NCBI GenBank assembly: GCA_015179025.1
Contig: WHUX01000126.1
Coordinates: forward strand, 94,539-158,538
Source: Terfezia claveryi
Taxonomy: Eukaryota; Ascomycota; Pezizomycetes; Pezizales; Pezizaceae
DNA length: 64,000 bases
Reading direction: 5' to 3'
Each line of letters opens with the position of its first letter. Position 1 is the stretch's first letter. Positions 1 to 64,000 of the stretch are shown here, in pieces. The notes beneath the pieces were generated by a model. It did not search any database. It was not told the origin of the DNA and saw nothing but the letters and a program-made list of their open reading frames with translations. Made by a program: the position numbers and the translations under genes.

Positions 1-67
1 GTATATCCTGTGCTCGTGCTTCCGCCTCGAATCCCAAGCTAACGACACCCCTACGTTTTCACCACAG

Positions 68-548
68 ATTTGGTCAAAGCCCTCCGTATCTGACTAGGCC
101 ACTTCTCTATCGCGATGCAGAAACAAATAACATCACACTTGCTTTCTCCCGGCGGCTTCTTACTGGTTCTAAAGTGTCCCCACGAAGCAAGGGAATTCCG
201 CCAATGACTGAAGACCAGGCAGAAGTATTGGATGCTGTGCACTTCACTGCTGAACATCACTGTATCTCTCTGGACTGTAAGAGGGGCGACATGCAATTTT
301 GGAATAATCTGGCATTATTACATGCCCGCGAGGGATTCAAGGACGACCCTGAAAGCGGGAATGTAAGGCATTTATTGAGATTATGGTTGAAAAGGGAGAA
401 CAGCCCATGGAAGAGCCCCGAACCACTTCAAGGATTGCTGGAAGAAGTGTATGGAGAGAGCTCAGGCATTGCCGAGAGATGGCCTCTGAAGCCAATTCTT
501 GATTACGAACATGTAACGACGAGACGGCGGAGTTCCGGCCATGGATAA
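68..548 (+). CDS. TauD/TfdA-like Fe(II)/2-oxoglutarate dioxygenase, last exon
   Basis: Last exon of a fungal TauD/TfdA-type oxygenase, an enzyme class that uses Fe(II), O2 and 2-oxoglutarate to hydroxylate small substrates (taurine, sulfonates, carboxylates, precursors of secondary metabolites). The exon starts in the third base of a codon after an acceptor (ttttcaccacag, ends at 67) and reads FGQSPPYLTRPLLYRDAET, then SRRLLTG, GDMQFWNNLALLHAREGF and RHLLRLWLKRE. The H of LLHARE fits the distal metal ligand and the R of RHLLRLW the 2-oxoglutarate anchor. The stop is at 546-548. Upstream, bases 1-67 look like one complete intron: gtatat donor at base 1, branch site aagctaacg near 39-47. The earlier exons lie outside the window. 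An ATG- or GTG-started ORF from 174 is only the open part of the exon. Substrate cannot be told from this part. Confidence 0.85.
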
Positions 549-2023
549 TGGGTACATACATTCTCATGAGGCTGGTTGGAAGGGTCACATGAGGGTTGGA
601 GCCTCTCTAGTCTCCACAAGGTAACGACAAAAGTTCTGATTTTTATCGCCAAATACTACATTTGCCTCCGCGAAGCCATATGGTATTGCCTTCCCTCTTA
701 TCTTCCCTCTGTTCGCTTGTGAAGTTGGAAGTTATCCGGCATCTCTTCCGCTTCTATTGATATCTAATACCCCCACTGGCACAATAATGTATAATCTGGC
801 AAGGTATTACACAGCCCCTTAATCCTTGTCGTCTACAGTGCCTTTTCTATAACTCAGATTCCACTGAGAAGTATTCTTTTGATTTCCAGCGGACTCATTT
901 TTGGTTTTCCTCTACTTTGGCACGGAGCTAGCCTGGGTCTAGCCCGCAAGTCGACGGTGTCTACTGCAAGTGCTACATGTATATAAGGCCAACGGACCAG
1001 TCTCCCCATAGTCACTGATAAATTCAATTCACGCTAGGCCTTGCGCCCTGTATCCCTCAATTTTCAGTACACGGCCCTGGAAACCTTACCACACGGGTGA
1101 GTTTTATCCATTCTACTTGGTGAGTTGAACTAACGTGATGGATGGGGTAACGAGATGGATGCAGTTGTGAGGTGCCCGGGCCTTTTACAAGGAGATTTGG
1201 CAAATTTTGAGCTGCCTGGCAACTCTATCAATCACGTTACCGTAGGATTGAAGCTGAGTGCCCACCCTTTGAAGTGAGCGACCGTCCTGGTCCACAGGAG
1301 CCCTACTGAGTCTTAACTTAATATGGGGAACAGACTATATTTGAGGCACCTTAAGCACAAATCTAGGTAGTCTTGTCCCTGAATTTGCAGATGCATCATG
1401 CAGCCAAATGCATTGATGTTTTCGAGGCTCACCATAATCAATGGAGTGGGCACTGTGTTCCAATTTCGGCGGTATATATTAGTTGGTATGTATCCCTACG
1501 GTAAAAGAACTGAGATTCACTCACTCACTCGGTGTGTATATGCATACAAGTATATCACAGGAGGTGTAGATAAGCACAAAATAGTACCTAATTTGGGCTG
1601 AAATGCGTACCTGAGTCAATCAAATACTGTACAACAGTAATTGAGGAGCAATGAATGCATAAGGTCAAGTTGTATTAGAAGTTAGACTGCTTCCTTTTAA
1701 TTTTTTGAGATGTAGAGGACTTATGTTTAGCCCGGGCGTTGTCTGGCTTGAGTGTTCATGTACCCTGATTGCACGGCAACTCGTAGAGGTTCTTCATATA
1801 TGTATTTGACTGGGTAAGTTATTCATTCAAGAGGTACCGAAATTTAAAGTCCGTTTTTGGCTTGTCAGACAGGCGTACTTACGGTATATCTAGGTCAGAC
1901 GGCAATATAAAACAGGTTGAATTAATTGGGGCATGGCAGAATGCAAGTATTTTACAAATGTCAACAGAAAAGACCTGTAAGTGAGGAAAATAACCACTGA
2001 ACTAGTAGGCTTGCCTTCTATCC
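549..2023. other. Intergenic stretch with no recognisable gene
   Basis: I see no conserved protein or RNA gene here. Small ORFs (for example 1398-1601) have no recognisable motifs. The first part is the 3' flank of the dioxygenase gene. Base composition is ordinary, so this is not RIPped sequence. Confidence 0.5.
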
Positions 2024-2092
2024 AGGGTTCCTCATGGTCCCCCTAATGGCATCGCATAGGAGTAACAAGTATTTTTTTTTTAAAAAAGTATT
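2024..2092 (+). repeat. SINE-like hairpin repeat, copy 1
   Basis: Shares with five other copies the core TCCTCATGGTCCCC..., then GGCATCGCATAGGAGTAA and an AGTATTTT run ending in an A-run. Here the hairpin core is degenerate (GGTCCC then a mutated second arm). The 5' half of the repeat is missing. Confidence 0.55.
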
Positions 2093-2099
2093 CCTATCC

Positions 2100-3637
2100 A
2101 GGTAGCTCCCAACAGCCAATGTGCTCATATGTCTACTCCTATTCACAACCCTATATGGTGTCCGTCATGGGCCTTCAACAGGGAATTCCATCACCATAAG
2201 CGCTCCAGTCTCAATATTGCTAAGGCTGTTTGTGGGCTTGTAATGTTCGGCAGCTTAGGACTTTGCCGCCAGTTTTTCACCTTTTGCCGAAGGAAATCGC
2301 CCTCCCCAATGGGGCCCCTACAAGGGCATGGAAGGAGGACTGGATGGGTTCGCTCGAGTAAGATAGGGTGTTGGAAAATACCCTCGAGGCCTCGCGCATG
2401 GCCCCACCCAGCGGGCTCACTCAGACGTCCCATATATACGTGGGCCGGCCGTGGCCACGGCGCATACGCAGATATGGCCATCACTGTGGTTCATTAGTTA
2501 ATATGGGCGCCCATAGTAAACATAATTAAAAGTTTCAACTTTAGTCCAAGTTTAGGTCTAAGTCGCGAGTTTTCGGCCAAGTTAGACCTGCTAAGGCTTA
2601 GAGGTGAAACCTTTGAACAGAAGTGAAACCTTTCAAGCAAGTTGAGATCTTCAAAAAGGCTAGGGAGAATAGTTTGAGACTTTGGGGAGGCCTTAGCTAT
2701 ATCCCGAGACCCTATTGAGGTTTCCTTCTCTATAGAGACCCTATTAAGGTTTCCTTCTCTGCAGAGACCCTATTAAGGTTTCATTTTCTGTAGAGATCAA
2801 GGCGAGGTCTCCTACCGCCTCTACTAGCTCTCATTGTAAGAGGTTGTTTATTGTTATCTGTCGTTGTTATCTATCTCGTTATCTTTTATTTTCGTCGGGA
2901 AGTTTATTTCGCTGTCAGCCTTGGCTTTCCGAGGCCTCCTGTATATATACCTTGATCTCTCGCACTCTAGCGTACAGCACTTGGTACTATCATGAAGTCA
3001 GGTTCACTTTCCTAAGTTCAACCCGTGATCTTGACTAATCTCACTTGTACCAATCTAGTCTGTAGTACCGATCATGTCACGGCTAGTCTCGTGCCGTCAT
3101 GGCATTGTTTATTTTTGTGTTTCTTGATTCAAATTTGCATCAGACATATATTTTGCTTCTATTGGAGTCTTTTGCTAGGTTTCCGTTAGTCTGGTTGCAT
3201 GGGTTTCCGTAGGGTTAAATTTAAATTCGTAGAGACATTTATTTGGCTTCTATTCGAGTCCTTTGCCAGGTTTCCGTGGAGTGAATTTACATGAGATTTT
3301 GCATTGGCTTCTGTCACGAGCCCTAGTAGTGACTTCACTAGTAAGACCTATGTAAAGTTTCCATAGGACGAGACCATAAAATGCGAAACCTAAAAAAAGT
3401 TTTGTTCGAAACCTCAAAAGGTTTATCTGAGAGCTCTAAAAGTTTCCCAGGAAACCTTTGGTGGTTTCCCATACAATTGTTGATGCGAAACCTCTTTTGG
3501 TCTCACTCTTGAGACCTGACCAAATGAACCACAGTGATGGGCCATTTGGATATGGATGATAAGATGGGCAACATGTATTCCACACGTATATATAACTTAT
3601 AAGGAAGGAAGAGACACTTTTTTGCCTACTAGACACC
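2100..3637. other. No recognisable gene; region rich in AGGTTTC/GAAACCT motifs
   Basis: ORFs on both strands at 2129-2497 overlap each other and match nothing I know. From about 2600 to 3500 the heptamer AGGTTTC (or its complement GAAACCT, with near variants) recurs more than ten times, and GAGACC/GGTCTC several times. A TATATATA run at 2941-2950 followed by a C-rich stretch could be a promoter of a decayed LTR-like sequence, but I found no matching ends. Confidence 0.3.
2706..2821. repeat. Tandem repeat, four 29-bp units
   Basis: Units begin at 2706, 2735, 2764 and 2793 with gagaccctattaaggtttcc or close variants, exact 29-bp spacing. The last unit is the most diverged. It lies within the AGGTTTC-rich region. 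Confidence 0.8.
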
Positions 3638-3731
3638 TTTTTTTTTTTTAAATAAAAATAAAAAAAACTTAGTACTCATATGCGGTCACAGTAGGGGACC
3701 ATGATGAGCCACCCGGACACCTCCGCCGGAT
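3638..3731 (-). repeat. SINE-like hairpin repeat, copy 2
   Basis: Read on the minus strand it contains GTCCGGGTGGCTCATCATGG, then TCCCCTACTGTGACCGCATA, TGAGTACT, and an AT-rich tail ending in an A-run. The second hairpin arm has GTGACC in place of GGGACC. Confidence 0.65.
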
Positions 3732-3936
3732 ATGTATTATGTACAACAAAGTAATCTCGAGTGCTAATAGGCAAAAGCAAAACAAAGGAAGCAAGGTAGC
3801 GCAATAACTTCACGCACTAGACACCTAGGTACAGCAAACTAGCGGAAGATATAATGCGCCTCAGATATGCATGCCCAGAACTTTCACATACCTCTGCATA
3901 AAACTTATTTTTCAGGTTGGTGATAACCCCCTAATG

Positions 3937-4058
3937 TTTTTTTTTTTTTTTTTTTTTAAAATACTCTTTACTCTTATTCGGTCCCAGTAAGGGGACCATG
4001 AAGAGCCCCCCGGAAACCCGGGAGGATTCAGGACAAGGCAAGTTAATCTGCCAGGTCC
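3937..4058 (-). repeat. SINE-like hairpin repeat, copy 3 (longest, with A-tail)
   Basis: The most complete copy. On the minus strand: GGACCTGGCAGATTAACTTG, CCTTGTCCTGAAT, CCCGGGTTTCC, GGTCCC-cttact-GGGACC hairpin core, GAGTAAAGAGTATTTT and then more than 20 A residues. The A-tail gives the orientation and suggests retroposition. Confidence 0.75.
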
Positions 4059-4780
4059 GGCATGCGGAAAGCAATGAAGATAGATACATTGTGAAGGAAA
4101 AGATGGGCAGAGGGCCTCCATGTTGTCGTTAACCGCCAATGGCAGATGACCCCGAGGGGCCCGACTGAGGCCTATGCCAAAAATGAAAAGTGTGGAGTAT
4201 AAAAACTGTACCGAGGCCATGTGTGAAAGGAAATTCGTAAAAGAGGTGCTACCGACCAGCTAAGGCCAGCCCATCCTAGCACGGATGGATGTTCAAGGGC
4301 TGCACTTTCCTCCTCTTTTAACCTCTGTCGCCTCGCCTTCCAACCAACGAACTATATATGAAGCTGAAGAAAACTTCTACTGCGTCCCAATTGTCCCCCT
4401 CTTCCTCTGCTACCCAGATTGGGAACCCCCTAATGTTAAGCACCCCTCCGACACGATTCCGACATTTGGTAGCCCTCAAATTTAAAGGCCTCATTTGCGG
4501 GATTATGCAACCTCATTCGTTCACAATGGCAGAGACAAAAAAAGGAAAAAAAACAAGGGTATAATAATTCTCGCTTAGGGGTTCCTTCTTTAAGAGTGTT
4601 TAAGATAAGTAAGCATCTATCTGGCTGTACGGTACTCACACGCAAGAAATATTACGACCACAAGTATGTACTGTATTTATTCACGCAAAAGGGCGGCTGT
4701 GCGATCTTAACGCCCCCTAGTATGTACTTAGCCACTCCTTCTGCCTTTCGACTCTTGAGATTTATTATAATTCGGTATAT
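4059..4780. other. No recognisable gene
   Basis: Short overlapping ORFs on both strands (such as 4285-4485, 4596-4859) lack motifs and overlap the SINE-like copies. Nothing further is supported. Confidence 0.4.
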
Positions 4781-4871
4781 AGGCGCTGGACCTGGCATTA
4801 ACTTGTCTTGTCCTGAATTTCGGGTGGCTCCTCATGGCCCCCTTACTGGGACCGAATAGGAGTAGTACATA
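4781..4871 (+). repeat. SINE-like hairpin repeat, copy 4
   Basis: Contains GGACCTGGCATTAACTTGTC, TTGTCCTGAATTTCGGGTGG, GGCCCCCTTACTGGGACC and GAATAGGAGTAGTA. The sequence just upstream (cggtatataggcgctggacc) is shared with copy 5, so these two retain more of the 5' end. Confidence 0.75.
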
Positions 4872-5880
4872 GCCACTCTCAGGGTAACCTTTTTGTGGAA
4901 GAGAGAAAAAAGGGTAGCGGACATGTTGCCACAAAAAACAAATCGTCGTCTTAACTTCCGGCAGCAACTTGCTGGCAGCTGTCCACCTGCACCAATGGTC
5001 TGGTCTAGGGCCTGCTGTCTTCGAGCCCTATTGGGGCCCCTCACGGTCAAATGCAACTTGAGCGTGGGGCGGCTAAGGAGAGAATTATGGAAGACCGAGC
5101 AACCGCTAGCTAGATGATAAGCCACCACTCGTGCACAGCCTGAAAGGGCAAGACGTACGCTCTGATAGGAAACAAAACTACGAGATGCACCACCTCCATT
5201 ATATAATTATCCCGTCATAAACATGAATTTCCGCAAGGTGGGGCCAGGTGGCGCGGGCCTTAGGGTCCCAATTGGATTTGCCAACAGCTGTGGCACGTGA
5301 ACAGCGTGCAAACCAATTGACCTACGTACGCAACGTTTGGAAAGAAATCCAAAACAATCAAAGAATACCGTAGGGGTCTAGAGGGTTAACGCCCTGGTGG
5401 GTCCTTACGACTACCGGTACCAAGCGGGATTGAAACTCGTGAAATACTATTAAAAACGTTCACTGTTACATTTTATATGCTTAGTCCTATTGGAATGGAG
5501 CCCCTGATAGCCAAGGACCACAGTTGGATCGAAATACAACTAAGAGAGCATGTCAGGTCCGGGCAGAGAAGGCCACTCATGAGGTGTACCATACCGGCAG
5601 TTAATGCTGAGTTGAGCGGAAGGGCTTAACGTGCAAACGGCGAAATCCAAGGCATTACCGGTAGCTATGAAAGTAGTATTCTGTGCAAGGTCGCTCATCA
5701 CAATATATTATATGAGCCGGCGAGTACCTACCATTCTCGTGCATTGGTCATCTATTTCATTTTTATTATTATCGAGGATGTGAGCTTCCGTCTTTGTTTG
5801 GCCAATGCGCCCTTGAGTTCATCGTTTCTTCTCCTATTTGCTTCCACCGGTTGGCACTCGAGCTTGTTTATTTTGCGGTG
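4872..5880. other. No recognisable gene
   Basis: No ORF here resembles a known family. Nothing else is evident apart from scattered fragments resembling the SINE-like repeat (for example aggtccgggcaga near 5545). Confidence 0.4.
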
Positions 5881-5957
5881 TATAGGTGCTGGACCTAGCA
5901 GATAAACTTGACTTGCCCTGAATTCACCCGGGTTTCTGGGTGGCTCATCATGGTCCC
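5881..5957 (+). repeat. SINE-like hairpin repeat, copy 5 (3' truncated)
   Basis: Carries the 5' half: GGTGCTGGACCTAGCAGATA, CTTGACTTGCCCTGAATTC, CCCGGGTTTCTGGGTGGCTC and ATCATGGTCCC, then breaks before the second hairpin arm. Confidence 0.7.
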
Positions 5958-6500
5958 AGACCTACCATTCTTTGGCGGGGCACAGAAGGGCAATAATGCA
6001 ACGGATGCCGGATGAGGGACTGTCAGCGTGCACGTGCGAGAGACGGACGGTGCTGGAGGCACGAAATCCCACAGCGAAACCTGGGGAATCACTGATTAGC
6101 CAAGGGGCCACAGGGGGAAGGGGAAGGAACCAGCAACCAAACCAGCCCACGAGCGGTCCTCTCCAGTCAAGTACAGGATCGGAGAAAAGTGCCGCTGGCT
6201 AGAGGCAGAGAACAGGAACCTAATCATGTGAGAGCACATTGCCTCCTAAAAGAGGCCACCGGAACCCCAAGATCTCTCTGGCAGCCCGCCCAGACTGTCC
6301 GGCCTGTACGGACTGGTGAGGTGCACGTCTATAAGTGATACTCTACGGTATAAATCACAAGCTCAGGATATGCATTCTAGAGCGTTACCTGGGAACCCTG
6401 GATGCCACATGAAGGTTACCGCGAATTCTCTATATATATAAGTAACTCCTCCAGGCCAGTGTGAAGTTGCTTCGAACGCGATGCCCCCACTGTGCGCCCG
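5958..6500. other. No recognisable gene
   Basis: GC-richer stretch with overlapping ORFs on both strands (5972-6202, 5962-6150) that have no recognisable domain. I make no call. Confidence 0.4.
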
Positions 6501-6545
6501 TCATCATGGCTCCCTTACTGGGACCGCATATGAGTACTGAGTATT
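6501..6545 (+). repeat. SINE-like hairpin repeat, copy 6 (core only)
   Basis: TCATCATGGCTCCCTTACTG, GGGACCGCATATGAGTACT: only the hairpin core and 3' part remain. Confidence 0.6.
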
Positions 6546-6714
6546 AAGACAAAAACATGTGCGCCGGGCGGAAAGGCTTCGAGGCTTGCAGCACCTCAAG
6601 CATGTGAAGCAATCATAATCATATTCAAACTCGCTATACTACCTATAGAATTTATAGCTTCTCGTCATCATCCTTCAACGGCAAGAGCCTTTCAAGACTG
6701 GGTGCTACAGTAAC

Positions 6715-6969
6715 TCATTGAACCCCAATCAATAGTTGCACATAATGTTGCCATTCCCTCGGATATAGTAACTTCCCTTCCAGCGTTTTTCGCACCAACA
6801 GCTTCCGAGAATATACATAACTTTTTGAATATCCATGAGCTTGTAGTTCCATAATTGTCCGAGAGTCCTGCAAGTTTGCATAGCACCTTGCCAAAGATGT
6901 TATATATTGGTCCGGAATACGAGCAGCACTTAACAGTGTCGAGACAGAGGCTGAAGGTGTTTGGCTCAT
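6715..6969 (-). CDS. Hypothetical 84-aa protein
   Basis: ATG at 6969 opens an 84-codon frame. The middle (TIMELQAHGYSKSYVYSRKL) has helix-turn-helix-like spacing and the composition is that of a plausible fungal protein, but I do not recognise a family. It could be the first exon of a longer gene or a remnant. No TATA box or downstream partner exon was found. Confidence 0.2.
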   Translation of the reverse strand: MSQTPSASVSTLLSAARIPDQYITSLARCYANLQDSRTIMELQAHGYSKSYVYSRKLLVRKTLEGKLLYPREWQHYVQLLIGVQ

Positions 6970-7339
6970 TGTATGTAGAGCATACGGAAGTAGCGTGCGC
7001 GCGTGCTCTGGAAGCTATGGAGTAGGAAAGCCTTTAAGTACGAAAACCAAGCCGAGACAGGGCTGTCACGCAGACCCATACAGATATTGTCATAAGGCAG
7101 CTAATGAAAATTTTCACAAAAGTCTTTCCCAAAAAGGGAATATTATGAGGATAGGCACAGACCAGCTACGGCACCAATAGAGTGAATTATTTGTGCGTAG
7201 TATGGGTGCCTTGAAGGCCTTGGCTTTAGAATAATTGAAGGTAGTTTCGATTCCCATTTTTGAGGACTGTAGTGCAAAAGAGAGAGAGTTCGGTGCTTCA
7301 CAGTCTACATGTCGGCAATAGTTCTGGTAGCAGAGACAG

Positions 7340-8215
7340 CTAAAGCAAAAGGATAGGGCACGTTCCACCCCCTTTCGTTCATTGACGACGGCAATTCAGT
7401 AAGGGTCCGAGCGGTACAGCATATGGACCAGGTCTGGAGGAAGCAGGATGGAAATATAAGCTGAAATGGGGCTGAGGAAAGGACTGGAAGAATGATACAC
7501 ATTTCGGGGTTAATCTGAACGAAAAGGAACTCCGGATATATATTAGTCGAGGCTTGGAGGGGCATGGGGGTAGTACGAAGGCTGAGTATACTACCTCCCA
7601 ACGCCAAAAAGCAAATAGTAGTGGAGCAAACGTTACCAACCCTCACATACGGTTGGGAGCTACATTCAAAATGAGTGAGAGTAAACGGTTCGCAGAAGAA
7701 TGCAGCGGATGGGTTGCCGGAGCATGGAAAGGAAGCAGTGGCAGGAAGGTATCGGATATTATGGAGATTGAGCAATTGGAGGTAGTAATGGAAAGAAAAC
7801 AGATCCAATTGGCAGCGAGCGTGTACGAGAGGGCCATCCTGGAGTTTAAAACACATAGCGGAGAAAATACTGGCAGATGTGTTGGATGAGGATACGGAAC
7901 TTGGGGTGGATGCAGTCGATGATACAAAGGAATGGGACAGTGGAGCGAGAAGAGTGGCAGCATTGGCCAGAGATCGAATACTCTGATGGAAGCGGAATTG
8001 AGAGCATGCAGCAGCAGTCACTATGAAAGAAGAGTCATGGATCCTGGGGTGGGAAGGGAAAGGCACGACGGCCTTGGACAGCCAAGGTGCCATCATGCGA
8101 ACCCTACAACTCCAGTATGAGAGGCCAAGATCATAGAGAAATTGGCGGCGGAGATGATGGAACAGGGACCGAAAGTTCTTATTTGGGTGAAATTGGTGAA
8201 AGGGATGGGGCAACG
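7340..8215 (+). pseudogene. Decayed LINE (Tad-like) reverse transcriptase/RNase H fragment
   Basis: Reading across frames on the plus strand I see PLSFIDDGNSVRVRA near 7360-7410 (fits the Y/F-x-DD catalytic box of a reverse transcriptase), TLPTLTYGWELHSK near 7630-7670 (fits the C-terminal region before RNase H), WPEIEYSDGSGIE near 7960-8000 (fits the YTDGS start of an RNase H domain) and KVLIWVKLVKGMG near 8173-8210 (fits the later VxWVKGH part). The order is that of Tad-type LINEs with an RNase H domain. Frameshifts and stops separate the pieces. The 302-aa ORF on the opposite strand (7305-8213) is then a shadow. Each match is short, so this stays tentative. Confidence 0.35.
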
Positions 8216-9015
8216 AGGCATTCTATGTTGGCAGACTGATACACAAGCCTAGCATAGCAGCACCGGCGGGCAGCAGCAAGATACACTATGCCGGCAAGCA
8301 CGTAAAGGAATGGGGCAGGAACACACTCAAGGGGTTCACATATGTCGTTACAGACAAGAGTCTCTTAAAAAAAAACAAAAAAGACAAGGATCTGTTCAAA
8401 TGCTGGATGCATAAAATTGGAAAAGCAGAGGGGATGCGGTAGCACATAAAACGCGGCGCACATATTACAGTGCAAGGAAATAGGAGAAGAGAAAGGGAGA
8501 CGTGAGAGGAGATATAGGAGGACCCGGAGTGGTGTAGAGCAGTTCAAATTTTCCTACATGCTTAGTGCTCGGGGATGCGCGCCCTCGTCGTATGCAGATA
8601 CTATAAGTACGAGCACTGATTCAATAAGAGAAAAAAAAGAAATACTTCGTTGCAGATGAGGGTAACACTTCTAGCATTAGTGAATCTTCCTGATTTATAA
8701 CATATCAATAGAAATCATATGTTCCGTCGTTGCGTATATATATATAGTAGAAATTCTTATATGCTGGTATGAATACATATATGCACACATGTAAGAAACG
8801 TACACAAACCCCATTGTTCTTTGCTATATTTTTCAAAAGCGACTACGGTTGACGCCAAGCTTAGCTAGAAAATTTGCGGTGGGGGAATCCCCTGGGGTGC
8901 AGATAAGCTAAGAATGGGGGATTCGTTCAAATCCCCTCATTCTTAGCTAATGTGACCCCTGCATGCCATAGGTGCGATAATATGGCTGCCTCACAACGTT
9001 GAGTTTTGCTATAGA
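8216..9015. other. No recognisable gene; contains one strong hairpin
   Basis: Nothing codes here by eye. An A-rich run lies near 8367-8385. The only structured element is the inverted repeat at 8906-8948, listed separately. Confidence 0.4.
8906..8948. repeat. Imperfect inverted repeat (hairpin, about 18-bp stem)
   Basis: Left arm agctaagaatgggggatt (8906-8923) pairs with aaatcccctcattcttagct (8929-8948) with one bulge or mismatch and a loop of about five bases. Immediately upstream gggggaatcccc (8881-8892) is a second small palindrome, and cttagctag recurs at about 8858. It looks like the ends of a miniature fold-back element. Confidence 0.65.
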
Positions 9016-9044
9016 GCGTCAGGTGCGTCTGACGCACCTGACGC
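9016..9044. repeat. Perfect 29-bp palindrome (14-bp arms, 1-nt centre)
   Basis: gcgtcaggtgcgtc-t-gacgcacctgacgc. The right arm with its flank (gcacctgacgcagatt, 9034-9049) is an exact reverse complement of 30707-30722 at the left end of the Plavaka element. Confidence 0.85.
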
Positions 9045-9294
9045 AGATTGATCGGTTGCGGATATGGTGCTGCATATTATGCAGGGGGTGCCATTATAAC
9101 TTTCCCCCAGGCACTGTAACAATGACATGTGAAGTGTAATATAACTGGGGCACAGATGTGATGGAGTAACAGAATTGATTATCTAATGCCGTACCGTTTT
9201 AAGCACCTTTTGTAATACAAACCAGCTAACACCTTGATCTACCATTGAAAAACCAGCAAGCATCCTCCCTAAGCCATCTATAGACCGACAGAAC

Positions 9295-10010
9295 CTATTT
9301 TTTTTGATCGATCTTATGGGCGATAACGGCTGGCCCAGAAACAAGTTGAGGCATTGCATCTGCCAGCTTTTTGTTGAAAATATTGTGCTCATCGAGATAA
9401 GTTTTCACGAGAAACACTATAACCTAATGGATATCAGCATTGAAATAACTGGTAGTTCACTAGTAATATATTATACATACCAGCGACGCCCCTCCAAGTA
9501 GGATACGGACTTGCCAAACAAGTGGCTTTATATCAGCTCTAAGCTCCCCGTAGTTCTTTTCCATGCTCGTTTCTAGTCTGGCTTGGCTCGTTTCCATTCT
9601 CCCAAATCCTGCTTCCATCCTCGTAGCAAGCTCTCCAAGACTTTTGTTCACATCGGCTTTGAAATTTCCCAAGTCCTACCATCGTTAGTCAAGCTTCATC
9701 TACTATTGAATATGATACATGCCTTCGTCAAGCCAGCGACACGGTCATCCAGCTTATCGACATGATCCCACTATCCGACCGTTAGTTGAGCCAGTAACCC
9801 ATTACATGTAGAGTGACTTACCATACGATCATAGTTATTCGGAGCCCACTTTTGTCTGGCTTCTTCATCTTGCTTTCCCCCTGGTATGAATAAGCCCTCT
9901 TCATTTTCCGACCCGTTGATAAATCCCCTAAAGTGAATACGTCGTGGAATACGGTATATAGCCAGGCGGACCGCTGGTTGTCTAAAAAGACGAAGCATGT
10001 TTGACGACAT
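9295..10010 (-). CDS. Four-exon gene: 186-aa predicted mitochondrial coiled-coil membrane protein
   Basis: Exons 10010-9822, 9770-9723, 9675-9481 and 9423-9295 join in phase 0 throughout (63+16+65+42 codons, TAG stop). Introns: 51 bp (GTAAGT...CTAAC...TAG), 46 or 47 bp with an unusual GC donor (AAG|GCATGT, branch GACTAAC) and 57 bp (GTATGT...TAG). The N-terminus MSSNMLRLFRQPAVRLAIYR is rich in Arg, free of acidic residues and amphipathic, as in mitochondrial presequences. Residues about 65-130 are heptad-like (DHVDKLDDRVAGL, LATRMEAGFGRMETSQARLE). A hydrophobic segment (ILLGGASLVIVFLV) follows at about 136-150, with a short polar tail. The layout recalls coiled-coil inner-membrane proteins of the DUF1640/CCDC90 type, but I cannot confirm homology. 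Not RIPped; likely a real host gene. Confidence 0.75.
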
Positions 10011-10121
10011 TGCTTACTGAGTTGATTCGGGTTCCGTCCTCTGGTGGAGGTCCTTGCAGTAGCGTCCCTTGGTGGTAGGGTTCATCAGCAGAAAAGAATC
10101 TGCGTCGACGCGGCTATACCT

Positions 10122-10177
10122 TAGTCTCATGCCAAGACCTGGCCCTACTCCGAGCGTCGGGTCTTGGCATGAGACTA
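10122..10177. repeat. Perfect 18-bp inverted repeat with 20-nt loop
   Basis: TAGTCTCATGCCAAGACC (10122-10139) and its exact complement GGTCTTGGCATGAGACTA (10160-10177) flank a 20-nt loop. It lies between the 186-aa gene and the 16-bp array. Confidence 0.9.
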
Positions 10178-10210
10178 GCCATACCTCAGGAGCGTCAAAG
10201 GCTTCGTGAG

Positions 10211-10290
10211 GTTGTCGCTGCGTCAGGTTGCCGCTGCGTCAGGTTGCCGCTGCGTCAGGTTGCCGCTGCGTCAGGTTGCCGCTGCGTCAG
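10211..10290. repeat. Tandem repeat, five 16-bp units
   Basis: Unit gttgccgctgcgtcag, five units in register from 10211 to 10290, followed by diverged continuation (gttgcatctgaccctg). The gcgtcag core is the same word found in the palindrome at 9016 and at the ends of the Plavaka element. Confidence 0.9.
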
Positions 10291-10533
10291 GTTGCATCTG
10301 ACCCTGCAGGTACGTCAAAGTGCATCCTGAATCGGTGGGCGCGTCCGTGTGCGTCCTGACCCTGTAGGTATGGCAGGGTGTGTCCTGAGCATGTCGCTGT
10401 CTCCGCTGCTTCAGCAAAACCAGTCTACATTTCGATGTCGCAAGCAAAACAGCCTGGATATACCCATCCAATTGAGCTTCCAAATGACTCTAGCATTATC
10501 TGCTCACGAATGAATGAATATCAGGCCTGCATA

Positions 10534-11088
10534 GAGGCCGCGAAAGCATGGAAATAACCAATCTATTGAGGCAGCGAAAGCATGGAAATCACCAATATAT
10601 AGAGGCGGCAAAAGCATGGAAATCACCAATCTATTGAGGCGGCGAAAGCATTGAAATCACCAATATATAGAGGCGGCAAAAGCATGGAAATCACCAATAT
10701 ATGGAGGCGGGGAAAGCATGGAAATCACCAATATATAGAGGCGGCAAAAGCATGGAAATCACCAATATATGGAGACGGCGAAAGCATTGAAATCACCAAT
10801 ATATAGAGGCGGCGAAAGCATGGAAATCACCAATATATGGAGACGGCGAACGCATGGAAATCACCAATATATAGAGGCGGCGAAAGCATGGAAATCATCA
10901 ATATATGGAGGCAGGGAAAGCATGGAAATCACTAATCTATTGAGGCGGCGAAAGCATGGAAATCATTAATATATGGAGGCAGGGAAAGCATGGAAATCAC
11001 TAATATATGGAGGCAGCGAAAGCATGGAAATCACCAATATATGGAGGCGGCAAAAGCATGAAAATCACCAATATATGGAGGCGGCGAA
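10534..11088. repeat. Minisatellite, sixteen 34-bp units plus a partial
   Basis: Unit gaggcggcgaaagcatggaa followed by atcaccaatatata. Spacing is exactly 34 bp: the first unit starts at 10534 and the partial seventeenth at 11078. Variant positions alternate (ggcaaaag/ggcgaaag; atatatgg/ctattg), so higher-order patterns exist. ORFs through it (10769-10969, 10973-11197) are by-products of a repeat without stops. The unit resembles the units in the loop of the fold-back element at 23790-23935. Confidence 0.9.
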
Positions 11089-12034
11089 CTCGTTCATTTC
11101 CCATATATGGGTATTCCCTCCTCTGTACTACGTTTTGCCAAGAGCAGGAGGAGCTCCAACCGAGCTGATTGGGTTAAGACATGCAAGGTGGTTTTAGGAC
11201 AGTGTCAGTCGTTTGGACAGCAGGATCGGACAGCAGCGGGCTGGTAGCAAACCAAAGCAAGTCGGTGTGGCCCGATCTTGACTGCGCATTCAGAAATATG
11301 CCGCCTGGCACTTACAGTTTTTGGCCTAGCTATGATCCATGGCGGTGCTATGATCCATGTCAACACTCCTGCCATGACACATATCCCGAGATACTGCGCT
11401 GACCAGACTTCCTCTACAGACTAGATAAATTGTTTCCTGACACTCTTGAATATGCTCTATAATATGTGTATACTAGCTAGTTGAGTAACTTATATGAAGC
11501 TATCATATGTACCAATTATTCTTAAAAAGGCTGTAATTGCCCTCCTTTTTCTTAGTATAACCTATCTATTATAGATATTATAAACTAATAACTTTATATA
11601 GTGCTAGCACTTTAGTTTAGTATATATATTTATATTAGAATATAATATAGATGTATAGAGCTATATAAAATATTACTATTATTTTATAACAATTATATGT
11701 AATTTAGCTATTTTAAGCTTTTAGACTATAAGAGCTAGTTATTTAGTATTTTAATTCTTTTTAGCTTTTTCTATCTTTTATAGTCTTTTTACCTATCTAT
11801 CTTATAATGATTCTTATATCTTCTATACTCTATACACTATATTCTATATATTAAGTTTACTTAATAATATTTTTGTCTTATATTTTTCTTTATATATATA
11901 TATATAAGATTTTTTAAAGATTTTTTAATATTATTAATGAAGAAACAAGATTCTACTAGGATAATATTAGGATACTAGAATATTAGAATGATTAATTAAA
12001 TAGAATAATTAGTAAAAGAAAAGATATATTATAG
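11089..12034. other. Transition into AT-rich (RIPped) DNA; no gene
   Basis: To about 11450 the composition is normal; from about 11450 onward it becomes extremely AT-rich with TA-dominated words. No coding potential is visible. The AT-rich part may be another decayed transposon or flank affected by spreading of RIP. Confidence 0.5.
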
Positions 12035-12629
12035 TATTAAGGCTTAGGTAAGGGACCTATCTCTTTAAAAGCTCATATTAATACTTTACTACAATACTAA
12101 CTGATATGGCCTAATTAACTATATAGATAGAGAAGTGTAGATAAAGAGATTGACATATTGAAGTATATAGCCTCTAATATTAAATCTCATATATATATTT
12201 CTCTTTTTATATCTATTATATTCTATTTTGTATATCATTTATATATTATTATTAGATATATTCAAGTTAGTTCCTATATATCAGCTTGACTGTAAAGTAT
12301 TATAGTTCTGGCTACTTAATCAATATATATCAGACTATAGTATTCCTAATTAGGAAGATACTTCCTAATTAGGTAATAAGTTGATATCAATACTACTAAG
12401 CTATTATAGAAAGTACTATCCAAATTTGATTACTTATTATTAAATCTAAACTTCTATATAATCCACTGCTTTTAAATAGTTTATATAATAAGACCTAAGT
12501 AGTATTCTAAGTCTCATATAGCTTTACTTATATCAAGCCCACTTTATATCTAAGTTGTTACCATATTTATACTTGTAGTTATTACTAATAACCCTTTTAT
12601 ACCTTTTCACAAACTTATATACTTGTAGT
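12035..12629 (+). repeat. Gypsy-B 5' LTR
   Basis: Matches 18037-18631 over its whole length with many transition differences (for example taagggacctatctc versus taagggatctatctt). AT-rich with TATATATAT at about 12190 as possible promoter. Confidence 0.8.
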
Positions 12630-13599
12630 TATAGAGTATCTATAATATTATACTACTTATCTATATTACCTTATAAATACTACCTTCGATATTAATATAT
12701 CTATATTTAGAAGGCTATTTAGTACTGGCTCAAATAACTATATAGCCAATAATAACAATAATAGTATTACTCAAGTCTAACAATAGGCTAAAGAATTTAT
12801 TCAGTACTAATATTTATCCATTTAAAGTCCATTTCAAGTACTAGATATATAGAGACCCTATTAGATTAAACTACTAGTATCTATATTAATATTTTTATTA
12901 GAACCTATTATCTACTTAGTAGTACTATTAGTACTACTACCACTACCTCTTTTTTCAGGGTTTACTCAACTAGGACTATTATATAAAGGAAAACAACTAT
13001 TATTTTACTGCTAAATACTAGCACTAGACTCCTCTATAATGATAAAGCTCCTTAAGTAGCTAGAAAAAGAAAAAGAAGCAACTTTATAAGAAGTCCATAA
13101 GCTTTAGGCTATTCAATAGCTAAATACTATATTTATCTAGTAAACAGCTACTGAGGTTTAGAATACTAAAAATACTGCTACTACTAGATAAACTAAGTTA
13201 TCTAATAATACTAATACTATACTTACTTAAATATAGGATTTAATCCTTAAAGGATAAGGCACCTAAGCTAATGAATTTTATACTATTTACTATAATATTA
13301 GATAGCTAAGAAATCAAGCTGAACAATACTATCTTTATTATAACCAACAATTTATAGTAATAGAAAACTAATTCAATAGAATGAAGAATTGATTATCATA
13401 GCTAGAAGAACAAGTACTAGTATCACAGCCTATTCCACTTTATAAAGGCCTTATATAATAATTAGAGTAAGTAGTAAGTAACCTACTTCTACTACTTCTA
13501 CTAATAGTTCTATCTGCAGCTCTACTAAGAGATCTCATTCTACTATGACTACTAATACCATCTATATCTCCAATGCTACTAATACAGGTTGCAGGAAAA

Positions 13600-16500
13600 G
13601 TACTACCTCTAAATAAATTTAAAGGAGACTAAACATATCTAGAAGGCTAAATCTTTTAAATAGATGATTATTTTTTTATCACCTTTACTTGAAATGAAGA
13701 CTAGAAGTTGGTATATATTAGGTTATAAATAGACAGTAAAGTATTAGATTAGTGGAAGGTAAATTAAGTTAAGTATTATATATAGAAGGAGATTAAAAAA
13801 GCCATAGAGCAATATTATAAAGATTATTACTAAGTAGATTAAGTATACTATGAACTAGTAGGATTAAAAAAGATTGATTGTATTCTAGACTATTTAATAG
13901 AAATAAATAGACTTAATACCTAGGCCAAACTATCTAAAATATAGGTCATCAATATTATTATCTCCAACCTTCCTTATAAACTTTAAAAGTTAATAGCCTA
14001 CTATAAAAGTTTCTATACCTTTTCTTAACAATAGAGATAAAAACTTATTGAGATAGATATTATTACTACCGAATTCTAAAACTGCAACTGTTAGACTACT
14101 CCTACTTAACTAGTATCCAAAAAATAAACCTTTGAAGAACAAGTATAATCTTATAAAGAAAAACCTACTACAACTACTAACCTACTAAAAGAGAATATCT
14201 TCTAAGTACTATCTTTAACAAATGATAACAAGAAGGAAGATATACTAACTATAGAAAAAGTACTTATAAATACTAAGAATATAAGAGTCAAAGAACTACA
14301 AAAACTCCCCCTTTATTTAATGTCTCTACTATTCATACTACTAGTAAAGTACTAGTACCTACTAATAAAAAAGTATGAATAGATAAAGAATAACTAAAGA
14401 TTATAGAACTGAGCTCTAAAGAAGAAGAATCGGAAAAAGAATAAGAGGTATATTACCTTTTGTTAGATATAGTCCTAGATATTCTCTTCTCTTGATGATC
14501 TGAATTCTTATTATTAGGGAAAAAGTTGAAGTAGTAGTAGACTATGGAGCTAGTACTCTAATTATTAGGAAAAGATTGGTAATTAAGTTAAAGATTTAGA
14601 AGAGAGCTCAGGAAGTTAAGGTTAGATAGAGAAATAGATCTCGAATTTCTAGAGGAAAATATATAGTTAATATTACATTTTATATATTCAATTCCTCTTC
14701 TTATTTCTTGGATAAGTTTAAGATAAATACTGAAGTTTTAGATATTAGGAAAAAAGATATTATTTTAGGTTTATCTTAGCTAGAGAAAAATAGATTCTTG
14801 ATAGATACTTAAGATAAGTACCTGAGGTAGGTTTCTATAGGTTTGATTATTCTATATTCTATTAGATAGATTTCTACTATTTCTATTTTTAAAGTTAAGG
14901 AGCCACTAGAAGATAGTAAAATTGTACTTATAATTAATATAAGTGAATAATACTCTTATTATATATATTACTTTACTATAGAACAGGTAGCTAGACTCTC
15001 AAAATACAAAGCATATAACTATGAAATCTCTCTCTAAGACCTAAGTATAAAGATACTATTTGAGGCTATCTACAAGACTACATAAGAAAAAGATAAAGAA
15101 CTTTAAAAATACCTTAATAAAAATCTTCCTACAACTAAAGTCTAATACTTACACTCTTCTACCAGTACTTCTATCCTATTTGTTCAAAAGAAAGATAGAT
15201 CCTGAAGATTGTGTATCAATTATTAAGTATTTAACTATCTTATAGTACTAAATAAATACCTACTTCCTCTTATCTTAGAGTTATTCAATAAAACTTATTG
15301 AAGTAAATAGTTTACATGACTGAACCTCAAAAATAAGTATAATCTCATTAGAATTGCATTAAGAGATAAATAGAAGATAGCATTTAGGACAAAGAAGAAA
15401 CTATTTGAGTATATGATAATACTATTTAGATTGACCAATACACCTACTATCTTTTAAAAGATAATGGATACAATCTTTTAAAATATAGAAAGATGTATCT
15501 AATACTGAAATAATATATGCATCTATAGAGATAAGATAAAAGAAGAATATCAATAGATAGTTGAAAAAGTTCTTTAGTAATGCATCCAATATAAGTTAGT
15601 AGTTAACCTTATAAAGTTTGAATTCTATCTCTAAGAGACCTTATTCCTTAATTATATCATTAATAGTCAATATGTCTAAATAGACCTTTCCAAGTTTAAT
15701 ACTATATTCAAGTAATCTATTCCTACCAAAAAGAAGGAGGTTCAAGTATTCTTAGGCTTTACTAATTACTATTATCAATTTATTGCTAATTATAGTAAGA
15801 AAGTATATCTATTAATTAACTTAATGAAAGATATTTCTTTTAGTTGAAGATATAAACAATAGCAAACCTTTGATAACCTTCAAACAAGATTTCTCACTAC
15901 ACTCATCTTCATATAGTTTGATAGATAACTTAAAACTATTATAGAGACTAATACTAGTAACTAAGCCATTATTAGTATTCTCTTTTAATACTATATTATT
16001 AATAGAGGAAAGCAGCTTCACCCCATTAAATACCATAAAAAAACCCTTTCCAAGGCTCAATACAACTAGCTTATCTAAAATAAAGAATTGTTTACAATTA
16101 TTGATTGCTTTTAAAAGTAGTGAGATTAGTTGGTAAATGTTCTACTAAATGTCTATACTGACTACTAAAGGTTACAATATTTCAATACTAAGTAGAAGCT
16201 TAACTCTTATAAAGCTAGCTAGTACCTCCACATATCTAAATTCATGTACGATATTTACTATAGACCTAGTTTAAAGATAGGTAAGCTAGATAGGCTGTCT
16301 AGATATTCAGAAGAAGAAAAATCTAGTATAAATACTAGATTTTTCAAACATAAACAACTAATAGTATTTAGGAAAGAGAATGAAGAGGAAGCCAAAGATA
16401 TTGAAGTACAAAAAATAGATATGATAGAATAGCAAAAAAAGGATGAATTATAGGTAGTACTCCCCAAATTCAAGTTAGAAGTGTTAAGGTAATACTATAA

Positions 16501-17760
16501 TAGTTAAGTGGCAAAATATTAGGGAAGACATCATAATCAAGAGCTAGTATCAAGGAACTTTATATAGGATTAGTAGTAGAAAGATATTGTGAACTATATG
16601 GCAGGATGTACTAAATATCAAAAAGCAAAGGCAAATAGGTATAGCAGGTAAATAAAGTTAGTACTAATACCAACTGAAGAATAACTATTTAAGAAAATTA
16701 TTATAGACTTTATGAGTGAGCTATTAAAGTTAGAAGATTTTAATATAATACTTATTATTATAGACCAGTTTACAAAAGTACAATACTATATTCTAGCAAA
16801 GACTATATAAACAGTATCTGATATTCCTAATACCTATATTAATAAGATATGGAGACTCTATAGCCTTTCTTAATATATTACCTCTAATTATAGTCTACAA
16901 TTCACTCTCAGATTCCTTAAAGAGCTTAACCAAAAGCTTAATATAACCCTCTACCTCTCTATTACCTATCATTTTTAGACCAATAGACTTGCTAAATAAG
17001 CAGTTCAAATACTTAAGCAGTACCTCTGCATCTACTATTATGATAGGCAAGCTCATTAGAAATGATAGCTATCCTTAACTAAGTTTGCTTAAAATACTGC
17101 CACCTACTCTACTTACAAGTACTCTTCTTACCAAAGTCTATATAGCTTTAACTCTTATACTATCTACCTTTCTGAAGACTATAAATTCTACTCTCTTGCT
17201 ACAAAAGAATAGCTAGACCAAATGACAACCATACATAACTAAATTCATAATATCCTTAAGTAAATCAATCACAAGAGAAGTACCATCTATTTCCAAAAAT
17301 CATACAGGTTTACTATCAAAGACTGTGTATTAGTTAACTACTGAAATCTATAAAAATAAGTAGGGAACAACTATTCTCTTACTAGTAAGTAAATTAGACT
17401 TCATAAGGTTACTGAGGCTATTAGTTTATATGTATATAGGCTCAAAGTTCTATAAGATATATATTAGTATAATGTTATTCATATTACCTTTTTTAAGCCA
17501 TTCAGATAATGAGATAAGCTACAAGATATAGATAAAGATGAATTGAATATCTTTAAAGTTGAATTTATTATGGACTCCTATGAAAATAGAGGAGCAGTCA
17601 AGTATAAGATATATTAAATAGGATATAAAAAGTTTGAAGACACTTTAAAAACTTTTAACAAGTTAGACAATTGCTTAGAAGAGCTTAAGAAATATCAAAA
17701 GAAGTTCCTCAATAAGCTATATAATAAAAGAGATGCATAAGGTTTAGACCTATATTAAGT
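13600..17760 (+). pseudogene. Gypsy-B gag-pol remnant
   Basis: Conceptual reading across stops shows: a gag capsid-like block near 13630-14090 (INRLNTQAKLSKIQVINIII); a protease region near 14500-14780; RT near 15180-15800 with FVQKKD, then FRLTNTPTIF and an eroded catalytic box (NNICIY in place of YIDDIL), and VFLGFTNYYYQFI; RNase H near 15920-16240; an integrase zinc-binding end (YMAGCTKYQKAKAN near 16600) and core (IIIDFMSELLKL near 16700, then SNYSLQFT); and a chromodomain near 17545-17705 (FKVEFIMDSYENRG, KYKIY, IGYKKFEDT). The frame is broken dozens of times by TAA/TAG. The order RT-RNaseH-IN fixes Ty3/Gypsy. Confidence 0.8.
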
Positions 17761-18036
17761 TAATTTATAAATGAAGATATAATACCTTTTACTCTCCTAC
17801 TCGTTACCTTTTTCCTGTAGGTTATTTAGGAAGAGGTTTAGTTTTTAATAGCTATAGTATGTATATATAGGTATACTAGTCTTATAGTACCTTATACTAT
17901 AGGAAAAAAGGTATCTTACTAAGAATGATATTATATCTACTACTATAGTTATCTTAGCTACTATTAACACTTGTCTTTTTCTAGGTCAGAAAGACTTGTA
18001 TTCAGCTAAAGATAGCTACCTTACAATTGGGAGTAA

Positions 18037-18631
18037 TATTAAGGTTTAGGTAAGGGATCTATCTTTTCGAGGGCTAATAATAATACTCTACTATAATTCT
18101 AACTGATATAGCCTAATTAACTATATAGATAGTATAGTATAGATAGAGAGATTAGTATATTGAAGTATGTAGCTTCTAACATTAGATCTTATATATATAT
18201 TTCTCTTCTTATATCTATTATATTCTATTTTGTATATTATTTATGTATCATTATTGGATGTATTTAAGTTAGCTTTTATATATTAGTTTGACTATAAAAT
18301 GTTATAGTTTAGGCTACCTAATTAATATATATCAGACTATAGTATTCCTAATTAAGAAGCATTTTCCTAATTAAGTAATAACCTGATATCAATACTACTA
18401 AGCTATTATAGGAAGTACTGTCTAAATTTAATTACTTGTTATTAGATCTAAACTTCTATATAATCTACTACTTATATATTGTTAATACAATAAGACTTAA
18501 GAGGTATTCTAAGTCTCATATAGCTTTACTTATATTAAGTCTACTTTATACCCGAGTTGTTAATATATTTATACTTGTAGTTATTACTAACAACCTCTTT
18601 ATACCTTTTTGCTAACTAGTATACTTGTAGT
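18037..18631 (+). repeat. Gypsy-B 3' LTR
   Basis: Preceded by a short purine stretch (ttgggag, 18028-18034) fitting the polypurine tract. See 5' LTR. Confidence 0.8.
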
Positions 18632-18968
18632 TATAGCCTCCTTATAATATATAGTTTAAGGGAAAGATTAAATATATATATAGAGAAAAAAACATAAAAC
18701 CTTTTAAGTATAGAGTTCTTTACTTCTATATATACTTTATATTATAATACTATATTCTAATTCTTTTAGATTATAAGTTTAGTATTTATTTTACTTGCAC
18801 TTGACTATTTTAGCTTATAATTTTTATTTTTTTTATTTTTTCTTTTTTATCTAAAGATAGTTAAAATAGAAAATAAGGATATAATTATTATAAAACCCAA
18901 CTTTATAAACTATTAAAAATGGAAGATAGATATATATATAATTTTAGTTATAAAGTATCTATAGGTAT
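18632..18968. other. AT-rich spacer between Gypsy-B and Gypsy-A
   Basis: Only TA-rich, low-complexity sequence; no feature. The bases ggtat (18964-18968) adjoin the Gypsy-A LTR and would be one copy of its target duplication. Confidence 0.5.
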
Positions 18969-19591
18969 TGTAATATGGGCTCTAGGGAACAAGACAAAAA
19001 GAGGTATACTGGGGCAAGAGTAGGGCTAGGGCAATATATACGTAGAAATGTTATATATATGACTAAAGGAAGGCTAGGACAGGGAGTAAAAGCAAGAGGC
19101 AAAGGAGGTAGAAGGCAAGGGGTATAAAATATATGGAGGCAGTTGCTATGTATGTCAGAGGAGGGCAGCTGTACTATAGAGTTATTTACAAAACAAGGCA
19201 GGACAAGGGGGTATATAAGGGGGTACACCTTTATGGAGAGAGGCAAAATCTGTATTAGGATATAAGATATTAGATAGGGATCTAACGATAGTATAAGAGA
19301 CAGAGACTATATATACATAATTCCAGGCCAAGGCAATAGAAGGAATAAGCTTTCCAAGATCTCTATCTCAGAAGCTAAGCAAGGTAACAATAACCTATTA
19401 CCTATAATCACAGGTGATGACAAAGGCAATAATGGCAATAACCTATCACTTGTATCACAGGAGATGCCGAGGGCAACAATAAGGATAACCTATTACATGT
19501 AATTGCAGGTGATGACAAAGGCAACAATAGTAATAACCTATTACTTGAGTTACAGGTAATACTGAAAGCAACTGAACATACAGTTATGACA
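18969..19591 (-). repeat. Gypsy-A 3' LTR (RIPped)
   Basis: Aligns by eye to the Gypsy-1/2 LTRs, including the eroded palindromic modules (gtaatagg...cacctgtgat types at 19390-19560). Numerous A/T transitions. Confidence 0.8.
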
Positions 19592-20697
19592 CTATTCCCT
19601 CTATAGGCTAGAGCTCTAGTGACTACAAGGCCTGGGTATAACAACTAGCAAAATCAATACAGGAAACAATAATAAAAGTAAAGATAAAGACCTAAACTCC
19701 AAACAACGAGAAGAATGAGAATAGGATAGGCTCTACTACATGCCTCTCAAAAGGCACAACATCATTCTATTGGGTGATACTTTCTTGAGTATTACTGGTA
19801 GAACAGAGTGACCAAATCCTGTGTATTCTCCAAGTCCTCTATAGGTTGCCAAGTAGCCTCCTTGTTCCCTAACCATTTAACCTTATATTGCAGATAACTA
19901 TACCTCTTCCTTAAGTCTAATACCTCTTTGACCTCCCACTCCTCTTTACTCTCGACCACTACAGGAGGAGGGGGGGAATGCTTCTATCCTAAGAGAGAGT
20001 CATCTACTGCAGGCTCAACTTCTAATACATAGACAACTGGGTAGTGTTTAATATTTTTAAGGAACTTCAGTTGGTAAGTATAAGTGCCTACAGTAGCCAG
20101 TACCTCAAATAAACCTAGGAACTTATAGTTGAGCTTGTGAGATAGCCATTCTGTCTGGAAGTGCCAGCTGCAAAGCTACACCTTGTCTCCTAGCTGGTAT
20201 TTGGAGACTTATAGCCATGCTCTATTGGTATACTTAGCCTGCCTGGCTTGTGCATATCCTAGCTCGGCTTTTAGAGTATAATAGAGTTCAGCAATTTCAA
20301 CTGCAAACTCCTTAACTGGGGGGTGGACTTTTTGCAGGGACACTAAAGTATCTACAAACCAGGGGTACCAACTATAGTTAGCTAGGAAAGGCAAGGTTTT
20401 GCAGGATTCTGAGAACTAGTTGTTCATAGCAAACTTGCAGATAGCTAGTAATGAAACTTAGTTATCCTACTGGTAATTGATAAAGGCGTGTAGATATTGC
20501 TCCATAATAGTATTCATCCTCTTCAATTAGCTATCTATCTAGGGGTAATATATTGTTGACAAATACACTCTAATCTCTAGAAGCTCGCAAAAGGCTTTCC
20601 AAAAGTCTGAGGTGAAATAAGGGCTCCTGTCAGACATAATAGATTCAGAGAGCCTGTGATACTAGAATATATTGTTGAGGTAGAGGTTGGCCAGCTC
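18969..20697 (-). mobile_element. Gypsy-A, segment 1 of 4: 3' LTR, chromodomain and integrase C-terminal half (RIPped)
   Basis: Minus-strand relative of Gypsy-1 and Gypsy-2. The 3' LTR is 18969-19591 (minus strand starts TGTCATAACTG, ends ATATTACA). It is preceded on the minus strand by GAGGGAATAG, matching the polypurine tract of Gypsy-2. Higher up come eroded chromodomain (about 19860-20060) and integrase (20100-20690) matching the paralogues codon by codon, for example LANYSWYPWFVDTLVSLQKV at about 20330-20390. The segment is cut at 20697 by Gypsy-1 within the integrase, at the site reading ASLYL in the paralogues. Confidence 0.85.
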
Positions 20698-21343
20698 TGT
20701 CACAACCATGTTCTTAGTCTTGATTTGACACTCGAACAGGCTTGTTCGGGTGTCGTTGATGGGTTATTGTTATTGTTGCCCTCGGTATCACCTGCGACGC
20801 AGGTGATGGGTTCTTGTTATTGTTGCCCTTAGCATTATCTGCGACGCAGGTAATGGGTTATTGACATTGTTGCCTTTATCATCACCTGCTATCGCAGGTG
20901 ATGGGTTACCATTACCTTGCTTGGCTTCCAAGATAAGGGATCTTGGGAAGCTTATTCCTTCCATTGCCCTAGCCCGGAATTAGGTATATATAGCCCCTGT
21001 CCCTTGTACTATTATTGGATCCCTATCCAACATCTTGTATATCCAATACAGGGCCTTGCTTCTCTCCACGTTGGTGCATCTCCCTTGTACACCTCCTTGT
21101 CTCGCCTCGACTCTGCAGCCCTGCTGCCTACCCCATGAACCTCCTGTCCTTGCCTTGCCTTGCCTTGTCTCTGCAGCCCTGCTGCCTCCTACTACTCCCG
21201 TGTGCCTCTTTCGCCCTCACCCTTGCCCTCATCCTAGCCTTTCCCCTCGTCATACATGTAGTGTTCCCACGTATGTGTTACCCTAGCCTTGCCCTTGCCC
21301 CAGCGTACCCCTTGGTTACCTTGTCCCCAGAGCCGTCGTTACA
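20698..21343 (+). repeat. Gypsy-1 5' LTR
   Basis: Starts TGTCACAACCATG, ends CGTTACA. Contains one copy of a 28-nt imperfect palindrome (GACACTCGAACAGG...GGTGTC) and three CACCTGCG..CGCAGGTG palindromes separated by TTATTGTTATTGTTGCC-type spacers. A TATATATAG motif at about 20985-20993 could be the promoter. ORFs across it (20917-21386) have no function I can support. Confidence 0.95.
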
Positions 21344-21379
21344 CTATGTTGGATCCTTTGGACCAACTGGCACACAGTC

Positions 21380-22531
21380 ATGTTAGGAGCAGCTCTCCCA
21401 CTACCCGCCGTCAGATTCCAGACCTAGAGAAGCTCCCCTATACCCTTAGATTGGAATGAATTGAATGCTTATCGTCGAGAGGTTATCGACATTTTTAAGG
21501 CCATGGATGCCATCGAGGCCGAACTCAGTAATAGCTTGGCCATAGCCAAATGAAAACTGAGATCCGCCAATGAAGATCTCACAGTACTCCAAAACGACCT
21601 TGACAATGCCACTATTGCTCTAGCCAATGAGCAAACTACAATCCAGACCCTCAACCGCGCTTTGGCCGCTATGTCGGCAACCCCACCCTCCATACTAACT
21701 GCCAAAACTGAAAGTATTCCAACCCCGCCCAAATTCAATGGGGATAGGGCTCACCTCCAAGCCTGGAAGAACTCAGTAAACCTCAAACTCAATGGGGACT
21801 CAGCCAGATTCCCATCTGAGTAACACCGATTGGCTCATGTCTTTGCCCTGCTGGAGGATAAGGCAGTAGGTCAAATCCAGCCGGCTATATGTCCTTGAGA
21901 CTGGGATTAAGCTGGATAGCATTCCGGCACTCTTCGCTATTCTGGACAGGGCTTTTGGGGACCCCGATGCCGTGGGCACGGCTAGCCGAGCCCTCCGAGC
22001 CCTGAAACAACATAATTCGGATCTGTCCACATATGTGGCAGAATTCTCCAGGCTGGCAGCAGAAGTATTGTGGAATGACCAGTCAAAGCTCGAGCAGTTC
22101 TAGGAGGGACTGAATGATGAGCTTCAATAAGCCATGGTCACCCTCCCAGAGACCAAGAGTCTCGACGAATTAATTGACCAGGTATCCAGGGTGGAACAAC
22201 AGATGGCTAGGTTGAGATACCGCCCTACCTTCCGCCCTGCTACCCGCTCACCTCAGCAACCACCGCAACAGCACCAGCAACAGCAACCAACCCCCAAACC
22301 TGCCCAAGTTCCAGCCTCGGCTAACAAATCTGCACACCCATCATTGGTTGCTGGAGGGACCACCCCTATGGATCTCTCGTCTGGCAGACCCCTCCTCACC
22401 CAGGAGGAAAGGGACTGCCGCCGCACTAATGGTTTGTGCATTGCGTGCGGAAAGGGGGACCACTTCATTGCGGCATGTCCCCTTCGCAACAACCGCTCCC
22501 TGGCCGCCCACGCCATATCCGAATCACGGAT
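21380..22531 (+). pseudogene. Gypsy-1 gag (5' part, degenerate)
   Basis: Corresponds to Gypsy-2 gag. Readable blocks are LKAW-type capsid sequence near 21750-21800, AILDRAFGDPDAVGTA near 21935-21980, then 22134-22531 with a Gln/Pro-rich linker and the zinc knuckle CIACGKGDHFIAAC (C-x2-C-x4-H-x4-C) near 22438-22479. Several stops and frameshifts. The frame is cut at 22531 by the fold-back element and resumes at 25313, ending at the TAG at 25353-25355. Just before it, GGGAAAA at 25331-25337 is the slippery site described under Gypsy-2. Confidence 0.8.
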
Positions 22532-23082
22532 AGTGTGCGCCACGGGGCGAGTAAAACTCGCCTCGCTCGCCAAGACTCGCCTCGGCGAGCGAGTTTTCGT
22601 CTCCTCCACAACTCGCCGAGTCGGCTTTTTCCAACCTCAACTCGACTCGCGATTAATCGGTGATCTACAGATTACTCGCCAAGATTCAAGGCTAGCCTGC
22701 TTTATACTGGGGCCTCTGCCCCAGGCGCGGTATACGTCACGGCGCCTTAGGTATATGGTTGCACGCGCGCGGGTGGGACCTTGGGTTTCTACGAAGAGAA
22801 GCGTCTTTACCCTCCCTACAACTGAGGCCAGCTACGTGGAATGAAGTGAACCAATGATCCAGGACGCATGCACGCATAAGTATAATAAATGTCTATAGTA
22901 TTTCTAAATGTTTATGTACATGGGAGCTAATGCCACAAGAGACAGAAATATAATTAAACGGACCTGTCCAACCTTGCCATGTGCCTAGCGAACTCGAGGC
23001 CAAGAGCCTGGCCCCTACGTTGGTCTGCGAACGAAAGTGGTAGGAGTACAGCTTAGACTAGGCTGGTGCAGAGATATGGCAA

Positions 23083-23360
23083 AGGGGACGGCGGAGGCAT
23101 GGCAAGCTGGACGGCGGAGGCATGGCAAGCTGGACGGCGGAGGCATGGCAAGCTGGACGACGGAGGTAAGGCAAGCTGGACGATGGAGGGATGGCAAGCT
23201 GGACGGCGGAGGCATGGCAAGCTGGACGGCGGAGATATGGCAAAGGGGACGGCGGAGGGGAGGCAAGCTGGACGGCGGAGGGGAGGCAAGCTGGACGGCG
23301 GAGGCATGGCAAGCTGGACGGCGGAGGCATGGCAAGCTGGACGGCGGAGGGAAGGCAATG
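23083..23360. repeat. 23-bp minisatellite in left arm of the fold-back element
   Basis: About 12 units of ggcaagctggacggcggagg plus cat or variants. The unit has no stop in most frames on either strand, which explains overlapping ORFs such as 23037-23402 and 23053-23544; these are not genes. Confidence 0.9.
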
Positions 23361-23789
23361 CTCTCATCCAGATTGCAGGCAGTTCATGACTTGTGTTATT
23401 GATGAAAATTCCAGATGCTGGGGACGGAGAGCTCACTTGAAAGTTGTGCCTCGTGTGCCAGCGGTAGCTGCTGTACAGACTGTAATTTGGGGTGGCAGGC
23501 AGGGAGTTTAGGGGGGCGCTAGTCGACGCAACGGGTATGATCAACCCCGCTTGGCAGCTGGCTCGGGTATGCCAGCCTAGACTGGCATACTGCTAACGTT
23601 GCGCTATGCCTGTGCAGGCAACAGTCTCATTCGGCTGAACAAAGTACAATACCTACGTCTTTGCGTGGTTGAGATGTTGCAGCCATAATATATGTCCTTG
23701 TCGATATATTGGCCACCTGATATATATATGGAATTCATGTCTTTGCGCCCTATATATATATATGATGTCCTAGCATATATCTAAGCCTC

Positions 23790-23935
23790 GAAGGCATGAA
23801 TTCCATGCATATATGTATATAGGCCGCGAAGGTATGAATTCCAAAGCAAATATATAGCCAGCGAAGGCATGAATTCCCAAGCAAATATATAGCCAGCGAA
23901 GGCATGAATTCCCAAGCAAATATATAGGCCGTGAA
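23790..23935. repeat. 35-bp repeats in the fold-back loop
   Basis: About four units of agccagcgaaggcatgaatt followed by cccaagcaaatata, with variants. Close in sequence and length to the 34-bp units at 10534-11088. Confidence 0.8.
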
Positions 23936-24309
23936 GACATGAATTCCATATATATATCAGGTGGCCAATATATCGACAAGGACATATATTATGGCTGCAA
24001 CATCTCAACCACGCAAAGACGTAGGTATTGTACATTGTTCAGCCGAATGAGACTGTTGCCTGCACAGGCATAGCGCAACGTTAGCAGTATGCCAGTCTAG
24101 GCTGGCATACCCGAGCCAGCTGCCAAGCGGGGTTGATCATACCCGTTGCGTCGACTAGCGCCCCCCTAAACTCCCTGCCTGCCACCCCAAATTACAGTCT
24201 GTACAGCAGCTACCGCTGGCACACGAGGCACAACTTTCAAGTGAGCTCTCCGTCCCCAGCATCTGGAATTTTCATCAATAACACAAGTCATGAACTGCCT
24301 GCAATCTGG

Positions 24310-24775
24310 ATGAGAGCATTGCCTTCCCTCCGCCGTCCAGCTTGCCATGCCTCCGCCGTCCAGCTTGCCATGCCTCCGCCGTCCAGCTTGCCTCCCCTCC
24401 GCCGTCCAGCTTGCCTCCCCTCCGCCGTCCAGCTTGCCTCCCCTCCGCCGTCCCCTTTGCCATATCTCCGCCGTCCAGCTTGCCATGCCTCCGCCGTCCA
24501 GCTTGCCATCCCTCCATCGTCCAGCTTGCCCTTGCCATGCCTCCGCCGTCCAGCTTGCCATGCCTCCGCCGTCCAGCTTGCCTCCCCTCCGCCGTCCCCT
24601 TTGCCATATCTCCGCCGTCCAGCTTGCCATGCCTCCGCCGTCCAGCTTGCCATCCCTCCATCGTCCAGCTTGCCTTACCTCCGTCGTCCAGCTTGCCATG
24701 CCTCCGCCGTCCAGCTTGCCATGCCTCCGCCGTCCAGCTTGCCATGCCTCCGCCGTCCCCTTTGCCATATCTCTG
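24310..24775. repeat. 23-bp minisatellite in right arm of the fold-back element
   Basis: Inverted counterpart of 23083-23360 with roughly 18-20 units: about 7 more units than the left arm, and an internal duplication (cgtccagcttgcccttgcca junction near 24520) shows how it expanded. The 217-aa and 213-aa ORFs on the two strands here are by-products. Confidence 0.9.
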
Positions 24776-25312
24776 CACCAGCCTAGTCTAAGCTGTACTC
24801 CTACCACTTTCGTTCGCAGACCAACGTAGGGGCCAGGCTCTTGGCCTCGAGTTCGCTAGGCACATGGCAAGGTTGGACAGGTCCGTTTAATTATATTTCT
24901 GTCTCTTGTGGCATTAGCTCCCATGTACATAAACATTTAGAAATACTATAGACATTTATTATACTTATGCGTGCATGCGTCCTGGATCATTGGTTCACTT
25001 CATTCCACGTAGCTGGCCTCAGTTGTAGGGAAGGTAAAGACGCTTCTCTTCGCTTCTCTTCGTAGAAACCCAAGGTCCCCAGATGAAGTCAGTCGCGTGC
25101 GCCGTGGCGTATACCGCGCCTGGGGCAGGGGCACCAGTATAAAACAGGCTAGCCTTGAATCTTGGCGAGTAATCTGTAGATCACCGATTAATCGGTGAAG
25201 TGGTCCGAGGCGAGTTATAGTAGGCAGAGACCGAGGCGAGTCGATAGCCGAACGAGTTGTCAGGGTGAGAAACTCGGACCGACTCGCCCCGTGGCGCACA
25301 CTAATCACGGAT

Positions 25313-28300
25313 CAAACAGGTTGAAGAGTCGGGAAAAGGAGAGTCCCTTGCCTAGTCACTGACACTAGCAAGGGACCTGCTCCAGGTCATTTATCTTTGT
25401 CTGTATTTTCTTTGCCTACATATATGTCTGTTGATGAGTCTCGCCTGTTTGGTGAGCACTTCGTTGTACCTATAACTGTCAAGTTCAATGATAAAACAGT
25501 GGTTACATCAGCTCTCATAGATTGTGATACTTCAGGAATAGCATTTATTGACTAGACCTTCATCAGTGAAAACTCTATACCAACCTCTAAGCTAAAGACT
25601 CCCTGCCTTCTTGATATTATCGCCGGTCGCCCTATCTCTTCTAGGGTGATTACCGACCTCGCGTGCCTGCCCAGTGCCATGGGTGATCACTCAGAAGATC
25701 TCCCAATGTTCATAACCAAGCTAAAGTACCCAATTGTCCTTAGGATCTCCTGGCTTAGAATGCACAATATATCAGTCAGCTTCGGCCATACACCTTGCGA
25801 TTTAACAGCCCTTATTGCAAAAAACACTGTGGGGATCTAAAAACCACTATCACTGGGCTGTGCACATTGCCATCTCCAATAATCTACCCGACTCAGGTGG
25901 TACTCCCACCTGCACACATCGATACCACCGTTCCCCCTATTTCCCCGGTATCCCTCGCCCCTGCAAAACCCCTGAATATTAACTTTATTGGAGCAGGGGC
26001 CTTCGCTTATCTCACTAGGAGGCATAAGCTCAAGGCGCATACTCTCTCAATTTATAAGATCAATCTAGAAATTAACAAGACCAGGTCCAAAGAGGAGTGG
26101 AAATCCTTGGTTCCGGATGACTACCATAAGTTTATTGATTTGTTTTCAGAGAAGGCCGCAGAAAAGCTTGCCCCCCATTGACCATACGACTACACAATCC
26201 CGCTGATTGAAGGAAAAACTCCCCCTCATGGCCCCCTCTATGGAATGTCCCGAGTGGAATTGGAGGCCCTGAAGAAGTACCTGGAGGAGAACTTGAATAA
26301 GAGCTTCATTCAGTATAGCTCTTCCTCAGCGGGGGCTCCTGTACTGTTCGTAAAGAAATCGGACAGCTCTCTTTGGTTGTGTGTTGATTATCGTAGACTG
26401 AACGAAATAACAGTCAAAAACAGGTACCCTCTACCTCTAATCCAGGAGACATTAGCCAGGCTTTCCAAGGCAAAATGGTTCACCAAATTGGACTTGAGAG
26501 GGGCATACAACCTAGTATGGATCGCTGAGGGGCAGGAGTAGAAAACTGCCTTCCAGATACGTTACGGCCACTTCGAGTACAACGTCATGCCCTTTGGCTT
26601 AACCAATGCCCCGGCCTCTTTCCAACACTTTATTAACAACACTCTGCAGGACTTCCTAGATGTGTTTTGCATGGCTTACCTCGATGATATCTTGATCTAT
26701 TCAGATACTCTGGCAGAGCACAAAATCCATGTCAGGCAAGTCTTAGAGAAGCTGGAGCATGCTAGGCTGTACCTTAAGCCTGAAAAATGTGAATTCCACA
26801 TCCAAGAAGTAAAGTACCTGGGCTTGATCATAACTACGGAAGGTATTAGAATGGACCCCGCCAAAGTTGCTGTAATCTAAGAGTGGGAAACCCCAGCCAA
26901 TTTGAAGGATATGCAAGCCTTCCTAGGATTTGCCAACTTCTACCGCCGATTTATCCTAGAATACTTAAGGATCGCGGCACCCTTGACGGCCCTGATGAAG
27001 ACGAAGGTAGAAGCTGGCTCACACCTGACGAAAAGGGCCTTCCACTGGAATCCAGAAGCCCAATCCACCTTCCAGAACCTCAAGGAAGGTTTCTGCTCAA
27101 CACTGATTCTGGCCCATTTCAACCCCGAATAGGAGTGTGTTATCAAAACCGATGCCTCCGACTATGTCTCCGTAGGAATCCTGTCCCAGAACGATGATAA
27201 CGGCATCCTCCACCCAGTGGCATACTTCTCAAAAAAGCACTCTTCGGTAGAGTGTAATTATGAAATCTATGATAAGGAGTTAATGGCCATTATACGAGCA
27301 TTCGAGGAGTAGAGGCCACACCTGGAGTCAGCCAAGGGGATTATCGAGGTGCTATCCGATCATAAGAATCTTGAGTACTTCACTACTACCAAGCTGCTAA
27401 ACTGACAGCAGGCTAGGTGGTTAGAGTTCTTATCTCGATTCAACTTCAAGATCAAGTATTGGCCTGGAAAGGCTGGTGGGAAACCAGACGCACTGACCAG
27501 GGGATCAGGAGATCTCCCTAAGGGAGGGGATGAAAGGCTAAAATACCAGAACCAGGTAGTACGGAAGCTGGAAAATCTTGACCTGGCTGCCAACATTCTG
27601 GCTGAGGCTGAGGCTGAAGTTGAGATCGTAGATATCGAGGCTGATGCACATGCTAGAAGTGATCTCTGACAACAGGTAAAAAAAGCATATGCAGAGGACC
27701 CACTGGCCAAAGACATTATCACCGCAGTGGATTCTGGCCAGTGCCACCACACCAAGATTTCCCTGGCCGAGTGTACAACTCAGGACGGCCTCCTCTACCA
27801 CCTAGACCGCCTCCACATGCCTGCAGATGATGAGCTACGCCTGCGATTGATTAAGGAACACCATGACACACTGGCAGTAGGTTACTCTAGAGTGGCTAAG
27901 ACGTTAGAGTTACTGTCCAGGCAATATACGTGGATTGACTAATGGAAGGAAGTGGAGCAGTACATATGGAATTGCCATGTCTGCAAGCATACCAAACCCA
28001 CCCACCACGCTCCTTATGGTACTTTGAAGCCCCTGGAAGTCCCAGAACAACCCTGGCAACACCAAACTATGGACTTCATTACTGGATTGCCGGAAGACTT
28101 GGGATTCAATGCTATCTTAATGGTAGTAGATCGGTTAACGAAAATAAGGCATGTGATACGTGGTCGAGACACCTGCTCGGCCCCCAAATTGGCATCCCTC
28201 TACCTGGATAATGTCTTCCATTACTATGGCCTCTCAGCATCGATTGTCTTAGACCGTAGTCCTCAGTTCATCGCCAACTTCTGGAAAACATTCTGTGAGC

Positions 28301-29127
28301 TGTTTAGTATCAAAGTACACCTGTCTACGGCATACTACCCTCAGACTAATGGCCAGTCAGAACGTATGAACGCCATCCTGGAGCAATATCTGAGGGCATA
28401 CATCAATTACCAGCAGAATAACTGGGTTTCATTGCTGGCCACCTGCGAATTCTCCACCAACAACTACTTCTTGAAGACCCTGAAGACCTCCCCATTCCTG
28501 GCCAATTATGGCTAGCACCTTCGGTTGGTAGACTCCCTGGCACCTCTGCGGAAGGCCAGGGAGAATGCTCCAGCTAAGGAGTTCGCTACGCAGATTTTTG
28601 AACTTCACTCTACCCTGAAAGCCGAGCTGGGATATGTGCAAGCCAGGCAAGCCGAATATGCCAATGGATCACGGTTGCCAGCCCCCAAGTATCAGCCAGG
28701 AGATAAGGTGTGGCTCTCTAGCAGGCACTTCCGGACAGAATGGCCATCTTGCAAGCTTGACCATAAGTTCTTGGGTCTATTCGAGGTAGTGGCCGCTGTG
28801 GGCACTCATGCCTATTGACTGAGGTTTCCTAAGGACATCAAACGCCACCCAGTTGTACACGTATCGGAAATTGAACCAGTGGCTGATGATCCCCTCCCAG
28901 GGAAGAAACACCCTCCACCTCCTCCAGTGGTTATTGAAGGTGAAGAGGAATGGGAGGTGGAGGAAGTGCTGGACTCACGAAAGAAGTATGGGCATCTGTA
29001 GTATAAGGTTGAATAGGTAGTGGACCAGGAGGCTACCTGGTAACCCACTAAGGACCTGGAAAATGCTTGGGATCTGGTCTCCCTGTTCCATTAGCAATAC
29101 TTGAGGAAGTCCCATCCGGTTGAGTGA
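25313..29127 (+). pseudogene. Gypsy-1 pol (PR-RT-RNaseH-IN-chromodomain), degenerate
   Basis: Protease near 25427-25700 (LIDCDTSG; the DCGA-type active site seen in Gypsy-2 is damaged here). RT 26248-26880 with [15 protein letters not shown] and the catalytic YLDD at 26677-26688. RNase H about 27100-27420. Integrase zinc-binding domain about 27850-28000 (H-H...CHVCK), core 28070-28400 (MDFITGLPED, LDRSPQF with the second Asp of the triad kept, QSERMN with Glu). Chromodomain 28940-29080 (EEEWEVEEVLDSRKKYGHL), end at TGA 29125-29127. In-frame stops at 26539 (TAG), 26878 (TAA), 27130, 27310, 27403 and others stand at Trp, Gln or Arg positions of the paralogue. Not functional. Confidence 0.9.
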
Positions 29128-29251
29128 TCTGCCCATGTCTGAGTTGGAGTCCTTGTCATTGCCTTTGTTGTTGTTATTTCCTGTGTTGATTTTGCCGGTT
29201 GTTATGTCCAAGCCTACTAGTCGCTGAAGCTCCAGCCTAAAGGGGGGATAG

Positions 29252-29973
29252 TGTCACAACCGTGTTCTTAGTCTTGATTTGATACTCGAACAGGCTTGTT
29301 TGGGTGTCGTGCTCTTTTGACACACGAACAGGCTTGTTCAGGTGTCATGCTGTTTTGACACTCGAACAGGCTTGTTCGGGTGTCGTTGATGGGTTATTGT
29401 TATTGTTGCCCTCGGCATCACCTGTAACGCAGGTGATGGGTTATTGTTATTGTTGCCCTCGGCATCACTTGCGACGTAGGTGATAGGTTATTGACATTAT
29501 TGTCTTTATCATCACCTGTGATCGCAGGTGATAGGTTACCATTACCTTGCTTGGCTTCTGAGATAAGAGATCTTGGGAAGCTTATTCCTTCCGTTGCCCT
29601 AGCCTGGAATTATGTATATATAGCCCCTGTCCCTCGTACTGTCGTTGGATCCCTATCCAACATCTTGTATATCCAATACAGGGCCTTGCTTCTCTCCACA
29701 TTGGTGCATCTCCCTTGTGCACCTCCTTGTCTCACCTCAACTCTGCAGCCCTGCTGCCCACCCCACGAACCTCCTGTCCTTGCCTTGCCTTGCCTTGTCT
29801 CTGCAGCCCTGCTGCCTCCTACTACTCCCGTATACCTCTCTCGCCCTCGCCCTTGCCCCCATCCTAGCCTTTCCCCTAGTCACATATGTAGCGTTCCTAC
29901 GTTTGTGTTACCCTAGCCTTGCCCTTGCCCCAGTGTACCCTTTAGTTGCCTTGTCCTCAGAGCCATCATTACA
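29252..29973 (+). repeat. Gypsy-1 3' LTR
   Basis: Preceded by AAAGGGGGGATAG (polypurine tract). 76 bp longer than the 5' LTR, which equals two extra copies of a 38-bp module carrying the GACAC..GTGTC palindrome (three copies here, one in the 5' LTR). Confidence 0.95.
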
Positions 29974-29978
29974 AGCTC

Positions 29979-30699
29979 TTGAGTAGAACAAGTGTCCTAA
30001 CAAGGTATAACATGCCTCATCTTTATCAACCAGTCTACCACTATTAGAATGGTATTGAATCCTAAGTCTTCTAGCAATCCCATTATGAAATCTATGGTCA
30101 GGTATAGCCACGGCCATTCCAGGATATCCAAAGGCTTCAAGGTACCATATGGGGTATGATGGATGGGCTTAGCACACTTGTAAACATAGTGGTTCTATAT
30201 GTACCATTCTACATCTTTCTGCTGATCTATCTATATATATTTCCTGGCTAGCAATTCCAATGTTTTAGCTACTCTCAGGTAGCCTGCTACTAGGGTATTA
30301 TAGTGTTCCTTGATCAATTGCAGATGCAGATCTCCTTCTAGCATATAGAGCCATTCAAAGTGGTAAAGAAGACCTTTCTAGATAGGTCATTTGGTTAGAG
30401 AGATTTTGAGGTGGTAGCATTAGTCAGAATCTACTGCAATAATGATTTCCTGGGCCAAGGAGTCTTCTTCATAAGCCTGTCTTACCAGTTGTTAGAAGTC
30501 GGCTTCCTTGGTAGCCTTAGCCTTAGCTTCTGTATTAGCCCCAGTATTAGTAAGGACATTGGCTGCTAGATCAAGGTTTTTAGCCTTTAATACTATCTAA
30601 TTTTGGTATTTTAGCCTTTTATTCCCCCCCTTAGAGAGATCTCCTAATCTCCGAGTTAACATATTAGGCTTGCTACTAGCTTTTCCAGGTCCATCAGTA
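29979..30699 (-). mobile_element. Gypsy-A, segment 2 of 4: integrase N-terminal half (RIPped)
   Basis: Minus-strand continuation of segment 1 after removal of Gypsy-1. It carries the eroded integrase zinc domain and the RNaseH-integrase linker; near 30600-30690 it matches the paralogue block encoding [20 protein letters not shown]. It ends where the Plavaka element begins, between the codons for KIKY and RPGK of the paralogues. Confidence 0.85.
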
Positions 30700-32322
30700 A
30701 ACACGAAATCTGCGTCAGGTGCTTCCTGAGCCTATGAAGTGCTTTTGCAAAACCTCAGTATATGTAGCGACGTACTCTATATTCTAGCTTCCTGACGCGC
30801 CTTTCTCTTGCGTCTCTTCGTTAACGCGACGTGTTGAATTCCTTCTTCTTGCAATTAAATTCTTTTCGCTGCATATTTATAGAATACGTTGCATAGTGCT
30901 TTGTATCTACCATGCTTCCGTTTTTTACTCTTCTTTACTCACACCCCTACTTCTAGATCTTCTTTGCCTGTGTTCATCCTGTGTCTCTTTCTCCATTTAA
31001 CTCTCTATCCTACACCTACCTTTACCCGTGCTGCCCATTTACGTGCATCCCTAGTCAAGTTTCCGTGCAATGCTCTGCACCCCCTCATAGAGCATTGCAT
31101 TCCCTCATCCCCCTCATAGTTAACTTCTACGTGCTACCTATTGTCCGACGTTGCTAGTCACCCACGTTACGTATACAGTACTATCTCTGCTCGACTTTCC
31201 ATGAAATGCTTTGTACCCTCTAATCCTTCCCTTAGCTAACCTCTACGAGCTACCTATTGTCTGACGTTGCTAGTCACCCACATTATATATACGGTATTAT
31301 CTCTACTCGACTTTCTATGAAATGCTTTGTACCCTCTAATCCTTCCCTTAGCTAACCTCTACGCGCTACCTATTGTCCGGCATTGCTAGTCCCCCACGTT
31401 ACATATACAGTACTAGCTCTGCTCGACTTTCCATAAAATACTTCGTACCCTCTAATCCTACCCTTAGCTAATCTCTACATGATACCTATCGTCCGACGTT
31501 GCTATTAACCCACGTTATATACAGACGTTGCTATTTACCCACGTTATATACACGGTACTATCTCTACTCAACTTTCTATAAAAAGCTTTATATACTCTAA
31601 TCCGTCCCTTATCTAACCTCTATGTGCTACCTATTCTCTAACATTACGCGTCACTCTTGTTACATGACTGTTTCCATCTCTTGTCAACTTTCTTTGAAAC
31701 ATCTTGTATCCCCTAATCCTCCTATTAGTAAACGTCTCTGTACTACCGATTATCCGACGCTGAGAGTAACCAACGGTACATAACTAGTGCTCTCTCTGGT
31801 CAACTTTCTGTGAAACGTCTTGCATTCCCCAATCTTCCCCTTAGCAAACATCTCTATTGTACTCACTATATGTAGCACTGCATCCTCTAATCTCTTTATC
31901 TAGCAGAATCTGTTCTTCATTTAGCCTGTTCTTCATTTCATTCCTATATACTATGTTGTTTGCTAAGGTATTATTACACGACTTAGGCTCAAAAATTAAT
32001 CTCTATCTAATTCTAACAACCAGCCCATGAAACAATATTCCCAGAAAAAAAGCGATAACCATTACGTCAGAATAATTCTAGAAAAAAAGCGATAATAGGA
32101 AATAAAAGATATCACACAAAATTCATAGCAGGAGATACCGACGACAAAAGGAAACAAGGGAGAGCATGAAAACAGGAGAGTGATAAAACAGCAAGGAAAC
32201 AAGGGAGAGTACGAAAACAGGAGAGCGAGAAAATAGCAAAAACATAAGAGGAGAGAATGCCACGCCTGTAATATATGCAAAACACCTTGCCGAGCGCAAC
32301 TCAATTCCGACCCCCTTAGTCG
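30700..32322. repeat. Left subterminal region of the Plavaka element with about 117-bp tandem repeats
   Basis: About six diverged units between 31065 and 31900 marked by ctacctattgtccgacgttg (at about 31133, 31250, 31366, 31483, 31628, 31742) and cgactttccatgaaatgctt. Outside them no gene is visible; short ORFs (30889-31119, 32062-32304) are unsupported. Such repeats are the usual transposase-binding zones of CACTA-type elements, an inference here. Confidence 0.7.
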
Positions 32323-33758
32323 CTAAAGCTCATCCTCACTTCCAGCGTTCTCCTCAGCTTCGGCATCCTCCTGACCTGCCGCATTCTCCTAATCTTGCGT
32401 CTCCGCCTCTTCTTCACCCAATATGCTATTGTCAATCGCTGGACTCAAAGGATCTGCTAGCTCTACTGAAGAATCTCGCAATAGCCCTCCAACTCTGAGT
32501 CGCTTGTTTTCTGAGACCTCCAATCTCTCGTATGAGTGTTTGAGCTCCTTTCTTAAGTTGACTTCAAAACTCAGCTGGTCTTCTACTTCAGGAGGCTCCC
32601 CTGATTCAAGCTCGACGATCTTTACATTGGCCGCAATCCGGCGTGCTAGATCTGCTTTGATATTCTTAACGAGGAGGTCCTGAATTTCTGGTTTGTTTCC
32701 GTTTCAGGTTAACCACAGCCTGTTGTATGAGACTATTTCTGTTAGCTTTTATCCGACTCCAACAGTTCTTTTGCCCACTCCCACGATATGTGTACACTTA
32801 CGCCAGGTTGTCTCGTACTTGAATTCTAACCCATTGTCTTTATACTCCCCCGTTTTCCACATCTTCAGGCAGTGCCTCATAGCTGTTGACACAAAGCAGA
32901 TAAAAACCCCATTTATCCTCTCCAAAAATTGGGGTCTCGATTCCCCTTCATTTTCTTGGAATAGAAATACTTTTGGAAGATCACTTTCACAATCTCCTCT
33001 GCACGGAAACGATTTTTGAGCTCCTAAGAAGATAGTCAGGTTGTTAGAGTTAGATATTTGACTGCTGGAATCGCATACTTCTCTCGTCGCCTGCCTGCAT
33101 ATGAACCGATCGTTGTCCAATAACTTTTCAACCTCGATCTTTAGGTCATCCTTACAGAGGTGATTAAGGCCATACACCTTAATAATTGTGTGTCGACACT
33201 CGGCAACTAGATGTGCACGAGTTCTCGTATGTATGCTTTTCAGCTGTATACAGTTAATAATCCAATGCTAAGGGGTAGAAGTGGCTAACTTTACATAGGT
33301 ATCAACCGGCTTGATCCGTTCAACATATCGATTCCCTTGTGCTTTATGCCAAGTACTTTGCAACAATAGTAGCGTTTCACCGGGGGTTAGGAATGGCTTC
33401 CGGTACAAAGTATAATTCTCCACCACCGTTCGAGCAATACTAGTCATGTGTTGATAGTGACCTGGAATACTGGAAAAGGCCCTCGTATTTTTCCCAAGGC
33501 CTGGTGCGATTACATAGGTGCTGTCTCCAGTATCAGAGTCTAAATTCGTCTCATCATTATCATCCTTCGTTGTTGGAAGTTAGTAATATCCATTCTTGTA
33601 TAGTATAACACTCTACATACCTCATCCAAGAAGGTTAACTGATTTGACATCAAGGGAGCTTCTCGGGATGCTTGCGTAGCAGGTCGTTTGCAGCTCTCTG
33701 AAGTGGAGGGTTCTTCTTCTATTGCACGATGCTTGCCAGTCGACTTGCGGCCCATCAT
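32323..33758 (-). pseudogene. DUF6532-like protein, cargo of the Plavaka element (stop-interrupted)
   Basis: Exon 1 33758-33621 (46 codons from ATG, basic MMGRKSTGKHR start, Ser/Glu-rich), intron 33620-33565 (56 bp, GTATGT, branch TTACTAAC, ends AAG), exon 2 from 33564 in phase 0. One TAG interrupts exon 2 at 33270-33268 (likely CAG before). Exon 2 shows YTLYRKPFLTPGE, RAHLVAECRHTIIKVYGL, EKLLDNDRFICR and a conserved-looking FICFVSTAMRHCLKMWKTGE. The pattern ..AxRHCLxxWxTG.. near the end resembles DUF6532, a fungal domain of unknown function common in basidiomycetes. After another probable intron (near 32790-32710) the frame continues EIQDLLVKNIKADLARRIA and an acidic tail ending at TAG 32325-32323, with a TGA and a TAG inside. 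All stops fit C-to-T changes. Confidence 0.55.
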
Positions 33759-33774
33759 GACTTTTTGTACAATT

Positions 33775-33965
33775 CTGAGAGGATACAGGGCACCAATTCT
33801 GATAGGATGTAGGATACCAATTCTGATAGAATGCAAGGTACCAATTCTGATAGAATGCAAACGAGATGAATACAGAGGAACGAGATGAATACGGAATGAG
33901 ATGAATGCGGAACGAGATGAATGCGGAACGAGATGAATGCGGAGGAACGAGAGGAACGAGATGAA
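33775..33965. repeat. Short tandem repeats upstream of the DUF6532-like gene
   Basis: Two arrays side by side: about three copies of aggtaccaattctgatagaa (about 28-bp period, 33775-33860) and several copies of gaacgagatgaatgcg (16-bp period, 33900-33950). They lie in the promoter region of the minus-strand gene. Confidence 0.8.
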
Positions 33966-34134
33966 TGATGAATGTGGAGGTTTGGAATCCAACGCGAGGC
34001 GTCAAATGGCTCTTATATACCTGTTAACATTTAATATATTTAGTTTTATTCCTAACTAAATCTACGATTTGCACTACTTCAATGGACCCCCATATCTTTC
34101 TTTCCCCACCCCCCAAATATAACGCTTCTTGTCT

Positions 34135-35394
34135 CTAAGGCCTCTGGCTCCAGGTTGTGGCAGCCGCAGCATGTCCGGCCGCTGTGGCCCTCTGGCGCAC
34201 ACCAGGATTATGCTCCCTCGTTCCGTCCATAACTGCATCATATGCTAGGCTACCTGCCAGCCCAGCAGCACGAGCCTCTATCATCTCGCGTCCATTTGCC
34301 GGTTGTGGGTTGAGAGCTGCTATGTACTCCCACTCGTCATCCTCTGAATCATATATATCTAAATCGGGGAACTTCTCCCGATGTTTGGCCTTTACGGGGT
34401 CCAGGCCCTCGTCCCTGACCTTCCTCAGGCATCGTCTAGCAGCCATTTTCCTGTCCTCAAATGCTTCATCCTTCCTCGGCATTGTTCTCTTAGAGTAGCC
34501 GGCGAGATTCCGACATAAGGTGTCAGAATCCTCCCCTGGGTCATTGTACTGCTCAGCGGCATCCAAAAAGTCCCCCGGGAAATATGCTCCATCATCTGGT
34601 GGGGGAGAATCCGCCTTGGAAGGTACGGCAACAGGATCCCGGAGTAGGACTACCTGTAGTCTTATCGGCTGTGCATTAGTGAGGTCAAAAAATGCCTCTA
34701 CTTCTTCGTCAGATTGCAGGCGCGTTGCATCTGGAATTGTATTAGGTAGTCTGGGATTTTCGAGGGCACCAAATATTGCCCTTACCGTTCGCCCCACCGG
34801 GATTTTGTCTCGCACCTTATCTACTACCTCTAAAAGGGAAGCCACTTGCATGATAGCAACGCAGTAGCTGGGGCAGCCATCCCACTTGTATGCACCTCCA
34901 GGTGTAACCCTGACCTCATCCTCCCGACCAGGGTCAACGAGGAAAATACGCACAGATTTCCGGAAACCCTGGTTTCCGCTTTCATTGTCAGTATTCTGAC
35001 CTGATGTGACGGCGTTGTCATTGGGAGTATACTGAATATCTGGAGTATCGGAGGCAAGGCTTACTACTTGTGATAGAGCGTGGGCGCGTTCTGTATCTCG
35101 TGACTTCTTCAAAGTATCCTGGAGAAGCTTGTCCAGTGCCTTTTCAGCTTCTTTCTTGATTGCTGCTGCACCGTTCTGAAGAAGTCTTTTTCCTGATGCG
35201 GGAAGTCCCGCCTCTGCCAATGCATAGTCTCTAAATATCTTCCATAGGGCAGTTCCAGCCTGCCGCTTGCCAACCACATGATTTGTCCTCGCCCACGCTT
35301 TGATGCCTCCCCTCCACTGAGAATACCTTGAATCATTATCGCCCCAGCCCAAGATGGCTTTAGATCTGCCAACCTCTTCTTTTGCTGATGGCAT
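34135..35394 (-). CDS. Intact 419-aa protein of unknown function (Plavaka cargo)
   Basis: ATG at 35394 opens an uninterrupted 419-codon frame, the longest intact gene in the window outside Gypsy-2 pol. It contrasts with its stop-ridden neighbours. Residues about 1-100 are basic and helical ([38 protein letters not shown]) and could bind nucleic acid. About 145-255 alternates strands and a helix ([52 protein letters not shown]), reminiscent of a ubiquitin-like or PB1-like fold; this is a guess from pattern only. About 300-360 is charged ([20 protein letters not shown]). The C-terminus is Ala-rich. No catalytic motif is seen. Codon use is GC-richer than the surroundings. Transcribed convergently with nothing close; the DUF6532-like gene follows 377 bp downstream in the same direction. 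Confidence 0.75.
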
Positions 35395-36488
35395 ATTGGA
35401 TGCTCTGCGCCGGATGTAAGCTAACGCTAACTGATGATACTGACAAAGTGAATAGTCACTTACCCAATGAAGTAACCTTGAGATATATGAATATTGGTGA
35501 TATACGGTATAGGTTAGCAGACAACCAACGTTGGAATGTTGGTAATATATGGTATAGGTGCGTTGTAACTGTCTTTTGCTCTGATCTGTGAAATACGGAT
35601 CTATGGGGGTATTTATCTAGTTCATGGTTTTAGCCATGACTTCTTGACCAGTACTGGAACATGCGGCCATGATTCCTTGACTATGATTAGGAATTTGTGG
35701 ATGAATCTGGAAATACACTACAGTGGAAATCCGACAACACAGTCAGAATCTGGATCCCACAACATTGTTTCTACTGCACCTAGAATGTTTCTGCAGAACT
35801 AAGCTTGAGTGGAACGTATGTTCATTGGGAACTTTGAGACAAGGCTAGATTGGGTGAGAACAATGTCAGCATTTTCGAGTCGAGGGGAATTTTGAGACAG
35901 GGCTAGATTGGGTGAGAACAACGTTGGCATTTTCGAGACGGATCTTAAAATAGGTGTTCTGACTATGGCAGTCGGAATATCATTTCAGATGTTCTAGAAT
36001 GTTTCGACAGCACAGAGCTAGAGACAGCACAGAGCTAGAGAGTTACCGAGGTTTTACAAACGTAGCTGTGGCCTTAAACAAATGTACCGATGTAGTCAGG
36101 ACTCTGCTCGGCTTTGGATGCTCGAGATGGATAGATAAATTAGGCGCAAGTTCTACTGATACATAGCACTAGCTAATCCGAGCCGTCAATTGCTGTAGAT
36201 GGCAATGAATTTGATACCTCCCCCTGCATAAGAGTCTTGCATTAGCTTTAGTAGTAGTGTTGGTATTGCAACATGCTACCCCTATAACACAACATCCTCT
36301 ATACTATAATATACAACATCCTCTATACTTTAACATCCTCTAATACTGCAATACTGCAATACTGCAATACTGCAATACCTCAATACCTCAATACCTCAAT
36401 ACCTCAATACCGCCTCAATACGCCACACTCAATACACCACACTCAATACGCGACACTCAATACGCGGTACCATACCATACCGTAAAAC
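35395..36488. other. Spacer inside the Plavaka element; short direct repeats, no gene
   Basis: Holds the promoter side of the 419-aa gene. A near-duplicate of about 55 bp (gggaactttgagacaaggct at 35829 and ggggaattttgagacagggc at 35884) and short runs ctgcaatactgcaatac and acctcaatacctcaatac at 36340-36410 are the only structure seen. Confidence 0.5.
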
Positions 36489-37028
36489 ATGTACTTCTAT
36501 ATCATTGCAATTCTTCTTGCCTTATTGACTACTCACGTGGTTAGTACCATCACAACCCGCACCAATCCTACCAATCCCACCACTACCACTACCACCACTA
36601 CCACCACTACCACTACCACCACTACCCCCACTACTACCACTACCCCCACTACCACCACTATCCCTATCCGAGTCGATCTAATACAGAGATTAGTAGATTG
36701 TCAACTGCTGGCAGAACTAGATCATCGATTTCGTTAGGAACAAGTAAATCCAAGTTGTGAAGGTCTGAGGGTGAGGATCAAGGAACGGGTCTCGCAATAT
36801 TGCGATGACCAATTGGTGCATTTTCCAGCCGCAAGGCAAGCACCACAACTGGTCTATCTGAGTCAGCCAATTCAGAAAAAGGTTAGGTGGGTTGATAGTT
36901 GGGTCGACTCTGATTTGGGGTCTATGGACCACTTTGATTTGTCTGATGTAGAGCTTTCCACAATACCTGATTCGGAACCTGATTCGGAGTACCAGTGTTC
37001 GTGGGAGGAGTTTAATTTGCAGTGGTAG
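36489..37028 (+). pseudogene. Small secreted-looking Thr-rich protein, one in-frame stop
   Basis: ATG at 36489, then a hydrophobic stretch MYFYIIAILLALLTTHVVST fitting a signal peptide, a run of about 35 Thr/Pro codons (ACT/ACC), and a charged unique part (IPIRVDLIQRLVDCQLLAEL, then VRIKERVSQYCDDQLVHFPA, and an Asp/Glu-rich end). The frame has one TAG at 36735-36737 and ends at TAG 37026-37028 (180 codons including stops). If the internal TAG was CAG it would be a 178-aa protein or longer. No family recognised. The unique part alone might be an older gene to which the Thr-run frame was added. Confidence 0.4.
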
Positions 37029-38095
37029 AGTATAATGGGAGGCAACCAGACTAAATGGGAGGGTCCTCAAGAGCACTGGCGGGAGAGCTAGTAGAAGAGC
37101 TGGTAGAAGAGCTGGCGGTGGAAGAGCTGCAGGAGGGGAGGGGGGGGGTGTTTTCTTTTGTATTTTTTTCAGAGCGGAAGAGCTGGCAGAGCGGAGCAGG
37201 GGGAGGGCTAGTGGGGGTGGACTTGTTGTATGAGGGCTGGTGGGAGAGCTGGTGGGAGAGCTGGTGGGAGAGCTGGTAGGAGAGCTGGTAGGAGAGCTGG
37301 TGGGAGAGCTGGCGCTGGTGAGAGAGCTGGCGCTGGTGGGAGAGCTGGCGCTGGTGGGAGAGCTGGTGCTGGTGGAGAGCTGGCGCTGGTTGGAGAGTTG
37401 GCGGGAGAGCTGGTGGGGAGGGCTAGTGGGTGGGGAGGGCTAGTGGGTAGTGGAAGAGCTGGCAGAGCGGAAGAGCTGGCAGGGCTAGTGGGGGTGGACT
37501 TGTTGTATGAGGGCTGGTGGGAGAGCTGGTGGGAGAGCTGGTGGGAGAGCTAGTGGGAGAGCTGGCACTGGTGGGAGAGCTAGCGCTGGTGGGAGAGCTG
37601 GTAGGAGAGCTGGTAGGAGAGCTGGAGAGTTGGCGGGAGAGCTGGTGGGCTGGTGGGGAGGGCTAGTGGGGGTGGACTGGTTGTATGAGGGCTGGTAGGG
37701 TGGGGGGCTAGCAGTGGTGGGGGGGAAGGGGGGGAAGGGGGGGAAGGGGAGGAGGGTTGTTGGAAGGAGGGGAAGGGGGGGAAGGGGAGGAGGGTTGTTT
37801 TCTTTTGTATGTATTTTCTTTTGTATGAGGGCGGCTGGCAGGGAGGGCTGCTGGCAGGGAGGGCTGGCAGGGAGGGCTGCTGGCAGGGAGGGCTGGCAGG
37901 GAGGGCTGCTAGTAGGGAGGGCTGCTGGCAGGGAGGGCTGCTGGCAGGGCGGGGAGGGCGGGGTTTTGTATGTGTTTTCTTTTGTATGAGTTTTCTTTTG
38001 TATGAGGGCTGCTGGCGGGGAGGGCTGGCTGGGAGAGCTGGCTGGGAGGGCTGGCTATAAAAGTAAGTACCTCACTCCCTCATTCCTTAGTTACT
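37029..38095. repeat. G-rich minisatellite block inside the Plavaka element
   Basis: Three array types: gctggtgggaga (12 bp) from about 37225 to 37660, gggggaaggggaggagggtt around 37715-37800, and gctggcagggaggg (14-bp type) from about 37833 to 37960. A longer unit that includes ggtggacttgttgtatgagg recurs at 37208, 37493 and 37671, and ttttcttttgtatgag at 37148, 37800, 37978 and 37990, so blocks were duplicated. The plus strand is strongly G-over-C skewed with many GGG runs. ORFs across it are Gly/Arg or Glu/Leu repeats without function. Confidence 0.9.
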
Positions 38096-38417
38096 ATAGA
38101 TGCTAACCAACCTACATACCATATAGGCAGCGGCAGCAGCAAACTTTAGCCTAAGATATTTGTTAGTTATATCTATTATCTATATAAATATAATTAATGA
38201 TAAGGAATTTAATACTTAGTATACCAACCTTCTGCCTTAATAACAGCTGCTACAATGAGGAGACTTCCTGGCATATTAATCAAATCCCTTCCTGGCATAT
38301 TAATTAAATCCGGATATTTAATCAAATCTGGATATCTGGATACTGGTGAAGTTGGTCCCGGTGAAGTTGGTCGACTCATTTCATTTCCTCGAGTACCCTT
38401 TCCGTAACATACAAAAG
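38096..38417. other. AT-rich spacer downstream of the oxygenase gene
   Basis: No gene. Small direct repeats ccttcctggcatattaatca (38265-38310) and ggtgaagttggtcccggtga (38345-38375). Confidence 0.5.
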
Positions 38418-39648
38418 CTATGCAATATCATCCTCTGGCTCAAAGTTCCCCATTACATTATGTTGACTAAAAAAGATAACAGTACTTCGTTTGCCAATGA
38501 AAGGCATGACATAATGTTCTAACAAACATGAATGGAAAATAATAACATCTTCAGGTTGAAATTCAAACCTTTGTTGAAGAGCAGGAATAACAAGCTCACC
38601 TCCGGTAAACTTTCCCCAACAACACATAACCACCCATCCATCCTTATAATCAGACTTATCTTTATGAGGCTCTGCTGCAAGGTTCCTAATCAAAACAATA
38701 CCTTGAAAGCATGCTCTGCGTGAGGTCGACATGCCGCTCTGCTCTATATAATTAGTTTCAAACTATTCACGAAGAAGATCCCAACAAACGTACCTATATT
38801 ATTGCAAGTAATGTAAATGCATTACTGGATCAACAGCTTGAAATAATAAAGAAACAGACTGTATCAATGGTGCAATCTTTCTATAAAACATGTAGGCACC
38901 ATTATGATGTGCTCCACTTGATATTAAATCTCGAAGAGAGAACAGGATCTTTGACCCCTCTTTGCCCAATAGCCACCCATCTGGCAAAATGATAGACACC
39001 ACAATTGCCTGAACCATACTTCTCTAAAGCTTCTTCAAAATGTTGGTGACAGACATCCGAAACTTTAGGCCTTGGTGGTGGAAACACGATAGCCAAATCC
39101 GCAATTGCTTCCTCTACTGCCGTTCTCATCTGTTCAGCCTGTATTTTTCCAAATGGAATCTCCAATGCTTTCCGCCAATATACCATAATCATCTTATCAT
39201 CAACTGAAATCTTCTTGCTATCAACAACCAAAGGGTAATTTTGTGCAATAGAAGTAGCAGTCGAGACAGAAGTCAACGGAGTATTAAGCTTAATAAAGGA
39301 AGGGACGCCAGGAGAAGGGACGCCAGGAGAAGGGACGCCAGGAGAAGGGACGCCAGGAGAAGGGACGCCAGGAGAAGGGACGCCAGGAGAAGGGACGCCG
39401 TCGGAAGGGACACCGTCGGAAGGGACACCAGGGACGCCGTCGGAAGGGACGCCAGGGACGCCGGGGACGACGTCGGAAGGGACGCCAGAAGGGCCAGGTG
39501 AGGTAGAAGTATGTAAGGTAGAAGTAGTATAAGTTTCCAATTTGAGATTTTTATGGAATGCTCGAGTAACTTTGGCATCCAAACGGTCTGATTCCTTATA
39601 CTCCAAAGGGGTAGACTTAAGCTGTTGAACCAAGCGAACACTATTCAT
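38418..39648 (-). pseudogene. TET/JBP-like 2-oxoglutarate dioxygenase (Plavaka cargo), disrupted
   Basis: Belongs to the fungal TET/JBP oxygenases, Fe(II)/2-oxoglutarate enzymes that oxidise methyl groups of bases in DNA. From ATG 39648: N-terminal part, a Gly-Val-Pro-Ser repeat (15-bp minisatellite), a linker, then VYHFARWVAIGQRG, KDPVLSS, and after a one-step frameshift (near 38930) GAYMFYRKIAPLIQSVSLLF, a TAA (38801-38799), VCWDLLRE, a TAG (38765-38763), MSTSRRACFQGIVLIRNL, then the catalytic core: PHKDKSD (HxD metal ligands), GWVVMCCWGKFTGGELVIP, PEDVIIFHSCLLEHYV (distal His) and GKRSTVIFF (Arg for 2-oxoglutarate). All catalytic residues are kept. The two stops fit CAA/CAG to TAA/TAG. It might be expressed only in other copies of the element. 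Confidence 0.75.
39298..39490. repeat. 15-bp minisatellite inside the oxygenase gene
   Basis: Unit gaagggacgccagga, about six perfect copies, then variants with gccgtcg. A period divisible by three keeps the GVPSP/GVPSD reading frame open on the minus strand. Confidence 0.9.
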
Positions 39649-41259
39649 TTTGATTTAAATACACGTGCCAGCAGTAATTGCAATAGCTCCCGTTGGCAGT
39701 AATTGCGACGTAGGATTGTGAAATTTAATAAATGTATAGCTTCTACCAGTTTGTTCAGCCTTGGTCTTAGTCCTTAATAGGAGGTTGGTTGAATTTCAGG
39801 GGTAGAGGCAGGTCGTAGAGGCGCAGGTCGTAGAGGCGCAGGTCGTAGAGGCAGGTAGGCGTTGGAGGCAGGTCGGGGGTAGAGGCAGGTGGGGGTAGAG
39901 GCAGGTCGGGGGTAGAGGCAGGTCGTGGTTGGAGGTAGGCTGGCTGGTGGTGGTGGTTGGAGGTAGGCTGGCTGGCGTTGGAGGTAGGCTGGCTGGCGTT
40001 GGAGGTAGGCTGGCTGGCGTTAGAGGTAGGCTGGCTGGCGTTGGAGGTAGTGTGGGGCGGTGGGGTGTGGGGCGGTGGGGCGTGGGGTGGTGGGGCGGTG
40101 GGGCAGTGGGGCGGTGGGGTGGTGGGGTGAAGGTAGACGGGTGAAGGTAGACGGGTGAAGGTAGACGGGTGAAGGCGGGTGAAGGCGGGTGAAGGCGGGT
40201 GAAGCTGCGAAGGAAAATGAATATGTAGCCTTAAGTTGATGACTCAACTAGGGCGCTAGCCTACGTTCGGCTGCCCCTAAGGTTTTACGCGAGACGCCCC
40301 AAAGTCGCCTCGGTTCAACCAAGTATTGATAATAGAGGGTAAAATGGGAACCTATAGAAGTTCAACTAAGTGTTGTTAATTGTAGTAAAGCCATTGTAGA
40401 AGCGTTCAGTAATGGTGGTTGAGGTAGAGCAGACCGGGCTCATAACCTGTTGAGATACAGGTATATGAGATATACACTATATCCAACAGGCAGCGGTAAT
40501 TCAACCAAGTATCCAATAAAGGAGAAACTTAGGAACGGATCTAATAGGCTGGTAGCGGACGTTCTGGTGAATGTAGAGGACGTAGTGGATCCTGAAGAGA
40601 ATGCTGTAGAGCGTGCACTAGAAATGTAGAATGTATAGGAGAATATATAGTGGAATGTATGAGTGAATGAGATTGATGTGAACTGATATGAACTGATGTG
40701 AACTGATGTGAACTGATGTGAACTGATGTGAACTGATGTGAACTGATGTGAACTGATGTGAACTGATAATCTCTGAAGGAAGGGAATTCCCCTCCTATAT
40801 ATACACGATTCCAGCAAGCTATAGCATAAGCCAGAGCGTGCTAAATGCGTTCAACATGATTACAACATACTCAACATATTTGAGTTTATAACAATAAAGT
40901 TTAACAGAAGTATAACTCAGAATATGGTTTAACATGTGTTGTAAGCATGTGAATAGAGCTAAAACAGAGTTATTAGAGCGTGAATAACATAACTAATAAT
41001 AGAGGTATGCATGTGAAAAGCATATGGAAATACTTAATCTATGTAAGTATGAAGCACATGATTTGACATGTGGTGGAATGTAATTAGGAATGAATAATGC
41101 ATGTGTATGTGATTTGTGGTGTAAGAGAGAGCGTTTGAACGCGTTTTTTAATATCTCCAACGCTCAAAGTCACCTCTCCAATGCTCCAAATCGCACTCCA
41201 ACGTCGCCTCCTAACGTCGCCGCTCCAACGTCTCGTAACATATACGAAGCAAAACAACG
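39649..41259. repeat. Spacer with several minisatellites, 5' of the transposase
   Basis: gtagaggcaggtcg types (39800-39930), ggaggtaggctggctggcgt (20 bp, five copies, 39958-40050), ggggcggtggggtgtggggc (40060-40125), gaaggtagacgggt (40130-40200) and gtgaactgat (10 bp, about nine copies, 40677-40765). No gene is visible; the ORFs 40020-40247 and 40440-40817 on the minus strand run through repeats. The stretch between the oxygenase and the transposase genes, which point away from each other, probably holds both promoters. Confidence 0.7.
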
Positions 41260-44242
41260 ATGAACTGGCATAAAACACGGTGCCACTGGTGCCCACAACT
41301 CTATGCTTCACCAGGAGCATATGCGAATCATCTGGCGAAGATTCATCCGGAGGAAAAGTTGTTCAAGTCTCGAAAGCATCGGTTGTCTGACATTAGCCAC
41401 ACAAGTTCCTCTTCTGCCGAACTTGAGATCGCCAACATCGGGGAGATCTTTTTAACAAGCAATGATTGCTCTGACCGAGAGGGAGAGAGTGAAGGCTCTG
41501 ACGAAGAAGTTAGGAACTATTGCAGTGATGCAGAATCCGCAGAATCCGACGGAGAAAGCCAGCAATCAGAAGCACTGAATACAATCACTCAGCCAGTAGC
41601 CGGTACTCCAATACGAGAACACTTTTTTCCCGAGCAAGATCTAGAATTCAATTTATATTCTCCATTCCGCCATCCAGTTGACTATCGACTTGCCCGCTTT
41701 TTTAATGCTATACATGCATCGGAGAAAAAAATTGACCAGTTCTTCAAGAATGGAATCTTGCAAGCCCTCAATCCAACTCACCGGGTCCAATTCCAGTCAG
41801 CTCACACAATGTACAACCTTGTCGATAAGGCAGCAGATGAACCTTGTTGGTATTCAGGGAAAGTAGACTATCCCTTGCTCAAAGGAGTGCAGTTTCGTTA
41901 TCGCAATATTATCTCCGCAGTAAAGTACCTTCTAAGGCAGAAGGTATATGCAGCGAATATGGTATGGGGACCACGGCGAGAATATGACAAGCAAGGAAAC
42001 CGCATATATAGTGAGATGAATACAGGGACATGGTGGGAGGATGCATAGGTATGTAATTTCTATGTGACACGTTGGATTTGGGACTAAAAAATAAAAACAG
42101 CTTTCGCTACCGGAAAGAGGGACACTGGTTCCCATCCTGCTTGCATCAGATCAAACTCACCTTACAAATTTCTCCGGAGACAAAAAACTATGGCCTGTTT
42201 ACATGAGTATCGGGAATATTCGAAGCTCCATACGAAATACTCCTACAATGCATTCTTGGATACTAATTGTATTCTTACCCATTGGCTCCAAACGAGTTAA
42301 GAAGATTCCTGGGTATTCTCCTGATATGCAGGAAATTCAGGCCTTGCAGACTACACATGATGTTTTAACACAGTTGCTCAAGCCACTAGCCGATACAGCA
42401 TGCTAGAAAGGCTACGAAATGATTTGTGCTGATGACAATATTCGGTTATGCTTCCCCAAGCTGTTTTGTTGGCTTGCTAACCATATGGAAAATGCTACTC
42501 TCCATGGAATTACTAGCAACCACTGTCCCACTTGCATAATACCGACAGAGAAGCTCGGTGAATATTCAGAGACCAGTTATCTGACACGCTCACATCAGGA
42601 TTATATTCTAGCCTACAACAAATCCGACATGGAGAGTTTGAATGCTAATGGTGTGAAAAACATCAAAAACGCTTTGTGGTCAATCCCTAACCTGAACCCA
42701 CCAGACCTAGTTCGAGCGGATATTTTGCACAATGTCCTCCTTGGAGTATTTGAGCATCTGATGAGGTGGATTCAAGGTTTTCTGGAACACCATAACCGAA
42801 TTATTGCATTTGACTATGTCTGGCATCGGTTACCCCCCTATTCTGGCTTTTCTATTCCTTCGAAGGCATATCGTGTAATTTCGTAGTGGTCGGGAAAAGA
42901 GATGCGGAACTTCAGCAAAGTCATCCTGGGAACATTCGTTGCTGCATTACGTCGCAATACGGACCAGGCACGTCCAACTGGAGCTCAAATACAGGAGTTT
43001 AATAGAGCAATTCACTGTGTGCGTAGCATTACTGACTTCTACCTTATGACTCAGTATGACAGCCACACGGATGAGACGATTTCATATTTAGAGAAATATC
43101 TGTGTATCTTCTATGAAACCAAGGATGTATTCTTACGCTTCCGTGCAGGCAAGGTAGCAAAGCAGGCAGCTGCAGAAGCGCATAAAGATTTGTTGCAAGA
43201 ACAAAAGCAAGCAGAAGCTTCAGTTAAACACCTCACTGTGTTAGAGAAGGTTAAATTGCGGCAGGGAAATACGTTTGAACATCGGGAGCTGGTGGATGAG
43301 ATCTTAAAGGAAGGATCTCATTATAATTTCCCCAAGATTCACCTGATCTCACATTATGCAGAACAGATACCAAAATTTGGTACACTTGGTCAATATTCTA
43401 CCGAGATTAGTGAAACTATGCATAAAGCATTTAAGGATGCTTACCGTCGGAGCAATAGGGTCGATGCATTATCACAAATTGTCACTACATACACGAGGGA
43501 TCATACATTCACTATGAAGGACTTGGCAATTGGGACGTGGACCCGAATAAGGCAAGGTGGTGAACGCGGTGAACCAACTGGTGGTGGTGGTGTCGGAAAA
43601 CCACCGACAACGAGAGGGCAGGTGTATTTAAAATTACGAGGGAAAATTGAGTTTGGAAGAGTGGGAAATATTGCAGAACTAGAGCATGCAACGGCAGTGG
43701 GTGATCTGACGCTAGCTACGCAGATCTTTTTGACTCGAGATGTTAAGTGTACTGATTCAGACATACAGCGACTATTAGAGGGGAATATCAGGGCTTATAA
43801 AATGCTGGATATCCCTGTACCGAAGTTGAGTGGGAATGGGTTTGTTGTTCACCATGCGAGATGCACCGGATTAGATATGTTTAGAAAACAACAGAGATCT
43901 GATTGGGTTTGGGTTAGAAGACATAGGGCATCAGATGTAGCATGGCCAGGGACGTTAAATGGGCGTATACCTGGGAGATTGAATGCATTGTTTAAGTTAA
44001 AGAGCAAGGAAGGAATTGTGTACCGAGTGGCAAATGTTAGTCTTCTTCAGTGCATAGGCGGGAGTTCTGTACAGGGTACAGAAGGGATGCTGCGTGTTGG
44101 ATGGGGTGGAAGGGAAGAGAGTATGGTAGTTCAGATAGCAAAAGTTGAGGGTATGGCACACCTGATACCATTAGAACCCGGGGAAAGCTGGTTGGTGAAC
44201 AATAGAATAGATCTTGAGACATGGGACGCATTGTATGATTAG
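41260..44242 (+). pseudogene. Plavaka transposase, two exons, three in-frame TAG
   Basis: Exon 1 41260-42048, intron 42049-42100 (52 bp, GTATGT...GACTAA...CAG), exon 2 42101-44242; 976 codons in one frame. N-terminal C2H2 zinc finger CHWCPQLYASPGAYANHLAK; an acidic Ser-rich linker; the Plavaka core with LASDQTHLTNFSGDK and WPVYMSIGNI (first Asp), ADILHNVLLGVFEHLMRW (second Asp), and FPKIHLISHYAEQIPKFG plus STEISETMHKAF (Glu). These fit the DDE transposase of Plavaka elements (CACTA superfamily). TAG codons at 42046-42048, 42404-42406 and 42884-42886 replace residues where Gln is expected at least twice (WWEDAQ, QWSGKEM); the first follows gca, i.e. CpA to TpA. Otherwise no frameshift, so inactivation is recent. 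Confidence 0.9.
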
Positions 44243-44787
44243 CAAGGAGATGGATAATGATTCCGAGACCCGATGCATAGTGTATATAGTAAATATATAG
44301 TATTAAGTATTACGTATGCAGGAAACAATGGTAGCGTGCAGGAAACAATGGTAGCGTGCAGGAAACAATGGTAGCGTGCAGGAAACAATGGTAGCGTGCA
44401 GGAAACAATAGTAGCGTGCAGGAAACAATAGTAGCGTAGTAGCGTGCAGAGACTGCAACTAAATAGCGCGTGGAAGTTAGGTTGGGGATGCAGGTGATAT
44501 AACAAAATGGACGTTAAGCACATAGGGCAGAAAGGTACTCTAGAGGTCAGTCTGGAGACGCTGAAGATAAAACAAAATAGACGTTAAGGACACAAGGCAA
44601 GAAGCAACACAGAGCAGTGCGTGCGCGAAATAACAACAATATCATTGTGCACATAATAAAGGAAGCGACGCGAAAGTCAGGCTGAGGACGCAGGTGATGT
44701 AACAAAATGGATGTTAAGCACATAGGGCAGAAAGGTGCTCTAGAAGTCAGTCTGGGGACGCTGGAGATAAAACAAAATTGACGTTAA
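44243..44787. repeat. Right subterminal repeats of the Plavaka element (part 1)
   Basis: Six 20-bp units (gcaggaaacaatggtagcgt, 44318-44437), then diverged longer repeats marked by aacaaaatggacgttaagca and acatagggcagaaaggt at about 44500, 44570 and 44700. They continue beyond the solo LTR to about 45740. Confidence 0.75.
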
Positions 44788-45470
44788 TGTAATGAATGGT
44801 ACTAGACAGTATTCATTCGGTACCGTTTATACAATCTATATCCGTAGGCACGGACGTTTGTGTATTTCGGTTCTGCTGAGGTAAGACCTCAGAAGGGTAG
44901 GGAGATTACTATGTGGGACGTTCCCGGAGGGAACAGTAATTAACTGGTGTAATCTATCTTATATGATTTGTGCTATCTAAGCTATATGATCTTGATCTGA
45001 TCGGAATATAGGCTTGCTTGCTCTGAAGGCTTGCTTGGTTGCTTCTTGCTTTCTTTCTGTGGATTCCAGAGGGAATCCAGCGGCCTATTTATACTCCTCT
45101 GAGATCTGATGACTAAGGAAATAAATACAATAAAGGGTGGCACACCAGAAGGTGGTGCGCTGTACAAAAGGGGTCATGTGGCCATAGTAATGAGTCACAC
45201 GCCTTAGACAATGGTCATGTGACCATAGTAATGAGTCACACGCCTTAAACAGAGGTCACGCGGCCATAATGAGGGTGTCCTCGTATGGCAAGTGCCATGG
45301 AACTTCCCATGGCAGATTCCGCGTGCTATGGACGCTTATAAAGCAATAGGAGGTGGTAGGAGGCTAGTCCTTCAACCGAGAGGCTTAGTTACATAAACAT
45401 AGTAGTAATATAGGAAATACAAAAGTATATAATCAATTATATAAGCAATGAGATAACGTTCTCCATTACA
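44788..45470. mobile_element. Solo LTR of the Gypsy-5 family
   Basis: 683 bp with perfect 7-bp terminal inverted repeats TGTAATG...CATTACA and a 5-bp target duplication GTTAA (44783-44787, 45471-45475). Matches the RIPped LTR at 56187-56837 along its length but is much less mutated. Orientation relative to the coding strand of the family is inverted on the plus strand. Internal repeats ggtcatgtggccatagtaat occur three times at 45170-45270. Arose by LTR-LTR recombination. Confidence 0.95.
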
Positions 45471-45820
45471 GTTAAGGACACAAGGCAGGATGTAATATAG
45501 AGCAGCGCGTGGGGATGGCAGCTGAAATGACAGCAATATTATTATGTACATAATGAAGGAAGCGACGCGAAAGTCGGGCTGAGGACGCAGGTGATATAAC
45601 AAAATGGACGTTAAGTACATAAGGAAAGAAGGAACGTGAGGCACGCACAGGGAGGGGAGGCGGTATGATAAAATTAACGTTATGCACACAACGAAGGAAG
45701 TGACGCAATGTGTTACTATGAGGATGGATGTAAAATAATATAAGTCATATTAAGCTCAGAAAGAGCCTGACGTACATGCAGTTGCTTATGCGTCAGGACG
45801 CAGAATTTTTTTTCCTGATG
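45471..45820. repeat. Right subterminal repeats and right end of the Plavaka element
   Basis: Continuation of the repeats seen before the solo LTR (gttaaggacacaaggcagga, aacaaaatggacgttaagta, aaaattaacgttatgcacac). The end zone has gcgtcaggacgcagaattt, containing the small palindrome gcgtc-ag-gacgc. Confidence 0.75.
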
Positions 45821-45826
45821 TCAGTA

Positions 45827-48800
45827 CTAGATCTTAAAGTTAAACCAAGAGAGAAATTCCAACTACCTAGCCTGCTGTTAGTTGAGTAGCTTAGTGGTTG
45901 TAAAATATATAAGGTTTTTGTAATCAGATAATACCTTGATAATCCCTTTAGCTGACTTCAAGTGTAGCCTCCACTTCTCAAATGCTCTTACAATAGCCAT
46001 TAGCTTCTTGTCATAGATCTTATAGTTGCACTTAGCCAGAAAGTGCTTTTTTGAGAAGTAGGCTACTGGGTGGAGGATGCTATTAATATACTGAGAGAGA
46101 ATTCCTATAGAAATATAATCAGAAGCATCAGTTTCAATGATATATTCACTGTCCAGATCAAAATAGGTCAGGATTGGTACTGAGTAAAAGGCTTCTTTCA
46201 GGTTCTGGAAGGTAGATTAGGCTTTTGGGTTTCAGTAAAAGGCCCTTTTTGTTAGGTGTGAGCTAGCTTCTACCTTCATTTTCATCAAAGTCATTAGAGG
46301 TGCTGCAATCCTCAAGTATCCTAGAATAAACTAGTGGTAGAAGTTGGCAAACTTTAGGAAGGCTTATATGTCCTTTAAGTTGGCTAGGGTTTCCCACTTC
46401 TGGATTGTAGCAACCTTAGTAGGATCTATCCAAATACCTTTTATAGTAATGATTAACTCCAGATACTTGACCTCCTGCATATAAAACTTGTATTTCTCAG
46501 GGTTGAGGAACAATCCAACTTGCTCCAGGTTTTCCAATACCTGCTAGACATGAATCTTGTGTTCTGTGAGGTTATCTGAATAAATTAAGATATCATCGAG
46601 GTAAGCTATGCAGAATACATCTAAGAAGTCTTATAGGGTATCATTAATAAAGTGTTGGAAAGAGGACAGAGTATTAGTTAAGCTAAAAGGTATGATATTG
46701 TACTCAAAGTGGCTATAATACATTCAGAAAGTAGTTTTCTACTCCTCTCCCCTGCAATCCTTACCAGATTGTATGCCTCTCTTAAATCCAGTATGGTGAA
46801 CTATTTGGCTTTGGAGAGCCTAGCTAATATCTCCTAAATTAGGAGTAGGGAGTACTTGTTTTTAACCATTATCTCATTTAGGCACCAATAATTGATATAC
46901 AACTAGAGAGAGCCATCCAATTTCTTGATGAAAAGTATTGAGGCACCTGCTGGTAAGGAGCTATAGCGAATGAAGCTCTTATTAAGGTTTTCCTCCAAGT
47001 ATTTCTTTAAAGCTTCTAGCTCTAACTAGGACATTCCATAGAGGAGCCTATAGGGAGGGGTCTTACCCTTAATCAATGGAATTGTGTGGTCATATAGCTA
47101 GTGGAGTGTAAGTTTTTCAGTAGCTTTTCCTAAGAACAGGTCAATAAATTCATAGTATTCATTCAGGAACATGGACTTCTACTCCTCCTTTGACTATGTC
47201 TTATAAATCTCCAAATTTACCTCATGTATAGATAAGGTATGAGCCTTTAACTTGTGCCTTCTAGTAAGGTAACCAAAAGCCCCTACTCCAATGAAGCTAA
47301 TATTCAGAGGTTTTTAGAGATTCAGGGGCACAGGGGGCATAGGAGAGATAGAGGGTGTAGGAGAAATCAGAGGTATAGGGGGGAAAACAGAAGAAACAGA
47401 GGAATTCGCATCAATATGTACAGGCAAGTGTATCACTTGAGTAGGGTAAATTATTGACAGTAGTAAGGTACACAGCTCAGTAATAGTAGCCTTTGGATTC
47501 CCATAATACTTTTTGCAATAAGGGCTGTTGAAGTACAATATATAAGAGCTAAAGCTGACCGAAATATTGTACATTCTAAGTTAGGAGATCCTGAGAACAA
47601 TCAGATACTTGAGCTTTATCATGAACATTGGGAAGTTTACCTCAAAGTGATTCCCGACCTGGGTAGGCATACATATAATATTGGTGATATCTCCACTGGA
47701 CATGGGTCAGCCATCAATAACATGTAAAATATAGGGGGTTCTGAGCTTGGATATGGATATAGAGAATTTCCTAATAAAGGCTTGGTCAATGAATGCAATT
47801 CCTAAAGCTCTGCAATCTATAAGTACTAATGTATTGATTGTTCTATTATTGATTCTGAGGGAAATAGATATAATAAAGTGCTTGAGGAACAAGCGAGATT
47901 CATCAATAGAAGTAGAGGAGATAGAAAATGTAGATAAAGAAAAAGATAGATAGCCTGGGGTAGGTCTCTTGCTAGTGTCAGTAACTAGGTAAGGGACAGA
48001 GCTTTTCCCAACTCGTCAACCTCCTCGATCTTTAGTACTAGAGTGTCGATTATATAGATAGCTAGAGAGTGATTTTTTCGAAGAGGGTAGGCCGCAATGA
48101 AGTGGTTAGCCTTTCTACAAGCTATACACAGCCCATTATTCTAGTGGCGTTTCCTCTCTTCTTGAGTTAGGTAGAGTCTGCTTGTAGATAAGTCCATAGG
48201 GGCCAGTCTACCCACCATGAGAAAAGGGTAGGCTGGCTTGTTCAAAGGGGTTACAGGGACCTATGGCTGAGGGTAAGGGGCTGAAAAGGTCGATCAGGGA
48301 GGTACTATTATAGGAAAGGCTTTAAGGCTGTTTCTAAACCTGGCTATCTTTTGCTCCAATCAGCTAGCCTGATTAATGAATTCTTTAAAGGTATAGATGT
48401 CTGGGAAGTTAATAAGTGCCTATCTCAGTTTCATGCTTAAGCTTTCCTGGAATTGATCTAGTTTGATCTTGTCACTCCATTCAACTTCCACAGCCAGCCT
48501 AGAGAATTCGGCCATATAGGTGACCAGGTCAGTATTTCTTTGTCAGAGGGTCCAGAAGGCTAGGGTAGTCATTCTCTTTAGGTCCTAGTCTCTAAATACT
48601 CAGTCAAGGATCATCAATAGGGCAGGGATATCTGCTAGTTTGATACTTGTTTCTAATATATAGGGCTGGACTTGGTCTAAAGCCTTCCCCTCTAGTAGGT
48701 TATAAATATACACAAGTTTGTACTAGGTAGTTAGAAACTTAGTGGCATCTCTGTAAAGCTTAATATTGATAGAGTTTTTCTAGGCCTTGAGGTGGGCCCA

Positions 48801-49362
48801 TTCGCTATTAAATTTGAGGGAAGTGATAAGGTCTTGGGTTTTGGAAGGCATGGCAGTCACAGGTACCTATATGGTTATAGTAGTAAAGGTATGGTTAAGA
48901 TTGCAAATGGTTACTCAGTCATCTGCAAGGTCCTCTCAGAGAAGAAGGATTTTATCTTTAGCTTCTTTCAACCTTCATTAGATGTTCTGGAGCTCTGCTC
49001 CTTATTTTTCACTAATTTTATAGGTAGTGATGAAGATATTGATAGCCATTTAGTGGTATTCCAATTCCTGGGCTGAGTTTGAGGGTATTAGGGTTTCCTG
49101 CTATATTTAAAACCTGTCGGTAGGTAACAGGGTTAGTTCAGACATTGTACTGATTGCTTAAAGTAATCCAATGTAGTATAATATAAGCTTTAGAGAACAA
49201 GGGGACCAAAGGGTATGTTCAAGTAAGGGCAGGGCTAAGGCAATACATATATAGGAACGCTATGTATATGAATAGGAGAAGGATAGGAAGGGGAGCAAAG
49301 GTAAGAGGTAAGGGAGGTAGAGGGCAAGAAGTATAAGATATACGGAGGCAGTTGCTGCATGT
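45827..49362 (-). mobile_element. Gypsy-A, segment 3 of 4: RNase H, RT, protease, gag and part of 5' LTR (RIPped)
   Basis: Minus-strand pol and gag of the Gypsy-A copy. Readable against the paralogues: RNase H end at about 45835-45930; RT at about 46450-46950 with the catalytic YLDDIL codons near 46585-46610; protease region 47700-47950 (ALGIAFIDQAFIRKFSI); gag zinc knuckle near 48095-48140; capsid block 48550-48830. The slippery heptamer GGGAAAA is kept at 48009-48003. Part of the 5' LTR (49177-49362) follows, then Gypsy-2 interrupts. Many stops. Confidence 0.85.
49177..49362 (-). repeat. Gypsy-A 5' LTR, inner part
   Basis: Matches the inner end of the 3' LTR at 18969 onward (tataatataagctttagag versus tgtaatatgggctctaggg). 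Continues at 55836-56186. Confidence 0.8.
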
Positions 49363-49959
49363 TGTTACAACCGTGTTCTTAGTCTTGATTTGACACTCGA
49401 ACAGGCTTGTTCGGGTGTCGTTGATGGGTTGTTGTTATTGTTGCCCTCGGTATCACCTGCGACGCAGGTGATGGGTTATTGTTATTGTTGCCCTCGGCAT
49501 CACCTGCGATGCAGGTAATGGGTTATTAACATTGTTGCCTTTATCATCACCTGCGATCACAGGTGATAGGTTATCGTTACCTTGCTTGGCTTCCGAGATA
49601 AGGGATCTTGGGAAGCTTATTCCTTCCATTGCCCTGGCCCAGAATTATGTATATATAGCCCCTGCCCCTCGTACTGTCGTTGGATCCCTATCCAACATCT
49701 TGTATACCTAATACAGGACCTTGCTTCTCTCTGGTGTACCTCCCTTGTACACCCCCTCGTCTTGCCATGACCCATCAAACAGCTCTGCAGCCCTGCTGTC
49801 TCCTACTACTCCGGTGTGCCTCTCTCGCCCTCACTCTTGCCCCCATCCTAAGCCTTTCCCCTAGTTACACACGTAGCGTTCCTACGTGTGTGTTACCCTA
49901 AGACTTGCCCTAGCCCCGGCGTACCCCTTGGTCGCCTTGTCTCCAGAGCCTATGTTACA
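49363..49959 (+). repeat. Gypsy-2 5' LTR
   Basis: TGTTACAACC...ATGTTACA (3' LTR starts TGTCACAACC). Holds one GACACTCG..GGTGTC palindrome and three CACCTGCG-type palindromes near 49454, 49499 and 49545. Confidence 0.97.
49650..49658 (+). promoter_or_regulatory. Putative TATA box of the Gypsy-2 LTR promoter
   Basis: tatatatag, placed about 310 bp before the LTR end and conserved at the same place in all LTRs of the family (about 20985, 29614, 55526), followed by ccctgcccctcgtactg. Function is inferred from position only. Confidence 0.4.
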
Positions 49960-49994
49960 CTACGTTGGATCACTCTGATCAACCGGTACGCTCA

Positions 49995-51230
49995 ATGGCT
50001 ACCCAAGACTCTACTCTCACTGCCAGGTTTCGAGCCTGGCAAGCCCTGCCTATTCCTATGAACCAGGTCGACTTCGGCAGTTATCGCCAGACCATTATCG
50101 ACATATACCTTGCCGCAGATGCCTTGGGCCAACGACTGGAATCAGCCATACATGAAGGCCAACAAAAACAGACCAGGACCAATGATGAGGTCACGATACT
50201 CACCGAAGACCTCCTCTCATGCCAGGCCGACCTCGCCTCCTGCTAAAGCAACCTCGTGACTGCCCAGAACGACTTAATCAACGAAAGAAGAACCATTCAG
50301 ACTCTGAATAGGGCCCTGGACACGATTGGAAGCCAAGCAGCTCCAGCACCCCAAGCATCCCAGGCACCCAAAACCCAAGATCTCCCCACCCCACCAAAGT
50401 TTAATGGCGAAAGGACACGCCTGAAAGCCTGGAAAAATTCCATCAAGATTAAACTGAATGGGGATGCTGCAAAGTTCCCTACCGTTCAGCACCAATTAGC
50501 CTATGTATATGGCCTACTGGAGGGCATAGCTTTAGACCAGGTTCAACCCTATGTGCTCGATGACCACTTCAACCTCCCTGACATTGCTGCTTTATTCACA
50601 ATCCTCGACCGCGCTTTTGGAGACCCGGATCCCGTAGGTACAGCCACTCGTGCTCTTCGAGAATTAAAACAGAAAGGTCATAACCTCTCAGCGTATGTGG
50701 CCGAATTCTCAAGGTTGGCAGCAGAGGTGGAATGGAACGATCGGGTAAAGCGGGAACAATTCGAGGAGGGCCTCAACATTGAGCTCAAAAGGGCCCTCCT
50801 GCAAGCTCCAGATGTCAAAACTCTCGACGAATACATTGATCAGGTGTCGAAGATGGAGCAAAAATTGGCTAGGTTAAGAGCCCAGACCAGCGCCTCCAGT
50901 ACCTATCGGCCTGCGAGAGTACAGCACCCCCAGAGCCAAATGCAGCAACTGCGACCCCAGAACCCGAGCCCTCAGATCCAAGCTACGGCCAATAAGCCAG
51001 CCCACCTGTCCCTTGTGGCTGGCGGCACCACCCCCATGGATTTATCATCAGGAAGGCCCCGCCTGACACAAGAAGAAAGGGAACGTCGCCGCAACAATGG
51101 GTTGTGCATTGCCTGTGGAAAAGGGGATCACTTCATTGCAGCCTGTCCTTTGAGAAAGAATCGCTCCCTGGCCGTACATGCGGTGTCCGAAACCCCAGAG
51201 GAGTTGGGAAAAGTGGAGTCCCTTGCCTAG
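49995..51230 (+). pseudogene. Gypsy-2 gag (one in-frame TAA)
   Basis: Structural polyprotein that forms the virus-like particle and binds the RNA. ATG 49995 (MATQDSTLTARFRAWQALP), a coiled-coil-like stretch, TAA at 50244-50246 (probable CAA), then an open frame to TAG 51228-51230: LPTPPKFNGERTRLKAWKN and FGDPDPVGTATRALRELKQK of the retrotransposon gag domain, a Gln/Pro linker, and zinc knuckle CIACGKGDHFIAAC (C-x2-C-x4-H-x4-C) near 51107-51148. About 411 codons. The heptamer GGGAAAA (51206-51212) is placed in register (G GGA AAA) 16 nt before the stop and would shift ribosomes by minus one into pol. Confidence 0.9.
51206..51212 (+). promoter_or_regulatory. Minus-one programmed frameshift site (gag-pol)
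   Basis: G GGA AAA in the gag frame, canonical X XXY YYZ form. After slipping, translation continues SGVPCLVADTSKGPI in the pol frame. The same word in the same register is present in Gypsy-1 (25331-25337) and even in RIPped Gypsy-A (48009-48003, minus). Confidence 0.7.
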
Positions 51231-54200
51231 TTGCTGACACTAGCAAGGGACCTATTTTGGGTCATTTATCTTTATCTGCGTTTTCTTTGTCTACATCTAT
51301 GTCTGTTGATGAGTCTCGCCTGTTTGGCGAGCACTTCGTTGTACCTATAACTGTCAAGTTCAATGATAAAACAGTGGTTATATCAGCTCTCATAGATTGT
51401 GGGGCTTCAGGAATAGCATTCATTGACCAGACCTTCGTCAGTAGAAACTCTATACCAACCTCCAAGCTAAAAACCCCCCGCCTTCTTAATGTTATTGACG
51501 GCCGCCCTATCTCTTCTGGGGCGATTACCGACCTCGCATGCCTGCCCAGCACCATGGGTGATCACTCGGAAGATCTCCCAATGTTCGTAACCAAGCTAAA
51601 GTATCCAATTGTCCTTGGGATCCCCTAGCTCAGGATGCACGATGTATCAGTCAGTTTCGGCTCTTACACCCTGCGATTCAACAGCCCTTATTGCAAAAAA
51701 CACTGTGGAGATCCAAAAACCACTATCACTGGGCTGTGCGCATTGCCACCCCCAATAATCCACCCGACTCAGGTGGTACTCCCGCCTGCATACATCAATG
51801 CCACCATTCCCCCAGTTTCCCCGGTTACCTCTGTTCCCCCAGTTTCCCTGATATCCCCCACCCCCGCAAAACCCCTGAATATTAACTTTATTGGAGCAGG
51901 GGCCTTCGCTCATCTCACCAGGAGGCATAAGCTCAAGGCGCATACCCTCTCAATTTATGAGATCAATCTGGAAATTAACAAGACCAGGTCCAAGGAGGAG
52001 TGGAAATCCTTGGTTCCGAATGAGTACCATGAGTTTATTGATTTGTTCTCAGAGAAGGCCGCGGAAAAGCTTGCCCCCCATCGACCATACGACCACACAA
52101 TCCCGCTGATTGAAGGAAAAACTCCCCCTTATGACCCCTCTATGGAATGTCCCGAGTGGAATTGGAGGCCCTGAAGAAGTACCTGGAGGAGAACTTGAAT
52201 AAGAGCTTCATTCGGCACAGCTCTTCCCCGGCGGGTGCTTCTGTACTGTTCGTGAAGAAATCAGACGGCTCTCTTCGGTTGTGTGTTGATTATCGTGGCC
52301 TGAACGAGATAACGGTTAAAATCAGGTACCCCCTACCTCTAATCCAGGAGACATTAGCCAGGCTTTCCAAGGCAAAATGGTTTACCAAATTGGACTTGAG
52401 AGGGGTGTACAACCTGGTACGGATCACTGAGGGAGAGGAGTGGAAAACTGCCTTCAAGACATGTTACGGCCACTTCGAGTACAACATCATACCCTTCGGC
52501 TTAACCAATGCCCCAGCCTCTTTCCAACACTTTATTAACGACACTCTGCGAGACTTCCTGGACATGTTCTGCACGGCTTACCTCGACGATATCTTGATCT
52601 ATTCAGATACTCTGGCAGAGCACAAAATCCATGTCAGGCAAGTCTTAGAGAAGCTGAAGCAGGCTGGGCTGTACCTTAAGCCTGAAAAATGCGAATTCCA
52701 CGTCCAAGAAGTGAAGTACCTGAGCTTGATCATAACCATGAAAGGTATTAGGATGGACCCCGACAAAGTTGCTGCAATCCAAGAGTGGGAAACCCCAGCC
52801 AATTTGAAGGATGTGCAAGCCTTCCTAGGATTTGCTAACTTCTACTGCCAATTTATCCTAGGATACTCAAGGATCGCGGCACCCCTGACGGCCCTGACGA
52901 AGACGAAGGTAGAAGCTGGCTCACACCTAACGAAAAGGGCCTTCCACTGGAATCCAGAAGCCCAATCCGCCTTTCAGAACCTCAAGGAAGCTTTCTGCTT
53001 AGCACCGATCCTGGCTAATTTCAACCCCGAACAGGAGTGTGTCGTCGAAACTGATGCCTCCGACTATGTCTCCGCAGGAATTCTGTCCCAGAACGACGAT
53101 AATGGCATCCTCCACCCAGTGGCATACTTCTCAAAAAAGCACTCTCCGGCGGAGTGTAATTATGAAATCTATGACAAGGAGTTAATGGCCATTGTGCGAG
53201 CATTCGAGGAGTGGAGGCCACACCTGGAGTCAGCCAAGGGGATCATCGAGGTACTATCTGATCATAAGAATCTTGAGTACTTCACCACCACTAAGCTGCT
53301 GAACCGACGGCAGGCTAGGTGGTCGGAGTTCTTATCTCGATTCAACTTCAAGATCAAGTATCGGCCTGGAAAGGCTAGTGGGAAACCAGACGCACTGACC
53401 AGGAGATCAGGAGATCTCCCTAAGGGGGGGGATGAAAGGCTAAAATACCAGAACCAGGTGGTACTGAAGCCGGAAAATCTTGACCTGGCCGCCAACGTTC
53501 TGGCTGAGGCTAAGGCTGAGGCTGAAGCTGAGATCGTGGATGTCGAGGCTGATGCAGATGCTGGAAGTGATCTCCGACAACAGGTAAAAAGGGCATACGC
53601 AGAGGACCCACTGGCCAAAGACATTATCGCCGCAGTGGATTCTGGCCAGCGCCGCCACACCAAGATTTCCCTGGCCGAGTGTACAACTCAGGACGGCCTC
53701 CTCTACCACTTGGACCGCCTCTACGTGCCTGCAGACGATAAGCTACGCCTGCGATTGATCAAGGAACACCACGACACACTGGCAGCGGGTCACCCTGGAG
53801 TGGCTAAGACGTTAGAGTTGCTGTCTAGGCAATATACGTGGATTGACCAACGGAAGGAAGTGGAGCGGTACATACGGAATTGCTATGTCTGCAAGCGTGC
53901 CAAACCCACCCGCCATGCTCCTTATGGTACCCTGAAGCCCCTGGAAGTCCCAGAACAACCCTGGCAACACCTCACTATGGACTTCGTCACCGGATTGCCG
54001 GAAGACTCGGAATTCAACGCCATCTTGATGGTAGTAGATCGGTTAACGAAAATGAGGCATGTGATACCCTATCGAGATACCTGCTCGGCCCCCGAATTGG
54101 CATCCCTCTATCTGGATAATGTCTTCCGTTACCATGACCTCCTAGCATTGATTGTCTCAGACCGTGGCCCTCAGTTCATCGCCGACTTCTGGAAAACATT

Positions 54201-55032
54201 CTGTGAGCTGTTGGGTATCGAAGTACACCTGTCTACGGCATACCACCCTCAGACTGATGGCCAGTCAGAACGTATGAACGCCATCATGTAGTAATATCTG
54301 AGGGCGTACATCAATTACCAGCAGAATAACTAGGTTTCATTGCTGGCCACCTGCGAATTCTCCGCCAACAACCACTTCTCGGAGACCCTGAAGACCTCCC
54401 CATTCCTGGCCAATTATGGCTGGCACCCTCGGTTCGTAGACTCCCTGGCACCTCTGCGCAAGGCCAGGGAGAATGCCCAGCTAAGGAGTTTGCCACGCAG
54501 ATTTCTGAACTTCACTCTACCCTAAAAGCTGAGCTGGGATATGCGCAAGCCAGGCAAGCCGAATATGCCAATGGATCACGGTTGCCAGCCCCAAGTATCA
54601 GCCAGGAGATAAGGTGTGGCTCTCCAGCAGGCACTTCCGGACGGAATGGCCATCTCGCAAGCTCGACCATAAGTTCCTGGGTCCATTCGAGGTGGTGGCC
54701 GCTGTGGGGCCTCATGCCTATCGACTGAGGTTCCCCAAGGACATCAAATGCCACCCGGTTGTACACATATCGGAAATTGAGCCAGGGGCTGACGATCCCC
54801 TCCCAGGGCAGAAACACCCCCACCCCCTCCAGTAGTTATCGAAGGTGAAGAGGAATGGGAGGTGGTGGAAGTGCTGGACTCGTGAAAGAGGTATGGGCAA
54901 CTGCAGTACAAGGTTAAATAGGTAGGGGACGAGGAGGCTACCTGGCAACCCGCTAAGGACCTGGAAAATGCACAGGATCTGGTCTCCCTGTTCCATCAGC
55001 GATACCCGAGGAAGCCCCGTCCGGTTGAGTGA
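51213..55032 (+). pseudogene. Gypsy-2 pol: PR-RT-RNaseH-IN-chromodomain, lightly damaged
   Basis: Replication polyprotein. Protease about 51310-51630 (ALIDCGASGIAFID, catalytic Asp); TAG 51626-51628 at an expected Trp (GIP-W-LRMHDV); one base lost in a C-run at about 52133-52137; then a 714-codon frame 52147-54291: RT with [15 protein letters not shown] and YLDD (52579-52590), RNase H ([15 protein letters not shown]), integrase H-H-C-C zinc domain (53765-53900, NCYVCKRAK), core [32 protein letters not shown] at 54289-54294, TAG 54331, single-base losses near 54478, 54592 and 54810, and TGA/TAG in the chromodomain (EEEWEVVEVLDS, 54850-54990). Ends TGA 55030-55032. The chromodomain would direct integration to methylated heterochromatin. 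Confidence 0.92.
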
Positions 55033-55233
55033 TCTCCCATGTCTGAGTTGGGGTTCTTGTCCTTGTTGTTGTTGTCGCTGTTATCACCTGCGACGCAGGT
55101 GATGGGTCTTTGTTGTTGTTTGGAGTTGGAGTCCTTGTCGTTGCCTTTGTTGTTGTTATTTCCTGTGTTGATTTTGCCGGTTGTTGTGCCCAAGCCTACT
55201 AGTCGCTGGAGCTCCAGCCTAAAGGGGGAATAG
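55033..55233 (+). other. Gypsy-2 3' untranslated region and polypurine tract
   Basis: Contains an extra TCACCTGCGACGCAGGTGA palindrome (55086-55104) like those in the LTR, a T/G-rich stretch, and AAAGGGGGAATAG (55221-55233) as polypurine tract directly before the 3' LTR. Confidence 0.7.
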
Positions 55234-55830
55234 TGTCACAACCATGTTCTTAGTCTTGATTTGACACTCGAACAGGCTTGTTCGGGTGTCGTTGATGGGT
55301 TGTTGTTATTGTTGCCCTCGGCATCACCTGCGACGCAGGTGATGGGTTATTGTTATTATTGCCCTCGGCATCACCTGCGATGCAGGTGATGGGTTATTGA
55401 CATTGTTGCCTTTATCATCACCTGCGATCGCAGGTGATGGGTTATCGTTACCTTGCTTGGCTTCCGAGATAAGGGATCTTGGGAAGCTTATTCCTTCCGT
55501 TGCCCTGGCCCGGAATTATGTATATATAGCCCCTGCCCCTCGTACTGTCGTTGTATCCCTATCCAACGTCTTGTATATCTAATACAGGACCTTGCTTCTC
55601 TCTAGTGTACCTCCCTTGTACACCCCCTCATCTTGCCGTGACCCATCAAACAGCTCTGCAGCCCTGCTGTCTCCTACTACTCCCGTGTGCCTCTCTCGCC
55701 CTCGCTCTTGCCCCCGTCCTAAGCCTTTCCCCTAGTCACACACGTAGCGTTCCTACGTGTGTGTTACCCTAAGCCTTGCCCTAGCCCCGGCATACCTCTT
55801 GGTCGCCTTGTCCCCAGAGCCCACGTTACA
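55234..55830 (+). repeat. Gypsy-2 3' LTR
   Basis: TGTCACAACC...CACGTTACA, 597 bp. Same structure as the 5' LTR. Confidence 0.97.
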
Positions 55831-55835
55831 CATGT

Positions 55836-56186
55836 ATCAGAAGAAGGCAGCTATGCTACAGAGTTATTCATGGAATAAGGTAGGATGAGGGGGTGTATAA
55901 GAGGGTATACCTTCATAGAGAGTGATAAGATCTGTATTAGGATACAAGATGTTGGATCGGGATTCAATGATAGTATAAGGGATAGGGGCTATATATATGT
56001 AATTCCAGGCTAGGGTAATAGAGGGAATAAGCTTCCCAAGATCCCTATCTTGGAAGCTAAGCAAGGTAATGTTAACCCATTACCTGTAATTACAAGTGAT
56101 AATAAAGGCAATAATAGCAATAACCCATTACCTATATCGCAAGTAATGCTGAGAGCAATAATAATAATAACCCATCATCTACAATT
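55836..56186 (-). repeat. Gypsy-A, segment 4 of 4: outer part of 5' LTR (RIPped)
   Basis: Continues 49177-49362 and matches 19170-19545 of the 3' LTR. It stops at the start of the Gypsy-5 LTR, so about the first 85 bp of this LTR are lost or lie beyond Gypsy-5, outside the window. Confidence 0.8.
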
Positions 56187-56837
56187 TGTAATGAATGCTA
56201 CTAGGTAGTATTCATTCAGTACTATTTATACAATCTATATCCGTAAGCATGGACATTTATATATTTCGGTTCTACTGAGGTAGGACCTCAAAAGGGTAGG
56301 GAGATTACTATGTGGGACGTTCCCAAAGGGAACAGTAATTAACTAGTGTAATCTATCTTATATGATTTGTGCTATCTAAGCTATATGATCTTGATCTAAT
56401 TGATATATAGGCTTGCTTGCTGCTGTGTGCTTATTGCTATTTGCTTGTTCTCTCTTAGATTCCAGAGGGAATCTAGCACCTATTTATACTCCTCTAAGAT
56501 CTAATGACTAAGGAAATGAATACAAAACAGGGTGGCATACTAGAAGGTGGTGCGCTATACAAAAAGAGGTCATGTGGCTATTGTAATGAGTCACATGGCC
56601 AGAATAAGGTCATGTGGCCATAGTAGTAACTTATACATTTAAAACCAAGGTCATGTGGCTATCCTGAAGGTGTGCTCATTTGGCAAATTTCACATGCTAT
56701 GAATGCTTATAAAGCAGTAGGAAATGGTGAAAGGCTAGTCCTTCAACTGAGAGGTTTAGTTATATAACATAGTAGTAATATAGGAAATACAAAAGTATAT
56801 AAATAATTACATAATCAATGAAACGTTCTCCATTATA
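56187..56837 (-). repeat. Gypsy-5 3' LTR (RIPped)
   Basis: 651 bp; TGTAATG at the outer end, TATAATG (from TGTAATG) at the inner end on the minus strand. Confidence 0.85.
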
Positions 56838-56999
56838 CTTCTCCACATAGAAGGATTTCCTGTCTTTACTTCTCTCATTCTGTCAAATTAATTTCCATAT
56901 GTCCTAAGATCCGATATATTGTTAATATATTCGCATTAATATAAATATTCTTAGTATTCTCTTGACTCATAATTTGATCTCATTTTTATTGAATGAGAG

Positions 57000-59900
57000 C
57001 TCTAGTTTTGTCTCTAGTTTGTAGTCCTTGTTTTCCTTGAGTTGTTCATCATCTCTTAAATGTATTTTCCAAACTTCCAGTCGTCCAGAAATCTTGGAGA
57101 ATTTCAGTAGTAATATCCTTGGCATTTACCCAGGAATCATGTTTAGGAGAGTATCCTAGCCATCTGACCTTATATTGTCTTTCTCCTATTTGAGGAGCTG
57201 TTCTAAATTCTAATACCTTTTCAACTTCATAATGATCATCTTAAATTAGTCCCGGTTCTTTAGTTTGTCTTTGAGGGAACTGAGTAGAATCGTTTTTATA
57301 ATATTATTTGAGTTTACTAATATGAAAAGTATTATATATGAGGTAAAGGTCAGGTTGGTTGGATAGGTCTAGGCTATAATTATTGCGTTTTCAATTACTA
57401 GAGATAATGGGAAATGGGTCTAGCCATCTTAGTTTGAGTTTAGGTGAGATATTAGATATATTGATAGTTTTTGAGGAAAGCATGACTTGTTGTCTGACTG
57501 AAAATTTAGTTGTATTTGGTAGTCATTTGTTCGCTTGAGATACTTGAGTCTTCTTGGCATCATAAAGGTTTTTAGACATTACTTCATGACGTTCATTTGC
57601 TGGTACATATGTATTAATAGGGTATGGAAGTATCAATATACCAAGATATACATTAAATCCAAACAGTATGAAATAGGGGCTATTCTGTCTAGTGGCATTA
57701 TACCTAGAGTTGAGTTTCAACTGTATCTCTGGTAGTTTGTGTAGCCAATCAAATCCTTTAGTTTTACAGGCTCTTGCCACTTGCAGAATCTCTTTGTTTA
57801 TAATTTCTAATTGTCCATCTGCATGTAGATGATATGTAGTAGATAGTTCCAACTTGATTCCTTTATTCCTAGCCCAATCTTGAAAATGTGATAACATAAA
57901 AAGAGTGTCTCGATCAAAAACAATACAAATAGAATATCGGATAGTTGGGACTACATGAGTATCAAAGGTAGCAGTATATTGTTCTGCAGTAAAATTATCT
58001 GAGACAGAAATAAGAAACTTGAATCCTGATTATCTATCAATAATCATCTAAAGTCATGAAATACAAATAACATAATCTTCTTCAATAGGAATATTTGGGT
58101 ACAAAATTGAATACTTAGTAAAAACAAGTACTAACTTAAGAAAATCCATCGATATATCTGTCTATGGCCTTCTTGGTATGTGTAATAGGGTTATGAGTCT
58201 AAGCGGCACCTTGTTGGAATACTTTGTCTATTGACAAGTATCACAACTTCTAATATAGTCCTTAGTTGGTTCTGCAAAGGACTGGTGATCATATCAGTCA
58301 GTAAGATATTTCATTGTTTTTTCAATACCACTATGAGTGGTCGCTTCATGTGTATCTTTTATAACTAATTCAAGATAGTTCTTACCTTCAATATTAAAAG
58401 TAGAGGGTAAGACTAATCTCCATTATCCTTATTAGTTCTTGACATACAAAAATCTATCTCTTCTTCTATAATCCTTGTGGCTGACAAAGGTATCATAATA
58501 GTTCTTCTAAATAGGATATACTCTCATACACATCTGGTATGTAGCTTTTATTCCTGTGCCTTGATCTAGCCAATGGGTAATAAAATAGTCCTTGTCGTTT
58601 GCCCATCTGTCACTGATATGTTTCTCTTCAATGAGCTTGTTGAGGGTCACTTCGATTCTTTGATTGAAATCATTGATAGTAGGTTTCTTCTTCTTGTATG
58701 TAGAAGTATTATGTTCTGAAAACTTGCAGAAATCACAACGCTATCTGGGGGTCTTAGTATCTTGAATGAAGGAGGGTTCTGGATCTTCGTTAATAGCTAC
58801 TCACTTTTAGGAACGAGTGGTAATGGCAGAGGTATTAATTGGAATCACGTTGCTACTGCTAGTAGTTGCAGCTGGTTGTTGAGGTATATTCCATAGTTGT
58901 TGATGGGCAACAAGAGTATCTTTGATCTCCTGTTCCATTTGATAGGTGCTTATCTGTTCAGTAGAGTTACTGAACTGAAAGTCATATTAGAGAGTTGGGC
59001 GTGCTGGCTGGTTCCATCATTTTGCCCATTCGCTGATTTCATGGATAGCTTCATTGCAGTTGAGAGGTTATGGAACTGGATATGCCGGTGTTTGTTGTAC
59101 TGGTACTAGTTCCTGAGAGTCATTTGCAGCTAGAAGGTATTCAAGACGACTCTTATGGAATTCATTCTCCTTCTTAAGAACTGAGGCTGACAGGTCACAG
59201 TTCATACTGCCATGTCCGTGATGGTTGCAGATTGTGCATGTTTCGATGGTAAACATGCAGTTGTTCATGGCGTGGGAGCTGCCATGAGTAGGACAGTAAA
59301 AATCTCGACAAAAGGACTAGTGCATCCTCTTGTGTTGTTGCTAATTGCTATGAGCTAGGTTAATGGCAATTTCTATTCCTTCTTCAGGAGCGAGGGCATT
59401 TTGTTGAGTGCTTTCAGAAGAGAAAGGCCTATATCTTAGTGCAAGAACTGTTAAAGGTTTGTTCTTCTTTATATTGGATACTCGGTCATACCCAGTAAAA
59501 ACTTCTTTTGGTATAGTAGATAGAGTCTCATCATCTGAGGACTCTTCTTCCTTGACTATGTCATATTTGCTTTCTTTATCCTGAATGCCTTCAAAGTATG
59601 GACAGAAGATATGGTGTCCAAGTTCTTTGGCTCTTCCATGACATTTGTTGAAATTGCAGTCAACATGCTTGAAATTAATAGCTCCACGAGAAACTATTTT
59701 GTTCTGAGTGGAGGTTTCTAGTAAGTGAAAAGTTCTTAAAGCATTAGTAGAGATATTGCGGTTGTAAGTGTAGTTAGGAGAATCGATGCTGTTGGAAATA
59801 TAATCATCCTCTGTAGTAGGAATGTCGGAGTATTTATGCTATCTTGATAAAGCATCTGCTATCAAATTTTCCTTTCCTATAGTATACTGAATGTCTGTAT

Positions 59901-61745
59901 CAAATTCGATTAGATAATTCTGCCATCACCTCAATTTCAGACTTGTTGGTATTTGAGTATAGAAGGTTACTAATGGTTTATGGTTGGTAAGGATAGTAAA
60001 CTTGTGACCTCTGAATTGTGCTTCAAAAAATTTTAATGAGTCAATAATCACTAATAATTCCTTTTGAAAGGTAGGATAATTGAGTTATGCTAGATTAAAT
60101 TTTCTTGAGTGGAAGTATGATAGTCTGATGTGTGTCAATGGTCCTTGACCTGTCTACAATCCTAGTCCTATTCACTAGCATCACAGACTAAATATTTGAG
60201 TTCATAGACTCATTATTCCAGGGTTTTAAAACATATGGGGAATTCATAAGTTCCTTTGGTTTTTCAAATACTGCATTATAGTATCTGTCCATTCCTATTT
60301 CTTTGTTTCTCCTTGCAGTTCCAACAGGGTACTTGCATATAATGCCAAGTCGGGAATGAATCTGCTGAGATAATTAACTATTCCAAGGAATCCTCTAAGA
60401 TCCTTTTTTCGAGTAGGAGTTGGGAATGTTAATATAGTGTTTTTTTCTTTAGATCTATATTAATCTATCTGATGTCAAAATGTGTCCTAAGATTTCCAAT
60501 CTTGAAGTAAAGAACTGGCATTGCTTTCCTTGAGATAGAATTTCTCATCCTGCAAACATTGAAGTACTTTCTTCAATAGTTTTACATGTTTCTTATATGT
60601 TTTGAAAAAAACAATAATATCATTAATATAGATAATTAAATCTTTATAGACCATATCCTTAAAGATTTCATGCATAATGTGAACTATGGTAGCTGTGTGT
60701 TACGATCCCCTTGTTGTATGACTCTACTCCTAAAATATCCCAGGTAACATAGAAAGGTAGAGTATTGTTCCGATTCCTTATTGTTTCTGACATTAAAAAA
60801 TCCATTGGCTAAGTCAAGCTTAGTCCAAATGGATTCCTGCTACTAGTTCAATAGTTCATTAATATCTGGTAGTGGGTATGGTCTAGTTTAACAGCTAAAT
60901 TGTAGTCTCGACAGTCATTGACATGTTGGCTTCTTCCGTTTATCTTTTAGGAATAGTGAACATGACTATAGTATTTGTGTCATTTTCTACTCTATATATT
61001 CGACCTGATGCTTTTTCTTCAATTAATTTGTCATAATTTGTTGTCTAAATCGATGTCCTGAGGGTCGCCATTTTAGTATCTAAGTAGCTCCAGGTTTTGG
61101 TTTAATAGAGTATTAATTTTTCTTAGGGTGGCAATTCCCATGGAATTGTCATTAGAAATAATAAAGGAAACTCCGTTACAGGGTTGAATTGCTTCTGTAC
61201 AGTAGAAACAGCTGTCATGAGTTCTCTTTCTGAATCAATATCTTCTATATCACTGATAATTTCCCAATATCTAGTTCACTATAATCTGTAACTGATTCAA
61301 GCTGACCTGAGTATATGCTGATCTTATACCATTTACTATAGTTCTAGATCCTTTCCATGTACTTAGCTGGAATCTAGGAATATTTTATGGTTAGATAGTC
61401 ACTGGTTCCTGATAGGCTGGAATTATTGCTTTCACTTTGCTAAGAGTAGGTTCTCCTAAAATCATGTCCCATCCAGTTAAATGTGCTACATAGAATGTTC
61501 GTTCTTCCACATAACCTATCTAATCTAGTTTGATAGTACAGGCTTTATCTATCATTCCTTTTGAGCCTTTAATTGCAGTACTTAATGATTTCTTCTTAAT
61601 ACTTCTGGTTGGTATTTTGTATAGATATATAAATTGAGAATTAATTAAGTCTCCTCCCTTCGTTTGGAGATGAATTAAAGCTAGTGCGGGATGTTCGTTA
61701 GCCTTAATGAATACCTTACTGAAATCAGGTACCTGTTTTGACAAA
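57000..61745 (-). pseudogene. Gypsy-5 pol remnant with an unusual zinc-knuckle-rich spacer
   Basis: From the 5' side (high coordinates): protease region about 61400-61740 (VPDFSKVFIKANEHPALALI); RT about 60100-61050 with catalytic box YINDIIVFF near 60620-60650 (Asp eroded to Asn); RNase H about 59850-60200 ending DIQYTIGKENLIADALSR near 59840-59900; then about 1.1 kb with Cys/His clusters (CNFNKCHGRAKELGHHIFC near 59640, CPTHGSSHAMNNC and CTICNHHGHGSMNC near 59200-59310, CDFCKFSEH near 58715-58745); then integrase zinc domain (HEATTHSGIEK, CDTCQ, about 58230-58360) and core (IVFDRDTLF near 57910, ADGQLEIINKE near 57805). Integrase tail ARACKTKGFDWLHKLPEIQL near 57730. Many stops throughout, fewer in the spacer. 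Confidence 0.75.
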
Positions 61746-61747
61746 GG

Positions 61748-63457
61748 TCATTCCTTGATTTTATCCTTGTTGGTTTGATTCCTAGTAGCTATCGGTATAG
61801 CTAAGTCCTGTACGACTGTATGCATGGGTACCTTATTTTGTCGCTTCCGACAGTCCTTGCAGGAGTGTCCTGAGTTCCAACACCATAGATATTTCTTGTC
61901 TCTAATTAATTGCATCTTGATCTTCTGATCCAATTTTTTTGTGATGGTGTCCCAATCTGAGTCCTTCCATTTTTCTGTATTGGGTTTAGTACTGGGATTG
62001 CTGCTAGAATTAAATCCTGTTTTTTGTCGTTGATTCTGGTCCCTGCATAGACCATAACTATGATTCTTATTCCAAGGGTATTGTCTTTGGGATGTATTTG
62101 GTGTAGGTGGTAAGGCAATATCCTTTTTTGAAGCTTCATATAACTCCACTTGATGTACGAGCTGATCATATGACCATTCTTCTTGAATTAAAGGAATTAA
62201 TATAGCTGACATATATAGTGGCAGGTGATTAAGAAACTTTCTTCTTTTTACTTCCTGTAATATTAATTGTTTACTATTCTTGTCAATTAATTTGATTTGC
62301 ATTTCAGTAAGCCAATTGGCAAATTATTTAATTCTTATGTGACGTCCATCCTTGTATAGTGTAGCTGTCTCCCATCATTTCTACAAAATGTCCTTACTAG
62401 TAGAGGGTATCAAAAAATGCCTTAGTACTAGTATGAATCTAAAGAATATTGCATTCTTTCCTTTTTCTCTTAGGAATTGATTATAAGTAGTAAGTATGCT
62501 CCCTTCCATTCTAAATCCAACAATTTCTAAACCTAAAGTGCCTACCAAATCTATTCTTTTGAGAACCAACTAATGTTGTATCGCTATAGCCCAAGAGTCA
62601 AAGTATTGTAAGTCTTGCCTCTTTTTGTCTTCTTCTCTTATTTTTTCTAGTAGATCAATCTTTATTCTCCTTAAAGTATTCGTCGCTTCATGGTTACCCA
62701 TTATAACCATTCCTGTAGTTGAATACTTTTGTTGATCTTCAACCGATTTCCCACATTGGGGCTTTCTGACTAAAGGTTGACTTGCAACTGATGATACATC
62801 ATCAGAGTCCGAGCTATCATCTCTGCTATCATCAGGATCTCGTTCTCCTCCTTAAGATTTCTTTTTTTGTAGATCTGGTCCTATATCCAGATCGTCATTA
62901 TCTTTTGGTAGTTGTATATCTTCTAGTGGTTGGTTTTTATGGCTTGGTTCTTTGGCTGACCCAGTCCTCTTTTCTGGTGTCTTAGGTGCTCGACCTTTGC
63001 CTTTCGATTGATCTTTCAGTATTCTCAGGAACGCTCCTAGAAGCTCTTTACTAGGATTGAAACAATCTTCCATAGTATATGCAGTTTCTTCTAGATATGT
63101 GCTATTCATCATAAACACCATTATTTCTTCCCAGTTATGCAATACCCAATTCAGTTTCCTTAATAGAGGAACAATAGGTTTCTTTAGTTCTTTACTTAAA
63201 AAACTATTTATTTCTAAGTCTTTTTCTTTGAATGGGTATAGTGTCATCTATAGATAATGTTTTACTATGGCTTCTAGTAGGAGTTGAGTATCTTCAGGAT
63301 GATACCCTTGTGCATATGCCATTGAGCGAGCATATTTCAAAATTTCCTCAATGGTTGGGAGATGTCTATCCCAAAATTCTTCTAGTGTGAGAGGCAATTC
63401 CATACTAAAATATAGTTTACTTCCTTCTCTACCTAGTTTTCCTATTTCTATATCCAT
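61748..63457 (-). pseudogene. Gypsy-5 gag remnant
   Basis: Pieces on the minus strand: 63457-63248 (LTLEEFWDRHLPTIEEILKY), 63247-62852 (ELKKPIVPLLRKLNWVLHNW, then basic and Pro-rich), 62569-62381, and 62302-61748 with KFLNHLPLYMSAI and a CCHC knuckle CWNSGHSCKDC near 61850-61885 (first Cys pair altered). The order fits a gag with a C-terminal zinc knuckle. Broken by TAA/TAG and probably frameshifts. Confidence 0.6.
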
Positions 63458-64000
63458 TGGCAGATTTACTTCCCCTTTTATACTAGGAACTATAAATCTA
63501 GCTTTTCTGGGAGTTTAATGTACTAATTTCTTAATTTCTTAGGTAACATAGTTAACTGTCTCGACCTCTTAGTTTTCTTACTAAGTATAGATACTATTGA
63601 TGTCTGATTTTGTTATCTATCTACAGCCAAATGCAGGTAGTTATGCAATACAATCATCGAGTTACTTTTCCTCTTTTGGGTACCTTACTGTACTAATGGG
63701 TGTAGTAGCTGATGATCCTTCTGATTTCCATTCAACTGATAGTTCGGTTGGTTTAGTAGCTTACTCAATTGGTGAAGCTGGATGTTAGGATCCTGATGTT
63801 TCTTATGGTCCTAGTTTTTCTTTATTTATTGGGCTAGAATCTAGTTCTAATTCTTCTGGCAAGAGTGTTACTTTTTCTGATTGTGTATTGAGGTAGACGT
63901 TGGAGGCGCAGAGGTCTTGGTAGAAATGTCTGGACCTAAGGAAGGTTCTGATAGAGGTAATTCTTTCTGGAGGGATTGGCTTACAGTGGAGGTAGCAAGA
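63458..64000 (-). other. Probable leader or early gag of Gypsy-5, cut by the window edge
   Basis: AT-rich; plus-strand ORF 63597-63788 is unsupported. No LTR match is seen, so the element extends beyond the window. Confidence 0.4.

Follow-up and report, generated by a model that had tools for sequence, protein, structure and literature searches.

A PlavakaB-type transposon with a decayed TET/JBP-like oxygenase gene in the desert truffle Terfezia claveryi

To what kind of element does a TET/JBP-like oxygenase gene embedded in a Gypsy retrotransposon of the desert truffle Terfezia claveryi (Ascomycota, Pezizaceae) belong, and what could that gene have done for its carrier? A sequence-only reading of the window, that is, the whole 64,000-nucleotide stretch of DNA analysed here, had proposed a Plavaka transposon with captured cargo genes at 30700..45820. 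Comparison with the complete copies C774 and C319, which share its ends, placed the full-length 15.1-kb PlavakaB-type transposon at 30692..45820 (+, as set by the transposase); the proposed right limit was exact, while the true start lay 8 bases earlier. End comparison identified imperfect terminal inverted repeats at 30692..30716 (left, +), starting with CATCAG, and at 45797..45820 (right, -), ending in CTGATG, in agreement with the PlavakaB termini CATCA..TGATG. The left repeat pattern, with up to 3 mismatches allowed, occurred at 16 sites in the genome versus 0 for a reversed control pattern. The flanking bases and an empty-site comparison defined a target-site duplication of TC (30690..30691 on the left, 45821..45822 on the right); the corresponding duplications were TA for C774 and TG for C319, all within the 2 or 3 bp typical of PlavakaB, and TA in both of the insertions lacking TET that were compared, C268 and C19. 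For the empty site, 40 of at least 266 candidate Gypsy places were scored, and all 40 matched the Gypsy flanks joined with a single TC across the junction at 82-88% identity, the junction being ungapped in each of the 6 places inspected. The block therefore does interrupt Gypsy, as first read, with a precise empty site in related Gypsy copies. A chance run of neighbouring genes was ruled out by the shared ends, the TC duplication, the empty site and the co-linear copies, and a KDZ transposon was rejected because the duplications measure 2 bp rather than 7-8 bp and none of the nine pieces scanned matched KDZ with an E-value of 1 or lower.

The Plavaka transposase gene lies at 41260..44242 (+) and matched Pfam PF18759 above the cut-off in two pieces (9.7e-20 and 1.2e-12), which upholds its identification. 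Its frame changes, or is interrupted by an intron, near 42046-42095, and the window copy carries nonsense codons at 42404-42406 and 42884-42886, at both of which the C319 copy reads Q. By analogy with its family, an intact transposase would excise the element and paste it elsewhere. On the opposite strand, the predicted DUF6532-like gene was found in pieces at 32392..33579 (-), with a Pfam PF20149 match of 4.6e-12 at 32752-33267; in the window copy it is interrupted by a stop codon that C774 lacks, and it is also found in TET-less sister copies. The 419-aa gene at 34135..35394 (-) was correctly described as intact, its frame being open in the window. Its protein matched Pfam Tri-helical at 0.0038, below the cut-off, and nothing in NCBIfam with an E-value of 0.1 or lower; its predicted structure has a pTM of 0.32. 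Among 40 transposase copies, 25 were paired with a 419-aa gene, and in every one of the 25 pairs this gene lay upstream of the transposase on the opposite strand; the count was 25/40 both when 57 of at least 107 genome matches were used and when all 107 were. The DUF6532 and 419-aa genes had been taken for captured cargo, a status that is ruled out because both repeatedly accompany Plavaka transposases across the T. claveryi genome, and their proteins may, judging from the family, be accessory factors of the same transposition system.

The oxygenase gene behaves differently from these partners. The ends and gene order of the window element were conserved in two complete copies and in one truncated by a contig end, which bears out a mobile Plavaka unit carrying a TET/JBP-like oxygenase and answers the check for further copies of the full unit. 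The TET module at 36009..41246, which separates the 419-aa gene from that of the transposase, was missing from the sister copies C268/C647 and from C27, which have about 0.24 kb of unrelated sequence where TET-bearing copies have 5.2 kb. TET is the optional part: among the matches listed, it occupied the module position at just 4 of the 123 Plavaka places scored, whereas the DUF6532 and 419-aa genes recurred. This placement count took 123/127 Plavaka rows, 143/149 DUF6532 rows (further pieces of a gene already counted were omitted) and 19 TET places, namely 18 from the genome TET listing plus C260; the random expectations take no account of transposon clustering. Because both a sister and a more distant subfamily have no TET at the module position, gain of TET by one Plavaka subfamily would be a simpler reading than loss, on grounds of parsimony only. 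The module also holds a nested high-copy dispersed repeat at 36196..38260, which is overlapped by long ORFs of low complexity at 36.7-38.1 kb.

We regard as probable an explanation in which the window element is a decayed PlavakaB copy with accessory partner genes, belonging to a subfamily that gained a TET module. Less certainly, the enzyme, while intact, may have oxidised 5-methylcytosine (5mC) on the transposon copies themselves and thereby weakened their silencing or methylation-linked mutation; such a putative anti-silencing role of TET is plausible. A competing and somewhat doubtful explanation is that TET was a passenger, which arrived by chance in one Plavaka lineage, perhaps through a Helitron or a nested insertion, and was never useful to it. 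The rarity of TET in the module position and the dispersed repeat in the module are consistent with a passenger, as are the greater abundance of the TET-less subfamily (32/40 scored matches, among the matches listed) and the lower divergence of the 12 best-scoring TET-less copies fetched relative to TET-bearing copies. The closest TET relatives in the T. claveryi genome also adjoin Helitron helicases; however, apart from TET itself and roughly 110 bp on its upstream side, the element showed no similarity to the fetched C490 Helitron region. A passenger is further opposed by strong constraint on the TET protein between Plavaka and Helitron carriers (dN/dS 0.05-0.09), although this constraint was possibly exerted in Helitrons; within TET-bearing Plavaka copies dN/dS was 0.34-1.07. 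All four TET copies found in the Plavaka element, those of C31, C774, C319 and C481, are broken, and TET-bearing copies, including that in the window, have RIP-like mutations, and therefore any protection by TET was not full. The indirect signals on a putative self-protection by the enzyme are mixed, with strong past protein constraint on one side and RIP-like decay and a commoner TET-less subfamily on the other.

The putative role in 5mC oxidation depends on what the TET gene encodes. The gene, delimited by Pfam PF12851 and frame comparison, lies at 38418..39648 (-) and was described as having intact HxD...H...R residues: the Fe/2OG site, comprising HxD and the downstream H and R, is indeed present in the window exon, as it is in a profile alignment to CcTet, but comparison with other copies shows that a nonsense codon and a change of frame break the gene. 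The Tet_JBP profile PF12851 scored 2.9e-9 and 36.8 bits against a cut-off of 34.9 for the window gene, and 42.7 bits for P0004, an environmental relative with an unbroken frame. HxD reads HKD in the window exon, P0004, P0008 and the C490 copy, in place of the HxE hallmark of PE-type TETs, and the positions of CcTet Gly331 (G or S) and Asp337, which characterise the AG type, are Asp and Val in a profile alignment that is free of gaps but low in identity. As judged from its sequence, the TET of the window element can be assigned to neither of these two types. The predicted model of P0004 has the TET-like double-stranded beta-helix fold, with CcTet as the closest solved structure (16% identity, the alignment being uncertain beyond the core). 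Since CcTet Asp337, reported in the main text of Kojima 2025 (PMC12730594) as essential for 5mC, aligns with Val, the putative substrate is uncertain, and the enzyme, while acting on DNA, might have had a main activity other than the usual one on 5mC, oxidising another base such as N6-methyladenine or making another 5mC product. We consider this unlikely. CcTet itself also acts on 6mA, and the same text leaves open other activities of transposon TETs (PMC12730594); CMD1, which makes another product, was also matched by the P0004 model. Against this, the fold and facial triad are common to 5mC oxidases, and beyond the core the low identity noted above makes it uncertain which residues correspond. 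That the protein comes from another 2-oxoglutarate oxygenase family is highly improbable: solved TETs resemble it only weakly and only in the core, the match to CcTet spanning 84 residues at 6e-6, but this match and the P0004 model nearest to CcTet speak against another family.

TET-bearing Plavaka elements as such are already known. According to the main text of Kojima 2025 (PMC12730594), TET-bearing PlavakaB elements occur in the Agaricales Agaricus bisporus and Gymnopus confluens, and share with the Terfezia element the Plavaka transposase, CATCA..TGATG ends, 2- or 3-bp duplications and an internal TET/JBP gene; their TETs are placed in the PE type, of which HxE is the hallmark, whereas the Terfezia TET is HxD and its host belongs to the Pezizaceae. 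The same source (PMC12730594) reports TET-bearing Helitrons from Pezizales and assigns Pezizomycete TETs to the PE type. Those Helitrons resemble the present case in their Pezizomycete hosts and in carrying TET within transposons, and in T. claveryi close relatives of the window TET stand beside a Helitron-type helicase; those Helitrons are, however, rolling-circle elements with TETs placed in the PE type, while the Terfezia element is of the cut-and-paste kind and the TETs read here are HxD. Kyakuja/Zisupton (KDZ) elements with the AG-type CcTet likewise combine an HxD TET/JBP dioxygenase with a DNA transposon, but differ in transposase family and in their 7- or 8-bp duplications (PMC12730594), and CcTet Gly331 and Asp337 are not conserved in Terfezia. 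The main text of PMC12730594 makes no mention of Terfezia, Tirmania or Pezizaceae; in the open-access literature searched, Plavaka together with Pezizomycetes, and TET together with Helitron and truffle, were each found only in that paper.

What is novel here is the host, the HxD enzyme and the TET-less sister elements, and the range of TET-bearing Plavaka, so far that of mushrooms, is widened to include a truffle among the Ascomycota. The idea that TETs carried by transposons may work against silencing or hypermutation has been published, the main text of PMC12730594 voicing the part on hypermutation for Puccinia. The T. claveryi genome offers a natural comparison, in which common transposon ends and partner genes occur with and without TET, and the anti-silencing idea can therefore be checked directly by methylation sequencing. 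More tentatively, and with the odds against it in our view, Pezizaceae truffles might hold a separate HxD TET/JBP lineage, an anti-silencing module that moved between Helitrons and Plavaka and set base oxidation against RIP, in which case the TET-bearing and TET-less subfamilies would record that contest; if so, the HxD lineage, its carriers and the paired subfamilies would be new. In the TET tree, which bears on the direction of transfer between Plavaka and Helitron, the deep forks are weakly supported, and one of the TET relatives, P0002, comes from Tirmania.

Searches of the Terfezia claveryi genome (72.56 Mb in 794 contigs; ascomycete family Pezizaceae; window = G000:C31:94539-158538) delimited a Plavaka element at 30692-45820 that starts with CATCAG, finishes with CTGATG and is flanked by TC. 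Other copies of the full unit were sought and found: the block aligned end to end with two complete copies, on contigs C774 (+) and C319 (-), at identities over aligned columns of 97.3% and 98.3%, respectively. The start and finish were common to all three copies (3/3), with flanking dinucleotides of TC in the window, TA in C774 and TG in C319, and the left-end pattern, with up to 3 mismatches, occurred at 16 genome sites compared with 0 for a reversed control pattern. The claim of the sequence-only reading that the block interrupts a Gypsy element was upheld, as the joined flanks with a single TC matched Gypsy copies through the junction in 40/40 places scored, among at least 266 candidates, and the junction was ungapped in 6/6 copies inspected. 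A fourth TET-bearing copy, C481, was interrupted by a contig end. C757 held a fifth close transposase copy (97%); no TET match was detected on this 11-kb contig, from which the element's upstream half is missing.

Pfam profiles confirmed the Plavaka, TET/JBP and DUF6532 identities assigned in the sequence-only reading, placing the Plavaka domain in two pieces of the element, Tet_JBP at 38421-38762 (-) and DUF6532 at 32752-33267 (-). The open frame of the 419-aa gene lies at 34135-35394 (-), and its protein had 35 relatives in a protein search and at least 107 matches within the T. claveryi genome. DUF6532 was found within 10 kb of 60 of the 123 listed Plavaka places (~4.8 expected by chance), on the opposite strand in 57 of those 60 and upstream in 56. 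Likewise, the 419-aa gene lay within 15 kb of 25 of 40 listed transposase copies (random expectation ~1.7), on the opposite strand and upstream in 25/25 pairs, and at least 4 of the 15 copies without it start no more than 3.1 kb from a contig end on that side. C19, a complete element of ~9.9 kb with TA duplications and no TET, has the gene order of the window element and is similar to it across the DUF6532 region, 419-aa gene and transposase. The recurrent same-order pairing and the C19 order rule out the earlier view of both genes as captured cargo; DUF6532 and the 419-aa gene are therefore partners of the transposase.

The TET gene (38418-39648, -) lies in a module (36009-41246) that is missing from a sister subfamily (C268, C647, C27), where ~0.24 kb of unrelated sequence takes its place. 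The transposase and 419-aa gene, as well as the DUF6532 region, are common to this subfamily and the window element. The reading of C268 and C647 covered the two ends and the DUF6532 region, and the pair was counted as one insertion because of its common flanks; the C27 alignment was confined to the 419-aa gene, the junction and a portion of the transposase, with DUF6532 and left-end matches found nearby by search. C268 and C647 (L043 and L044) have the same extra 3-kb piece within the DUF6532 gene and the same flanks, and therefore appear to represent a single insertion present twice, through duplication or as alleles. TET matches occurred within 10 kb of 5 of the 123 listed Plavaka places: four were C31, C774, C319 and C481, the last three keeping the module position seen in the window, and the fifth was another Plavaka, located 9.3 kb away from the TET of C319. 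A further TET, on C245, is separated by 11 kb from a same-strand Plavaka. The simplest reading of these sequence comparisons is that TET was gained in one Plavaka lineage. Within the module, 36196-38260 is a high-copy dispersed repeat present inside 4/4 TET-bearing elements and matching at least dozens of other loci.

The TET protein had 12 relatives in a single-sequence search and 13 in a profile search, the named sources being Terfezia and Tirmania only. T. claveryi TET genes on C490, C645 and C260 showed 74-76% DNA identity to the window TET, each convergent with a helicase; that of C490 matched PIF1 (5.3e-17), with a Helitron N-terminal domain match under its cut-off, and those of C645 and C260 were 57-60% identical in protein over the best stretch. 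A more distant TET on C701 (L062) adjoins clear Helitron domains (Helitron_like_N PF14214, 6.6e-48; PIF1 PF05970, 1.5e-51); together with locus L033, it makes up a second TET/JBP clade that is more distant, has an HQD motif and sits next to Helitron domains. Between Plavaka and Helitron TET copies, dN/dS was 0.05-0.09 over 233-252 codons at a dS of 1.4-2.1, near saturation. An N-terminal tree (11 rows) grouped the window TET with the Tirmania relative P0002 (90/97) and placed a T. boudieri protein with the Helitron TET copies (81/98); its deeper forks were weak. TET remnants at G000:C205:11120-12434, 86-91% identical and in an inverted pair, are perhaps a rearranged dead copy.

TET-bearing Plavaka elements with CATCA..TGATG ends were described in A. 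bisporus and G. confluens by Kojima 2025 (PMC12730594), who assigned Plavaka TETs to the PE type and reported Helitron and IS3EU carriers of TET in Pezizomycetes. The main text of that paper names neither Terfezia, Tirmania nor Pezizaceae; given this precedent, what is new relative to that text is therefore the T. claveryi (Pezizaceae) version of an already known type. The same paper proposes that transposon TETs allow escape from silencing and, for Puccinia, counter hypermutation.

The host genome has DNA methyltransferase domains at three loci. A frame change or stop was present in 4/4 Plavaka TET copies, and the transposase was interrupted in 3/3 TET-bearing copies holding it whole. In the three-copy comparison, 104 of 114 window-specific changes were C-to-T or G-to-A, the context being CpA for 69 and CpG for 26, a RIP-like pattern; the corresponding shares were 162/228 in C774 and 66/107 in C319. 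Twelve TET-less copies, the best-scoring among 32 such matches in 40 listed, were 98.4-99.9% identical and kept the 698-aa transposase frame in 7/12, and 128 of their 154 singletons were C-to-T or G-to-A (50 CpA, 56 CpG). Since TET-bearing copies are broken and carry RIP-like changes, and the TET-less copies compared are little diverged, TET did not fully protect its bearers and is not needed for success in T. claveryi.

Elsewhere in the window, an AT-rich block at 11500-19000 (GC 25%) carries a far stronger RIP-like signature than the Plavaka element, with TpA/ApT of 1.40 and (CpA+TpG)/(ApC+GpT) of 0.59 compared with 0.94 and 1.21 for the element. At 50247-54288, a second Gypsy-like element contains an open pol frame of 718 aa that matches RVT_1 (1.1e-36), together with a match to gag (8.7e-6), and a TauD-family dioxygenase piece (PF02668, 4.5e-14) at the window edge, 3-545, is perhaps a host gene.
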